From positions 1,364,001 to 1,428,000 of the forward strand of contig JAMXDE010000018.1 of assembly GCA_026770025.1 (NCBI GenBank): a DNA stretch of 64,000 nt, in the 5' to 3' direction. This document shows positions 1-64,000 of this stretch, in pieces. The stretch comes from Craspedostauros australis. Lineage: Eukaryota > Bacillariophyta > Bacillariophyceae > Mastogloiales > Achnanthaceae. Every line of letters starts with the position of its first letter. Within the stretch, counting starts at the first letter, position 1. A program made the translations under genes and the position numbers. The notes beneath the pieces are model-generated. The model saw nothing but the letters and a program-made list of their open reading frames with translations, searched no databases and was not told where the DNA came from.

Positions 1-1659
1 TGGAGCTGTTCGACTTTCATCCCAACACTCTGCTCAAGGTACTCAATGCAGGCCCTGGAACAGGATATCTGATGTGTCTCATGGTGTCCCTCTTCGGGCC
101 TTGCTCAGCACAATATGGTAAGTGATGGTCGTGATTCGTCGCTCTGCTATGACATGCTTTGAAATGATGTGAGCAGGTGGATCTTCGCTCATGCACACCT
201 GAATGTATGGGCCCATGCCTGAATTCTTTCTTTCTTCTTTCTCCTCCTGTCTGAGCAACATGTTGAGATGGTGCAGTTTTTGAGCTGCACACCTGCGAAT
301 CACACCAGACACTAGTTGTCATATGATCGGCACCAAGTTCCCTTGCTGCACGACTATGTTCCTATCGCTTCTCACATCTAACTACTTCTTGCCACGTCTC
401 GTCACATCACAACACATCCCGCACCTGGTGCTCCATTCCTCCACCAAATCAAATGACATGCATTGAGCTTCAACAAGAGGTGGTTCAGCGTTGCCACGAG
501 TCATTGCAAAGATGGACGCCAAATAATCTTGGAGCACAGAAGATTGATGACATTCATGTCATCCAGGCAACGCCCTGGAAATAGCCGCAGACAAAGGAGA
601 GGCCCCATTTGTGTTTGACCGGATCTACACCGGGCTGGTATCAATATCGCGTGCATATTGAAAATACAGAATCTCCTCAAACCAGAGACGGTATCTTCAT
701 CGCACCAGGTAGGTGCCATGCGGCGACGCTCATGACAAACGGTCTGTTGATAATCGCCCACAACCTTCACCACCATCCGTTCACCTGTTCAAGCCAGCAC
801 AGCCCTTCGACGGTCCATTGCTGTCAATTTGCAATGGGCCTGTTGCTCGTCACCCACTGTGCAATTATTGGAGATCATTTTGCTCTGTTCCTTGTGCGAA
901 GCGAACAGTGGACTGCTGTGCGCTGCGCCACAATGCCAACGCCAATTCACCACGATGCAATAGAATCTGACGCCTTGGTACCCACCTCTTGCTCTTCATC
1001 GTTGCATTGCAAATGAACAACAAACGAACACATACTTTCGCATCATCCGAATCGATGCAACGATTTGAGTGGATGATGAATTCATCATGGTTTCGCGGAG
1101 GGACAACTGTGTGGATCCATCTTCGGTGATCCCGCCGAAGACTCAAGGTTTCACAAACACTGTTGAATCCGCAGTCCGTTTCAGCGGAATGGTGGAAGAT
1201 GCCCATGGCACAAATGAAGTTGTCATCCTCAGTCGAATATGGAGCCGTCCTTATCAGCCACTACCGTGATAGCTTCCGAGAGCCGTTCAAATATCTCATG
1301 ATGTGTGTCAATGCCAACGTCGTGCAGCCAATCGTGCCACAACCAGCACATCATGCCAACATTGCAGCTGTCCTCCCCAACGTCTCGTGGATGGAAATCG
1401 CGTCCTACACACCCAAAGATTGTAAGTTGAGATCCAGAGAGACTCCAATTCTGTTTCAGGTGCCACTGCCTTGCCATCGCTGAGATTGCCTTCATTGTGT
1501 GAAGTGGGGGGATTCGAGATGTCGACCGAACTCTCATTCTATTTTCAAGATTTTGGCACTCTTCCCTTCACTTCTTCAGTTGTGCCGCATGTTCCCTCGC
1601 TTTCCTTTCTCACAAAGGACCCATGACTCAACTGCGCAACTTCACAACTCCACCACCAT
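1..1659. other. No recognisable gene
   Basis: Only short overlapping open frames on both strands, none with a recognisable motif or consistent coding character. Nothing annotated. Confidence 0.5.
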
Positions 1660-2417
1660 GTGTTCCAAAGACCTCATACCGAGGTTGAGATCCTCAAGCG
1701 GAGACTGAAGGAAGCGCGGCAGGAGGACCATGAGGCCAATGAGGCCCGTCCAGCAGCCGAAGTGAGGTATTGTATGGTCACGCAAGATCGGGATGTTCAT
1801 CGACTGCTCGCTCGCGCTTCCAGTTGGCTTCACGCTAAATCAGATCCAATCTCTCGCGACAAGGTCGCCAGCAAGGAACCATGTCGAATATTCTGGACTA
1901 CTGAGAGGTTGATTCACTCTTCGCAGATCAACACATGATCATCTTGATGCCAGAATGTCCAACCAATCCAGAGATTTCGACATCGGCGCGGACAGCTGCG
2001 GAGAGGAGGAAGACGATGACATCAGTGACAATGCGGGCAAACAAAACCTTTCCGGCGACATCGCCGATGTTGACATTGGCGATGACGAAAGTCATGTTGA
2101 CAATGGAGATGGCAGAAGCTTGCAGGACGGAAGTGAGATGGATCAGGGATCCACATGAAATGGTCATGAACGAAGTAAGCATGGAGGCCAACGACGACAA
2201 CAGCGACGACAACAGCAGTGACATGGAATTTTTCGATCCATGTGAGCACATGTCCAACGATGATCTTTTCACATCCGGTGCGCCGATCAGCACATCTCAG
2301 AAGTTGCAGACACAAGCGCAGGCACAACAAGGCATGGCAGGGTCCTCAAGCACACTGAGAGCCATCGCACATCGTCACCAAACAAGAGCGGCGTCGTTCT
2401 GCGGAGAGGACGGATGA
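1660..2417 (+). pseudogene. Decayed acidic coiled-coil-like protein remnant
   Basis: Three plus-strand frames carry successive protein-like segments. One (from 1660) has a short heptad-like stretch (EVEILKRRLKEARQEDHEAN). Another (1955-2158) is very rich in Asp, Glu and Gly. A third (to 2417) holds further Asp/Ser-rich sequence (DDNSDDNSSDMEFF). The frame changes between pieces suggest frameshifts or unannotated introns. I do not recognise the family, and low-complexity acidic repeats can produce such frames by chance, so this is a weak call. Confidence 0.2.
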
Positions 2418-2852
2418 GGAGAATTCCACTTCCCTGCCGCACGCACATGTGCGTGTGTACTCGCACGAACACATGCTGGCACACAAACACTGAAGAACAG
2501 ACGGAGGACAGAAAGGCCAACAATGAGAAGATATCTCGATCACATTGCATCGCCACGTATCGATGTGATCCGGAAACGTCATCAAGATAACAAATTAAGA
2601 GTACATCTTCACACGTTACAATACGGTCGTGTAACAATCGCTTGCATCCTGTGCGGCGCCGCGCCTTGCCAGTTGTGCATTCTGGTACTTCCATGTGCTA
2701 GTATAGTATGATATGGTACCTTTGCCCATGACTTCAAGGGGGCATATCCGAAGATGAACCACACAACCTGACTGCAGTCTCAACCGCTCTGTCCAGACGT
2801 TCATACGAGTGCACTTGCGTGCTCGTCGTTCAACTCGTCGAGTATTCTAAAC

Positions 2853-3155
2853 TTGTCTTGTTCGAGGCCAGCTCATCGAGGAAGCGCTATGTGCGAACTA
2901 AAACAAAGACTCGGTGATGCCATGCTTGGCTATCTGGAACGTCTGTGTCTGCAGGAGGGGGCATCCTGTATCTTCGTCTTCAGCACGCAGACGACGGAAT
3001 GGTTCATCGAATGCGGATTTGACGAGGTCGATGTCAGCTGGCTGTCACCCAGCCATCACAGCGCGTGCGATACCAAGCGCAACAACATGATATGCATCAA
3101 GAAGATCACCAATGTTCGGGGTTTGGATGCTTCCGAACTGTGGTGGAATAGATAG
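2853..3155 (+). pseudogene. Truncated GNAT acetyltransferase fragment (NAGS-like C-terminus)
   Basis: The 100-codon frame resembles the C-terminal half of a GNAT fold of the N-acetylglutamate synthase type. It has a helix (RLGDAMLGYLERLCLQEGAS), a beta strand plus the usual Ser-Thr-Gln-Thr and Trp-Phe-x-x-x-Gly-Phe motif (VFSTQTTEWFIECGF), and a closing strand before Lys-Lys-Ile. The N-terminal half, with the first strands and most of the acetyl-CoA loop, is absent and I cannot find it in the 400 bases upstream. It is probably a gene relic or an isolated last exon. The family call rests on motif resemblance only. The following bases to about 3660 hold nothing I can identify. Confidence 0.4.
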
Positions 3156-3914
3156 ATTACACAAGAAAGGTGCAGTGGGTGCAATGGGCACAATGCATAG
3201 TCGTATGTAACGTATTATAGGAGCTGCACTAGCACATCACATCACAACACAGCATAGTATAGCATACGAGCATTTTATGGTGTGTATTTGTTGCGCTCTG
3301 CTTTGCTCTACTCTACTCTACCAATACATGACGATTGTGCCAGTGGCCGTGCCATTGACAAGGCACCAACAGAGATGAATGATCAGAGGATGCATCGTTG
3401 GTGCTCCAGTGACGAGTACGGATGCTTGGACTTGATGGCAGCGAAGATCATGAGGGTTGCACATTTGTGATGAAAAGAAAGCGGAGTACTGGCATGGTAC
3501 GATGTGGTACAGATATACAAGTGCGGCGACAACAGAGAGAAGCCTTTGCCATTCGATTGGTTTGTGCGACACACACCGATTGTGCTGGCGCTCCGATCGA
3601 CGCAGTTGAGGCCTTGGAGCGTTTTGTGTGTGTGGTTCGGCTGGAATTTTTCCGACCAGAGCGGCACAACACAACGTGACGGCTTCACAACGCGATGGCT
3701 CCACGACGCACACCATTCACGACACAAAAATAACGGTCTGTGTCACAAAATCGCATCACTCATCACAAAACACAAAATACAAAACACAAAACACAAAACA
3801 AACATCACACACCACACATCACAATCCTCCATGCCATCCAACAGACGATGCGCACACGGGCACTCCAATCACAGGTGCGCCTATAACATATACTACTACT
3901 ACTTTGATTTGCAG

Positions 3915-6464
3915 CTACACCTCTGCTGTGTTGGTATCCTGCCCTGCTTTGCTGTGATGCTCGTCCTTGCCAGCGAACATGGCCACGTCGAATGTGTTCA
4001 TGGCGGGTGCTGCTTTGGCTTTGCTATTGCTGTTGCGAGGCTCAATGATCTCGGCTTTGCTCTTGCTGGGTATCTTCTTCTTCTTGCCTTTCTTCTGGTG
4101 TTCAGCCTCCTCGTTGGCTTTGGTGGTCGCGACGATTTGCTCCTCCAGCAACGGAATGAGGCTGCTGGTTGTTGGCAGGTTCGTTTTCAGGCACTGCAGA
4201 GCACTGATAGCCATCACCTTCAGGGCATCATTGTACATACCTTTCATGTCAGGCTTGGCATATTTGAAGCCAGCTGATTTGTCTTTCTTGCCTGTTGCAG
4301 TTGGTTTCTTGGTGGTCATGTTGGTTGCCTCATCATCATCCTCCTCCAACGCGAAGTCCATGTGAGACACAGTCACACCGATCTCGTTGCCGTCCTTGTC
4401 AGTTTCAGTGAACGTTTGTTTCCGCACATTCATGCTCAGTCCCTTGCGCTCCGTCACAAATTCGTCACCTCCTTCCGCAGCACAAATTGCGTAGGCAATC
4501 TGATGGTGACGAACATACGCACGCGCCAGCTTGTCCAGCCCAAATTGCTCCCAACAGGTTTTGCAAGCTTCCCACAACGCATCAGTGGTGAACATGCGAC
4601 TCCCGTGGTGCTTACCTTGATGTGCTGACACGTGTTTCGACATCGCTGGGAATATCGCATCGTCTTTCACGTTCGTGATGGGAGAATTCGATGGTTGAAA
4701 TCGTAGATGCCATCCGCGACTGTCGAACTCCTCGTTGATGAACCTGAGTAGTTCCGTGTCTCTGTGTGGCCCTGCGCCATCCATCTGGTACCGAATCACC
4801 ACGTTCTTGCCCGTTTCGTCCCTGATTTTGTTGGCGAGCGAATCCAGTGCGGGGAGTTCTTTTTCGCGGAAGAATTTCTTGAGGCTGTATTTCGGCTTGG
4901 GCTTATCAAGACGACCATCTGTTTCCTTGCTGCCTGTGATCTCCAGTGCTTGGAAGTACAGTTCACCCTTCACACGAGAGATTTTGTTGGGATCAGGAAG
5001 GTGCTTGTACTTGGTTGGCGAGACCCAAGTTCGCTGGTACGTATTCTTCTGCGCTGGGACCATGCGCCCAACACGTTCAAAGCTAACCCGATACGCCTTT
5101 CCTCCTTTCGCAAAACAGTTATTTGTTGGGGCGAACGCTGTTGATGCAATCGCCATGGTCTTTTCGATGTGGCACTTGTGGTGCACAGCATGGTCAACAG
5201 GCTTAACTCCCATCTGGGGCACATGTTTGAGGTTGCGCCGAGCGACAATAGAGTAGAACCACTTTTCGTCCATGTGGACAACAACAACTTGCGTTTTCAG
5301 GAACAGCTCCGCTGATTCCCAGAACACACAGAAGTCCTTGGCCCACCTGTCGCGCTTCACCTTGATGTCGCCCTTGATCTTGGGGAGCATTGTTGTAGAA
5401 CGGTAGTTGCTGCCCTCCAATCCCATCACGTATGTTCGAATGGTGTTCGCGCAAACGCATTGGACATTGCCCCTTCCTGCTAGTTCGCGTGCAATATCGT
5501 CCCACGAGATTGCGCCATTGCATCGTTGCAACACATCCTGGAGCTCAAATTGCAGGAACGGACCACGCTCCAACCACGAATCAGACAGGGATTTTGCGGA
5601 TGCCAGCTCTTCAGGAGAAGCAGAGGCATAGGCATAAGAGATGTCTTCAGGCGGCAACCGTTGTTGTGGATGTTTGAGCTGCAGTTGTTTCGCGAAGATG
5701 GCACGCGGCGTGAAGTATTGCTGTTGCTTCTTGGGGCAGGTGAAGATGGTGCTGCCTGCATCACTGCGCTTCTTCCGTTCCAGCTTGTTCTTTTGGAATT
5801 TCTTGATGTTGCTTGCAACAGTGGTGGCACCAATATCCCAAGCATGGGCGATCAATTTCGTGTTGGCTGGGATCGCACCCAAGTTGAAGTAGAGAACGAT
5901 GTAGTTGTGCTTGTCTTGCGTATCAAGTTGTTTCTTTCTATTGGTGGGCTTAGTGTTGCTACGCCCTCCATCCTTTCGCAACCATCCTTTTGTTTTCGCG
6001 CCTCTCTTCATCTGCTTGTTGAGACGGTCGATTGCTGTTTCCTTCTGCTGACGTGAGACCTCGAGAAAAGCAGCGATGCTGGCTTCTTGCGATTCCGTGG
6101 TAGTTGGGGATGGTGTGGGGGGCTTAGCCTTGTTGTTGACACGCACAGCAGCGACGGAGTGATGCTGGGGAGAAAGGAGGGAAGGCTTAGCAAGGCCACC
6201 AGCAGTGCGAGTCCGTGCGAAGGTAGCGAGGCTGTGTGGCGCGCACAGATCCTCACGAACAACATACATTCGGCTCTGCCCCATCACTGGGGTCACCATG
6301 ACCATTGCCACCTCTCCTGGTGCAAGAGGCCCATCGCGTTTGACTGTAGCACCATCCGTGGTCTGCTTCATTGCAAACTCAACATGACATACGCCCAGGT
6401 CACGGAGCTTGCCACCTGAGCGTTGGTGGGGTGCCACCTTCACACAATCACCAGCGCGCAGCAT
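3915..6464 (-). CDS. Mariner-like transposase, DD39D type, 849 aa
   Basis: Cut-and-paste transposase predicted to act in the nucleus on the element TIRs. The first catalytic Asp is residue 399 in VVVHMDEKWFYS, a sequence typical of plant and protist mariner transposases. The second is residue 562 in YQMDGAGPH, and the third is 601 or 602 in PITNVKDDAIF, giving DD38D or DD39D spacing. Residues 150-345 are basic and helical, as expected for the DNA-binding region. Residues 1-100 form an extra N-terminal domain, and the tail after about 640 is Lys-rich, so the protein is much longer than ordinary mariner transposases (about 340-500 aa). It starts at an ATG and stops at TAG with no break. The second copy at 36.7-39.3 kb has the same architecture but in-frame stops. 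Confidence 0.85.
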   Translation of the reverse strand: MLRAGDCVKVAPHQRSGGKLRDLGVCHVEFAMKQTTDGATVKRDGPLAPGEVAMVMVTPVMGQSRMYVVREDLCAPHSLATFARTRTAGGLAKPSLLSPQHHSVAAVRVNNKAKPPTPSPTTTESQEASIAAFLEVSRQQKETAIDRLNKQMKRGAKTKGWLRKDGGRSNTKPTNRKKQLDTQDKHNYIVLYFNLGAIPANTKLIAHAWDIGATTVASNIKKFQKNKLERKKRSDAGSTIFTCPKKQQQYFTPRAIFAKQLQLKHPQQRLPPEDISYAYASASPEELASAKSLSDSWLERGPFLQFELQDVLQRCNGAISWDDIARELAGRGNVQCVCANTIRTYVMGLEGSNYRSTTMLPKIKGDIKVKRDRWAKDFCVFWESAELFLKTQVVVVHMDEKWFYSIVARRNLKHVPQMGVKPVDHAVHHKCHIEKTMAIASTAFAPTNNCFAKGGKAYRVSFERVGRMVPAQKNTYQRTWVSPTKYKHLPDPNKISRVKGELYFQALEITGSKETDGRLDKPKPKYSLKKFFREKELPALDSLANKIRDETGKNVVIRYQMDGAGPHRDTELLRFINEEFDSRGWHLRFQPSNSPITNVKDDAIFPAMSKHVSAHQGKHHGSRMFTTDALWEACKTCWEQFGLDKLARAYVRHHQIAYAICAAEGGDEFVTERKGLSMNVRKQTFTETDKDGNEIGVTVSHMDFALEEDDDEATNMTTKKPTATGKKDKSAGFKYAKPDMKGMYNDALKVMAISALQCLKTNLPTTSSLIPLLEEQIVATTKANEEAEHQKKGKKKKIPSKSKAEIIEPRNSNSKAKAAPAMNTFDVAMFAGKDEHHSKAGQDTNTAEV

Positions 6465-6499
6465 GCTTGCAACGTGAAGAGTTCAGTGGTTGCAGGATG

Positions 6500-7020
6500 A
6501 TACAACTACGTCCAATGTGGGTGAAGGTTGATAGAACTGTGTTATTGTGTGTGCTTGTTTGAAGTGATGGTTTACAAAGTGAAGTTTGTTGAGATTATGA
6601 GCTCATCAATAAGTGCTCATCATCTTCCTGTTTTCTACTTCTTGGCCCCACTAATGGTGCTATTCACCATTGTCCATCGTGTTGTAACCATGCCAAACTG
6701 CTGGTTACTCCTGCTAATTAGTGTATCTGTGTCCAAACATGTGCTATGACACATGTTTGGAGGTCTAATAGAGTCTCTTTGATCCTCTTGGATCATCTTC
6801 CTAATTTTGTCTTGGGTCTGAAACCCGCATCACATTTTCCGAATTCTTTCGAGTCGTTTTCTTGGATCTTTCGAATCGAAGTGTGATTGACACAAAGGAC
6901 TCAAGACTCGAACAACGATTGGATTGATTCAGCACACATGGTCTAACAACAAGGGAACTCATGGTGAATACTAGCTGTGTGCCAATAGAGGTTGCAAGCT
7001 GATTGTACAAGATTGGCTGG
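6500..7020. other. Copy-1-specific segment inside the mariner element
   Basis: These roughly 520 bases lie just upstream of the transposase start and have no counterpart in copy 2, which has about 60 different bases there. The segment contains a hairpin at about 6734-6761 (stem CCAAACATGTG, 6-base loop). I found no terminal repeats or target-site duplication, so I cannot tell an insertion from a replaced stretch. Confidence 0.4.
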
Positions 7021-7575
7021 TCATGACGCACACCAGGCACACAAGGAGAACAGCACAGCACAGCACAGCACAGCGCATCACCAGTCATTGACGCGCAGCC
7101 CAGCGCAGCGCACCACAGAACGGCATGGACAACACAGGAGGATGGTCACAAGGTGCCTTGTACCATCCACTCTTTCCTTTGTGGGAAGGTCACAGTCATT
7201 CTACATTCTGTGTAAGCTATGACTACAAGCAGCAGAGAAACAGGAGGAACTCGTTTGAGATGCGCTGTGTTTCCTCTGTCAACTTTGTGAGGAGGATTTT
7301 GTGCCTCCGCTGTGTCGTTGTGGAATGGATTCGCAATTCGGGACTCGCAAAGTGTTCTCATTGGTTGGCACATTCGGTAGAATTGTGGTTAATTTCCATG
7401 GCCCCCGACAGCAAAAACTGTTTGAGAACACCAAACACAACACAACAACATGACAATGGAGAAACACAACAAAACTCCTCAAGCGCCGCCGAACGGCATC
7501 ATCGTCACTGCAGCAACCAGCGGTCCATTGCAAGATCCGAGGGCATAGGCGGAACCGCCATGTAAAGATTGGTGG

Positions 7576-8037
7576 ATGAGCGAGAGGGTGATGCCGGAGT
7601 GGTTGATTTGGGGCCGTGGCAGGCCCACGCGCAAGCGACACGATTCAGAGGAACATCTGCTCGTTGGATATGGTCTCTGCCTGGAATGCACAGGCCATTC
7701 CAACGACTATTGATGGGCAAGACGCATCCAAGAGGATACGATGAAGATGCACACGAAGTTTGAGGGTCGGGGGTGGCCTGGAAGGTGCCCTCCGCAAGAA
7801 ACAAGTGGAGGGCAAGAGTTTTTTGGTGGGTGGCGGCGGACACACCACGTGACTTCGCTCGTGATGGGTGCCATTGGCAAGTCACCCAAATCGCAAAGCC
7901 ACCCATACAAGATGTGTTCGGAATCAACTCAAGATGACCAGGGCGGAGCCTTCTCCACGGATACGGTCTGTAAGAGGCTGCAAGGTGGGATGCACACAAA
8001 ATGGTTTTTTTTTGGTATCGCAAAAACTCCATGGTGA
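7576..8037 (+). pseudogene. Second mariner-borne ORF, copy 1, with in-frame TGA
   Basis: A plus-strand frame starting with ATG at 7576 matches the 115-codon ORF of mariner copy 2 (39891-40238) over most of its length. In copy 1 a TGA at 7711-7713 replaces a Gly codon, after which the frame continues to match. The peptide has a Cys-x-x-Cys-x3-His motif (LCLECTGH) and Trp- and Arg-rich stretches (EWLIWGRGRPTRKR). I do not recognise the family. An opposite-strand frame is also open here in both copies, so the coding strand is not certain. A near-identical block at 8040-8230 follows and may be coding or regulatory. Confidence 0.35.
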
Positions 8038-8628
8038 CATCAGCACATGGAGGTGTACCTTTGGAGGTACGAACTCCCAACCCATTCTGAACACATCAGT
8101 GTGTCGCCAGAGAATGTGGGAACGCATGAGGGGCATGTGGAGGAGCTGCAAGGATCGTATCGACGAGATACGGATCCAAATCCGAATGGCATCAGCATCG
8201 AAATCGTGTTTTCAAAATTTCTGCGTTTCAGTGCAGGGACAGTTTGGAGTATGAGATGCGGCTATCCGTGGAGAAGCTTCATGGGATGGACAGATGGGGG
8301 GTATGCGGAGCTAATGTGGTGCGCAGATTGTGAAAATGCCAGGGATGATAATGATGATCATGGGTGCTGAAGGGAGGGCAGCATGGTGCCATCGAGAATT
8401 TTTCGCACCCACCACCTGACAGACAGCAAGCCAAAACGACATTAAAAATAAAGTGCATACAAATTTAACTTCAATATTCAGAATCACTGATAGCCACTCG
8501 TCCGGATGCACTGTTTATTTTTAATTTTAAACGATGTGTTGTTGAGATATAACATCATAAGCAGTTGTTTGGATGGTTTTGGATGTGCTCTAATTTAGTC
8601 TACTTTATCACGACTCATCACGAGTAAA

Positions 8629-8689
8629 ACTCAAAAAACACTCCACAACTAGTGCTATCGCGACACCGTTTTACATTGAGTGCAGGTCG
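8629..8689. repeat. Right terminal inverted repeat of mariner copy 1
   Basis: It matches the right TIR of copy 2 at about 40935-40992, including ACAACTAGTGCTATCG and the outer TGCAGGTCG, and is followed by the dinucleotide TA (8690-8691), as expected for mariner insertion. Beyond that base the two copies diverge completely. Confidence 0.75.
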
Positions 8690-8987
8690 TACTCGTGATT
8701 TGATGCGACAACGTACTTCGATAGTTGTAACAATTTGTTCGAGAACATGATGGAACCTTCGATCCTCACAATTTGAGGAGACGAAATCAGCACGAGCACG
8801 ATCCGTCCACAATTGCGAGCATGCGACAATCTCGGAACTTCGTCCTGCCAACTGAAGGTGCGTCTCCCACTGGTACTCCTGCTCCCATACAACCACAACC
8901 ACAACCACGATCATACTAGTACAAATGCGGAGCCCTGCGACTGCCATTGCAACAGAATTTCTCGTTGCCCAGAATCCACACAACCGC

Positions 8988-9452
8988 ATGACAACAACCG
9001 AAATGACGACAGTCTCCGGTCACTGCTACTGCGGCGGCGTGACGTTCACAGTGACGCTGGCCGACACGGACCCAATCGAATTCAGTGAGTACTGCCACTG
9101 CAGCAGCTGCCGACGGGCGCATGCGGCTCCCCTGTTTCAGGGCGTCTGCTTGCCGCAGCGATGCATCACAGTGACGGCGGGCAAGGATCGCATCCGCCCA
9201 TTTCGCAAGGTGGGAGTCGAAGTGGAGCGTCAGTTCTGCGGGACGTGCGGCACGCGGTTGTTCAATGCCTTTGTGGCTTCGGAGATCGATGGTGGCGATA
9301 GCAACGATCAGGAACAGCTCTGCGTCTTCTTTCCCAGCACTCTGAGTGACGAGGATCAAGCAGCGTTGCCAGACAGGTTGCAACCGAAGACTCACAATCA
9401 CGAGAAAGAGTGCGTCCTGGATATGAAGCTTCTCCAGAAACTCACGAGCTGA
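8988..9452 (+). CDS. GFA / CENP-V domain zinc protein
   Basis: A protein of about 154 residues with the zinc ligands of the GFA (glutathione-dependent formaldehyde-activating enzyme-like)/CENP-V fold: Cys-x-Cys in HCYCGGV, Cys-x-Cys-x-x-Cys in CHCSSCRR, and Cys-x-x-Cys in FCGTCGTRLF, in canonical order. Length fits a single-domain member. Family members bind zinc, and some act on glutathione adducts; the substrate here cannot be told from sequence. The start chosen is ATG 8988 (MTTTEMTT); an upstream in-frame ATG at 8925 would add 21 residues with no clear function. It stops at TGA, unlike most intact frames nearby. It is transcribed toward the J-domain gene. Confidence 0.8.
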   Translation: MTTTEMTTVSGHCYCGGVTFTVTLADTDPIEFSEYCHCSSCRRAHAAPLFQGVCLPQRCITVTAGKDRIRPFRKVGVEVERQFCGTCGTRLFNAFVASEIDGGDSNDQEQLCVFFPSTLSDEDQAALPDRLQPKTHNHEKECVLDMKLLQKLTS

Positions 9453-9751
9453 TACGTGCGGTCAGGTGCTGCAACTGCCGACTTCGTCTCATCCCGTCCC
9501 ACGGAGGGAATGCGCTCGTGAGCGAACGACGTTGGGCAACATCGAACATAACCGTAGCGACGAAGACACAGAGGAGAACTTCGACAATTATTTGTAGATC
9601 TCTGCCCTTTCATTCCATCAACCCTTTCCTTGTCTGTATTCCATTACCATGTTGCAACGCTGTACCCGTGTTCATTGAGTAGAGTGCATAATCGTCGTCG
9701 AGTACTCAATTTCAGAGTAGAGTACTCTCCCGAAATACACTAAACTCTATG
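9453..9751. other. Convergent intergenic region
   Basis: It separates the 3' ends of the GFA gene and the J-domain gene. It contains copies of the palindromic octamer GAGTACTC around 9700-9730, which could form hairpins in either transcript. No other feature was seen. Confidence 0.4.
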
Positions 9752-10543
9752 TTATATTATCAGAGCGCACAGGATGACGATTGGTGTCGCGAAGGGCGCG
9801 ATGACCTTGCGGAACACCCACATGACATTGTTCAACGCCGATCGGACCACCGCAAGCACCTTATTGAACGCTGCCATCGTCTTTTCACGGCGCTTCGCTT
9901 GTAGCTTCCGGAAATGAGCATCGTACTCTTTGCGCGCCGCGCTATCCGTCAGCACCATCGCCGCCTCATCGACCGCAATGAAGGCCTCCTGCGCACGACC
10001 ATCGCGGTTCTTATCGGGATGCGTCACGCGCGATTGTTTGCGGAAAGCGCGCTTGATATCGCGCTCGCTCGTCTGCTTCAGCTTCAAGGCCGGGATGGTG
10101 ATGTTGAAGGCGATCTTGCGCGATGGTATTTGGATGTCCCAATTGCGAATGCCCAGCACGGCGTACAGGTCCTCATTCGCCTGCGCCTTGAGGATGCGAC
10201 GCACCACCTTGGCGTCCTTCTTCTTCTGCTGCAGCGCCTTCTTCTTTTGTTCGTCGTTCATCTTCTTGAGATCGGATTGGAACTTCTTCTCGCGGGCCGC
10301 CGCCAATCGATCGGCTTGTTCTTGCGCTTTCATTTCTTCTGGTGTCTTGGCTTTGCCACCTTGCTGTGGTGGATCCGCGCGCACTGGCTTCGGATCTTCG
10401 AATGGATCATCGTTGTTGGCATCCTGCGACTCCTCCAGAACCTCCCGCACGTAGTCAGCGTATGGATCTTGCTGTGCGGACGTGATGGTCATGAGGAGGC
10501 AGCTCACGAGCATCACGAGACTGATCCACGATGATGGCTTCAT
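9752..10543 (-). CDS. J-domain (DnaJ/Hsp40) co-chaperone with signal peptide and C-terminal anchor
   Basis: About 263 residues from ATG 10543. The N-terminus (MKPSSWISLVMLVSCLL, then TITSAQQD) is a good signal peptide, which decides the start; other in-frame ATGs upstream would bury it. A charged coiled region at about 60-120 is rich in Lys and Glu. The J-domain follows at about 124-207, with the essential HPD motif at 175-177 (VTHPDKNRDGR), so it should stimulate an Hsp70 ATPase. Between helix I (DLYAVLGI) and helix II (DIKRAFRKQ) there are about 25 extra residues. A hydrophobic C-terminus (FATPIVILCALII) suggests a membrane anchor. The ER lumen or membrane is the likely site. Stop is TAA. 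Confidence 0.8.
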   Translation of the reverse strand: MKPSSWISLVMLVSCLLMTITSAQQDPYADYVREVLEESQDANNDDPFEDPKPVRADPPQQGGKAKTPEEMKAQEQADRLAAAREKKFQSDLKKMNDEQKKKALQQKKKDAKVVRRILKAQANEDLYAVLGIRNWDIQIPSRKIAFNITIPALKLKQTSERDIKRAFRKQSRVTHPDKNRDGRAQEAFIAVDEAAMVLTDSAARKEYDAHFRKLQAKRREKTMAAFNKVLAVVRSALNNVMWVFRKVIAPFATPIVILCALII

Positions 10544-11171
10544 CGTCATTGGTCGGCGTTGCGATTTCCGCATTCCTGATGCAACCGATCGTCGTTGTCG
10601 CTCACATGAAGTCTGCACCATCATCTTGTTCATCGCGGTTGCTGATGCCGTGATGGTGATGGTGGTGGTGTGGTCGCAGTTGCAACGAGTGTCAAGTCCT
10701 ATTGGCAACATCTTGCTCGCATTGTTTTGTGTGGTCGAACCAAGAAGTGTTGAGGTGTGTGTGATGTGTGCGAAAACTTGGTTGTCGGAACTCTCTTCTT
10801 CCACGTGTCGTTGTTGATTGTTCGAGGCGGCTCATAGCCTTTGAGCACAAGTATAGATCTCGTCGTATTACGACATTTCGCTGTCATCAACGACGACGCT
10901 ATCATACCATGCATACGTACGAATAGACTCCAGAGAGAGAGAGAGCATTCCATTTAGTAGATATGCGTCATGATTGCATGCTTATACGTACTCAGGAGCA
11001 AGCTGCATCTCCTTGATTGGTTGGGAGTGATGTATCGATCCAAAACAATCAAATCAAGTCATCTTCATGAATTGCCGTAATCCATCGTCTCGCAACAATG
11101 ATTTGCAGTATACTGGGAGTACCTGCCCTCTCTAGTATGTGAGCCATTGTACTTCCGGAAACTCGCCGCAA
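10544..11171. other. Intergenic region between J-domain and Trm10 genes
   Basis: Upstream sequence of the J-domain gene and 3' flank of the Trm10-like gene. It contains a short GA repeat (about 10932-10945). No coding signal was seen. Confidence 0.4.
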
Positions 11172-12020
11172 CTACGTGTGCAACGTTCTGCCGGGATGGC
11201 GCTTGGCGTGATGCTGGATAGCCTGTTCCGCTGCTTTCAGAAAGCAAAGATTGCCCCTGCCTCTCATCGTCGCGTCCTGCCAGTTCCATTGCCACTGCTG
11301 TTGCCCTTCCAGCACGCAATCCACATTCAGCGGTTCGTTCGTGGAGATATTCTGAAAGCACTGCTCCAGCGGCCATCGTTTCGGGATGAGATCCAGCTTG
11401 TGCGCCCGATCCTTGCTGCGATTCAACTGAACGCGCCGATCGATCAGCAGACCAACGACCACCGTCCTGGGTGGCATCGCGGTCGGATCGACAGCATCGG
11501 TGGCATCCGGCGACAGATACACCGTTCCATCGGCGACGCAATCTTCCAAGGCTTCGCACGAAAAGGAAACATGCGGCGCACGCGCTGTGATCAATGCTTG
11601 CGTGCGCTGCTGCAACGCCTGCTTGTCGGCATCGGTGTTGCATCCCACGACCACGATGCGCGCGCATTCTCGCTCGTTGGCCGACTCCATCTGCCAGTTG
11701 ATGAAATTGGCGACCTGCCTTGCAACGGCCATGATCTTTTCCTTTCTCGGACGTGCTTCTCGCGGGAAGCCGTATCCTGCGTCGCAAATGATGGTGAATG
11801 CATTGTCGTTCTTCTGCGTGTCGCTGGGTGGGCTTTCCGCATCGATCTTATCGCTGCTTGCGATCGAAACTTGCTTCAGCTGTTCTGATAGTTGGCCGAC
11901 CTGGACTTCTGATCGTCCGTCGCTTTCCGACTCATCGCACGTCGCGGAGGCTGCTGGTGGTGGTGATGATGTCGATGCTGATGCCAATACTGATAGTTCT
12001 GTTGTGGTCTGCGCAGACAT
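11172..12020 (-). CDS. Trm10-family tRNA (purine-9-N1) methyltransferase-like protein
   Basis: 282 residues from ATG 12020. After a low-complexity Ser/Ala-rich N-terminus, the SPOUT-type Trm10 domain is visible. It has an opening strand (AFTIICDAGYGF, about 74-85), the characteristic VYLSPDATDAV (about 167-177), VVVGLLIDRR (about 187-196), where the Asp aligns with the proposed catalytic Asp of yeast Trm10, and a closing PKRWPLEQCF and LNVDCVLEG. Known members methylate G9 or A9 of tRNA using S-adenosylmethionine; the nucleotide specificity here is unknown. Length is close to that of nuclear Trm10 enzymes. Stop is TAG. It lies on the same strand as the neighbouring membrane protein gene with about 350 bases between. 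Confidence 0.7.
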   Translation of the reverse strand: MSAQTTTELSVLASASTSSPPPAASATCDESESDGRSEVQVGQLSEQLKQVSIASSDKIDAESPPSDTQKNDNAFTIICDAGYGFPREARPRKEKIMAVARQVANFINWQMESANERECARIVVVGCNTDADKQALQQRTQALITARAPHVSFSCEALEDCVADGTVYLSPDATDAVDPTAMPPRTVVVGLLIDRRVQLNRSKDRAHKLDLIPKRWPLEQCFQNISTNEPLNVDCVLEGQQQWQWNWQDATMRGRGNLCFLKAAEQAIQHHAKRHPGRTLHT

Positions 12021-12374
12021 GGTTGGGACATCAGCAATACTGCAATGCAACTATGGTGGTATGTATGGTATGCAGTGTTGTTGCAATGTTCGACAATCGC
12101 AGAACAAATGAAATGGTGAGGTTTGTTTGTGTTGGGTGGTGCCAACACAACACAACACAGGAGAGTTTGGATCTGGACCGTTTCATTTTTCTGATGGACA
12201 AACGAACTCAACCTTCGTCTGCACGTCAACGTCGACGTCGCCACCAAACCACGAGCTACTCACTATTCTTGTAGACTGCACACAAACATTCATTCGATTA
12301 CAGTCTCTGTTTACTCTAATCCTTGCCTCCCTGATTCTTGCTCTTCTTCTTCTTCACCTGCTGCAACACGGCAC

Positions 12375-13688
12375 TTATCTAATGCGACGCCAGTGACTTT
12401 CGATCACTGCAACGGCCATGCCGATGCCCGCAATGGCGAAGAATCCAACCTGAATTTCCAGCGGAACGGAATCAGACGAGAAGTTCACGCAAGAGGTGTC
12501 ATCGTCCACCGTATCGCCATCCGCATCGTCACCGCGGCACGTATTCCAGGAAGCACCAAAGAAGTTGGCGCCAGCAAACACAGTGATCCAAAGCAGCAGT
12601 CCGAATACGACCCGGATCCATTTTGCGATGATCTGGCCACAGCTGGGTTGTCCTTGTTCTTCGTATCCATCGAAGCTGGCGGCGAGGTTGTGCTGCAAGG
12701 TTTCCAACGACCGTGGTCGGAACAGCCACGACACCTTGCGCTGCTGGCTTTGCGAAGCGTTCGAGGGCTGGCTTGGAAAGACGTTGGACAAGGCCCAGTG
12801 CTTGACGCACACCGTGATGAACATTCCCAACGACCAACCAAACAGCATGCCCATGGCCCATTCCGTTGCGTTGTTGGCAAACGAAGACGACGCAAAGCTG
12901 TCGGCCGTGCGGATCCATCTCTTGAGGAGGTTGTAGGTTGGGTACGCCGTGAAGATGCTTGCGATGAGAATCGTCAAGATCTGATATCCCCGGGGTGTAG
13001 AAGCAGCCACCCACCATGGATCGTCACCGCCAGTGCTGCGACGATTGTCATGATCCCGCACGTAGGACGTTCCGGTCTCGCTTCCGAACGGGATGCTCGC
13101 GCCGGATTGTGGAGGCGATGTATTTCCGCCGCATGTCAGCGCCTTGACCAATCGGTGAAGACACCAAGCCACGGGGATGTTGATGGATGGATGGGCAAAC
13201 AACCCAACGATGGTGCCCTGCAAAGTGTGGCCAAAGGTGTTGAAACCGGGCGTGAAGGAAACATTTCTGTCTTCGTCCACCAACCCATCCTTGGGACCGA
13301 AATCCAGCTGCGACGCAATGCCTTGGAAGTGATCTTCACCCGCCAGCAGGCGGAATAGGAGGAGCGCTGCAAGCGTGATGCCTGGCGCAAAGACGTAGAA
13401 GAACACCTTGTGCGATGGGCGTAGCGCCACATGCAGCGCTTCCACTTCGTCGGCGCTGATGGACAACGCATTGCGCTTGCGTTGCATCGCAGCGTATAGG
13501 AGCACGGTTCCCAACGATGGCAGGAGGATTAGCGCAAGCATGATCAACAAGGCATGGCTGGGTGATTCATCTGAACTCCAGGCTGCCACCAGAGCTGCGA
13601 GGCTTGCGGTGACGAACACTGTCGGTGCGAGGATTGTCATCACCCCGATCGGACGGCCATCGCCGGTGCTGACATGTTCATCAGACAT
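12375..13688 (-). CDS. Multipass membrane protein of unknown function, 437 aa
   Basis: A continuous frame from ATG 13688 to TAA, with seven or eight strongly hydrophobic segments at about 16-36, 45-66, 94-113, 154-180, 236-255, 277-300, 360-380 and 412-430. Loops contain an Asp-rich stretch near the C-terminus (CRGDDADGDTVDDD) that could bind cations and a Gly/Ser-rich loop near 190-230. There is no N-terminal signal peptide, so the first segment is likely a signal anchor. I do not recognise the family. The long open frame with alternating hydrophobic and polar blocks supports a real gene. Confidence 0.65.
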   Translation of the reverse strand: MSDEHVSTGDGRPIGVMTILAPTVFVTASLAALVAAWSSDESPSHALLIMLALILLPSLGTVLLYAAMQRKRNALSISADEVEALHVALRPSHKVFFYVFAPGITLAALLLFRLLAGEDHFQGIASQLDFGPKDGLVDEDRNVSFTPGFNTFGHTLQGTIVGLFAHPSINIPVAWCLHRLVKALTCGGNTSPPQSGASIPFGSETGTSYVRDHDNRRSTGGDDPWWVAASTPRGYQILTILIASIFTAYPTYNLLKRWIRTADSFASSSFANNATEWAMGMLFGWSLGMFITVCVKHWALSNVFPSQPSNASQSQQRKVSWLFRPRSLETLQHNLAASFDGYEEQGQPSCGQIIAKWIRVVFGLLLWITVFAGANFFGASWNTCRGDDADGDTVDDDTSCVNFSSDSVPLEIQVGFFAIAGIGMAVAVIESHWRRIR

Positions 13689-14901
13689 CTTCTTCTCTGC
13701 TATTGTATTATATTCTATGTGGAGGACGAGTATGTGCCACTATTTTTGTGCTATCAACCTGTTGGTGTCGTTCTATGCTGGTTGTCTTATTGTGTCCATC
13801 TTGCTCTTCCTTGCCGTGCTTTGCATGGATGATGTCAACAAGCTCAGATTGTGCGAGCCTCACACACAATCGTGATGTTTCTGTTGGTGGAACAGTTCGC
13901 GCGAACTTCCACACAGCCACAAGTTTCGTTCCACTCCGTCCACATGTGGTGTTCTCCTTTTGGTGAACTGGCGAACCGAGTCGTGCGGGACCAACACTCA
14001 ACCAAGACCAAGATACAAAGTCTATCGAATCGTTCTCTCGTTGTCAGGAGAGTGGCTAACCACGCTCTACGCCGGGATACTTGAGGGCACTGCGTGCGTG
14101 TTGTTGCTTGTTGTCGCACGAGTACCATGGTGGAGTGCAAGTGTCTGCAAGGTAGGGGACCATTATGTATTATATGTATAAAAGACTAGTATTTATAATC
14201 TGTTCTATCTAACTCCGAAAGACCTGAACTGGTCATCGCCGTGGGTGCGATTGTTGTCAAGTGACGAATGATGCCTTTGGCGTTCCGCAGCTCGGAACAC
14301 CGATAGAGCATCAGCCTCGTATCTGTCTTCATGTATCGAGCTGTGTCCTGCTGGGTGTTGTTCCCTGGCCGAAAAGCAAAATGAAAGTGGACGACATGCC
14401 CCCGGACATGTTGACGCCCGTCAAGCCAACCAAAAGTCTTCGTGTTGCTTGATCCACCTCGATATGGTGGGGGTATGTCTTCATACATGTTCCGCAGCAT
14501 CGAGTGGCATGCCTTGCTTGCTCCAGAAACTCCGCCTACTCCTGCTGTTCATGGCCCCATCGTGCCTTCCTCTCGTGTTCGCTGCTGGGAAGTCTCCTCG
14601 TGGACGAGAGGACTTTTCTCTCGCCGGCGGCGACGACAAGCGTGGGGGTTGTGCATCTTTTTAGTGTGTGGTATAGTAGTAAGTAGTTTGTGTGGATCTG
14701 ATGGCGGCGATGCTGTTCTGCGTGTGGGAGACTGCCCTACCTGACGGCTTGACCACTCACATTCGCGATAGATTGGGAGTGGGTGGCACGCTCTCCTGGA
14801 GTACAACTCGCATCGCCAAACACTTGTGCTTGGAGTCGGAATCGTTGTCATGACCGGATGAGGCACGCAATGGAGCTTGCTCGCAAGCGCCGGTGGCCCT
14901 T
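13689..14901. other. Intergenic region without a convincing gene
   Basis: Short frames only. An AT-rich stretch with TATATGTATAAAAGAC lies around 14170-14190. No conserved motif was found. Confidence 0.4.
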
Positions 14902-15591
14902 CTAATGGAACCAGGACGATTCGGTCTTCTTGGATCGGTTGGTCAAACGACGCTTGATCTGTGCTGGGGCCAGGTTGCCGTGAGCACGGGCAGCCTGCGC
15001 AATCTGCGCCTCGCCTGCGTGCATGCCAGCAAATGCAATGTCCGAGGCACCGCTGGTCGTGCTGTGCTGGTGGAGGGCGTCGCGGATGCTTGCGAACTGT
15101 CTGCATTCGTCAGGAAGGGGCTTGTCGGTGACCAACCTCCCGCGTTCGGAATGTAGCAACGAGGAACAATAGCTCTCCGACACGGCCGTGGTGTCTACAT
15201 GATTGAAAGCACAGTATGGCGCGTGGATTTTGTCGAGATGGTGGTGGGTGACCGGTTGTGACCGGAGATGACGAGAGAGCAATCGAAAGGACGAGTGAAA
15301 GTTGGTGAGGATCTGGGCGTTGTTCTTGTTCAACTGCCCCAAAACAAAAGCATCGGTCGGCACCTCGCGGGTGCACACATCATCCGGTGCCACGAGAACC
15401 TCCACTACTTCACCGATGTCGCCATCATCAGTATGACGACTTACCGTCACAAAAGTTCTCCTCTGCATCATACGAGGATGATGATTCACACGCGCGTTGG
15501 CAATCAATGAAGATGAACAGAGTATGCCGCGTATGCGATGATGGGTGGCAACACGAGAAGAAGGAAACGTGCGACCCACGGTGTCATCCAT
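14902..15591 (-). CDS. Doubtful hypothetical protein
   Basis: An open minus-strand frame from ATG 15591, with a later pair of ATGs opening the segment MMQRRTFVTVSRHTDDGD. The central part (GDIGEVVEVLVAPDDVCTRE) faintly recalls a lipoyl-type beta domain but lacks the lysine-containing loop. The end (HAGEAQIAQAARAHG) is helical. Overlapping frames of similar length on both strands weaken the case. The coding status and function are unknown. Confidence 0.25.
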   Translation of the reverse strand: MDDTVGRTFPSSRVATHHRIRGILCSSSLIANARVNHHPRMMQRRTFVTVSRHTDDGDIGEVVEVLVAPDDVCTREVPTDAFVLGQLNKNNAQILTNFHSSFRLLSRHLRSQPVTHHHLDKIHAPYCAFNHVDTTAVSESYCSSLLHSERGRLVTDKPLPDECRQFASIRDALHQHSTTSGASDIAFAGMHAGEAQIAQAARAHGNLAPAQIKRRLTNRSKKTESSWFH

Positions 15592-16872
15592 CCAACGAGC
15601 ATTTCGGGACGAAATCAAAAGACAGTGGGACAGCAACAAAGGAAACAAGAGAGATGGCAAGAGACGGTGAGCACATGCATGCAAAGGCAGAGCGTGGCGG
15701 CACGTGAAGCACCCCTTTGTCGACAGGTCCCAATACTTGTATTATCCAATACGTACGAAGGAAATCAGGCTCATTCTTTTCGCTGTCGCGGCGGGCGATG
15801 CTGAAGGCTGCTGCGTGGTCGAAAATCATGGCTGCAAAATGTCGGAATGGGAGTACGCGAGAATTGGTTTGTGTCGACACCCAGGTTCTGATGTTTTATG
15901 CGCAAAGCTCTCCTCATCAATCAAGGAAGCAGAGAGGCCCACAATCAAACGAAAGGAACGGGACGGCGGCGGTGCGCGATTGTTCGTACTCAGTCCATGA
16001 TGGGTGTTGTGGATGAGGCTGCCACCCTGAGCGATGGCCGAGCAACGGCAGCACTGCTCAGTTTCGAAGAGTATCTTCTTTGGCGGAGTTCCAAAACCCG
16101 AACCGCAAACGTCAGGGTTGAAACAAATGCCAAGCCAAAGAACAAACCTTGTCAGCTGGATCCGAACTGTGAGCATTATTGTGACACCTCTGACAGCGGA
16201 GTCATCAACAGATCTCCCACACACGGAAAGTGCTCTCACGGTTGCACACGAACAGATTCCGCATCCAACGAAGAACGGATTCCGATGGTTTGGGGCAATA
16301 CCGACACACCGGAACCACGAAGATGTGATGAGAGCGAGTGGCAGAACTCTTAAGATACCCAATACCCATGTCTGCACACGAGCATGCAGAAAGAACATTT
16401 GCATTTCCGATGTCAAACACGCCGAACCTTGGTTGTCACAATTCGTGTTCTTGTGGTGGGCGAGAGTTTTCGTGGAAGCAGATGTCTTGTGGAGATGTTC
16501 TTGTTGGCACATCAAGTTGCTGAAATTATGAACAACGAAAATACACCCTGAAATTATGGATTTATTGGCCTCATGTTGACGCTAATTTACTTAACTTGTA
16601 CTACACAAGAGCTTTCTCTCAGCCATCGCTAATTTTAGCGGGGAGTGGATGTAGGTCTTTGGATCTGCGAGAACGACGGCGATGGTGACGACGATACATT
16701 CACTCACCAGTATCACCAACAACATTCGCATCCAGCGATGGCAACAGGCGTGACAATATCTATTATATATGCAATCCAATGCGACGGAGGGTGCGCGATT
16801 TCGATTGCTTTCGTGAGTGCATACGAGTAAACGAGATCCAAGCGAATTCCCTACCTTTGGCGATAGTACCCG
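15592..16872. other. Region without a convincing gene
   Basis: Overlapping frames on both strands (for example around 15826-16531) are of similar length and none has a recognisable motif. It sits downstream of the large NTPase gene. Confidence 0.35.
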
Positions 16873-19800
16873 CTATTGATCCAAGTTCTGCAACCAATCG
16901 CCATCCTCAGCCTCCAAAGCATCCAGCTCCTTCTCCATTTCTACATCCTTCATTGTGATGCGATACCCGTACTCGTTGATCTTCCGACTGCGCCTGCGAA
17001 GATTGTCGAGCTTGTTCAACGATTCACTCAGCAGTGGACTCGCATCGGTTGGAAAGCCTGCGTAAAGGGATGTTCCGTTGTCGTTGCCATTGTTATCGTC
17101 GTCTTCCTCATCGTCTTTGGGTGGCGCTGTATTCATGGCAAGGCTGTCTTCCATTCCTGCAACGCAGTACAACCGATTCGAGCCAAACATGATGTCAAGG
17201 AGGTCGTGGTAAATCCTGTCTCTGCTGTGGCGGATTGTCTTGTAGTCAATTGGATGAGAATCAAACATATCTCTGCCTTGGACGCAGACCGTGAAGAGTC
17301 CCGCTTCCCATCTCAAGAAATTGCCTGCGCTGTCTGTGATCTTCTTCACGCCAGCAGTGGAAACGTATCCATCCGCGAGGTTGCTCGATCCCTCCGCCGC
17401 AGTTGTGAGTGATGGACAGAAATTCTGTTTGGTTGGATTGAATGAGCCTGTGTCTGAATGGGGGATGTCGTCCTCAAGATTAGCGCATGTCTCCCTCATC
17501 TTGAGAAGGCCTTGTATCAGCTTCTTGTCCATGTCAAACGTTGGCACCAGGGTCTCGTACCGTGAAGCATCGAAGCCGTCGGCTGTGCTATAACTCGAGG
17601 CCAGTTCACGAGGATTGTTGCCAAAGTTTTGATCGACTTGCTTTGTTTCCAACCCGTCCCAACGGTTCAGCTGCATGCGAGCCTTCTGCGCACTGATACG
17701 TTCTTCAATTTCCTCTTTCAGCCACTCCTCGAACTGAGCTTTGGTCATCTCTTCAACGTTCTCGGGCTTTGTTGGTATGGTCGGTTCGTTGAGGCTCATT
17801 GCAGACTGCTGATGGTACATTCCATTCAACACAAAGTCAGACCAAACGGAGACAGGAGTCACATCTTCCAGAGCATCCCATGCCTCTTGCACGTGGTCTG
17901 GCGTGTTGTCAGGGACTCCCGTGGACGATTTGGGCTGCATGTTGAGCGTATCCTTCAGAATGGATTGGATGCGTTTCCGTTTCTCTTGTGCGACCGTCGT
18001 GGCTGCAGTGATGGCAGAACCGACGATCTGCGTCGACAACGCCTCGAAGGGAAGCAGAGTCTCTCCAAGAAAGCCATAGCTGCCCTTCACCCGCTTTCCA
18101 GTCTCCAACAGCCACACACACAGCAGTTGAATTGCTGGATCCACCAAGTATGGCTTCTTCAGGCTCTTCGGCTGCGTGAATGCTGGATCCACCTGAGCGT
18201 TCCCATCCTCATCCAACACAACGTGGTCGAATATCTCGAAAGGCACTGGTACCACCAGTCCATAACTCGTGACGAGATGGTACATGATGTTGATGTCGTT
18301 CGTTCCGAACCTCTCAAACTCGATTCCATAGTCGAGTCTCATCGCGCGTTCCATTGCTGTTTCGATGTCCATGGGCACTTCGAGTTCCTCTTGATACAGA
18401 GCAATAGCCAGGATTCGTGCCACTGCCAGAGCTTGTTTGCTGGCTCCTTCGCTGGCTCCTTCTGCCGTCCACCCATCAGTCCGAAGGGTGGAAAAACCGT
18501 TGCATCGTAGAAACTTGGTGAACACCAACGAGATCAGCCTCAGATCATGATACGGGTCGCCGAAGCTCAACACCGTCTCTGCCAGCAGGTTGATCAAGAT
18601 GGATGTCATCCTTGCATTGTGCGATGCGATGATGCTCATGAATGGCGTCTCCATCATCTTCTCGTAGGTGGGGAGCTTGCACCTTTTTCCGCTTTGTCCG
18701 TCGTATTCCATGCAAAGGGCTTCGTACGTTTGTTTGGGATCCTTTTTGGCGCTGGGTTCAAGACAGACGAAGTTTTTGCTTGGAGAACCGGCAATCCCAC
18801 TGTACATTCCTGTGCCTGCGATAGAGAAGACCACCTCGATGGCTGACGGGGTTTCGGTTGCTGGGAGTCCACCATGACCCGTGCTGTCTCCTTCCTTCAC
18901 GCCTCCAGGGCCATTGTTCATGATGTAGTGACCAAGGTCTCTTCCAAGGTCATCATAGTTTCTGATGATCTCTCTCGCAAGATTGGGACACGTCGATGCT
19001 TCATCGATGGCAAGCACTATCCGAATCCTGTTGTCGTTCACATTCGGGTGTTCATCGTCGCCAGCCGCGTCGCCAGCCGCGTTAGTCGTGGCTTCCATCT
19101 TCTCGAGTGTACTCAGCCGCTGCTGCACCGTGTTTACTATCGTTGATAGCACCTCACCGTTGTATGCGAAGTCAGTATCCACCCATCTCTTCAAATAGGC
19201 TCGGCACTGATTCGTTCGATTTTCGTTTGGTTCCGTCGTCGCTACGTCACCATCTGCCTCATGCATCAGAGTGATGGTCGCATTTCTTGATTCTGAGCTT
19301 GTCGCCAGCTCGACCGTCTTGCCTGTACCGCTGCCGGAGAAGAAGACACGGACAACGCTGGAATCTGGCGCTTCGTCACATTTGACGGTATGAACTGCTT
19401 GGGGGGTTCCAGAGGCATCGCTCATGTGCCGAAACCCGCATTTGCCGATGTAGTATGCTGCTCTGCCATCGTCACAGTCCATGCGGTAAAGAGAATGCGT
19501 TGTTCGGACGTTTGGAGCGTCGTGGAGAATACTCAGGATCTTCCGCACCGATTCGCGGAGAGGAATGCTTGGGTCATCGATTCCACCAAGACCCTCGATT
19601 GACTTCCATGCGTATGATGCGCTGTCCCTGTTCCTAGCATTGTAGAGCCATTGGGTCAGGACGTGGTCCCCTTCATGGCTCCAACCGGCCATTTGTACTA
19701 CCTCCCCCCGCCAGCGCTTGTTTTCAACCATATCGATGACACCCTTTCGGAATCGCACCATTCTGTTCAGCCAATCAACCTCCCATGCGCTCATCTTGGC

Positions 19801-20250
19801 TTCGTCTGAACCATCTGCATTCATTTTGGTGATTGCGTCCCTGATTACTCTTGCGTCAGGCTTCGGCAAGGTCTTCAGCATCTCCATGACGCGTTCGAAA
19901 TCATCCTTGATGGTCCAGAAATCGTTGTTCTTGAAGACAGAATCGTATCTGTTCACAACGAGCGGCGTGTTACCACTAGCATCGTCGGCCTCACTGGCGA
20001 GTGCGGCCATGCGAAAGCTTGGGCGCCAACGTTGGTGGAGACCATCGTGATGATATTGGCACTGACCGTGACGCAGTTGCGCAAGGAATGGTGAGGACGA
20101 TACCGAAAGGGTGTAGCCAGACCTGAATGGCTGCAATGGTCGTGACAACAACGGTTGGGGGATGGTGAAACCCATCGCAGGAGGCATGGCTGCCATCGCC
20201 TTTGCCACCCTAGTTCCTGTCATCTTGGTCATGAGGCTTGGAGAGGGCAT
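16873..20250 (-). CDS. Large P-loop NTPase, about 1125 aa, possibly Crinkler/RHS-like
   Basis: The frame is open for 1283 codons to 20724, but its first part lies in the transposon end at 20657-20850, so I place the start at ATG 20250 (MPSPSLMTKM). The next 80 residues are rich in Arg, Ser and Pro and nearly free of acidic residues, like an organelle-targeting or disordered leader. Residues about 305-312 form a Walker A-like loop (FFSGSGTGKTVEL, with Ser in the first Gly position). About 415-418 form Walker B (RIVLAIDEAS), and a later strand-turn (VVFSIAGTGMYSG) could be sensor 1. C-terminal charged helices follow, with an Asp/Asn-rich linker near 1050. The P-loop architecture recalls NTPase modules of Crinkler and retrotransposon-hot-spot proteins, but that link is only my inference. 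Stop is TAG. Confidence 0.6.
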   Translation of the reverse strand: MPSPSLMTKMTGTRVAKAMAAMPPAMGFTIPQPLLSRPLQPFRSGYTLSVSSSPFLAQLRHGQCQYHHDGLHQRWRPSFRMAALASEADDASGNTPLVVNRYDSVFKNNDFWTIKDDFERVMEMLKTLPKPDARVIRDAITKMNADGSDEAKMSAWEVDWLNRMVRFRKGVIDMVENKRWRGEVVQMAGWSHEGDHVLTQWLYNARNRDSASYAWKSIEGLGGIDDPSIPLRESVRKILSILHDAPNVRTTHSLYRMDCDDGRAAYYIGKCGFRHMSDASGTPQAVHTVKCDEAPDSSVVRVFFSGSGTGKTVELATSSESRNATITLMHEADGDVATTEPNENRTNQCRAYLKRWVDTDFAYNGEVLSTIVNTVQQRLSTLEKMEATTNAAGDAAGDDEHPNVNDNRIRIVLAIDEASTCPNLAREIIRNYDDLGRDLGHYIMNNGPGGVKEGDSTGHGGLPATETPSAIEVVFSIAGTGMYSGIAGSPSKNFVCLEPSAKKDPKQTYEALCMEYDGQSGKRCKLPTYEKMMETPFMSIIASHNARMTSILINLLAETVLSFGDPYHDLRLISLVFTKFLRCNGFSTLRTDGWTAEGASEGASKQALAVARILAIALYQEELEVPMDIETAMERAMRLDYGIEFERFGTNDINIMYHLVTSYGLVVPVPFEIFDHVVLDEDGNAQVDPAFTQPKSLKKPYLVDPAIQLLCVWLLETGKRVKGSYGFLGETLLPFEALSTQIVGSAITAATTVAQEKRKRIQSILKDTLNMQPKSSTGVPDNTPDHVQEAWDALEDVTPVSVWSDFVLNGMYHQQSAMSLNEPTIPTKPENVEEMTKAQFEEWLKEEIEERISAQKARMQLNRWDGLETKQVDQNFGNNPRELASSYSTADGFDASRYETLVPTFDMDKKLIQGLLKMRETCANLEDDIPHSDTGSFNPTKQNFCPSLTTAAEGSSNLADGYVSTAGVKKITDSAGNFLRWEAGLFTVCVQGRDMFDSHPIDYKTIRHSRDRIYHDLLDIMFGSNRLYCVAGMEDSLAMNTAPPKDDEEDDDNNGNDNGTSLYAGFPTDASPLLSESLNKLDNLRRRSRKINEYGYRITMKDVEMEKELDALEAEDGDWLQNLDQ

Positions 20251-20656
20251 GGTGGTTCTGGGTTTGGTTTCTACGTTGGCGTTGACGTTGACGTTGACGT
20301 TAGTGTTGATGTTGGTGTGAACTTGAGCGTTGCAGTGAATCTGAGGTGCCAGTCTGATCTGGGGTCGCTGGATTGCTTCTTCTGTGGGCTGAAGCTTGAG
20401 TAGGACAGAGATAGCGTGGATGCCGAAGTGGAGTTGATGGTGTCGTTTTCGGTGTTTTGTGTGGTCGTATGATTTGGCACAGCAGATCGATGATTCTTTT
20501 TTTGTGGCTGTGTCAGTGTCGCAAGCCGTTCGATCGGAGCTGCTCTGCTGTTCTGTGTGGGATGTCTGTGGCGTGGTACACCCTCTCGGTCCATCCTCCA
20601 GTGTTTGTGTCCCAACACATAGATCTGGTTCAACGTGGCGTGCGGAGTTCGGATAT

Positions 20657-20850
20657 CCGTGAGGAAAATAAAAGGACTCGTGAGTCCGTTTAGCGCTTAG
20701 TGGACTCACCAATCCACTTGGCATTTTTGTTGTTTCGTAAGTGGACTCCTCAGTCCAGTTACCGTAAGTGGACTGAGGAGTCCACTTACGACCACAAAAA
20801 AAGTAGTCGAATTTCGCTCATCTGAGAAAAGACTACTTCGACCACCCCAC
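20657..20850. repeat. Left multi-hairpin terminal inverted repeat
   Basis: It contains a series of imperfect and perfect hairpins: GGACTCGTGAGTCC, a stem of TAGTGGACT type, CGTAAGTGGACT with loop GAGG (20763-20790), and AAGTAGTC paired with GACTACTT (about 20800-20840). The inverse sequence, about 80-90 percent alike by eye, lies at 35761-35953. Confidence 0.75.
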
Positions 20851-20855
20851 GCTGT

Positions 20856-20864
20856 CACATTTTT
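20856..20864. repeat. MULE target-site duplication, left copy
   Basis: The 9-bp CACATTTTT directly abuts the left TIR of the 20865-23133 element and recurs exactly at 23134-23142. Nine-base duplications are typical of Mutator-like elements. Confidence 0.8.
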
Positions 20865-23133
20865 GAGGAAATTCATTAACCAGCCCTTTTGAAGTGCCGA
20901 TTTGCATCAACCAGCCTGTTTTTGCAACACTTAGTGGCACAAAACGTCCAATTGTCCATGCGACATCCCACCGACACAGGGATTTCGCATCGACTGGCAT
21001 GGTTAGTGCATAAATATAGACTACCTGTACCACACAGGAAAACTTCAAGCCACATCATATTGTACATGTTTATCATCAGCTTCATATTGCCAGTGTAGTC
21101 CAAACGAATGTACACCATCCAATGAGGGAAATACGTGACTACTTTAGTTGTAGATATGTACATCATCCATCTGTTTGCTCCAATTTCTTGCGTTGTGGAT
21201 CGTATTCTGACGACATCTTCATTGCAAGGGCAAATATAGTACAGTTTAACAAATTTAGCGCATCGAAGGCATTCCAATGGGTATACAAATAGCTTGTGAG
21301 TGACTGGATTCATCTAGAAGGTGTTTCGGATTGTATGCGGCCAAATCACGGGATACCGCACGGTGGCTGTGTGCGGTGTGCATGGTGTTGACCAAACCTT
21401 CGTATGAAAGATTCAACATATACCATTCCACCAATGCCATCATAGCAACGGCGCTTCTATGGGTATGGGGTGGCTTGCGAAGATCTGGGTCTTTCTGGAA
21501 GGAGTGCTGGCACCCAAATCTATGAATCTGGTGATACTGTGCGGTACGCATGGCGTTGTACTGTACTCCGCACATCTATGCATTCAGCAGGCCGTTTTGA
21601 GAGGTTCAACCAACCTCACTACTCCAATCATACTGCATAGAGTACGGACATGAATTTTGAAGTATTTGATCCATCAGGAACGGATCCAATTCTATGGATG
21701 CAGATATCACGCAGTAGTGATTGGTACGCATCGCACTGTACATTAATTTGGATGTTTGTACACAGGAACTGGCAACTGTATTCCAATCCAACGCTCCGAC
21801 TACTCCAATCATACGCCAAAGAGTATGAAAATGAAGTTTGAAGTTCTTCATCCGTTTGGAAGGGATCGCAATCTATGGATGCTGATATCACACTGTACTA
21901 AACAGTCCGCGTCACGCTGTATAGCGTTCTGAGAATACGTGCATATCAAGTGTTGGCCATATTGTAATCGAATGCTTGGATGACTCCGATCACACTCTAA
22001 TGGGTGCGGCCATGAAGTTAAGTATTGAATCCATCTGGAAGCAATCCAAAGCTGGGGATATGGATATCTGGTGACGCTGTTTGGGAGGGGGCTCTACGAT
22101 GCGCATTGCGCTGTGCAGCCTTCTGCGGATATATTCATTCAGCCAGCTGGCTTGAGAGATCCGACCAACCGCGTTGCGTCAAGTAGACTCCGAAGGCTGC
22201 GGCCATCAAGGTTGAAGTCCCATATCTGTTTGGAAGGGGTCCATTTCTACGGATGCTGAAGTGGAGTGTCACTGAGCGGCGTCATGACATGTGGATCACC
22301 TGGGCGCATACCGATACGTCTTCCTGGAAGATTCACGGCTTCAAACTCCATGTCCGTGCTCTGTGGAATGCGTTCGGATTAACCAAAGCGTTGGATTGGA
22401 ATATGACCGCCAATGTCTATGCACATATTCTCAGAACGCTGCACAGCATGACGCGTACTGTTCAGAACTGCGTGATATCAGCATCCGTAGAATTGGATCC
22501 CTTCCTGACGGATCAAGGACTTCAAACTTCATGTCCTTACTCTTTGGAGTGTTCTTGGAGTGATGTGGCTGATCGGATCTCTCAAAATGACCTGCCGAAT
22601 GCATAGATATGCAGAAGACTGTACAGCACGATGCGCACCACCCAGTATCATGCGATTCACAGATTTGGATACCAGCATCTCTTCCAGATGGATTTAGATG
22701 CCCGCATGCTAATGATATACCCATTGAAATGCTCTCCATGCTCTTATCTTGTTAGAATGTAATATTGTTGTCCTTTCCATAGAACATGTCATCAGAATAC
22801 GATCCACAGCACAAGGAATTGGAGCAAACAGATGGATGATGTACACATCTACAACTAAGGTAGCCATTTGTTCCTTTTACTAGATGCATTAAATTTTAGT
22901 GGACTATTTGATTGCATTCTATGGCGATTATGCTAAACATGTATGATGTGGCTTATACTTTTCGTGTGTAGTGCAGGTAGTCTACATTTATACCTAAACT
23001 TGCGAGTCGATGTGAGATTTTTTGTCCACGGGACGTCGCATGGACATTTGGACGTTTTGGGTCGCTAAGAAACACAAAACAGGCTGGTTGATGCAAATCG
23101 GCACTTCAAAAGGGCTGGTTAATGAATTTCCTC
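20865..23133. mobile_element. Non-autonomous Mutator-like foldback element, 2269 bp
   Basis: The ends are long imperfect inverted repeats of about 220 bases, starting GAGGAAATTCATTAACCAGC on the left and its complement on the right, bounded by a perfect 9-bp duplication. The interior (about 21250-22740) is built of degenerate units of roughly 180 bases with shared phrases such as TCTATGGATGCTGATATCAC and ACTCCAATCATAC. Units left of about 22250 run in one direction and those right of it run inverted, making the whole element a near palindrome. No transposase frame is present, so mobility must have come from an enzyme elsewhere. Confidence 0.8.
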
Positions 23134-23142
23134 CACATTTTT
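23134..23142. repeat. MULE target-site duplication, right copy
   Basis: Exact CACATTTTT following the right TIR end GAATTTCCTC. Confidence 0.8.
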
Positions 23143-23370
23143 TGGATTCTTCGTGTTGTTGCGTGTAAACTTGTGCACACAGCGATTTTGCATTGAGACG
23201 CACCTCCTCCGTTCTTTTTTACACAATAACAGCAATCAACACTGACTCTACTCTGCATTATATTGTCTTTTTCTACTGTTATGATACTGTTGTGCTACTG
23301 TTATGCTACAGTCATCCTTGCGGGCCTCTTGTGCGTGGAATACGTTGGTGTACATAATTCGTATTGCATA

Positions 23371-25067
23371 TCATCGTTTCCGCTTCCTTCCATGCAGACC
23401 GTGAGTTATGACCTCTGTATCTCTGCTCTGGATCTTGGCTTCGGCGGCTGCCTTGTGCACAGCTTGTATTGCTGCTTCCAGATTCAGGACAGGCACCCTT
23501 GAGCTAATTCTTGTGGCTGTGTTTGTTTGATTTGCCTTGGCAGTGGTGGTTTCACCGTCAGCATTGTCATTGCTTTCGTTGCTCATCTCTCTTGCTATCT
23601 CTGTTACTGCATTTGTAGCTGTGGTGGTTGTCTCATCTGTGTTTGCGCTGATAAAGGCGTTCATTGTGGTGGCTTCTCTCATTGATGCTGGGCCTTCACC
23701 TTCTCTACCCATTCGACAGGCTCCTTGTGCACAATTCGATGACATAAGTTGTGAACAATGATTGCGTCCGCTCCTTTTGCGATGTTTCTTAATGTCATGG
23801 TTAGGGCAATGCCACATGCCATGAGCCACTCCTGTTTGTCAGCTTTGATGTATCAGCAAGCATACAAGTTGCATCCTGGACAGATCCAGTGTCTACACAC
23901 TGAACAGGCAACACAGGTTCCCCTCACGTCTGGACAGTACCTTGCTGCATGCTCACCCTGCCGCAATCATTTGGTCATTTTTATCTCCTCCTTGGGATCC
24001 ATCGTGGATAGGCTGGCAAGCATTCCTTTTTTGTTTTGACGGTCCTCGGGGCATCCCCGTGGCTGCATCTCGCCATCTTCGACGGCTGACCCGCCTGCTG
24101 GAATGATATCAGTGTTGTGGGTCGCTGTCTCCGTGCCTCCCTTTTGTTTCTTGCCCTTTCTTTCGTCTGCAGCCATGACTGCGAGCAACTTGCGCAACCG
24201 AGCAATGATTCATCCCATCACCTTATTCAGGCTTCATTCATGATTTACTCTGCTGGGATAATGTTCGATGGTGCCAGTGTGGCCTGCTTCAATTTCATGA
24301 TCGGAGTGTGCCTCTGTTGCATAGTGAATCAATCAATGCAGTGCCACAAACATGGTTTGTAGCTGTCAACCGACTGCTATGCAATGGATTGTTGCAATGA
24401 GTGGGGACGCTTTGTGCTGCTGGATGAGCTTTGTTGTTATGTCAGACCCACCATTCAGGCATTTCCATACAGCACAGTTCAGGGGAGGAACGTCTTCACT
24501 GGAGGTACTGGGAAAGCAAGAATGTTGTGGTGGGTTTGTCAAATCTTCTTGTGATGGAATACATCATCCCCTGTGATGTTCCGCAGGTTCTTGCTTGCCC
24601 TGCAGATCTTGTTCGTCTTTGGGTTCAGCTTGAGAAACTCTGTATGGAGCGTCTTGGATGATTGCTGATCTGCCTCTGGAATTTCAGGGAAGGCAAACGC
24701 CAAGAGCAAACGGGATGCATCTTCAGGAACGTTCTCAGAATGATGCAAGAGGCCAAGGGAAAACCTCGTTCCTACAAGGCACAGGATGTTTCCCTTTTTG
24801 TCTCCTGTCACCCAATCGAGCGTTCATGTAAGTCAGTGGTTGTGGAAAAGGGATCCACAGTTGTGTGAGAAGACAGATGAGGTTGGTACGGAACAAGGTG
24901 AAGCCATTCGGATATGGAGAACCTGTGTTGCATTTGCCACAAGGCGCACTTACCGATCACAATCAGAGCTCCTCTCACACCATAGACACATATGCATGGT
25001 GAAGCACCTGAATCATTTCTTCGTCTGCCCGGAAGAGTGAGCGATACGTTTCATCTTGTGCATTCAG
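23371..25067 (-). pseudogene. Degenerate transposase, C-terminal part (Cys-rich end)
   Basis: Reading on the minus strand from 25067, protein-like segments alternate between frames, which points to several frameshifts. First comes LNAQDETYRSLFRADEEM with a helix (QVLHHAYV), then GALIVIGKCALWQMQHRF, then a long stretch at 24539-24811 (LVGTRFSLGLLHHSENV), then CAVWKCLNGGSDITTKLIQQ. A Cys cluster follows near 23830-23930 (CVACSVCRHWICPGC), and the end is Lys/Arg-rich (GLHGRKRKR, stop about 23371). The WKxLxGGSD segment plus terminal Cys-rich finger suggests a piggyBac-like (DDE_Tnp_1_7) transposase, by inference only. Stops inside the best frame are all TGA. The gene was continuous with the piece at 33430-35496 before the LINE inserted. 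Confidence 0.5.
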
Positions 25068-25083
25068 ATATAGATGGGTGCTA
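25068..25083. repeat. LINE target-site duplication, left copy
   Basis: The 16-base ATATAGATGGGTGCTA is repeated exactly at 33414-33429 on the other side of the LINE. Confidence 0.85.
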
Positions 25084-25239
25084 AAATAAATAAAAACGCA
25101 AAGATTAAACCCTCTTATGAGGCTGCGCCGGTGGCGCTTTTCTCCGCCTCCTTTCAACCTCGCGCCTGGCGCGAGGGGAGCACGGAATCTGTGTGTTGTG
25201 ATTTTGTGTAATATGCATGTCCGGTTCGCTGGAGCTGCA

Positions 25240-28200
25240 TCAACCTTGACCTAGGTCGGGGTGCGCTTGCCGGCGACATTGGAGCCACTTGAGCAGGGCG
25301 CCAGAGGCGGCCGGCTCGTGGATCGCTAACGCTGCTTGCTCTACCCATACCGCGATCAGAGGTATCGCCGCATCTTCACTCGGCTTCGTTTGAAGAAGGC
25401 GTTGATGAAGTATCTGGTCCTGCTCGAGGCGGAGCCGAAGTGATTGCGCCCTATCTCGCAGGGACTGAATCATTTCGGCTTCGGCCGAGGTTGGACTTTC
25501 GAATTGGGCCTCGTTTCGTGACGCCCACTGATCCCACGCTATATGCCATATACGTCGCACCAGTTGCCGTGCCCACTTTGAGGCTGATCTTCTCGACTTT
25601 TGCTGCTGCAAGAATTCTTGTTGGAGAGATATCCAGTCTTGGACTAGCAGCCCCTGCCGCAATGCGACCGGGCCGACCGATCTCTGTCTGCGTGCCGCCT
25701 CATGAAGCTGGCCGCCTTGACTTGTTGCCCAGAGATACGCCGATCCTTCGAGCTGGCTGCGTAGGATGGCCAGAATGACAGTAGTGACCCCCGGCGCTGT
25801 AGGATATCGCCTGAGCCACCTGCCAATGTCCTTCAGATGACGACGTGCGACTCCTCGGCGATCCTCTCCTGGGCATCGCCAGAAATGCTGCGCGTCCTCT
25901 CGTGCGTCGCAGCTGGGACACGCATCTGACTGCCTGAGACCCCACCGCTTCATTCGCGACCCCATTGGAGCCTCTCCTGTGATTAGTTTGACGGTCAGCA
26001 GGCGTCAGGTGAAGCTGAGCTCCCGAAGAGCTGTCCCTACCGCGTCCCACGCCACATGTATGGCTTGATCCACCACCTTTCTGGATGCCAGCACTTGCAC
26101 CGACTCCCTGAATGTTGGAGCGTGCGCCACTGTCCTGTATGCTATCCGTGTCAACTTCCTTCGGTTCGCGAACGAGACTCTTTCTCCATGTATATGGCCA
26201 CCATAGACCGCCGAGGCTGGCAACGAAAGCCTCGCTGCTGTTGCCAACTTGTCCGCGATGATGTTCATGTGCGCCCATTGGTCGAGGGAGCTCCAGCTGG
26301 CTTGATCGTCCTGATGCCCCTTAACATGGCGCCCATTGACTCGGATGGGTATTTCATGGCGGAGATTTCGCACCGCCCGCAGCATATCGGCGTCGGTTGA
26401 CGCGGGTGACAGGCTCCATTCCAGGTCCAGGGCATGTAGAGCTCCGACGTTGTCGCAGCCCACCACCACTGCGCCAGCGGTGATGCCGTAGACTTCACAG
26501 ACCGTAGCCACTATCACGAGCACTCCGTACATACCCGCAAGCTCTGCGCGATGGGACTGCATGGTCCCGTCCGTAGCAGGTGCCAAGTTCGTTATCAGAA
26601 GCTGTGCCGTTTCGCCATTGCACTTTGCGAGGAGAACTGCGCCCGACGCGCCTGTACCGTTGGCCACGGACCCGTCGCTGCACGCCATGAGCGTACCTCG
26701 CTGAGCTGCCTTGGCCACTGTGTCCCAGCTGCCTTGAATTTCGTATCTCCGAACTGACCATTTCTTCGACGATGGCAGCCTCATCAACGCTTCGTCCATG
26801 CCTACCGAGCTCGCTCGGTCGGGCTGGATTCCTTGCGCTGTATTCGTGATGATGATCTGTGCTCCCTGCCAGTAGCCGTCGGCCACATGTGATGCCTCGT
26901 CTGAGTTCCCTTCCATGAGTTCGTAGGCCCGTCGTCTGCCCCGCTGTGGCACCCGTCGAAACTGCTGCTGTGATAGCGGTAGGCTCACTCTGTCACTGGC
27001 GGGGTCCCAGAACACCTCCGGCCGTTGCGACGAGTACTCGTTCCAGTCTCCCAGCGCTTGCCCCAACCTTGCCGACTGGGTGCGCGACGCTTGGAATAGT
27101 CCTCGGATGGCTTGACTCCACAAGCGCCAACTTGCGCTGCCAATGCTTCCCACTGGCGGCCACCGCATACAAGATTGCCGAAGAGGGATGTGACCTGGCT
27201 GCTCCGCTGCTGGGTGAAGATTGCAGCCGTCCGCCGTGACGATGTCCGACATCCAAAAGACTTGCTTGGATACCCTGCATAGATTGACAATTCGCTCCGC
27301 TTGTTGCCCGAGCTTGAGGGCTTTGATGCGCACCATGATCGGCGCATCACGTTCTCGTGGGGCGTGCAGTATCCGGTTCTCCCACTGCACTGTAATGCCC
27401 ACCCTCTTTGTTTCCAGCCACACAGCCTTCATCCAGGATTCCGAAGCAAGATGGCTCCATGCGCTAGGCTCCATGCTCATCACGTCCGGTACGCCGACTT
27501 GAATTGTCATCAACTCCACCAGAGTGTGCATGAGCTTTCCCGTCAGCGTGCTCCGCATCCAATGCCGCGCCAGGGCTTCGAGATGCTTCGTTACTTGCAC
27601 ATAGTACAGGTGATGCACCTCCATGCCCAGCCCTTCTGACGCCCGAATATGATCTTTCTTGACATGTTACGCTGCAGACCTGCTGCTGGAAGTGACGCCA
27701 ACAGGACCGGCCGCATGATTCGCTCACATGCCTCGTTCGTGAAGGTTGCGCTCATTAGCGGGTATTCCAGCGCCTTCCAGATGGTCGCCTTCATTGCTAT
27801 CCAAGCATGTATTCGGAGCATGCGACTTCGCCTCATTTTGTCCGCCCACTGGTTGGCCTTCTTTGTGTAGTACTGCTCGTTATCATCCTGAATCCCATCG
27901 TGTCGCACCATTACCCCCAGCGCCTTGCGCGCTTGATCAACGTGGAGCCTCACAAGCGTCGACCGCTGCTGGCTGTCCGGTTGTCGGATGCTGATGTCAC
28001 CTGGCTGCTCGGCGACACTCTTATACTGCCACGCCTGGCCATCCCACTTGAACGCCATGAGGTACCAATAACTTTTTCTGGGCTCGAGTGCACCTCCTGT
28101 CGCTCGCAGCATTCCCTCCCATGAATCAACCACTTGCTGAATTTCTGATATGCATGCTTCTGGGTCGTTTACGTCTGCTTTGATTGTGTGTATGAGATCC

Positions 28201-30719
28201 GTGTCGTCCACGAAGGAAAAGCATACCAATTTGGTGCTGACCGATTGGGTGGGGCTAACCGACGCGAAGCCGTATCCTTGGGCCGACATCGCCTTCATGA
28301 TCGGGGAACTCATTGCCACCCATCCAGCGGGAGATATTCCGAGCCCCTGCAGCAATCCTTGTAGCTTGGACCCGCGGTGAGGGTATGTGCGCGTAGATTT
28401 GCCAAACCCTGTGAGCACGTGATGTCGCATAGACTGTACTGCTGCCGTCACGCTGCGACCGACCACTTCTGGCACCCCTATCTGTTGCATGCTGAGCTCC
28501 AGAGGTACATGCGCCATTCTGTCGTAGCAGCTTTTCGCATCATTTGAGCAGATGCAGCTGGAGGATGCCGTCAACCGCACGATGTCGTCCGTCATTCGAT
28601 TGTTCAGACTGACCTCTGCTGCGCTGCGTTGCTTCCGGCTTCCATATTGTTCGTCTGGCAGTAGGTGATGCTTTTCCGCGTGTCTCATCATTATTTTCCC
28701 TATCCATTTCAGATTGGCATTGAAATCTCCCTCCACAAGGCTTATCGTTCGGAACCTGGAGACTCGAAAGTTGCCTGGCTCCTTTAATAAGGTGACATCG
28801 GTGCACACTAACCACCGTTGAAGGTTGTATCCAGTGCGCAGAGATATTTCCCTCATGACAGCGTCGACATGCGCGAGCTCGTCGGACCCAGCATTTGCTT
28901 TCCATAGACCAAAGTGAAGCCCTGATGGACCTGATGTGGTTCTTTCGCGCGCCTTCGACCACAACCTCTGATGACTCTCCGTCGTGACAGCTAGGTCCGA
29001 CTCTTCCCATGGGATGACTTCAGTCTGGCTGAGAGCTTCCAACAGTTTGGTCGTGTGTAGGTCGAGCTTTCGTTGGTGCCGCCGACTTGCTCCTTGCGCT
29101 CCGTATTTTTGCACGTCTCGCGCGACTGCCGGTTGTTGGAGAGGAGTTACATACGCCTGCCGGTACTTGGCTTCGTTGGCTCGCATGCATTGCTCGATGA
29201 CTGCGTGCTCTCGATCGTACACCTGTTCTTCTCCGTCGGGATTGGTCGCGATCACCATCGTCACTTTGCCACTCGAGTCATATTCCCCGACCGCCGCTCG
29301 TATAGCCTTGAACGTCTCCACTGTCTCCTCTCGCTTTTGTATAGAGATCAGAGCTGCTGCTGACGTTGTGTTGCCGTCTTTGGCCATCTCCGCCGCTCTG
29401 GATTGTAGGAATGTTTGTCTGTGTTTGAGGGCGTTTTTCTTGGCAGTCTTCCAACGGGAGTGCGCTCGCTTCCGCTTATCTTCCAATTCGTCCTTGCTGA
29501 GAGTTGCTGTTCGCGTGGCAATGCCTGCCTGCTTCTTTGCTCGCTCATACCATCTGGAACTGACTTTCTTGCCGTTCCTCCTCTTCCATGCCAGATTCCA
29601 AAATTGTTTCTCCATGGCTCTTCGCTTTATCTCCGGTGAAAATGGAACTCTTCCTGTGTGGATTGGACGAGCTCCTTTCTCTGCTTGGAGCATGATTCTC
29701 GCCCTGTCTTGATTGATGGACTCCATGGTAGCCGCTTGTGCCGATGTGAGTTGATTCGATGCGCCAACTGCCTTTCGGAGCTCGTCAACGCGCCCTCGAA
29801 TGTTCTTGTCACGATATTGTGCTGACACCGCCTTCTGGTACCTCCGAACTGTGATCGGTCTGTTGAGCTGAACTCTGCGTCCCTCGAACTTCTTGGTGGG
29901 CTTGCTGGTTGTGCCAAAGATGGATTCTTGGGAGACTTCAATCCATGCAGTCCTGTGGTCCCATGGACCGAAGGCGCTGAAGCCTGATCTCACCACCTGC
30001 ACCGACTCTGACACCCACAGCCCGTCGATGACTCGATTAGATCGAGCACGCACGCTGGTTGACACTCCTGGAGCGTTTGGATGTCGGCTGAGGATGGACT
30101 CCTGCATGTGCTGTCTTTGCATCATAGTCGCCACCTGGGATTGTATCACCGGCATGTTGACGTCGCCGCCAACTATTATGGTTTCGCCTGCTTGTCGCCA
30201 TTCTTGAAGCGCCGCCTCCAGGTCGTGGATGAGGAGTTCGATGGGCGAGCTATCATTCCCTTGCGATTCCAGCCACGATGCCTGTTGGTTGTACACTGTG
30301 CCTGCACTTTGTCCTCCTTTGACAGGAACGTACACGCTCACGAATCGAACCGTGGAGTCCTGTCATCCTCTGACTGCTATGCTTGACCACCTTCCTAGCC
30401 GGCGTGGGTCATTCTCCAGACTTTTGTACCGCCCGGTTACGTTCCCCACGATTGTGCAAGCTGTCCCTCCCCATTGGCGCGTGCTCCCCAGCTTCTCCTT
30501 CTCATTGTATGCCAGCGCATGTCGTTCTGAGTGCATGTGTCGCTTTGCTCTTGTTTTCCATGAGTCGACCCTGCCCAGTTTCGACCAGTTGATGCCGATC
30601 TCCGTGAGTAAGGCAACGTCGATCTTCATTTGCTTCACCCACTGCCACACATCGTCATTCTTCCAATGTTTCGACTCGGCATGAAGGCATCCCACGTTGA
30701 GAGCGGCTATTCGTATCAT
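25240..30719 (-). pseudogene. LINE ORF2: APE endonuclease, reverse transcriptase, RNase H, zinc motif
   Basis: It starts at ATG 30719 (MIRIAALNVGCLHAESKHW, endonuclease strand 1). The endonuclease continues with IVGGDVNMPV, RVIDGLWVS and WDHRTAWIEV, the usual Asp/Asn and His residues. The reverse transcriptase has motif A (CSNDAKSCYDRMAH), motif B (GLLQGLGISPAGW) and motif C (FSFVDDTDLIH, near 28210). RNase H follows, with CSDGSV, SHRAELAGMYG, VVGCDNVGAL and HVKGHQDD. The end has a zinc-binding C-x2-C-x7-H motif (CPSCDAREDAQHFWRC). Breaks: TGA at 30363-30365, a frameshift near 27600-27640, and TGA at 26005-26007; the frame continues in register after each TGA. An RNase H after the RT is found in several LINE clades, including those of algae. 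Confidence 0.8.
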
Positions 30720-30858
30720 AGTGCCACCCTTTGTTCGCGGTGAGTCGCCCCAGTGCCGGTCGTGGAGGATCAGACCTTCCTGACTCCTTTCCTCCGGGTT
30801 TGCATCCGTTGGGCTTGCGGGGGTGGTTGGCGATGCTTCTCCTGCCCCCAGCCTCGCG

Positions 30859-33288
30859 TTAGTCTTGGTCCTCGCCCCTACCCTTGCTTGAGGCAGGTGG
30901 CGTGGCCGTGGACGCCTCCAATTGGGCGCGCAGTGCCGCTATGATTGACTCTTGGTTGAGGATCTTGTTCGATTGTTCTTGCACTCGAACTCGACTGGCC
31001 GCCAGCTCTTGGGCTTCCCTTGCCATTTTCATGGCCTCTTCGATCTCTGCGTCGATGTCATCCTGTTCTGTTTGGGATTCCGGAATGGTGTATCGTGATG
31101 AAGCTACTGACTTGCCGTACTCTGTTCCAAAGGTTTTGAAACTCTCGTCCTCCAATCTGGCTTTCTTTCGTTTGGGGGATGCGTTGTCGCTCTCCATGAG
31201 GTTGAGACCCTCGATGACGACATTTCCAAACCCCTCGTCCAATAAGAAGTCCATTTCTTCTTCCGTCTCCACGTCCACATAGTCTCCACTGGCGTCCTTC
31301 TTCATGGTGCTGCTCATCGCTACGATGTCTTCCGAGAACCATTTGTTCGTTGACTCGTTGATTTCCGTCGAACATCTGATGCCAATGGTGTGAATCAGAC
31401 CGACCGCCTGTGCAAACCGCTCCTCGAAGGCCACAATGTGAATCGCGTCTTCCTTGCCGTCCGCCATGTGAGTAGTGCTGACATCGTGGATGAGCGGATT
31501 GCCTTCGCTGGTTTGTTGTGACAGGAATTCTCGCAGAGTGATGGTGCCCGTTTCCGGATCCTTGGTATCTAACGCGAAATCTCCTTTGAGTTGCTCGTAT
31601 TTCAGCCTACGCACGTAGTTCTGGTGTTTCCGAATCATGGCTTGCACCTTCATCGCCGTCTTCGCTCCCATGACTGATGTGCCAGGTTTGGGCACGTATC
31701 TGTAGTTGAGTCCTTTGCGATCGCCATCTTTGGTGTTGAAGATTTTTCCAAGGAGTTTCGACGCCCTGCGCGCGTCCTTGACGTCCGCGTGCAGATGGAG
31801 CGCCATCCACGGAGAGTTGTACCAACTTCCACCGTCTTGCAGGTGCTTCGTTTTCACTTCTTCCGATACCTTCCCCATGAATTTCACCCTGCCGCCCACT
31901 TTGAGCTTGGCTCTCTTCTCCTCCAGCAACTGGTTGATGATCCCAAGCGTTTGTTTCGCCTTGGTGAAGTTGCCCGAATATGCCATGAAGCCTATCTCTG
32001 TTGTGTGTTCGGCGTCCTTCAAATCCTGGATGTACGCGTACTCTCCTTCATGGTATGCTCCTTCAAGCTCCGTGTTCCAGCTCGTGAACACCTGCATTTC
32101 GACGTTTGAGGACATCAGGATCTGTAGGTATACGTCTTCGCTTTTCGATGTCGGGTTGGCCCTGCCAATGTAGTATCTGAGATCTTTCCACATGGCTGGT
32201 ATGTCGGCCTCAGTGATGATGCATCCCTTTGCCTTGTTTTTCTTGTACCATGGGCTTATGACGAGACTTTGATCCATGCCTTTGGCTTCGTCGTACCACT
32301 GGCAAAAGCGCTCTTGGAAATCCCGAACTGGCGTTTTCGTGCCTTTGGGGATTTTGAGCCGCATTTCGAATCTTTCGTAGTATCGTCGTCTTGGGCTTGA
32401 CATTTGGGGCTGCTTCTTCTGATGCTTGGTCCATCCTTCACCGTCTGCTTCTGGGTTAGCGTTGCTCTCGTTTGCTGCCGGAGCTCGAGCTGTGCTGAGA
32501 TTGCCATCTTTATCTCTCGGTGCTGGCGATGTGATCTTGGTGTTCGTTGTGTAGGCTGTCAAATTGGCCTGCTTCAGAGGCTTCTTTGTTACCAACCCCA
32601 CGAGGTCGTAGCTGTCGTCGTCGCTGTCCATCTTCATTTCCTCGTCCGCTGAGTCCACTTCAGGAGGGGGTTTCTCCGCCATGTATTGGCAACCCATGTA
32701 GGCTGTTGCTGCCGCCCACAGAATCGTCATTTGGTTGGCTATCATCGATTTGCCTCCTGGCTTGGCTTCGTCCGAGAAGCATTTGGCCGGATCCGCAAGT
32801 GACAGGTCCACTACCAGTTGCTTGATCGCCTTTCTGTCTGGATCATCCGAGGGGACTTTGGACTTCCCCAACTTCGTGGTTCGCCCGTCCATCACTGTTT
32901 GGAAGAATACGGTCATGTTTTTGATGCTGGGCATGGTTGCTGACACCATGGAAGTATCTGCCTTCTCCCACATGGCTTTCTTGATGAGAGCTTTCTTCAC
33001 TTGGTTGTGCATTGCGCGCCCGTCTTCGCCGTACTTCTCGCTGGACTCGAATCCCTTCGCTTGCTGTGCGATCTCGTCGTTGAGTTTTTTCCACCGCGCC
33101 GCGTTCGGATCCCTCCAAGTCGTCGCTACTTCGCCCCGTGTCTCCATCAATTCGTCTTCGTTGCTGCTCGGATTTGGCTTGGGAGGGGGCTTGGGTGTTG
33201 CGGTTTGCACCGCTGGCCCATGCACCTCCGACATCTCGACGTCGTCTGCTTTATCCTCCGTGATTCTGACTTGCTTTGTCACCTTCAT
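30859..33288 (-). CDS. LINE ORF1 protein, 809 aa
   Basis: An unbroken frame from ATG 33288 to TAA. The N-terminus is charged and Pro-rich (TPKPPPKPNPSSNEDE). The middle is basic and contains HQKKQPQMSSPRRRYYERFE, followed by a compact region with many Trp and Tyr. The C-terminus (about 740-809) is a heptad-like Glu/Ala/Gln-rich helix (EEAMKMAREAQELAASRVRV). I see no CCHC knuckle or RRM signature. By position it should bind the LINE RNA and help form the ribonucleoprotein. It is separated from ORF2 by about 140 bases, so ORF2 would need reinitiation or separate initiation. Confidence 0.7.
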   Translation of the reverse strand: MKVTKQVRITEDKADDVEMSEVHGPAVQTATPKPPPKPNPSSNEDELMETRGEVATTWRDPNAARWKKLNDEIAQQAKGFESSEKYGEDGRAMHNQVKKALIKKAMWEKADTSMVSATMPSIKNMTVFFQTVMDGRTTKLGKSKVPSDDPDRKAIKQLVVDLSLADPAKCFSDEAKPGGKSMIANQMTILWAAATAYMGCQYMAEKPPPEVDSADEEMKMDSDDDSYDLVGLVTKKPLKQANLTAYTTNTKITSPAPRDKDGNLSTARAPAANESNANPEADGEGWTKHQKKQPQMSSPRRRYYERFEMRLKIPKGTKTPVRDFQERFCQWYDEAKGMDQSLVISPWYKKNKAKGCIITEADIPAMWKDLRYYIGRANPTSKSEDVYLQILMSSNVEMQVFTSWNTELEGAYHEGEYAYIQDLKDAEHTTEIGFMAYSGNFTKAKQTLGIINQLLEEKRAKLKVGGRVKFMGKVSEEVKTKHLQDGGSWYNSPWMALHLHADVKDARRASKLLGKIFNTKDGDRKGLNYRYVPKPGTSVMGAKTAMKVQAMIRKHQNYVRRLKYEQLKGDFALDTKDPETGTITLREFLSQQTSEGNPLIHDVSTTHMADGKEDAIHIVAFEERFAQAVGLIHTIGIRCSTEINESTNKWFSEDIVAMSSTMKKDASGDYVDVETEEEMDFLLDEGFGNVVIEGLNLMESDNASPKRKKARLEDESFKTFGTEYGKSVASSRYTIPESQTEQDDIDAEIEEAMKMAREAQELAASRVRVQEQSNKILNQESIIAALRAQLEASTATPPASSKGRGEDQD

Positions 33289-33413
33289 CGTCGTTTTGGA
33301 TCTTTCGTGTTACGTAGAATTTGCTGTAGATTTCGTACTTGATTTTGTTGATGTGTGTCGTTTTTGCTTTTACTAGTGTTATCGTTGTTTTTGTTTTTTC
33401 GGGTTCTGATATT

Positions 33414-33429
33414 ATATAGATGGGTGCTA
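33414..33429. repeat. LINE target-site duplication, right copy
   Basis: Exact second copy of ATATAGATGGGTGCTA next to the 5' end of the LINE. Confidence 0.85.
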
Positions 33430-35496
33430 GTTGGGAAATTGTGCACATGTTCCACATTTCCGATGCGACTCCCCTTTCAGTTTTGTGTTCTGAGTTGTTC
33501 TCGTCTTCATCTCTACAATGAATACCTCATTGTGTGCATCATTGGTTGGATCCCCCACAATGTTCAGGAAATCGATGGAGGCACGTACGTAGGTATTGCT
33601 CTGTTTCCGGACGAGGCCAGCATGAAATGCGGCCTTGATGGTCGTGTTGATTCCACCCACATGTTTGCAGTTCATGGCTGCTCTCATCAGTAGTTCCTCG
33701 TTTGCATGTCCCAGACGTGTGTAGGCATAGGATTTACCATGCCAGGCCTTCATGAACCATGCCTGCAAAGCCGTCTTTACAAGCTGTTGCTGCAGTTCCA
33801 GCAACTGGGGTGATGCGGTACCATCACTTCCATTGCTGAGCACATCATTTTCGTTGTGTTCTCCTTGTGTATCAGTCTGGAGACTGGAGTTACTGTTCCT
33901 TGTTGCTGCTGTGGCTTAGTCTGCATTATTGGATGGGAATGAAGGATTGCTGTGCTCTGAGCTACCTCTATTTTTGCGTGCAGCTGTGCTATCATCTGGT
34001 TGGCATGCGTCAGTGAATGCTGATGTGTCTGCAGCCTCTGCTCTACTGGAAGCACCTGCATTCGACGCGGATGTGGCAGTAGTGGATGGACCAGAGGCAG
34101 ATGTGCTCGATGCTGCAGTGTCGGAAGCTGGCATGCCTGATGTGCAAGGGGTCGGTGTGTTGAATGTGGACAATGTGGATTGTGAGGCAGGTGAGCCTGA
34201 AGTCTTGGGCACAGATGCTGCAGCTGTGGCTTCTTCAGTGGGGTGTGTGTTGCATGCCGAAGTTTGAGGATATGGAGGATTGAGCTGGAGATGAAGGGAG
34301 AGCGAAAGTGCTGACGACTGAGGTTGTAGATGTTCAAGTCTGCCGAGCAGACAAAGATTGTCCTTGATGGCAGTGGACAGACTTTGTGCGCCTTGATGCT
34401 GGTGTGAGTCGAGATGGCCTCGTCCATCTAGAAGCAGATGATCTCGTGCTGTGCGTTGTAGATGTGGATGGAGGAGGAGCTGATGTGGCAGACATCAATG
34501 CGGATGATGTGAATGAAGGGGAGGCACAACAACTGCATGTACTAGGTGCAATTGCATACCTGCCAGAGTTGCGGTTGATGCTGGCTGCAGCATCACTTGA
34601 CTGCTGGGTTGCAGCAGCCTGGGAAACACTGACTCCCTTCTCATGGGCGATGCCATGCGGATCCTGCAGTTGTTTGTCGTCTGGCTAGGAGATGGGATGG
34701 AATGGTTTGCATTGGTCAAAGCAGCCATCATTGCAGTCTTGTAGAGGATGTCCAAGTCCTTTGAAAGCTGCTTCATGCACAGCCCTTGAAAACGGTTTGG
34801 CGGCATTGTGCAGTGCTTGCAATTTGCCTTCCCATGGGTGCTCAGGGTGAGGCTGAGCTTGTTTTGCAACGTCTTGGCTGGACGCTTGTTTCCGTTGCAC
34901 GAGCGCAGACAGGTGCAGACTTTCTGCTGAGCAGTCATCCTCTGACCATTGCGCAACAGAGGCTTGTAGGTTGGCCTCCAATTTCAATGAGTTGTCTTGT
35001 TCATTTGTGAGCTGCTTGTAGTGCACCTTTGCATCAAGCAAGACCTTTCCCATAGCAACACAAACTCTACCATGTTGGGATCCAGCATCTTCCATTGCAG
35101 GCCCATAGAAGCCACTCGTTCTGGTTCTGTCAGAGCTGGTTGTTCAACAGTTCCAGATGTGCCAGTTGCAGATGTGCTGGTTGTAGTTGTGTTAGTGTGA
35201 GCATCATTGGGGATGATGATGTTGGCGGCAGCAACAATGGCAGCAATCAGCATGGCTGCTGGTGCATTGTTGGCCACATGAGCATTGCCAACAGAGTAGA
35301 CTCCAGTATCAATTTTGTTGGCGTCAACATTGCTTTCGTTGTGGACACCAAGGATGTCATCATTGTTGTTACTGTCAAGATCGATTGGGGTATCAACAAC
35401 CCAGTCTTCGTATGAACTGTCGGTGTCATTGTTGCTGTGGTTGGTGGTATCTGCTATGTGCTTGATGAGGGATGCGATGTCAGGCAAAGTACTCAC
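33430..35496 (-). pseudogene. Degenerate transposase, N-terminal part with PD-(D/E)XK-like nuclease motif
   Basis: Minus-strand segments in changing frames. First an acidic, Asn/Asp-rich start from about 35496 (MSTLPDIASLIKHIADTTNH), then a helical region (34685-35095), then Ser/Thr/Pro-rich linkers (33916-34212), and a compact domain (33427-33843). This last domain contains GLVRKQSNTYVRASIDFLNI followed by FIVEMKTRTT, matching the Asp...Glu-x-Lys signature of PD-(D/E)XK nucleases. The breaks include a TAA near 33914 and a TAG at 34685. After this domain the frame meets the LINE insertion and should continue at 25067. A nuclease-like domain fused to a transposase is unusual. The family is not identified. 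Confidence 0.45.
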
Positions 35497-35760
35497 GATG
35501 AAACAAGCTTCTTGAAGCTGGTGGGAACCTAAACAGTGTTATATTAGAGGAACATTTGATGATGAAAGACGTTGATGGTACTGAAGGGGACGAAAATTAC
35601 GATAAAAAGCTTGTGATTACACACAAAGTTGTTGTGTTACCATCTACAAGTCTATTGAAGTCCAAGGATGCGGTTGACAACACGTAAATCAACGCGACAA
35701 AATACGAAGCCAGCATCACAACCAGAACGCAACCGAGAGAAACAGGGAATTTGGAGGAGG

Positions 35761-35953
35761 TGGAGTGGTCAAAGTAGTCTTTTCTCAGATGAGCGAAATT
35801 CGACTACTTTTTTTGTGGTCGTAAGTGGACTGAGGAGTCCACTTACGGTAACTGGATTGAGGAGTCCACTTACGAAGCCCAAAAATGCAAGGGGGTCGTA
35901 AGTGGACTGGTGAGTCCACTTACGAAAACGCCCACACAAAAAATTCCTTACGG
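35761..35953. repeat. Right multi-hairpin terminal inverted repeat
   Basis: Inverse counterpart of 20657-20850, with the same AAGTAGTC...GACTACTT hairpin and three TAAGTGGACT-type hairpins (for example 35820-35847). It ends CTTACGG next to ATAT. Confidence 0.75.
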
Positions 35954-35957
35954 ATAT

Positions 35958-36021
35958 CCCTAATGAGATTTTGGGCCCCCGATGTGACAAATTTGGATCG
36001 ATGTGCCACATTTGTCACATC
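35958..36021. repeat. End of a second hairpin element (type X), abutting ATAT
   Basis: It starts CCCTAATGAG directly after the ATAT at 35954-35957 and contains an imperfect hairpin at 35981-36021 (arm GATGTGACAAAT). The same end sequence, inverted, occurs at 42441-42490. The other end of this element was not found, so it may be truncated. Confidence 0.5.
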
Positions 36022-36216
36022 CTGTGTGTTCGCATCGGCCGGCTGAGGTGGTACTGATAATGTTTTTTCGACTTCCACACAGCGTTATCGCGGAGAGGCG
36101 CTTTTGTGTCCTCAAAACTCTTGATTGTTGTTTCTCCAGGATTGGCGTTTGTGCTTCTGTTGGTTTCCGACGACGGTGAGACTATTCGATGCTTCACGGA
36201 ACTTGTTTCAGTGCTA

Positions 36217-36270
36217 CTAGCTGCAGAGAATGTAAAATGGGGTCACGATAGCACTAGTTGTAGAGTTTTG
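36217..36270. repeat. Left terminal inverted repeat of mariner copy 2
   Basis: It starts CTAGCTGCAGAGAATG after TA and is the inverse of the right end at about 40940-40992, differing at a few positions. Confidence 0.8.
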
Positions 36271-36726
36271 GCCCCTTGTTGCCACTGGTTTGCTTGCCTT
36301 TGGGAGCAACGGCGATTGTATATTTAGAGCTATTTCGTGTAGTTCCTCCCTGATCCGTCTTCTACGTCACAGGAAGGATTCGACGTCATGCGAAACCACT
36401 CACAACACAAGATGTGAGTGCGTCTCGCAGCACGTCGCCCTTGCTTCGCGAGACAACGTGATGGCTGCGCAGCACACACCAATCGCGCCGCAACACACGC
36501 GGACCGTGCCACAACACAACGTGACGACTTCGCGACACAACACACCGATCGTGTGGCGACGCGCACCAACCACGACACAAAAATCACGGTCCCCGTCTCA
36601 AAAAACAAACAAACACAACACATCACATCACAATCCTCCATGCCATCAAGAAAACGATGCGCACACCACCATTCGAACCACAGGTGTACCTCACACATAT
36701 AATACTACTACTACTACGATTTGCAG

Positions 36727-39279
36727 CTACACCTCTGCTGTGTTGGCATCCTGCTCTGCTTTGCTGTGATGCTCAGTCTTGCCAACGAACATGGCAACTT
36801 TGAATGTATTCATGGTGGGTGCTGCTTCGGTCTTGCTCTTGTTGTTGTGGGGCTCAATGATCTCGGCCTTGCTCTTGCTGGGCGTCTTCTTCTTCTTGCC
36901 TTTCTTCTGTTGCTCAGCCTCCTCGTTGGCTCTGGTGGTCGCAACGATTTGCTTCTCCAGCAACGGAATGAGGCTGCTGGTTGTTCACAGGTTCGTTTTA
37001 AGGCATTGCAGACCACTGACAGCCATCACCTTGAGCGCATCATTGTACATACCTTTGATGTCGGGCTTGTTGTATTTGAAGCCAGCTGATTTGCCTTTCT
37101 TGCCTGTTGCAGTTGGTTTCTTGGTGGTCGTGTTGGTTGCCTCATCCTCCTCCTCCTCCTCCAACACGAAGTCCGTGTGAGACACAGTCACACCGATCTC
37201 ATTGCCGTCCTCGTCAGTTTCGGTGAACGTTTGCTTCCGCACGTTCATGCTCAGTCCCTTGCGCTCCGTCACAAATTCGTCACCTCCTTTCGCAGCACAA
37301 ATTGCGTAGGCGATCTGATGGTGGCGAACATACGCGCGAGCTACCTTGTCCAGCCCAAATTGCTCCCAACAGGTTCCACAAGCACCCCACAACGCATCAG
37401 TGGTGAACATGCGACTCCCGTGGTGCTTACCTTGATGCGCTGACACGTGTTTCGACATCGCTGGGAATATTGTATCGTCTTTCACGTTCGTGATGGGAGA
37501 ATTTGATGGTTGAAATCGGAGGTGCCACCCGCGACTGTCGAACTCCTTGTTGATGAACCTGAGCAGTTCCGTGTCTCTGTGTGGCCCTGCGCCATCCATC
37601 TGGTACCGAATCACCACGTTTTTTCCCGTTTCGGCCTTGATTTTGCTGGCGAGCGAATCCAGTGCAGGGAGTTCTTTTTCGCGGAAGAATTTCTTGAGGC
37701 TGTACTTCGGCTTGGGCTTAACACGATGACCATCTGTTTCCTTGCTGCCCGTGATCTCCAGTGGTTGAAAGTACAGTTCACCCTTCTTGCGAGAGATTTT
37801 GTTGGGATCAGGAAGGTGCTTGTACTTGGTTGGCGAGACCCAAGTTCGCTTGTACGTATTCTTCTGCGCTCGAACCATGCGCCCAACACGTTCAAAGCTG
37901 ACCTTATACGCCTTTCCTCCTCGATCAAAGCGGTTGTCTGTTGGAGCGAACGCTGTTGATGCAATTGCCATGGTCTTTTCGATGTGGCACTTGTGGTGCA
38001 CAGGATGCTTCACAGGCTTAACCCCCATTTGGGGCACATGTTTGAGGTTGCGCCGAGCGACAATAGAGTAGAATCACTTCTCATCCATGTGGACAACAAC
38101 AACTTGTGTATTCTCGAACTGCTCAGCTGCTTCCCAGAACACACAGAAGTCCTTGGCCCAGATCTTGCGCTTTGCCTTCGTGTCGCCCTTGATCTTGGGG
38201 AGTATTGTTGTGGAACGGTATTCGCTGCCCTCCAATCCCATCACGTATGTTCGGATGGTGTCTTTGCAGACGCATTGGACGTTGCCGTTTCCTGCTAGTT
38301 CGCGTGCAACATCGTCCCACGAGATTGCGCCATTGCATCGTCGCAACACATCCTGGAGCTCAACTTGCAGGAAGGGACCACGCTCCAACCACGAATCAGA
38401 CAGGGATTTTGCGGATGCCAGCTCTTCAGGCGAAGCATGGTCAAAGGCATAAGAGATGTCCTCAGTTGTCAACCGTTGTCTGGGATGCTTAAGCCGCAGT
38501 TGCTTTGCGAAGATGGCACGCGGCGTGAAGTATTGCTGTTGCTTCTTGGGGCAAGTGAAGATGGTGCTGCCCGCATCGCTGCGCTTCTTCCGTTCCAGCT
38601 TGTTCTGTTGGAATTTCTTGATGTTGCGATCGACAGTGCTAGTGCCAATATCCCACGCGTGGGCGATCAATTTCATGTTGGCTGGGATCCCACCCAAATT
38701 GAAATAGAGAACGATGTAGTTTTGATGTTCGTCTCTGCCAAGTTGTTTCTTTCTATTGATGGTCTTAGTGTTGCTACACCCTCCATCCTTTCGCATCCAT
38801 CCTTTTGTTTTCGCGCCTCTCTTCATCTGCTTGTTGAGACGGGCGATTGCTGTTGCCTTCTGCTGCCGCGAGACCTCGAGGAAAGCTGCGATTTTGGCTT
38901 CTTGCGATTCCGTGGTAGTTGGGGATGGTGTGGGGGGCTTAGCCTTGTTGTTGGCACGCGTGGCAGCGACGGAGTGATGCTGGGGAGAAAGGAGGGAAGG
39001 CTTAGCAAGGCCACCAGCGTTTGGAGTCTGTGCGAAGGTAGCGAGGCTGTGTGGCGCGCACAGATCCTCACGAACAACATACATTCGGCTCTGCCCCATC
39101 ATTGGGGTCACCATGACCATTGCCACCTCTCCTGGTGCAAGAGGCCCGTCGCGTTTGACTGTAGCTCCGTCCGTGGTCTGCTTCATTGCAAACTCAACAT
39201 GACATACGCCCAGGTCATGGACCCTGCCACTTGCGCTCTGGTGGGGTGCCACCTTCACACAGTCACCAACGCGCAGCAT
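36727..39279 (-). pseudogene. Mariner-like transposase, copy 2, with two in-frame TGA codons
   Basis: Collinear with the intact 849-residue protein of copy 1 and in one frame throughout (about 850 codons), starting MLRVGDCVKVAPHQ. A TGA at 38074-38076 replaces the Trp codon of the catalytic DEKWF motif. A second TGA at 36985-36987 falls in the C-terminal tail where copy 1 has Pro. The remaining catalytic residues (MDGAGPH, NVKDD) are preserved. No frameshift is visible over 2.5 kb, so decay is recent or held in check. As read by the standard code, it would give a product ending at the first catalytic Asp region. Confidence 0.8.
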
Positions 39280-39890
39280 GCTTGCAAGGTGAAGAGTTCA
39301 GTGGTTGCAGGATGGTGTGTGCTGTGTTGATGGAGGCTGCAGTTGATTTGAAAGGCGCGTCGCATCGCACACCAGGCACACGAGGACAGCGAGACAGCGC
39401 ATCGCATCACCAGCCATCGAAGCACAGCACGGCGCAGCGCATCACAAGGGGCACGGGCAACATTGGAGGACGGGCACAAGGTGCATTGTATCATCCACTC
39501 TCTCTCATGTGGAGAGTCACAGTCATTGTACATTGTTGTAAAAGCAATGGCTACAAGCAGCAGAGAATCAACAGCAGGTCGTCCCAGATGCGCATTGTTT
39601 CCGTTGTCCACTTTGTGAGGTCAGTTTTGTTGTTGTGGAATGGAGGCGCAATTCGGGACTCGAAAAATGTTCGCATTGGTTGCCACATTTGGTAGATTTG
39701 TGGTTAATCTCCATGGCCCCCAACAGCAAAAACTGTTTGAGAACACCAAACACAACACAACAACACGACAATGGAGAAACACAACAAAACTCTCCAAGCG
39801 CCGTCGAACGGCATCATCGACACTGCGACAACCAGCGGTCCAGTGCAAGATCCGAGCGCATAGGCGGAACCGCCATGTAAAGTTTAGTAG

Positions 39891-40238
39891 ATGAGCGAGA
39901 GGGGGTTGCCGGAGTGGTTGATTTGGGGCCGTCGCAGGCCCACGCGCAAACGATACGATTCGGAGGAACATCAGCTCGTTGGATATGGTCTCTGCCTGGA
40001 ATGCACAGGCCATTCCAACGACCATGGATGGGCAAGACGTATCCAAGAGGATACGATGAAGATGCACACGAAGTTTGAGGGTCGGGGGTGGCCTGGAAGG
40101 TGCCCTCCGCAAGAAACAAGTGGAGAGCAAGAGTTTTTTGGTGGGTGGCGGCGGACACATCACGTGACTTGGGTGGTGATGGGTGCCGTTCACAAGTCAC
40201 CCAAATCGCCAAGCCACTCATACAAGATGTGTTCGTAA
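39891..40238 (+). CDS. Second mariner-borne ORF, copy 2, 115 aa, unknown
   Basis: It starts at ATG 39891 and runs unbroken. It contains EWLIWGRRRPTRKR, the Cys-x-x-Cys-x3-His motif LCLECTGH, and a Gly/Trp-rich stretch (EGRGWPGRCPPQE). The same frame is found at 7576 in copy 1 with one TGA. It lies opposite to the transposase near the right TIR. Canonical mariners carry only a transposase, so this could be an accessory protein, a captured host fragment, or non-coding conserved sequence. I do not recognise it. Confidence 0.35.
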   Translation: MSERGLPEWLIWGRRRPTRKRYDSEEHQLVGYGLCLECTGHSNDHGWARRIQEDTMKMHTKFEGRGWPGRCPPQETSGEQEFFGGWRRTHHVTWVVMGAVHKSPKSPSHSYKMCS

Positions 40239-40934
40239 TCAACTCAAGATGGCTATGACGAAGTATCCTGCGCAGATACGGTCTGGAAGAGGCTGCAGCC
40301 TGGGATGCACAAAAAATGGTTTTTTTGGGGTGTCGGAAAAACAGCATGATGGCATCATCACATGGAGATGTACCTTTGGAGGTACGAACTCCCCACCCAT
40401 TCTGAACACATCAGTGTGTCGCCAGAGAATGTGGGAACGCATGAGGGGCATGTGGAGGAGCTGCAAGGATCGTATCGACGAGATACGGATCCAAATCCGA
40501 ATGGCATCAGCATCGAAATCGTGTTTTCAAAAATTCTGCTTTTCAGTGCAGGGACAGTTTGGAGTATGAGATGAGCCTATCTGCGCATGATCTTCATGAA
40601 GTGGATAGATGGGGGGTATCCGGAGCCAATGTGGTGCGCAGATTGTGAAAATGCCAGGGATGATAATGATGATCATGGGTGCTGAAGGGAGGGCAGCATG
40701 GTGCCATCGAGAATTTTTCGCACCCACCACCTGACTGACAGCAAGCCAAAATGACATTAAAAATAAAGTTCATACAATTGTAACTTCGATATTCAGAATA
40801 AGCGATAGCCAAGCGTCCGAATGCACTGTCTAGTTTTAATTTTAAACGATGTGTTGTTGAGATATAACATCATAAGCAGTTGTTTGGATGGTTTTGGGTG
40901 TGCTCTATTTTAGTCTACTTTATCACGACTCATC

Positions 40935-40992
40935 ACGAGTAAAACTCCACAACTAGTGCTATCGTGACCCATTTTACATTCTCTGCAGGTCG
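40935..40992. repeat. Right terminal inverted repeat of mariner copy 2
   Basis: It contains ACAACTAGTGCTATCGTGAC and ends CTGCAGGTCG before TA (40993-40994). Confidence 0.8.
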
Positions 40993-41200
40993 TATTCCAA
41001 GCGAAGTCTGTGATTTTCATCCAATCATTGTCTTTCAACAGCAAGACACGGGAATTTCGCCGAAAGTTCGCAGAGACCACGCGCGCAAGACTCCAATCAG
41101 TCCGGTCCCATTCACAACCACGCCCAAACCCCAATGACCTGGACGGGGACACCAAGCCCGTGTGTCAAGACGTTAATTAGACGTTATAGGCGTTAAGAGT

Positions 41201-41383
41201 AGTATTGTTACTTTCATCGAAGTGGTGTTACTTTCATCGAAGTGGTATTACTTTCATCGAAGTGGTATTACTTTCATCGAAGTGGTATTACTTTCATCGA
41301 AGTGGTATTACTTTCATCGAAGCGTGACTACTTTCATCGAATGGTTGCGGCCATCATTGGAACATGCGTACTTTCATCGAAAT
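41201..41383 (+). repeat. 20-bp iteron array 1 (8 copies)
   Basis: The core TTACTTTCATCGAAGTGGTA recurs eight times, with the first seven at exact 20-base spacing and the last about 60 bases further on. The spacing gives three shifting reading frames, so a peptide from it would be an artefact. Confidence 0.8.
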
Positions 41384-41482
41384 GTTGTTGGTGACGGTCG
41401 GATGACAGACGGAGACGGAGCAATTTCCCGTCTCCACAGCGTCTGCAGAGACGACCAGAGCATCCACAAAATCTCACATCTC

Positions 41483-41528
41483 GCACACACACACGCACAC
41501 ACACACACAACAACAACAACAACACACA
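41483..41528. repeat. CA/AAC microsatellite
   Basis: A run of CA dinucleotides followed by AAC trinucleotides between the two iteron arrays. Confidence 0.85.
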
Positions 41529-41870
41529 TCCGTATTGTCTCCCAATCATCGCATGTTCGCTATTATCCACACCACAGGCTACACTCTCTTTTCAGCTGCG
41601 TTGCAATTCTGCATGGAACGCTCCAAATTCCCTGCTGCCTTTGCTTCCTCTTTTTGGTGAATGTTGGTGTGCCAACTGGTTGGCTGATTGCTGAGTTCTT
41701 CCTCTGTAATGCGGAGTGACACAGATTGGCACAAGGTTTCGGGCTCTTGTTTTTGTCATTGGGTCTTGTTGCAACAGAATGGCTGTTCGGACACGAGTCG
41801 GTTTCTTGAACCGTTGTGGGGTGTGTTGCAGAGTGTCCGCTTTCATCGGACTCGCCGGACCTTTGTCGGA

Positions 41871-42038
41871 CTATGGTACTTTCATGGAACTGGTCTTAGT
41901 TTCATCGAACTGGTCGTACTTTCATCGAACAGGTGTTACTTTCATCGAACTGGTGGTACTTTCATTGAAGTGATGGTACTTTCATCGAAGTGATGGTACT
42001 TTCATCGAACTGGTGGTACTTTCATCGAACTTGTTTTC
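41871..42038 (+). repeat. 20-bp iteron array 2 (8 copies)
   Basis: Eight copies of the same core (TACTTTCATCGAACTGGTGG) at exact 20-base spacing in the same orientation as array 1. A ninth diverged copy may lie near 41837. Confidence 0.8.
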
Positions 42039-42440
42039 GTTGGAAGGTGTTCGGCATTCAAACCAAAAGACGTTAAATGCGTTAAACTACAAATTCAATG
42101 GTGGTCCATTGAGTCCATCAAGAGTTCGTTTGGGGGATTGGGGGATTAGTCCATGTGGTCGAACGCAAACGGCATCGAGTTTCAGCGAAATTCCCGTGTC
42201 TTGCAGTGTCTATGCACGAAGCGTTCCGGCTTGTTGATAAATAATTCATTTATTGGGTATGTCCTTAGGGTTCAGAATTCCTTATGTGGCCTTGTTTGCA
42301 GCGGAAATTGCCTGCGCCAGAAGGTTCCAGTTAAACAATGAGAGAAGCCACCACACTGGAGGACCATGTTGGTCTGGCATGCGATCTTGCCACCTACACG
42401 TGGAGGCCAACGTGCGCTGTTGATGCGAACCCAAAAGAAG

Positions 42441-42490
42441 TGACAAATTTGGCACATGTGCCAAATTTGTCAGCAAAAAACTCATTAGGG
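42441..42490. repeat. 32-bp perfect palindrome and end of hairpin element type X
   Basis: Bases 42441-42472 form a perfect palindrome with arm TGACAAATTTGGCACA. It is followed by CTCATTAGGG ending at 42490, the inverse of the type-X end at 35958. ATAT (42491-42494) follows. Confidence 0.7.
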
Positions 42491-42494
42491 ATAT

Positions 42495-43235
42495 CCATAA
42501 TGATTTTGGCCTGGTACTGGCCTACGTAGCTTGCGTCCGGACGCAAATTGGACGCTCAGTTTGCGTCCCCACGCAAATTGGGCCAATTTGCGTCCGGACG
42601 CAAGCGGCGACTCAACGGACTCGCCCAAATACGCTTTATGAGAAGCCGTTTTTTTTTTCAAACCCTTTTTCGCTGGCCATCTCGACTCACGACATGACTC
42701 ATGTCTTGGTTCTATCATAATCGCTGCAGTTGTGGTAATTGAACAAACAATAATCATGATTCGTGCTCCACCCTCCTTGTTGTGTTACACCGTTGCCAGG
42801 ATTTTGGTGTTGTTGTCAGGAGCGTGGTGGATGACATCGAAATCAAAAAGTAAAAGCTCATTACCTCAGATCCCATGACGTCAGAAAAGCAAGTCAGGCG
42901 CACGGAAAGGAACCCCTGAGACATGACCAATGACGCCGTGCTGCATCGCGAGGTTTTTTTTTAAACGCCAAATAAATGTGTTACTCGAAGGAGTCAGAAA
43001 AAAACAACCCACTTTCGGGTTTCGGACCGAAATCGTTTTTTTTTCTGCAACACGGGACATCGTGGAGGAACATGGCACTTAAGTAGTACAAGTGGTATTT
43101 TCGGCGAGCTTGCATTTGCGTCCCCACGCAAATTGGCCCAATTTGCGTCCGGACGCAAACTGAGCGTTCAATTTGCGTCCGGACGCATTCTCTACGTAGA
43201 GAATGCGTCCGGACGCAAGAAAAACGTCATTATGG
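42495..43235. mobile_element. Hairpin-ended MITE, 741 bp, ATAT-flanked
   Basis: Inverted ends both start CCATAATGA and carry repeated GCGTCCGGACGC palindromes over about 110-130 bases. ATAT flanks both sides (42491-42494 and 43236-43239). The right arm contains a 42-base perfect palindrome (43175-43216) centred on CTACGTAG. The roughly 480-base interior holds no gene. The end sequence and flank match the composite element at 20657-35953, although the subterminal hairpins have an unrelated sequence. Confidence 0.7.
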
Positions 43236-43239
43236 ATAT

Positions 43240-44143
43240 GGTTGTCAATGCGATACCCAGGTTTCACTTCTGTCACCCTCTCTCTGTTCTCCGCAAAGTC
43301 CGAAATGTGGCGGTACTTGTTGCCAGAATGTGCCTCTCACATGCTATGGTGCATGATCGATCCTTCCTTCTCGTTGGTCGGTTTCCGCATTCGTTTCCTC
43401 GTTCGTTTCCTCCATGGTTTGTTGTTCAATCAGCGTGCTTGATCTCCTCGTTGTTTTGCAACGTGGGAGCAACACCGAATTAGGCTAGTCGCACCGGAGG
43501 AAGGAGATGACACAAGAGCTTTCTAGTCTCAACCAGCAATTGAATGTAGAGGAGAGGTGGGGAGTGTAGATGGATCCGCAAGATTGACGATGACAGCATT
43601 GACGATACACCCACCAATATCCACATCCATGTCTAGCAATAGCGACAGCGATAGCATTGGTAATGGTGAGACTAGAAGCAACAACTACTCTACGACCTAT
43701 GTATGTGGAATATGTTCATCCATTGCAGGGCTCGTGCTGCCCATTGCTTTCACAAGCACAGTGGGGTCTATTTTCATGGTTGTCGGCAAGTTCCGTGAAT
43801 GGATACCTGCGATCATGGAAGATGGTGTTGGTTGATAGTTGTTCTGTTTGCTATTTCATTACGACCCACTTGAGTGACGGGACCTGCAGTCGGTCCTGGG
43901 GGGGGGGGGGGGTGGGAAGATACGGGGCTTTCGACCAAGCCACCCACCTGTTCATAAACTAGAAAAAATATAAGAATCATAGTGGACGCCGATTTTGGTT
44001 TAATGTCATATTTTAATTTTTATGGACACCTCGATTTTGCCCTCATCTAGACACGACTAGCGCACTACGGCCAGATTCGGTGTCTTGGTGCCTTGATTCG
44101 TGTCGCCAAAAGACAAATTATCGATGTCAATTGCAGGACTAAT
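43240..44143. other. Region without a convincing gene, with a 15-G run
   Basis: It includes a run of 15 G at 43898-43912. A small open frame at 43557-43835 (+) has one hydrophobic segment (CSSIAGLVLPIAFTSTVGS) but no other support. Confidence 0.4.
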
Positions 44144-46809
44144 TTATTGTTTTAGTCCCTCCATTGCCGCTCTGACACGTTCCAACAATTGTGTCCTTAC
44201 ATTTTGTTCCATCAAGTCAGGAGATTCCGTATTTTCCTTCATTGTGTGTGTCTCGCACGCAATTCGCTCCGAGGCTTCGTTTTCTTCTTGTCGCAGCACG
44301 ATTTCTTCCTCTTCTGATCTTGTTTGTTGTGCAGGCACGATTCCTGCATCAGCATTGTTTGCGTTCGTTGGGAGTGGGGGAATTTTTGTGTTCGATGTGT
44401 TTGTTGCGTTCGTTGCGTTTCGTTTGATCGTACTTTCCGGGGTACGGATGTTCGTGGGCTTCGGTTTCGTGCGCTGATACAAAGCGGACATGTACTGCTT
44501 CACTCGCATTGGGTTCACGTGTACCTGTGCATACCAGTCAGTCTTCATTTCCGTGGTCTCCATGCACCGCTGGTATCCCTCGTACTCCGTTGGCCTGTTC
44601 TTCGGATCCGTGCGTGCCACTCTGCAAATCTCTTCCAGTACGTTCACAAGGCAGGGGCGAATGGGCTCGTTTCGTTGTACAGGTTTTGCAGCCCAGCCAG
44701 GTTCAGCCAATCGCGGGTGTTCTGTTGTTGCTGTGGTGTCCTGTAGCATCGTACTTACATCAGGGGTCTCCAAGGCTGCCATGTTGATTGCTTTGAGGTA
44801 CTCAGTGCCTTGCTTTCGGTGGCACTCTTCGCGAACCTGAGAGTCTTTTTCTCCTTCCTTGGTGATGTTGCTGCGAGTGGCTCCTGTGTGGACTGGTGTT
44901 CTATCATGATAGGAACGTCAGAATTCATGATGTTGTAGTCATTCCATTCGGCTTCCTCCACACATACTGGAGCAGTGACATTTGAAGCTGCAAGCAAGTC
45001 TGCGTAGCCGTTTCCGTGCCGGACCTTGTGGGTTGATCGCACATTCATGCCTTTTGCGCGGAACCTAATGCGTGAATTCGTCTTGTGCATCACACAGCGA
45101 CCTTCCAAACCCGACGCGTCAACCAAGACAGTTGTAGTGCCTCTGATATTTCCCATTTGCAATGCATCGAAGATTTCGTGTTCGGTTTGAATTTTACCAC
45201 CGTTTTGCATGTAGGATCGTAGTACGATAGTAATGTAGGCGAAGTGAGTGTCGATTTGCCCTTTGCCGGTTTTGGTTTCTGTGTAGATCCAAACAATGAA
45301 TTGGGGAAGCCCTTTGGCTGCCGCGTCCTTGTTAATCCATGATGAGACAAGCGCGATATGCTCGTGGCTGGCGAAGCAGCCCGCGTTGTCCAACTGCAGG
45401 ATAATTTCTGTCACTGATGGTAGGAGATCGCGTACCTTCTTCTGGATGATTTTGAGTAGTCAACCAACTTGAAGCGTGTCTTGGGTGGGACAGCCATGAA
45501 CAATTATGTCCACAAAGCGATAGGTGAATTCGCCATTTTTGCAAGTGACAATCATGACACCAAGCATCGACATGCCCTTCTTGCCCCAATGCTCTGTCTG
45601 CGATTCTCCTTGTGCCGTCGGCAGAATCTTCTGCTTATGGTCGATGACGACATAGGCGCACTTATCGTTGTTGTTGATCTTGGCCTTGTACTTGTTCATC
45701 TGATCGAATTGAACCTTTGCTCGAACTCAGTGTGCCATGTACACAGTGATCTCGTTGTTGAAGCCCGGTACCACTTCCAGCATCGTGTGTAGTTCATCTG
45801 CGTGGTCGCTTAGATGATTGGCCTTGAGCGTCTCGATGAATGGTGCGACGCAATCATCCATGAAGCGCATCACTTGTCCACATCTGTCGCATACTTTGCC
45901 TTGTTGATCGTGGGCAATGAGAGGAAGGGCGTTGGTATCACACTCTGTGGTTGCTGTAGGAGGATCAATGACCGCGCATGTCGTGTTGGTGCTGGCAGGC
46001 GCTGTTGTGTTTTCGGTGCTGAATGTAGACTTAGCCTGCTCCCTTTTTGAATCCTTGCGAAGGGCGAAATGAGCGCAGTGCATCGGGTCTTCTTCGCACT
46101 TGATCTGCATGTGCGACGCGGTATACTCCCACTTGAGGAATGTGATCATAAGGTCCAGATCGCGCAACAATGTCTCACAGGTTTGAATATGCTCCACGGT
46201 TAGGTCGTCGTGTCCGTCATCACCGTTGAATGAATCCTCGAGTAGGGTGTTCAAGCGCACGAGCATCTCCTTCAGCGTCTTTGTTGCCATCCAGAAGTAG
46301 TTTTCAAAAGAGGAGAGACCAGTAATAACTTTGCCTCTGCATGTGAGCAGGCCTGCCATTGCTCGGAATGCTGGCTCGCTGACTGGATTGTTCATCATAG
46401 TCTTGTACATGTGGAACAGCTCGCCCACACTCGTTCCGCCACGTTCGAATACTGGCATGTTTTCAAATATCACCCCTCCCCACTTGATGCTGTGACAAAG
46501 GCCTGGCTTGTATGTGGTTGTGTTGCTGATGAAGGACACCACACTGGCCAAGCTGTATGCGCTGACGCGATAGTCGTGAACAGCAGCACCAAGCACGTTG
46601 CCCTCGCACAAGAGCTCGTAGTAGTTGCGCAGAGTGAGGAGCTGGCCCTGCGTGATGGTGTATTGCTCTGGCAAGAGGCCAAGACGCTGAACGTCAGGAA
46701 GTTCGCTCTTGTGTCGCGAGAGGAGGTTAGTACATTGGCGTGACGAGGCAGACATGGCAAGAATGCACCTTGCTGTGCGTGCAATGTTCTTCTCGCCGAC
46801 GAGGCAAAT
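44144..46809 (-). pseudogene. Degenerate DDE-type transposase-like gene, cut by copia
   Basis: A minus-strand gene entering from the copia junction at 46809. It has a helical N-terminal part with a Cys/His cluster (MHCAHF, then KVCDRCGQVM), then a core with candidate catalytic Asp residues in AYVVIDHKQKILPTAQGESQ, EIILQLDNAGCF and TGKGQIDTHFAYI. A charged tail ends near 44144. One frame runs from 46809 to about 44830 with TGA at 45727-45729 and at 45460-45462, both continuing in register; a frameshift near 44800-44830 then changes frame. The HxQxK, GKxGMSxLG and DNAG features resemble a transposase family seen in many eukaryotes, but I cannot name it. The missing 5' part should lie beyond the right end of the copia array. 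Confidence 0.45.
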
Positions 46810-47343
46810 TGTTATCTCGTTATTGTACACAGCGAAATCACACGAGTCCTTCAAGAGAGATCAAGTCTTTCAGGACGAGGGTGACAAGCTGGTGAGTGAA
46901 GACACTGTTTGGGTTGAGTGACTTCTGGTTCTTATGTTATCTTCATTGAGTTGTATCTCATGTTGCTGTCTTCAAGGTCAGCTCTCAGTCATTGCACCTC
47001 GAATCCGATCTTGTTCTGATGTGGAGATGACCCATGATGTGGCGATGATGTCTTCTGTGTCGACGTCACTCGTCACTGTTCCATGGCTCTGTCGATTCCA
47101 CATTCCATTGATGATGCTTGAGGTTGTCGAGTGTGTTGTCATTTCAGGTTTAGTTGGGAAGTATATCAGGTCGGATTGGACATCACATGTTTGCCGGGCA
47201 ATGGCCAGACCGAATCTCTGATGTTCTCTCTAGTGTGTCCCTCTTATGCCGAAAATCATGTGTCGGAGTAAAGCATCGTTTCAGCACATACCGGGACAGA
47301 CTAATCAGAAAACGAATCAGGTGAATAAAGCATTGTGCTAATA
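46810..47343 (-). repeat. Copia LTR 1 (about 534 bp)
   Basis: The outer boundary is exact: sequence identity with the other LTRs begins at TGTTATCTCG, which reads ...GATAACA at the 3' end of the element. The inner boundary near 47343 is inferred from the adjoining purine-rich tract on the coding strand (TTTCGGGGAG). It would start TATTAG rather than the usual TG, so it may be off by a few bases. Contains GTGAATAAAGC near 47321. Confidence 0.75.
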
Positions 47344-47368
47344 CTCCCCGAAACGTATCTTTTCGCAG

Positions 47369-50300
47369 TCACTTGTTGTGGTTGGGATCGGTGTCGCCCT
47401 TCCAGAACAATAGTGGTTGGATGAGGTCCCAGAAAACCGATCGTGGAAGGAATTTCGTGAGGATGTCGGCGATGTTCTGGTTTCCCTTGATCTTGATGAA
47501 GTACATCGTTCCAGCGGCGATGGCCGATCGGACTCGGTGGTAGGCCAGTGCGTTGTGTCTCTTGGATAGTACACTGGTTGGGATGGTGGAGGATATGACT
47601 ACGCTCTGGTTGTCACCAAAGAGCCAGCTTGGGCCGTCCACTGGTATTCCCATTTCGCACAGCATCAAGCGGATGGACATGATCTGTTCGGTTGCCAACC
47701 GTGCTGCCACGAATTCTGATCCGTAGGTGGCCGTCTCCACAGTGGACTGTCGCTTCGAGAACCATTCGATGGGTGTTTGGTTGATGAGATGCACGATACC
47801 AGTTGCTGATTTCCCAGTCACCTTGCAGTGCATGAGATTCGCATCAACGAAAGTCGTGGTACGTACAGGTTTGCCTTTGGCTGTTGGTGCATCTGCCGGC
47901 AGCTCCTCTTGGTTGGGTCCGTACACAGAGTACATCCATTCGTGCTGTGGGATGTCGTAGTGTTCTTCATGGTTGGGGATTCCGGTTCGGAAGCGGATGG
48001 AGGCATCTGGGTATTTGCGAAGGTACCCGTAGATGCGTTTCACTCTGTCCATGTGTCCTGCTCTTGGTGATGCACGGAAACGGGAGAGAGTCATTACCGC
48101 CACATGTATGTCGATCCTTCCCAGAGACACACACCACTGGAGTGCTCCGATCAACGATATGTACTTGGTTCGATCGATCTCCCCGAGCTCGGGTGTCGTA
48201 TCGAGCTCAGGACTGTCGTCCTTGTCCATGGGGCAGCTGGTCTTGTTGGGTGGTCCGTCGAACATCTGTTCGTAGTTCGTGAGCATGCGCTTGATGTAGG
48301 AACGCGCGCTGATTTTCATTGTACCGTCGCTGTCTCTCCCAAAGTCTGCTCCTAGATGGTAGGAGATGGGACCGACACCCTTGAGCTTGTAGCCATACTG
48401 CGAAGTGAGAGTGTCGAAGAAGGAACGTGGGTCAGACATGACCGCCATGAGATCGTCTACGTATACACATACGTATTCCCAGTGCGGACCTGCATCACGC
48501 ATCCATACATCGGGGTCAGACCTGCACTGCTGGAAGCCCATGTCTCGGAGGGTATCTGCCAGCGCTTCGTGGAAGCGAGCTCCGGATGTCCGGAGGCCGT
48601 AGAGCGCCTTGACGATCGTGAGCATGTGGCCTGCGTGCTCCCCGAACTCGTCGCCGGCTACGAAGCAGATCTTCTCCTTCGTGTATGCCTCCAGGTAGGC
48701 GTTTCCAATGTCGCCGACCATGGTCTTGAGTCCGTTCAGTTCGCCAGCGAGTAGGGCGATTCGGAGTGACTGCAAGCTGACAACTCCGGCGTAGGAGGAG
48801 TCCTTGCATGGATCCGTCAAGTGGCCACCTGCCACACATCGTGCTTGGTGTCGGAGGTCGTGCTTGACCGCGTAGACCCATTGCAGCCGGATCTGTTGGT
48901 ATCCGTCTGGAACGGTCTTGGTCTTGCCGAGCGATCGGAATGTCTCATATCCAAAGAGCTGTTGCATCTCGGTACGTTCAGCATCCGCCCAGAGCGTGTT
49001 GCCGTTGCGTTTGTCGAGGCGTACGGCTTCCTGGTGATTGCGTGGTACCTGAACACCGAACTGGTAGATGGGTGCGTTGGTGTGTTTCTTGGCCTTGTTG
49101 ATGGAGATCTTGCGCTCCATTCGAGCCTGTCGGTCAGAGAGCTTCTTCAGCCGTTTCCATCCAGGCTGATCGAGCAATCCGTTCTTGCGACCGTATGCCG
49201 CACATGATACAGGGTCATCTTGCACCATGGTGGAGAGTGGTTCGGATGTTGTCGATCTGTCATCCCATTGTACAATGACATTGTATCGGGACCCCTTGTA
49301 GGTCTTGGCGTTCGGAGCGAGAGGTCCTTCGTGGCCGATGATGCCTTGGAATCCCCATACTCCGTCTTCGTCGTCTTCATTGCGTTCGAGCTGCTGTTCG
49401 ATGATGTCGGACAGCTGGACGTAGGAGATGAGTTCGTTGGTGGCTCCATCGTCGAAGGCGAGCAACATCTTGATTCGCTGGTGGTTCGCAGCATCTGCAT
49501 CGTTGACGCGTTGGATGACTTCGGCCTTGACTCTTTGTCCGTCACGGTCGTACAGGAAGGTCTTGCCGATGAGATCCTCTGGTGTGAATCGAGGGATGGA
49601 GACTCTTGCCATGTCTGCCGTTCCAGGATCGGACTCCGCAGAAGCGAAAAGAACGGCGTCTCCAAGGGAATGGACAACTGGTTGCATTCCATCAGGCACT
49701 GGGACGTCGTCTTCAAGCTCCCCATCATCAGGTGGGTTCGTTTCCGAGCCGTCTTCCTCCCCAACGTCGGCCAGGGGAAAGTCAACACGCAGGTTGCGGG
49801 AGCCGTGTTCGTCGGCTGCACGGATCGAGGATCGTGGGAGGAGCTGTTGGGTGTCATCGTCCAACACCCAGAAGGTCAGTTCGTCACCCTTGTGGAGGCA
49901 GGGTCCGGCCCATCTCCCCTTTCGCTCCTTGGACTGGCTGGGAAAGCCAGGCTTCTCCACGCGGTAGTACACCGGTTGCCACCAACGGTAGGCAAGGAAC
50001 TTGCTCACATCGGGACGGTGTCCGTAGGCTGCCTGCATCAGTGTGACGTTACCTGCTGTGCGTTGAGCCAAGTGGTTGAAGAGCACAATGACATACATGG
50101 TGCATATGAGCCAGAAGCGAGCAGGTGTGCCCGTCCTGTCCATGATGCCGTTCGTCATACGCTTGATGTCTTGGATACGCCTCTCTGCGGCGTTCTGGTG
50201 CTGGTGCTCCGGCTCGCTCTGATGATCAGCGATGGAGTACTGTCGGAGGATGTCTTGTACCTTGAATCCGATCTCGGATTTCGCGTTATCGGACATCAGG

Positions 50301-51205
50301 AGGTCAGGAGCTCCATGACGCCGGATGAAGTCTTGGAGAGTGGAAGCGACTTGCTTCTCTGATGTCATGGGGAATCCTGCGGTGAAGCGAGAATCCACGG
50401 CCACATATACTTGCATCATCGTGCTGCCACCATGGCCTGGCACACCATCGTCGTGTGCAGGTGTGTCAGAGAACAACGTGTCCATGGCAACGGTCTCATG
50501 GAGTCTGTCCACGTTCGCGGCAGGGAATCTGGTCTTGAAGTGCTTCCTCATTGTGAACCGCTCTGAGGTGCGGTACCATTGGGACGTGCACTTGAGAGTG
50601 TCTTGGACTCTTCTGGCCGGGATCCATCCGAAGTACGGGCGGAGGGCCTCATAGTCGATCTTCGGCTTCACGCGAGCGATAGCTCCCTGCTGTGGGGCAC
50701 CGGTCTCACTGGTGAACACTTCGATGGAGTCCGGTGAGTGGACGCCGTCGTCTGGGGCACCATCGGAGATCTCGTCCAGCAAAGTGAACTCGTGGTCGAG
50801 AGTGGATGGGTCCCACTCTTCGTCTGCAGTGAAATCCACGTGAGGGTACGTGTCAATCTCCTTGCGTGTGGGAGGTCTCATGTCCATGTAGGACAGGCCC
50901 TGTCTGATAGAGAGAGGGATCACATGCCCATCAGGCACGATGATTGTCTGTCTCCCTCCGGGGAGTTCGCGAGGACGCTCGTTGACATCGAGACCGAAGG
51001 CACCGAGCTGATTCGTCGAGTGAATCGTCTTGCCCTTTCCATAGAGGGCGTATTGGTGGAACTTCGCGATGATAGGTCCCTCGGTGGACATGACGAGTCC
51101 AGCGACCGTTCCGATGTCCAGATTGACGATTGCGGTGTCTCCAATTCCGCTGATGTCGGCGGTATGGTTGGTACGGCTGATGATAGTCACATCATCGCCT
51201 GCCAA
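47369..51205 (-). CDS. Copia Pol, unit 1: protease remainder, integrase, RT, RNase H
   Basis: A 1278-codon frame in register with Gag; the codon after the Gag TGA is TTG, not ATG, so this is not an independent gene. It begins inside the protease (AGDDVTIIS follows the DSGANG active site). Integrase catalytic residues are Asp 242 (VAMDTLFSD), Asp 306 (LLMSDNAKSE) and Glu 341 (QNAAERRIQD). The reverse transcriptase has Asp 832 (VGDIGNAYLE) and YVDDLM at 915-920. RNase H has TTFVDANL, TATYGSEFVAAR and WLFGDNQSV. It is unbroken to a TGA stop just before the polypurine tract. The products would make, integrate and degrade the element RNA/DNA. Confidence 0.9.
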   Translation of the reverse strand: MAGDDVTIISRTNHTADISGIGDTAIVNLDIGTVAGLVMSTEGPIIAKFHQYALYGKGKTIHSTNQLGAFGLDVNERPRELPGGRQTIIVPDGHVIPLSIRQGLSYMDMRPPTRKEIDTYPHVDFTADEEWDPSTLDHEFTLLDEISDGAPDDGVHSPDSIEVFTSETGAPQQGAIARVKPKIDYEALRPYFGWIPARRVQDTLKCTSQWYRTSERFTMRKHFKTRFPAANVDRLHETVAMDTLFSDTPAHDDGVPGHGGSTMMQVYVAVDSRFTAGFPMTSEKQVASTLQDFIRRHGAPDLLMSDNAKSEIGFKVQDILRQYSIADHQSEPEHQHQNAAERRIQDIKRMTNGIMDRTGTPARFWLICTMYVIVLFNHLAQRTAGNVTLMQAAYGHRPDVSKFLAYRWWQPVYYRVEKPGFPSQSKERKGRWAGPCLHKGDELTFWVLDDDTQQLLPRSSIRAADEHGSRNLRVDFPLADVGEEDGSETNPPDDGELEDDVPVPDGMQPVVHSLGDAVLFASAESDPGTADMARVSIPRFTPEDLIGKTFLYDRDGQRVKAEVIQRVNDADAANHQRIKMLLAFDDGATNELISYVQLSDIIEQQLERNEDDEDGVWGFQGIIGHEGPLAPNAKTYKGSRYNVIVQWDDRSTTSEPLSTMVQDDPVSCAAYGRKNGLLDQPGWKRLKKLSDRQARMERKISINKAKKHTNAPIYQFGVQVPRNHQEAVRLDKRNGNTLWADAERTEMQQLFGYETFRSLGKTKTVPDGYQQIRLQWVYAVKHDLRHQARCVAGGHLTDPCKDSSYAGVVSLQSLRIALLAGELNGLKTMVGDIGNAYLEAYTKEKICFVAGDEFGEHAGHMLTIVKALYGLRTSGARFHEALADTLRDMGFQQCRSDPDVWMRDAGPHWEYVCVYVDDLMAVMSDPRSFFDTLTSQYGYKLKGVGPISYHLGADFGRDSDGTMKISARSYIKRMLTNYEQMFDGPPNKTSCPMDKDDSPELDTTPELGEIDRTKYISLIGALQWCVSLGRIDIHVAVMTLSRFRASPRAGHMDRVKRIYGYLRKYPDASIRFRTGIPNHEEHYDIPQHEWMYSVYGPNQEELPADAPTAKGKPVRTTTFVDANLMHCKVTGKSATGIVHLINQTPIEWFSKRQSTVETATYGSEFVAARLATEQIMSIRLMLCEMGIPVDGPSWLFGDNQSVVISSTIPTSVLSKRHNALAYHRVRSAIAAGTMYFIKIKGNQNIADILTKFLPRSVFWDLIQPLLFWKGDTDPNHNK

Positions 51206-52759
51206 TCATCCATTCGCACCGCTGTCGATCAGGGAACCGGACTTCGCAACATTGGTCTTGTTGAAGCTGTATTGCAGGACTGTGGCCTGCACAGCACGGT
51301 AGATCTTGCCCTGGATGGTGACTTCGTCGGAAGTGTTGGTGTTGGTCGTGGCATTGGCCAACATGCGCTTGATGGCATCGCCAGGAAGGTTGTCAGAACC
51401 GGCGTTGCCGGAGGTTGAGGTGGACTTGGTTTGCCCACCACCCCCATTGCCAGTGGTGGATGTCTTGTTGGCCTGTCTGTTCGATGCATCCCTGGTGTAC
51501 TTGGGGTCCCAAGTACCCTTGGACTGCATGTGGGCCTTCTTCTGATCCCAGGTCATTTGTTTCCATTCGTTGTCTGGGATTCGCTTGTTTGTGCTCTTGT
51601 TCTTGGATTGGTTGGTCTTGTTCTCGTTGTTGCTTGTGTCCTTGCTTGTGTTGTTGACCCTACGCTTGGTCTTGTTGCGTGGGACGCGCAGGTCGTTATG
51701 TTGTGCGGATCTGCGCACAACACCAAGGAAGGCATCAAAGTCCAGCCTGAAGTCGGTCTTTCCTGTCGCCAATGCCAAGTTGCTCTGGAGAGCATTGGCG
51801 TCGTCAAGGGAACGGAAGAGGTCAGCATCAGGGGTGATGGCCTCCTTGAGCCACTGGAGCTTCCAGTCCTCAGAGACAGGTGCATCCTGAATCTCTTCAA
51901 GGTCGTTGATCTTGCTGAGCCAGCTGTTCACGAAGGCTTCGCGGCTGCCGTTCCAGGAGTGGTTCAGCTTGAGGTTCCGGATCTCCTCTTGGATCAGCTG
52001 AGCCTTGTTGGCTGCGGCTACTCCGGTTGCATACTCTTCACGGAGCATGGTATACACCCCATGACCGTTCTTGTCATCGGCGTATGCCTGGAGACAGTTG
52101 CGGCTCTTCGTGGTCCTGAGGCAGTGGGTCAAGACGTAGAAGAGGAAGGTGCGCTGTTTGTCGAACAGCTCAGACTCGTCTTGGGTCGGGAGGTACTCGG
52201 TGTCCACGACGTTCTTCACACCGTGCGCTGCAGCGGTGGCTCGGAGACGTCGGTCGAAGACCATGAACTAGTCATCGCTCTTCAGGATCGGATAGTCGCT
52301 GAGGTTCCGTTTGATGCCCTTGTCGAAGGCAGCGGCTCCATCAGAGACAGGTTCAGGTGGTGGTGGTGGTGTCACCATGGACGACATGGTGGGTTCGGGT
52401 GTCGGCATGGAGGCATCCATGCGCTTCTTGAGTTCGGTTCTCATGAAGGTCTGGAGCCTCGCAGCATTCAGGCCAAGCCAGACGGAGTCGCGGTCGCCAG
52501 CTTGCGCGTCATACCACATTGGGAGTGCGAGGATCTTGCGAATGTGCAGCGCAGTCAATCGGCATGAGTATGGGTCTCCCGAGGTGGGAGTGAAGTCGCG
52601 ATGAAGACCGTCGAGGTCTTCCTTGGTGAGGAAGGTGAGGTCGTCAACATTCTCCACTGCTGCGTCGATGATAACGCGGCGATGGTCGGAGTCGTCGGAG
52701 ATACCCACGGCCTTGAGGACGTGGTTCAGGATGGTGATGGGGTCGGTGGGTTCTGTCAT
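51206..52759 (-). CDS. Copia Gag-protease, unit 1, with in-frame TAG and terminal TGA
   Basis: It starts at ATG 52759 (MTEPTDPITILNHVLKAVG). The frame is interrupted by TAG at 52268-52270 after 163 codons, then continues in register (FDRRLRATAAAHG) for about 352 codons to TGA at 51206-51208. That TGA falls directly after the protease active site LIDSGANG, and the frame continues as Pol. The capsid-like part is helical (RTFLFYVLTHCLRTT, VNSWLSKINDLEEI). The basic tail (KTNQSKNKSTNKRIP) takes the place of a CCHC zinc knuckle, as in diatom copia elements. Both stops occur in every unit. Whether they are read through or simply inactivating cannot be told from sequence. Confidence 0.8.
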
Positions 52760-52760
52760 C

Positions 52761-52860
52761 TTGTTCGGTTCGTTACGGAGAAGCGGATACGCTGTGCTCG
52801 GTATGTTCGTTTGTTCGGTTCGTCACGGAGAAGCGGATACGCTGTGCTCGGTGTATTCGT
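52761..52860 (-). repeat. Two 50-base direct repeats in the copia leader
   Basis: The sequence from 52761 repeats at 52811 with few differences (shared ACGGAGAAGCGGATACGCTG). It lies between the Gag start and the LTR, in the 5' leader of the element RNA, and recurs in unit 2. Confidence 0.8.
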
Positions 52861-52996
52861 GTGCGCTGCCTTGGAAGGCTCTTGTTGTTGTTCGGTTCCT
52901 GCTTCACGTCGTCACGTGATGCAGTTGGTTCGTTGCTGATGGGATCAGCTCGGTGGGTTGGAGTTGTTTCACGCAGTCAGGTCAGGACGTAGTGCT

Positions 52997-53010
52997 TGCG
53001 ACTGTTAATC
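52997..53010 (+). promoter_or_regulatory. Copia primer-binding site, predicted tRNA-Asn half-molecule
   Basis: Immediately inside the LTR end. The plus strand reads TGCGACTGTTAATC, which equals the anticodon arm of eukaryotic tRNA-Asn(GUU) as I recall it from yeast (anticodon GTT in CTGTTAATC). The element RNA is thus complementary to an internal tRNA segment, as in Drosophila copia, which uses a tRNA-iMet half-molecule. A second copy of the site is at 59198-59211. Confidence 0.6.
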
Positions 53011-53544
53011 TGTTATCTCGTTATTGTACACAGCGAAATCACACGAGTCCTTCAAGAGAGATCAAGTCTTTCAGGACGAGGGTGACAAGCTGGTGAGTGA
53101 AGACACTGTTTGGGTTGAGTGACTTCTGGTTCTTATGTTATCTTCATTGAGTTGTATCTCATGTTGCTGTCTTCAAGGTCAGCTCTCAGTCATTGCACCT
53201 CGAATCCGATCTTGTTCTGATGTGGAGATGACCCATGATGTGGCGATGATGTCTTCTGTGTCGACGTCACTCGTCACTGTTCCATGGCTCTGTCGATTCC
53301 ACATTCCATTGATGATGCTTGAGGTTGTCGAGTGTGTTGTCATTTCAGGTTTAGTTGGGAAGTATATCAGGTCGGATTGGACATCACATGTTTGCCGGGC
53401 AATGGCCAGACCGAATCTCTGATGTTCTCTCTAGTGTGTCCCTCTTATGCCGAAAATCATGTGTCGGAGTAAAGCATCGTTTCAGCACATACCGGGACAG
53501 ACTAATCAGAAAACGAATCAGGTGAATAAAGCATTGTGCTAATA
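53011..53544 (-). repeat. Copia LTR 2, shared by units 1 and 2
   Basis: Same as the LTR at 46810. It serves as the 5' LTR of unit 1 and the 3' LTR of unit 2. Confidence 0.8.
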
Positions 53545-53569
53545 CTCCCCGAAACGTATCTTTTCGCAG

Positions 53570-56500
53570 TCACTTGTTGTGGTTGGGATCGGTGTCGCCC
53601 TTCCAGAACAATAGTGGTTGGATGAGGTCCCAGAAAACCGATCGTGGAAGGAATTTCGTGAGGATGTCGGCGATGTTCTGGTTTCCCTTGATCTTGATGA
53701 AGTACATCGTTCCAGCGGCGATGGCCGATCGGACTCGGTGGTAGGCCAGTGCGTTGTGTCTCTTGGATAGTACACTGGTTGGGATGGTGGAGGATATGAC
53801 TACGCTCTGGTTGTCACCAAAGAGCCAGCTTGGGCCGTCCACTGGTATTCCCATTTCGCACAGCATCAAGCGGATGGACATGATCTGTTCGGTTGCCAAC
53901 CGTGCTGCCACGAATTCTGATCCGTAGGTGGCCGTCTCCACAGTGGACTGTCGCTTCGAGAACCATTCGATGGGTGTTTGGTTGATGAGATGCACGATAC
54001 CAGTTGCTGATTTCCCAGTCACCTTGCAGTGCATGAGATTCGCATCAACGAAAGTCGTGGTACGTACAGGTTTGCCTTTGGCTGTTGGTGCATCTGCCGG
54101 CAGCTCCTCTTGGTTGGGTCCGTACACAGAGTACATCCATTCGTGCTGTGGGATGTCGTAGTGTTCTTCATGGTTGGGGATTCCGGTTCGGAAGCGGATG
54201 GAGGCATCTGGGTATTTGCGAAGGTACCCGTAGATGCGTTTCACTCTGTCCATGTGTCCTGCTCTTGGTGATGCACGGAAACGGGAGAGAGTCATTACCG
54301 CCACATGTATGTCGATCCTTCCCAGAGACACACACCACTGGAGTGCTCCGATCAACGATATGTACTTGGTTCGATCGATCTCCCCGAGCTCGGGTGTCGT
54401 ATCGAGCTCAGGACTGTCGTCCTTGTCCATGGGGCAGCTGGTCTTGTTGGGTGGTCCGTCGAACATCTGTTCGTAGTTCGTGAGCATGCGCTTGATGTAG
54501 GAACGCGCGCTGATTTTCATTGTACCGTCGCTGTCTCTCCCAAAGTCTGCTCCTAGATGGTAGGAGATGGGACCGACACCCTTGAGCTTGTAGCCATACT
54601 GCGAAGTGAGAGTGTCGAAGAAGGAACGTGGGTCAGACATGACCGCCATGAGATCGTCTACGTATACACATACGTATTCCCAGTGCGGACCTGCATCACG
54701 CATCCATACATCGGGGTCAGACCTGCACTGCTGGAAGCCCATGTCTCGGAGGGTATCTGCCAGCGCTTCGTGGAAGCGAGCTCCGGATGTCCGGAGGCCG
54801 TAGAGCGCCTTGACGATCGTGAGCATGTGGCCTGCGTGCTCCCCGAACTCGTCGCCGGCTACGAAGCAGATCTTCTCCTTCGTGTATGCCTCCAGGTAGG
54901 CGTTTCCAATGTCGCCGACCATGGTCTTGAGTCCGTTCAGTTCGCCAGCGAGTAGGGCGATTCGGAGTGACTGCAAGCTGACAACTCCGGCGTAGGAGGA
55001 GTCCTTGCATGGATCCGTCAAGTGGCCACCTGCCACACATCGTGCTTGGTGTCGGAGGTCGTGCTTGACCGCGTAGACCCATTGCAGCCGGATCTGTTGG
55101 TATCCGTCTGGAACGGTCTTGGTCTTGCCGAGCGATCGGAATGTCTCATATCCAAAGAGCTGTTGCATCTCGGTACGTTCAGCATCCGCCCAGAGCGTGT
55201 TGCCGTTGCGTTTGTCGAGGCGTACGGCTTCCTGGTGATTGCGTGGTACCTGAACACCGAACTGGTAGATGGGTGCGTTGGTGTGTTTCTTGGCCTTGTT
55301 GATGGAGATCTTGCGCTCCATTCGAGCCTGTCGGTCAGAGAGCTTCTTCAGCCGTTTCCATCCAGGCTGATCGAGCAATCCGTTCTTGCGACCGTATGCC
55401 GCACATGATACAGGGTCATCTTGCACCATGGTGGAGAGTGGTTCGGATGTTGTCGATCTGTCATCCCATTGTACAATGACATTGTATCGGGACCCCTTGT
55501 AGGTCTTGGCGTTCGGAGCGAGAGGTCCTTCGTGGCCGATGATGCCTTGGAATCCCCATACTCCGTCTTCGTCGTCTTCATTGCGTTCGAGCTGCTGTTC
55601 GATGATGTCGGACAGCTGGACGTAGGAGATGAGTTCGTTGGTGGCTCCATCGTCGAAGGCGAGCAACATCTTGATTCGCTGGTGGTTCGCAGCATCTGCA
55701 TCGTTGACGCGTTGGATGACTTCGGCCTTGACTCTTTGTCCGTCACGGTCGTACAGGAAGGTCTTGCCGATGAGATCCTCTGGTGTGAATCGAGGGATGG
55801 AGACTCTTGCCATGTCTGCCGTTCCAGGATCGGACTCCGCAGAAGCGAAAAGAACGGCGTCTCCAAGGGAATGGACAACTGGTTGCATTCCATCAGGCAC
55901 TGGGACGTCGTCTTCAAGCTCCCCATCATCAGGTGGGTTCGTTTCCGAGCCGTCTTCCTCCCCAACGTCGGCCAGGGGAAAGTCAACACGCAGGTTGCGG
56001 GAGCCGTGTTCGTCGGCTGCACGGATCGAGGATCGTGGGAGGAGCTGTTGGGTGTCATCGTCCAACACCCAGAAGGTCAGTTCGTCACCCTTGTGGAGGC
56101 AGGGTCCGGCCCATCTCCCCTTTCGCTCCTTGGACTGGCTGGGAAAGCCAGGCTTCTCCACGCGGTAGTACACCGGTTGCCACCAACGGTAGGCAAGGAA
56201 CTTGCTCACATCGGGACGGTGTCCGTAGGCTGCCTGCATCAGTGTGACGTTACCTGCTGTGCGTTGAGCCAAGTGGTTGAAGAGCACAATGACATACATG
56301 GTGCATATGAGCCAGAAGCGAGCAGGTGTGCCCGTCCTGTCCATGATGCCGTTCGTCATACGCTTGATGTCTTGGATACGCCTCTCTGCGGCGTTCTGGT
56401 GCTGGTGCTCCGGCTCGCTCTGATGATCAGCGATGGAGTACTGTCGGAGGATGTCTTGTACCTTGAATCCGATCTCGGATTTCGCGTTATCGGACATCAG

Positions 56501-57406
56501 GAGGTCAGGAGCTCCATGACGCCGGATGAAGTCTTGGAGAGTGGAAGCGACTTGCTTCTCTGATGTCATGGGGAATCCTGCGGTGAAGCGAGAATCCACG
56601 GCCACATATACTTGCATCATCGTGCTGCCACCATGGCCTGGCACACCATCGTCGTGTGCAGGTGTGTCAGAGAACAACGTGTCCATGGCAACGGTCTCAT
56701 GGAGTCTGTCCACGTTCGCGGCAGGGAATCTGGTCTTGAAGTGCTTCCTCATTGTGAACCGCTCTGAGGTGCGGTACCATTGGGACGTGCACTTGAGAGT
56801 GTCTTGGACTCTTCTGGCCGGGATCCATCCGAAGTACGGGCGGAGGGCCTCATAGTCGATCTTCGGCTTCACGCGAGCGATAGCTCCCTGCTGTGGGGCA
56901 CCGGTCTCACTGGTGAACACTTCGATGGAGTCCGGTGAGTGGACGCCGTCGTCTGGGGCACCATCGGAGATCTCGTCCAGCAAAGTGAACTCGTGGTCGA
57001 GAGTGGATGGGTCCCACTCTTCGTCTGCAGTGAAATCCACGTGAGGGTACGTGTCAATCTCCTTGCGTGTGGGAGGTCTCATGTCCATGTAGGACAGGCC
57101 CTGTCTGATAGAGAGAGGGATCACATGCCCATCAGGCACGATGATTGTCTGTCTCCCTCCGGGGAGTTCGCGAGGACGCTCGTTGACATCGAGACCGAAG
57201 GCACCGAGCTGATTCGTCGAGTGAATCGTCTTGCCCTTTCCATAGAGGGCGTATTGGTGGAACTTCGCGATGATAGGTCCCTCGGTGGACATGACGAGTC
57301 CAGCGACCGTTCCGATGTCCAGATTGACGATTGCGGTGTCTCCAATTCCGCTGATGTCGGCGGTATGGTTGGTACGGCTGATGATAGTCACATCATCGCC
57401 TGCCAA
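53570..57406 (-). CDS. Copia Pol, unit 2
   Basis: Same 1278-codon frame as unit 1, identical in protein sequence. Same register with Gag across a TGA. Confidence 0.9.
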   Translation of the reverse strand: MAGDDVTIISRTNHTADISGIGDTAIVNLDIGTVAGLVMSTEGPIIAKFHQYALYGKGKTIHSTNQLGAFGLDVNERPRELPGGRQTIIVPDGHVIPLSIRQGLSYMDMRPPTRKEIDTYPHVDFTADEEWDPSTLDHEFTLLDEISDGAPDDGVHSPDSIEVFTSETGAPQQGAIARVKPKIDYEALRPYFGWIPARRVQDTLKCTSQWYRTSERFTMRKHFKTRFPAANVDRLHETVAMDTLFSDTPAHDDGVPGHGGSTMMQVYVAVDSRFTAGFPMTSEKQVASTLQDFIRRHGAPDLLMSDNAKSEIGFKVQDILRQYSIADHQSEPEHQHQNAAERRIQDIKRMTNGIMDRTGTPARFWLICTMYVIVLFNHLAQRTAGNVTLMQAAYGHRPDVSKFLAYRWWQPVYYRVEKPGFPSQSKERKGRWAGPCLHKGDELTFWVLDDDTQQLLPRSSIRAADEHGSRNLRVDFPLADVGEEDGSETNPPDDGELEDDVPVPDGMQPVVHSLGDAVLFASAESDPGTADMARVSIPRFTPEDLIGKTFLYDRDGQRVKAEVIQRVNDADAANHQRIKMLLAFDDGATNELISYVQLSDIIEQQLERNEDDEDGVWGFQGIIGHEGPLAPNAKTYKGSRYNVIVQWDDRSTTSEPLSTMVQDDPVSCAAYGRKNGLLDQPGWKRLKKLSDRQARMERKISINKAKKHTNAPIYQFGVQVPRNHQEAVRLDKRNGNTLWADAERTEMQQLFGYETFRSLGKTKTVPDGYQQIRLQWVYAVKHDLRHQARCVAGGHLTDPCKDSSYAGVVSLQSLRIALLAGELNGLKTMVGDIGNAYLEAYTKEKICFVAGDEFGEHAGHMLTIVKALYGLRTSGARFHEALADTLRDMGFQQCRSDPDVWMRDAGPHWEYVCVYVDDLMAVMSDPRSFFDTLTSQYGYKLKGVGPISYHLGADFGRDSDGTMKISARSYIKRMLTNYEQMFDGPPNKTSCPMDKDDSPELDTTPELGEIDRTKYISLIGALQWCVSLGRIDIHVAVMTLSRFRASPRAGHMDRVKRIYGYLRKYPDASIRFRTGIPNHEEHYDIPQHEWMYSVYGPNQEELPADAPTAKGKPVRTTTFVDANLMHCKVTGKSATGIVHLINQTPIEWFSKRQSTVETATYGSEFVAARLATEQIMSIRLMLCEMGIPVDGPSWLFGDNQSVVISSTIPTSVLSKRHNALAYHRVRSAIAAGTMYFIKIKGNQNIADILTKFLPRSVFWDLIQPLLFWKGDTDPNHNK

Positions 57407-58960
57407 TCATCCATTCGCACCGCTGTCGATCAGGGAACCGGACTTCGCAACATTGGTCTTGTTGAAGCTGTATTGCAGGACTGTGGCCTGCACAGCACGG
57501 TAGATCTTGCCCTGGATGGTGACTTCGTCGGAAGTGTTGGTGTTGGTCGTGGCATTGGCCAACATGCGCTTGATGGCATCGCCAGGAAGGTTGTCAGAAC
57601 CGGCGTTGCCGGAGGTTGAGGTGGACTTGGTTTGCCCACCACCCCCATTGCCAGTGGTGGATGTCTTGTTGGCCTGTCTGTTCGATGCATCCCTGGTGTA
57701 CTTGGGGTCCCAAGTACCCTTGGACTGCATGTGGGCCTTCTTCTGATCCCAGGTCATTTGTTTCCATTCGTTGTCTGGGATTCGCTTGTTTGTGCTCTTG
57801 TTCTTGGATTGGTTGGTCTTGTTCTCGTTGTTGCTTGTGTCCTTGCTTGTGTTGTTGACCCTACGCTTGGTCTTGTTGCGTGGGACGCGCAGGTCGTTAT
57901 GTTGTGCGGATCTGCGCACAACACCAAGGAAGGCATCAAAGTCCAGCCTGAAGTCGGTCTTTCCTGTCGCCAATGCCAAGTTGCTCTGGAGAGCATTGGC
58001 GTCGTCAAGGGAACGGAAGAGGTCAGCATCAGGGGTGATGGCCTCCTTGAGCCACTGGAGCTTCCAGTCCTCAGAGACAGGTGCATCCTGAATCTCTTCA
58101 AGGTCGTTGATCTTGCTGAGCCAGCTGTTCACGAAGGCTTCGCGGCTGCCGTTCCAGGAGTGGTTCAGCTTGAGGTTCCGGATCTCCTCTTGGATCAGCT
58201 GAGCCTTGTTGGCTGCGGCTACTCCGGTTGCATACTCTTCACGGAGCATGGTATACACCCCATGACCGTTCTTGTCATCGGCGTATGCCTGGAGACAGTT
58301 GCGGCTCTTCGTGGTCCTGAGGCAGTGGGTCAAGACGTAGAAGAGGAAGGTGCGCTGTTTGTCGAACAGCTCAGACTCGTCTTGGGTCGGGAGGTACTCG
58401 GTGTCCACGACGTTCTTCACACCGTGCGCTGCAGCGGTGGCTCGGAGACGTCGGTCGAAGACCATGAACTAGTCATCGCTCTTCAGGATCGGATAGTCGC
58501 TGAGGTTCCGTTTGATGCCCTTGTCGAAGGCAGCGGCTCCATCAGAGACAGGTTCAGGTGGTGGTGGTGGTGTCACCATGGACGACATGGTGGGTTCGGG
58601 TGTCGGCATGGAGGCATCCATGCGCTTCTTGAGTTCGGTTCTCATGAAGGTCTGGAGCCTCGCAGCATTCAGGCCAAGCCAGACGGAGTCGCGGTCGCCA
58701 GCTTGCGCGTCATACCACATTGGGAGTGCGAGGATCTTGCGAATGTGCAGCGCAGTCAATCGGCATGAGTATGGGTCTCCCGAGGTGGGAGTGAAGTCGC
58801 GATGAAGACCGTCGAGGTCTTCCTTGGTGAGGAAGGTGAGGTCGTCAACATTCTCCACTGCTGCGTCGATGATAACGCGGCGATGGTCGGAGTCGTCGGA
58901 GATACCCACGGCCTTGAGGACGTGGTTCAGGATGGTGATGGGGTCGGTGGGTTCTGTCAT
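57407..58960 (-). CDS. Copia Gag-protease, unit 2, with in-frame TAG
   Basis: Same as unit 1. TAG is at 58469-58471 and the terminal TGA at 57407-57409. Confidence 0.8.
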
Positions 58961-59197
58961 CTTGTTCGGTTCGTTACGGAGAAGCGGATACGCTGTGCTC
59001 GGTATGTTCGTTTGTTCGGTTCGTCACGGAGAAGCGGATACGCTGTGCTCGGTGTATTCGTGTGCGCTGCCTTGGAAGGCTCTTGTTGTTGTTCGGTTCC
59101 TGCTTCACGTCGTCACGTGATGCAGTTGGTTCGTTGCTGATGGGATCAGCTCGGTGGGTTGGAGTTGTTTCACGCAGTCAGGTCAGGACGTAGTGCT

Positions 59198-59211
59198 TGC
59201 GACTGTTAATC
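59198..59211 (+). promoter_or_regulatory. Copia primer-binding site, unit 2
   Basis: Second copy of TGCGACTGTTAATC next to the LTR at 59212. Confidence 0.6.
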
Positions 59212-59745
59212 TGTTATCTCGTTATTGTACACAGCGAAATCACACGAGTCCTTCAAGAGAGATCAAGTCTTTCAGGACGAGGGTGACAAGCTGGTGAGTG
59301 AAGACACTGTTTGGGTTGAGTGACTTCTGGTTCTTATGTTATCTTCATTGAGTTGTATCTCATGTTGCTGTCTTCAAGGTCAGCTCTCAGTCATTGCACC
59401 TCGAATCCGATCTTGTTCTGATGTGGAGATGACCCATGATGTGGCGATGATGTCTTCTGTGTCGACGTCACTCGTCACTGTTCCATGGCTCTGTCGATTC
59501 CACATTCCATTGATGATGCTTGAGGTTGTCGAGTGTGTTGTCATTTCAGGTTTAGTTGGGAAGTATATCAGGTCGGATTGGACATCACATGTTTGCCGGG
59601 CAATGGCCAGACCGAATCTCTGATGTTCTCTCTAGTGTGTCCCTCTTATGCCGAAAATCATGTGTCGGAGTAAAGCATCGTTTCAGCACATACCGGGACA
59701 GACTAATCAGAAAACGAATCAGGTGAATAAAGCATTGTGCTAATA
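59212..59745 (-). repeat. Copia LTR 3, shared by units 2 and 3
   Basis: Same as the LTR at 46810. Confidence 0.8.
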
Positions 59746-59770
59746 CTCCCCGAAACGTATCTTTTCGCAG

Positions 59771-62700
59771 TCACTTGTTGTGGTTGGGATCGGTGTCGCC
59801 CTTCCAGAACAATAGTGGTTGGATGAGGTCCCAGAAAACCGATCGTGGAAGGAATTTCGTGAGGATGTCGGCGATGTTCTGGTTTCCCTTGATCTTGATG
59901 AAGTACATCGTTCCAGCGGCGATGGCCGATCGGACTCGGTGGTAGGCCAGTGCGTTGTGTCTCTTGGATAGTACACTGGTTGGGATGGTGGAGGATATGA
60001 CTACGCTCTGGTTGTCACCAAAGAGCCAGCTTGGGCCGTCCACTGGTATTCCCATTTCGCACAGCATCAAGCGGATGGACATGATCTGTTCGGTTGCCAA
60101 CCGTGCTGCCACGAATTCTGATCCGTAGGTGGCCGTCTCCACGGTGGACTGTCGCTTCGAGAACCATTCGATGGGTGTTTGGTTGATGAGATGCACGATA
60201 CCAGTTGCTGATTTCCCAGTCACCTTGCAGTGCATGAGATTCGCATCAACGAAAGTCGTGGTACGTACAGGTTTGCCTTTGGCTGTTGGTGCATCTGCCG
60301 GCAGCTCCTCTTGGTTGGGTCCGTACACAGAGTACATCCATTCGTGCTGTGGGATGTCGTAGTGTTCTTCATGGTTGGGGATTCCGGTTCGGAAGCGGAT
60401 GGAGGCATCTGGGTATTTGCGAAGGTACCCGTAGATGCGTTTCACTCTGTCCATGTGTCCTGCTCTTGGTGATGCACGGAAACGGGAGAGAGTCATTACC
60501 GCCACATGTATGTCGATCCTTCCCAGAGACACACACCACTGGAGTGCTCCGATCAACGATATGTACTTGGTTCGATCGATCTCCCCGAGCTCGGGTGTCG
60601 TATCGAGCTCAGGACTGTCGTCCTTGTCCATGGGGCAGCTGGTCTTGTTGGGTGGTCCGTCGAACATCTGTTCGTAGTTCGTGAGCATGCGCTTGATGTA
60701 GGAACGCGCGCTGATTTTCATTGTACCGTCGCTGTCTCTCCCAAAGTCTGCTCCTAGATGGTAGGAGATGGGACCGACACCCTTGAGCTTGTAGCCATAC
60801 TGCGAAGTGAGAGTGTCGAAGAAGGAACGTGGGTCAGACATGACCGCCATGAGATCGTCTACGTATACACATACGTATTCCCAGTGCGGACCTGCATCAC
60901 GCATCCATACATCGGGGTCAGACCTGCACTGCTGGAAGCCCATGTCTCGGAGGGTATCTGCCAGCGCTTCGTGGAAGCGAGCTCCGGATGTCCGGAGGCC
61001 GTAGAGCGCCTTGACGATCGTGAGCATGTGGCCTGCGTGCTCCCCGAACTCGTCGCCGGCTACGAAGCAGATCTTCTCCTTCGTGTATGCCTCCAGGTAG
61101 GCGTTTCCAATGTCGCCGACCATGGTCTTGAGTCCGTTCAGTTCGCCAGCGAGTAGGGCGATTCGGAGTGACTGCAAGCTGACAACTCCGGCGTAGGAGG
61201 AGTCCTTGCATGGATCCGTCAAGTGGCCACCTGCCACACATCGTGCTTGGTGTCGGAGGTCGTGCTTGACCGCGTAGACCCATTGCAGCCGGATCTGTTG
61301 GTATCCGTCTGGAACGGTCTTGGTCTTGCCGAGCGATCGGAATGTCTCATATCCAAAGAGCTGTTGCATCTCGGTACGTTCAGCATCCGCCCAGAGCGTG
61401 TTGCCGTTGCGTTTGTCGAGGCGTACGGCTTCCTGGTGATTGCGTGGTACCTGAACACCGAACTGGTAGATGGGTGCGTTGGTGTGTTTCTTGGCCTTGT
61501 TGATGGAGATCTTGCGCTCCATTCGAGCCTGTCGGTCAGAGAGCTTCTTCAGCCGTTTCCATCCAGGCTGATCGAGCAATCCGTTCTTGCGACCGTATGC
61601 CGCACATGATACAGGGTCATCTTGCACCATGGTGGAGAGTGGTTCGGATGTTGTCGATCTGTCATCCCATTGTACAATGACATTGTATCGGGACCCCTTG
61701 TAGGTCTTGGCGTTCGGAGCGAGAGGTCCTTCGTGGCCGATGATGCCTTGGAATCCCCATACTCCGTCTTCGTCGTCTTCATTGCGTTCGAGCTGCTGTT
61801 CGATGATGTCGGACAGCTGGACGTAGGAGATGAGTTCGTTGGTGGCTCCATCGTCGAAGGCGAGCAACATCTTGATTCGCTGGTGGTTCGCAGCATCTGC
61901 ATCGTTGACGCGTTGGATGACTTCGGCCTTGACTCTTTGTCCGTCACGGTCGTACAGGAAGGTCTTGCCGATGAGATCCTCTGGTGTGAATCGAGGGATG
62001 GAGACTCTTGCCATGTCTGCCGTTCCAGGATCGGACTCCGCAGAAGCGAAAAGAACGGCGTCTCCAAGGGAATGGACAACTGGTTGCATTCCATCAGGCA
62101 CTGGGACGTCGTCTTCAAGCTCCCCATCATCAGGTGGGTTCGTTTCCGAGCCGTCTTCCTCCCCAACGTCGGCCAGGGGAAAGTCAACACGCAGGTTGCG
62201 GGAGCCGTGTTCGTCGGCTGCACGGATCGAGGATCGTGGGAGGAGCTGTTGGGTGTCATCGTCCAACACCCAGAAGGTCAGTTCGTCACCCTTGTGGAGG
62301 CAGGGTCCGGCCCATCTCCCCTTTCGCTCCTTGGACTGGCTGGGAAAGCCAGGCTTCTCCACGCGGTAGTACACCGGTTGCCACCAACGGTAGGCAAGGA
62401 ACTTGCTCACATCGGGACGGTGTCCGTAGGCTGCCTGCATCAGTGTGACGTTACCTGCTGTGCGTTGAGCCAAGTGGTTGAAGAGCACAATGACATACAT
62501 GGTGCATATGAGCCAGAAGCGAGCAGGTGTGCCCGTCCTGTCCATGATGCCGTTCGTCATACGCTTGATGTCTTGGATACGCCTCTCTGCGGCGTTCTGG
62601 TGCTGGTGCTCCGGCTCGCTCTGATGATCAGCGATGGAGTACTGTCGGAGGATGTCTTGTACCTTGAATCCGATCTCGGATTTCGCGTTATCGGACATCA

Positions 62701-63607
62701 GGAGGTCAGGAGCTCCATGACGCCGGATGAAGTCTTGGAGAGTGGAAGCGACTTGCTTCTCTGATGTCATGGGGAATCCTGCGGTGAAGCGAGAATCCAC
62801 GGCCACATATACTTGCATCATCGTGCTGCCACCATGGCCTGGCACACCATCGTCGTGTGCAGGTGTGTCAGAGAACAACGTGTCCATGGCAACGGTCTCA
62901 TGGAGTCTGTCCACGTTCGCGGCAGGGAATCTGGTCTTGAAGTGCTTCCTCATTGTGAACCGCTCTGAGGTGCGGTACCATTGGGACGTGCACTTGAGAG
63001 TGTCTTGGACTCTTCTGGCCGGGATCCATCCGAAGTACGGGCGGAGGGCCTCATAGTCGATCTTCGGCTTCACGCGAGCGATAGCTCCCTGCTGTGGGGC
63101 ACCGGTCTCACTGGTGAACACTTCGATGGAGTCCGGTGAGTGGACGCCGTCGTCTGGGGCACCATCGGAGATCTCGTCCAGCAAAGTGAACTCGTGGTCG
63201 AGAGTGGATGGGTCCCACTCTTCGTCTGCAGTGAAATCCACGTGAGGGTACGTGTCAATCTCCTTGCGTGTGGGAGGTCTCATGTCCATGTAGGACAGGC
63301 CCTGTCTGATAGAGAGAGGGATCACATGCCCATCAGGCACGATGATTGTCTGTCTCCCTCCGGGGAGTTCGCGAGGACGCTCGTTGACATCGAGACCGAA
63401 GGCACCGAGCTGATTCGTCGAGTGAATCGTCTTGCCCTTTCCATAGAGGGCGTATTGGTGGAACTTCGCGATGATAGGTCCCTCGGTGGACATGACGAGT
63501 CCAGCGACCGTTCCGATGTCCAGATTGACGATTGCGGTGTCTCCAATTCCGCTGATGTCGGCGGTATGGTTGGTACGGCTGATGATAGTCACATCATCGC
63601 CTGCCAA
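59771..63607 (-). CDS. Copia Pol, unit 3
   Basis: Same protein as units 1 and 2. One silent base difference at 60143 (Thr codon ACT to ACC in the RNase H region, STVETATYG). Confidence 0.9.
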   Translation of the reverse strand: MAGDDVTIISRTNHTADISGIGDTAIVNLDIGTVAGLVMSTEGPIIAKFHQYALYGKGKTIHSTNQLGAFGLDVNERPRELPGGRQTIIVPDGHVIPLSIRQGLSYMDMRPPTRKEIDTYPHVDFTADEEWDPSTLDHEFTLLDEISDGAPDDGVHSPDSIEVFTSETGAPQQGAIARVKPKIDYEALRPYFGWIPARRVQDTLKCTSQWYRTSERFTMRKHFKTRFPAANVDRLHETVAMDTLFSDTPAHDDGVPGHGGSTMMQVYVAVDSRFTAGFPMTSEKQVASTLQDFIRRHGAPDLLMSDNAKSEIGFKVQDILRQYSIADHQSEPEHQHQNAAERRIQDIKRMTNGIMDRTGTPARFWLICTMYVIVLFNHLAQRTAGNVTLMQAAYGHRPDVSKFLAYRWWQPVYYRVEKPGFPSQSKERKGRWAGPCLHKGDELTFWVLDDDTQQLLPRSSIRAADEHGSRNLRVDFPLADVGEEDGSETNPPDDGELEDDVPVPDGMQPVVHSLGDAVLFASAESDPGTADMARVSIPRFTPEDLIGKTFLYDRDGQRVKAEVIQRVNDADAANHQRIKMLLAFDDGATNELISYVQLSDIIEQQLERNEDDEDGVWGFQGIIGHEGPLAPNAKTYKGSRYNVIVQWDDRSTTSEPLSTMVQDDPVSCAAYGRKNGLLDQPGWKRLKKLSDRQARMERKISINKAKKHTNAPIYQFGVQVPRNHQEAVRLDKRNGNTLWADAERTEMQQLFGYETFRSLGKTKTVPDGYQQIRLQWVYAVKHDLRHQARCVAGGHLTDPCKDSSYAGVVSLQSLRIALLAGELNGLKTMVGDIGNAYLEAYTKEKICFVAGDEFGEHAGHMLTIVKALYGLRTSGARFHEALADTLRDMGFQQCRSDPDVWMRDAGPHWEYVCVYVDDLMAVMSDPRSFFDTLTSQYGYKLKGVGPISYHLGADFGRDSDGTMKISARSYIKRMLTNYEQMFDGPPNKTSCPMDKDDSPELDTTPELGEIDRTKYISLIGALQWCVSLGRIDIHVAVMTLSRFRASPRAGHMDRVKRIYGYLRKYPDASIRFRTGIPNHEEHYDIPQHEWMYSVYGPNQEELPADAPTAKGKPVRTTTFVDANLMHCKVTGKSATGIVHLINQTPIEWFSKRQSTVETATYGSEFVAARLATEQIMSIRLMLCEMGIPVDGPSWLFGDNQSVVISSTIPTSVLSKRHNALAYHRVRSAIAAGTMYFIKIKGNQNIADILTKFLPRSVFWDLIQPLLFWKGDTDPNHNK

Positions 63608-64000
63608 TCATCCATTCGCACCGCTGTCGATCAGGGAACCGGACTTCGCAACATTGGTCTTGTTGAAGCTGTATTGCAGGACTGTGGCCTGCACAGCACG
63701 GTAGATCTTGCCCTGGATGGTGACTTCGTCGGAAGTGTTGGTGTTGGTCGTGGCATTGGCCAACATGCGCTTGATGGCATCGCCAGGAAGGTTGTCAGAA
63801 CCGGCGTTGCCGGAGGTTGAGGTGGACTTGGTTTGCCCACCACCCCCATTGCCAGTGGTGGATGTCTTGTTGGCCTGTCTGTTCGATGCATCCCTGGTGT
63901 ACTTGGGGTCCCAAGTACCCTTGGACTGCATGTGGGCCTTCTTCTGATCCCAGGTCATTTGTTTCCATTCGTTGTCTGGGATTCGCTTGTTTGTGCTCTT
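63608..64000 (-). CDS. Copia Gag-protease, unit 3, cut by the window end
   Basis: Only the C-terminal part is in the window: the basic tail and the DSGANG protease site before the TGA at 63608-63610. Identical to the other units as far as it goes. Confidence 0.85.
   Translation of the reverse strand, partial: KSTNKRIPDNEWKQMTWDQKKAHMQSKGTWDPKYTRDASNRQANKTSTTGNGGGGQTKSTSTSGNAGSDNLPGDAIKRMLANATTNTNTSDEVTIQGKIYRAVQATVLQYSFNKTNVAKSGSLIDSGANG

Follow-up and report, generated by a model that had tools for sequence, protein, structure and literature searches.

A nuclease-bearing candidate transposase lineage with ATAT target-site duplications in Craspedostauros australis, and a deletion derivative of it beneath two later insertions

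What kind of transposon occupies positions 20657-35953 of a 64,000-nucleotide stretch of the Craspedostauros australis genome (contig JAMXDE010000018.1, positions 1,364,001 to 1,428,000; hereafter the window), and is the copy found there a working one? An earlier note, made from the sequence alone, described an autonomous-size element with piggyBac-like ends, buried under two later insertions. Analysis of the ends, the coding remains, and the relatives elsewhere in the genome revealed several characteristic features of this element: (i) its termini and target site are those of a single transposon family, (ii) the window copy is an internal-deletion derivative, and (iii) the full-length relatives encode a transposase that seems to contain a nuclease domain.

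The two ends are inverted, start with CCGT(G/A)AGGAA, and lie directly inside ATAT (20653..20656 and 35954..35957), as had been described. The left end (20657..20864, + strand) and the right end (35759..35953, - strand) carry the termini CCGTGAGGAA and TTCCTTACGG, respectively, together with hairpins and palindromic repeats. The subterminal palindrome GTAAGTGGACTNNNNAGTCCACTTAC, with up to three mismatches allowed, occurs five times in the window against 0.00 expected, always inside the two ends: at 20737..20762 (one mismatch) and 20764..20789 on the left, and at 35821..35846, 35848..35873 (two mismatches), and 35898..35923 on the right. Single-stranded folding of the ends (z = -9.0 on the left and -6.5 on the right) agrees with their hairpin-rich character. 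The 10-bp pattern CCGTRAGGAA by itself is weak evidence, with two matches in the window against 0.19 expected, since two matches were also reached in 2 of 100 shuffles. In the left end, the first ~65 bp match family B (L028, L031, and L033) and the remainder family A.

Genome-wide, ATAT precedes 57 of the 59 CCGTRAGGAAWWTT termini. The elements have CC...GG ends, of the YY...RR type. All 16 complete insertions examined are flanked by equal 4-bp sequences, ATAT in 15 cases and GTAT in one (L028). This GTAT copy shows that the 4 bp belong to the target and not to the element. For five of the 16 insertions, similar empty sites (93-99% identity) were found elsewhere, with lengths consistent with the 4 bp being present once. 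Short inverted termini (CCGTRAGGAA), subterminal repeats of palindromic form, and duplication of a 4-bp target, ATAT, characterize the family.

Both insertions recognized earlier within the element are real and occurred later than the transposon that they interrupt. A LINE (25084..33413, - strand) has an RVT_1 match at window:27594-30362 (- strand, E 7.7e-10) and a 16-bp target-site duplication, ATATAGATGGGTGCTA (25068-25083 / 33414-33429), whereas a long foldback element (20865..23133) is bordered by a 9-bp duplication, CACATTTTT (20856-20864 / 23134-23142). Copies such as L009 are continuous across the joints of both. The foldback element had been called a MULE; its place near the left end as a later insertion stands, but as a MULE it is a candidate, judged from duplication size and foldback form. 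Removal of both insertions leaves 4,673 bp, in agreement with the earlier estimate of about 4.7 kb.

The term autonomous-size does not apply to this copy. Relative to L022, a full-length relative, 1,609 bp (1933-3541) that hold D1, D2, and the first nuclease half are gone at a deletion junction (35048..35055, - strand), and 0 of these 1,609 bases are present in any of the 11 aligned copies, namely the window copy and ten others of 4.5-5.2 kb. We therefore rejected the ~4.6-kb copy as an autonomous element, given this gap in its coding region. Instead of two transposase halves, three coding pieces remain, all on the - strand: (i) the N-terminal acidic region (35056..35688; L022 ORF1 residues 1-213), (ii) central-exon sequence from residue 375 of L022 ORF2 onward, with a linker and the second half of the nuclease (33414..35047), the last part of this domain, truncated by the LINE, lying at 24943..25079, and (iii) the C-terminal exon (23374..24832), with a KGGSD region that here reads NGGSD, a Cys cluster, and fixed in-frame TGA stops. 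TGA stands at L022 positions 5714, 5888, 5921, 6020, and 6044 in all 11 copies. Because the eleven copies share one 1,609-bp deletion and the fixed stops, one dead master was probably spread in trans. The CpG observed/expected ratio is 0.52-0.57 in ten family A copies and 0.53 in the window copy, whereas L022 has 0.68 and a 10-kb flank within the window 0.92, and several of the TGA stops sit where L022 has CGA, CGG, or TGG. CpG decay as their sole source was rejected, and no special mutator is claimed, because transitions run in both directions in similar numbers.

Four loci were found to combine a central exon carrying D2 with a C-terminal exon whose identity to that of L022 is 45% or more: C29:636-643k (L022 itself), C3:3612-3634k, C60:101-108k, and C16:1210-1217k. 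Each of them is enclosed by two inverted ATATCCGTRAGGAA ends. On C29, C60, and C16, the elements are full, 6.3-6.6 kb in length, and share the ends of the window copy; on C3, the ends are 21 kb apart and their pairing is assumed. Intact open frames are numerous in this genome, which makes the system approachable.

The motifs observed in these frames suggest a multi-exon transposase, its splicing and catalysis being predicted from them. A conserved LDDDK motif (putative D1) and a GT...AG stretch were seen by eye ahead of the exon with DRG[YF] (D2) in L022 and L061/L059, and KGGSD (putative D3) accompanies a Cys cluster in the C-terminal exons of L022 and L057, so that D1 and D3 are each known from two subfamilies only. 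In piggyBac, D3 stands in the context of a KGG-D motif. The profile proposed earlier for comparison, DDE_Tnp_1_7 (PF13843), has at least 160 matches in the genome, and among those listed none falls at the four loci or in the window; it is likewise absent from the hmmscan results of the element proteins. Among other DDE families, PF01609 reaches 23.9 bits (3.9e-5) in trimmed L059, over its curated cut-off of 23, and 20.4 bits (4.7e-4) in trimmed L060 (22.5 and 18.5 bits, respectively, for the whole proteins), the match spanning only about positions 38-101 of the 200 in the profile, whereas L022, L057, and L058 have no match. Other Pfam scans of the transposase proteins gave chance-level families only (for example, LAT at 0.0046 in an L031 frame of low complexity) and no full-length profile match. 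Searches of PDB sequences with single proteins found nothing, and the profile search of PDB sequences returned no nuclease or transposase, its one match (E 1.1) being a sulfurtransferase. By tblastn, no relatives were confirmed in viral contigs or prokaryote genomes. The Rfam scan of window positions 20000-37000 gave no match at the gathering cut-off.

Judged from its sequence, the transposase seems to have a PD-(D/E)XK nuclease of the lambda-exonuclease/YqaJ type built in. The motifs QxDxxWxxxR...TS, GxxNE, SxDF, and VExKTR follow each other in the same order as in lambda exonuclease, YqaJ, and RecE-like nucleases and are invariant in all six aligned central-exon rows, as are E827, D869, E889, and K891 (L022 ORF2 numbering). 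Both halves of the domain, taken in order, can be aligned with phage exonucleases (P values of 0.0013 and 0.001, respectively); their scores of 26.7 and 29.2 compare with 13.6-16.9 for three unrelated pairings and were matched in 1 of 200 and 0 of 200 column shuffles, respectively, while the HH-suite probabilities are just 18% and 21%. The profile matches are weak (PF01771, 0.021; the RecE-like phrog_434, 0.021), with unrelated PHROGs families alongside at similar E-values, and the two genome matches of PF09588 (YqaJ) are both away from these elements. In viral contigs, lambda-exonuclease relatives were observed at 80 loci at 98-99% and were left out of the comparison. A single open frame holds both D2 and the nuclease in all six rows, and in the intact-looking relatives the nuclease comes after D2, in the middle of the protein. 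Thus, the nuclease-like domain noticed earlier holds up, but its supposed N-terminal position does not: the domain looks N-terminal in the window copy because the DDE part is deleted.

We consider it probable that the window copy is a trans-mobilised deletion derivative from a cut-and-paste lineage with a nuclease-bearing transposase. The working form, of ~6.3-6.6 kb, would have the order LDDDK (putative D1), intron, DRG[YF] (D2), PD-(D/E)XK nuclease, and a C-terminal exon that bears KGGSD (putative D3) together with the Cys cluster. The window copy would belong to a non-autonomous family of roughly 4.6 kb, whose single ancestor was a master with an internal deletion and many stops; the deletion and stops are common to the aligned copies, and full-length relatives with the same ends may have amplified the master in trans. 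The C-terminal Cys cluster would bind the palindromes, and the DDD core would make 4-nt-staggered cuts at the self-complementary ATAT, from which seamless excision, as in piggyBac, could follow; the nuclease might trim or resect donor or flank DNA. Within the RNase H-like DDE clan, the closest kin of these elements is probably piggyBac, yet they would form a separate lineage, one that looks undescribed, and the earlier suggestion to this effect is probably right. A wider claim is tentative and falls somewhat short of even chances, namely that this is a superfamily-level eukaryotic lineage with a phage-recombination-type exonuclease nested in the catalytic core (between D2 and D3, at about the site of the piggyBac insertion domain) and with footprint-free excision via ATAT. 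If true, ATAT would join TTAA as another tetranucleotide used for seamless excision, in a system specified independently.

Of the competing explanations, the best placed, which we still regard as unlikely, is a divergent true piggyBac family whose target changed from TTAA to ATAT and which gained a nuclease domain. The anatomy is piggyBac-like: CC...GG-type termini, a self-complementary 4-bp duplicated target, subterminal palindromes, and a C-terminal Cys cluster, with KGGSD as a candidate counterpart of the KGG-D motif; moreover, three segments align in order along the DDE_Tnp_1_7 proteins of the same genome. However, the real scores of these segments were reached by 14, 5, and 85 of 200 shuffles (85 for the KGGSD segment), D1 and D3 staying near the shuffled level, and the alignment of the D1 exon is unstable, as a trimmed piggyBac profile places D1 at a non-corresponding position. 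The target is not TTAA, PF01609 is the better profile match, and the listed PF13843 matches lie elsewhere. The sequence kinship is suggestive only.

A more doubtful reading takes D193, which is invariant ahead of the nuclease in the six central-exon rows, and not KGGSD, as the third catalytic residue, and was weighed against the features of Kolobok. In passages of PMC9587614, KolobokE likewise joins a DDE transposase and a lambda-exonuclease-like nuclease in a single element, but Kolobok is described there with TTAA duplications, RR...YY termini, and a C/DxxH motif, as opposed to ATAT and CC...GG here. Between the second D and the last D/E, no C/DxxH column was conserved in three or more of the six rows, and none was common to the C-terminal exons of L022 and L057. 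Less probable again is a relative of ISL2EU (PHIS superfamily), which shares a YqaJ-type exonuclease beside a DDE transposase and an AT-rich target; in the portions of PMC4482050 that treat it, ISL2EU has a 2-bp AT duplication and its nuclease in a separate ORF, whereas the L028 flanks and the empty-site lengths indicate 4 bp here, and D2 and the nuclease lie in one frame. The notion that ATAT is a piece of the terminus (ATATCCGT...) with no target duplication at all, to which the 15 ATAT flank pairs and the judging of empty sites by length lend some colour, was rejected as very improbable, being largely contradicted by the GTAT copy and by empty-site lengths that fit a single 4-bp copy.

The favoured nuclease-bearing cut-and-paste lineage can be set beside several known systems. 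With IS4-type DDE transposases (PF01609), it shares DRGY and the preceding region, where L059 and L060 agree with the profile; no YREK box was seen by eye. Its nuclease differs from known lambda exonuclease-like nucleases in sitting inside a transposase and in spacing, the first two motif blocks being separated by ~270 residues in L057 and by ~500 in L022, compared with ~60 in lambda exonuclease (by eye). Other transposons carry a nuclease downstream or as a separate protein; its apparent fusion into the transposase here points to a recurring need to process ends or donor DNA. In piggyBac, a palindromic-like 19-bp repeat is bound by the cysteine-rich domain, according to a section of PMC7351741, and an excerpt on piggyBac treats excision without a footprint and strict insertion at TTAA as aspects of a single mechanism. 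With ends of similar style and another strict tetranucleotide, the elements described here would make this rule testable by comparison.

Searching the genome with the left end of the window copy matched 94 stretches. Among 28 of these that were fetched, plus the window, both ends could be recognised in 16 insertions (one by pairing L014 with L015). The ends are inverted and carry palindromes, and the 4-bp flanks are equal in all 16 insertions (15 ATAT and one GTAT, in L028), in agreement with the ATAT duplication described earlier. The possibility that the 4 bp are part of the terminus is ruled out by GTAT at both flanks of L028; thus they are the target, which is near-strictly ATAT. Copies with fewer than two recognised ends were omitted from this count: C2 (L019/L035), L020, L021, C3 (L024/L025), L027, L030, L032, L033, and L034. 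In the terminus scan, their recognised termini all adjoin ATAT, and the only other non-ATAT row is an internal look-alike within L028 (GTTT). Genome-wide, ATATCCGTRAGGAA occurs 92 times, versus 0 for the reversed control. With the flank ignored, CCGTRAGGAAWWTT occurs 59 times, and 57 of these termini are on the ATAT list; the others are C81:71399, which is the GTAT copy, and C41:431360.

The genome was further queried with the joined flanks of each of the 16 insertions, and 40 of 754 candidates were scored. Empty sites were found for five insertions: L017 (99%, 136 bases), L012 (98%, 136), L028 (99%, 137 query bases in 138), L029 (93%, 135), and C64 (98%, 126). Their equal lengths, not their letters, point to a single copy of the 4 bp. 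The proposed comparison with empty sites thus fits the duplication in these five cases, and the candidates scored included no empty site for the other 11.

Two side observations concern the same termini. At L030 5295-5310, an end of family B (L028-L034) adjoins another CCGTGAGGAA terminus with one common ATAT between them; here one element is inserted at the flank of another. Five inverted ATAT end pairs about 3.3-3.5 kb apart (C2:901197-904674, C4:853336-856662, C11:728996-732333, C55:140436-143766, and C55:350584-353918) suggest a further short family.

Genes were searched with two exons. The central exon of L057 has at least 127 matching stretches, many of them within open frames 660-1,073 codons long, and the C-terminal exon of L022 has 104. 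Four loci combine a central exon carrying the second putative catalytic aspartate (D2) with a C-terminal exon whose identity to that of L022 is 45% or more. At three of them the gene is enclosed by an inverted pair of ATAT ends with a spacing of 6.3-6.6 kb: C29:636916-643225 (L022), C60:101068-107716, and C16:1210182-1216682. The candidate on C3 has ends at 3612535 and 3633754, 21 kb apart with a LINE inside, and their pairing is assumed. The LINE carried by this element (L024, L036, L025; C3:3612535 onwards) is about 75% identical to that of the window, lies in the opposite orientation at a different site, and is an independent insertion. For the L057 subfamily on C13, the genome-wide ATAT-terminus list contains no matching ends. 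Six aligned central exons share invariant DRG (D2), D193, and nuclease motifs. LDDDKVH is present in the upstream exon of L022 and of L061/L059, and the GT...AG stretch that follows was interpreted by eye as an intron. The C-terminal exon carries KGGSD and CxxC...CxGC in L022 and L057.

In the window, the element's ends at 20657 and 35953, their hairpins, and the ATAT flanking each of them match the earlier description. All five occurrences of the palindrome GTAAGTGGACTNNNNAGTCCACTTAC in the 64 kb fall in these ends, two in the left and three in the right (up to 3 mismatches; 0.00 expected). Both later insertions, which split the element, were confirmed by copies such as L009, in which the joints are unbroken: a foldback element (20865-23133, 9-bp duplication CACATTTTT) and a LINE (25084-33413, 16-bp duplication ATATAGATGGGTGCTA, reverse transcriptase RVT_1 7.7e-10). 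The first ~65 bp are family B-like and the remainder is family A, so ends appear to have recombined. A 1,283-codon frame without a Pfam match (16873-20724, minus strand) starts inside the left end; when the two flanks are joined, this frame has a stop immediately upstream of the insertion site. Separately, 46797-64000 holds a head-to-tail array of near-identical Copia-like units with a spacing of 6,201 bp (RVT_2 1.6e-22 in the first). Their three 1,278-codon frames show 0 and 1 base differences in 3,837, and the array may be either a real tandem or an assembly effect.

The earlier note took the window copy for an element of autonomous size; it is instead a passenger. L022 (C29:636920-643221) is 6.3 kb long, about 84-85% identical, and has the same kind of ends, and its 1,609-base stretch 1933-3541 is wholly absent from all 11 aligned copies (4,508-5,165 bp, window included). 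Both D1 and D2 are lost with this segment, as is the first half of the nuclease. The copies also share stops (e.g., TGA at five codons in 11/11), and any two of them are 95.4-99.0% identical (mean 96.3%, 55 pairs). The common deletion, the stops, and this identity indicate descent from one dead master, since amplified; its copies would have been spread by transposase supplied from elsewhere. Identity of ten copies (window left out) to L022 is 88-91% at the ends, 82-85% over most of the interior, and up to 89% in the 3' stretch adjoining the end. The L022 protein has matches at five of the seven family B loci (not at L032 or L034), and these are confined to its N-terminal, second-nuclease, and C-terminal parts.

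The D2 region of L059 matches PF01609 (DDE_Tnp_1) at 3.9e-5 and 23.9 bits when trimmed and 22.5 when whole (cut-off 23), that of trimmed L060 reaches 4.7e-4 and 20.4 bits, and L058 and L057 give no match to this profile. For the nuclease, single sequences hinted at a RecE-like phage family (0.021, one of six members) and viral alkaline exonuclease (0.021), with unrelated families at similar values; no PF09588 match in the genome falls at these transposon loci. Both nuclease halves align in order with 11 phage exonucleases (P 0.0013 and 0.001; HH probability 18% and 21%), scores equalled by 1/200 and 0/200 column-shuffled profiles. When compared with piggyBac-type proteins from the same genome, the D1 exon, D2 region, and C-terminal exon align in order (E 0.29-0.52; D1 over 17 columns only). 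After trimming, shuffles equalled the real score in 14, 5, and 85 of 200, respectively, and the D1 exon was placed at a non-corresponding site. These profile, shuffle, and alignment results support the DDE nature of the predicted transposase, support its nuclease-like domain fairly well, and only suggest piggyBac kinship. Alongside the ATAT lineage, the genome holds 160 matches to DDE_Tnp_1_7 (piggyBac-type), of which many are in long open frames.

In the proposed mechanism, the Cys-rich C-terminus would bind the subterminal palindromes, by analogy with the piggyBac CRD, which binds subterminal palindromic repeats (PMC7351741). The DDD core would cut with a 4-nt stagger, and the self-complementarity of ATAT could allow footprint-free rejoining on excision. 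The nuclease may process the flank or the donor ends. Its place depends on which of two candidates is the third catalytic residue: KGGSD, after the nuclease, would put it inside the catalytic core, whereas D193, before the nuclease, would put it downstream.

This combination is undescribed in the literature searched on piggyBac, YqaJ/ISL2EU, KolobokE, lambda exonuclease, ATAT duplications, and diatom transposons, a coverage without Repbase and most subscription papers. With D193 as the third residue, the nuclease downstream of the core would resemble KolobokE as reported. In ISL2EU, YqaJ is in a separate ORF and the duplications are 2-bp AT (PMC4482050).
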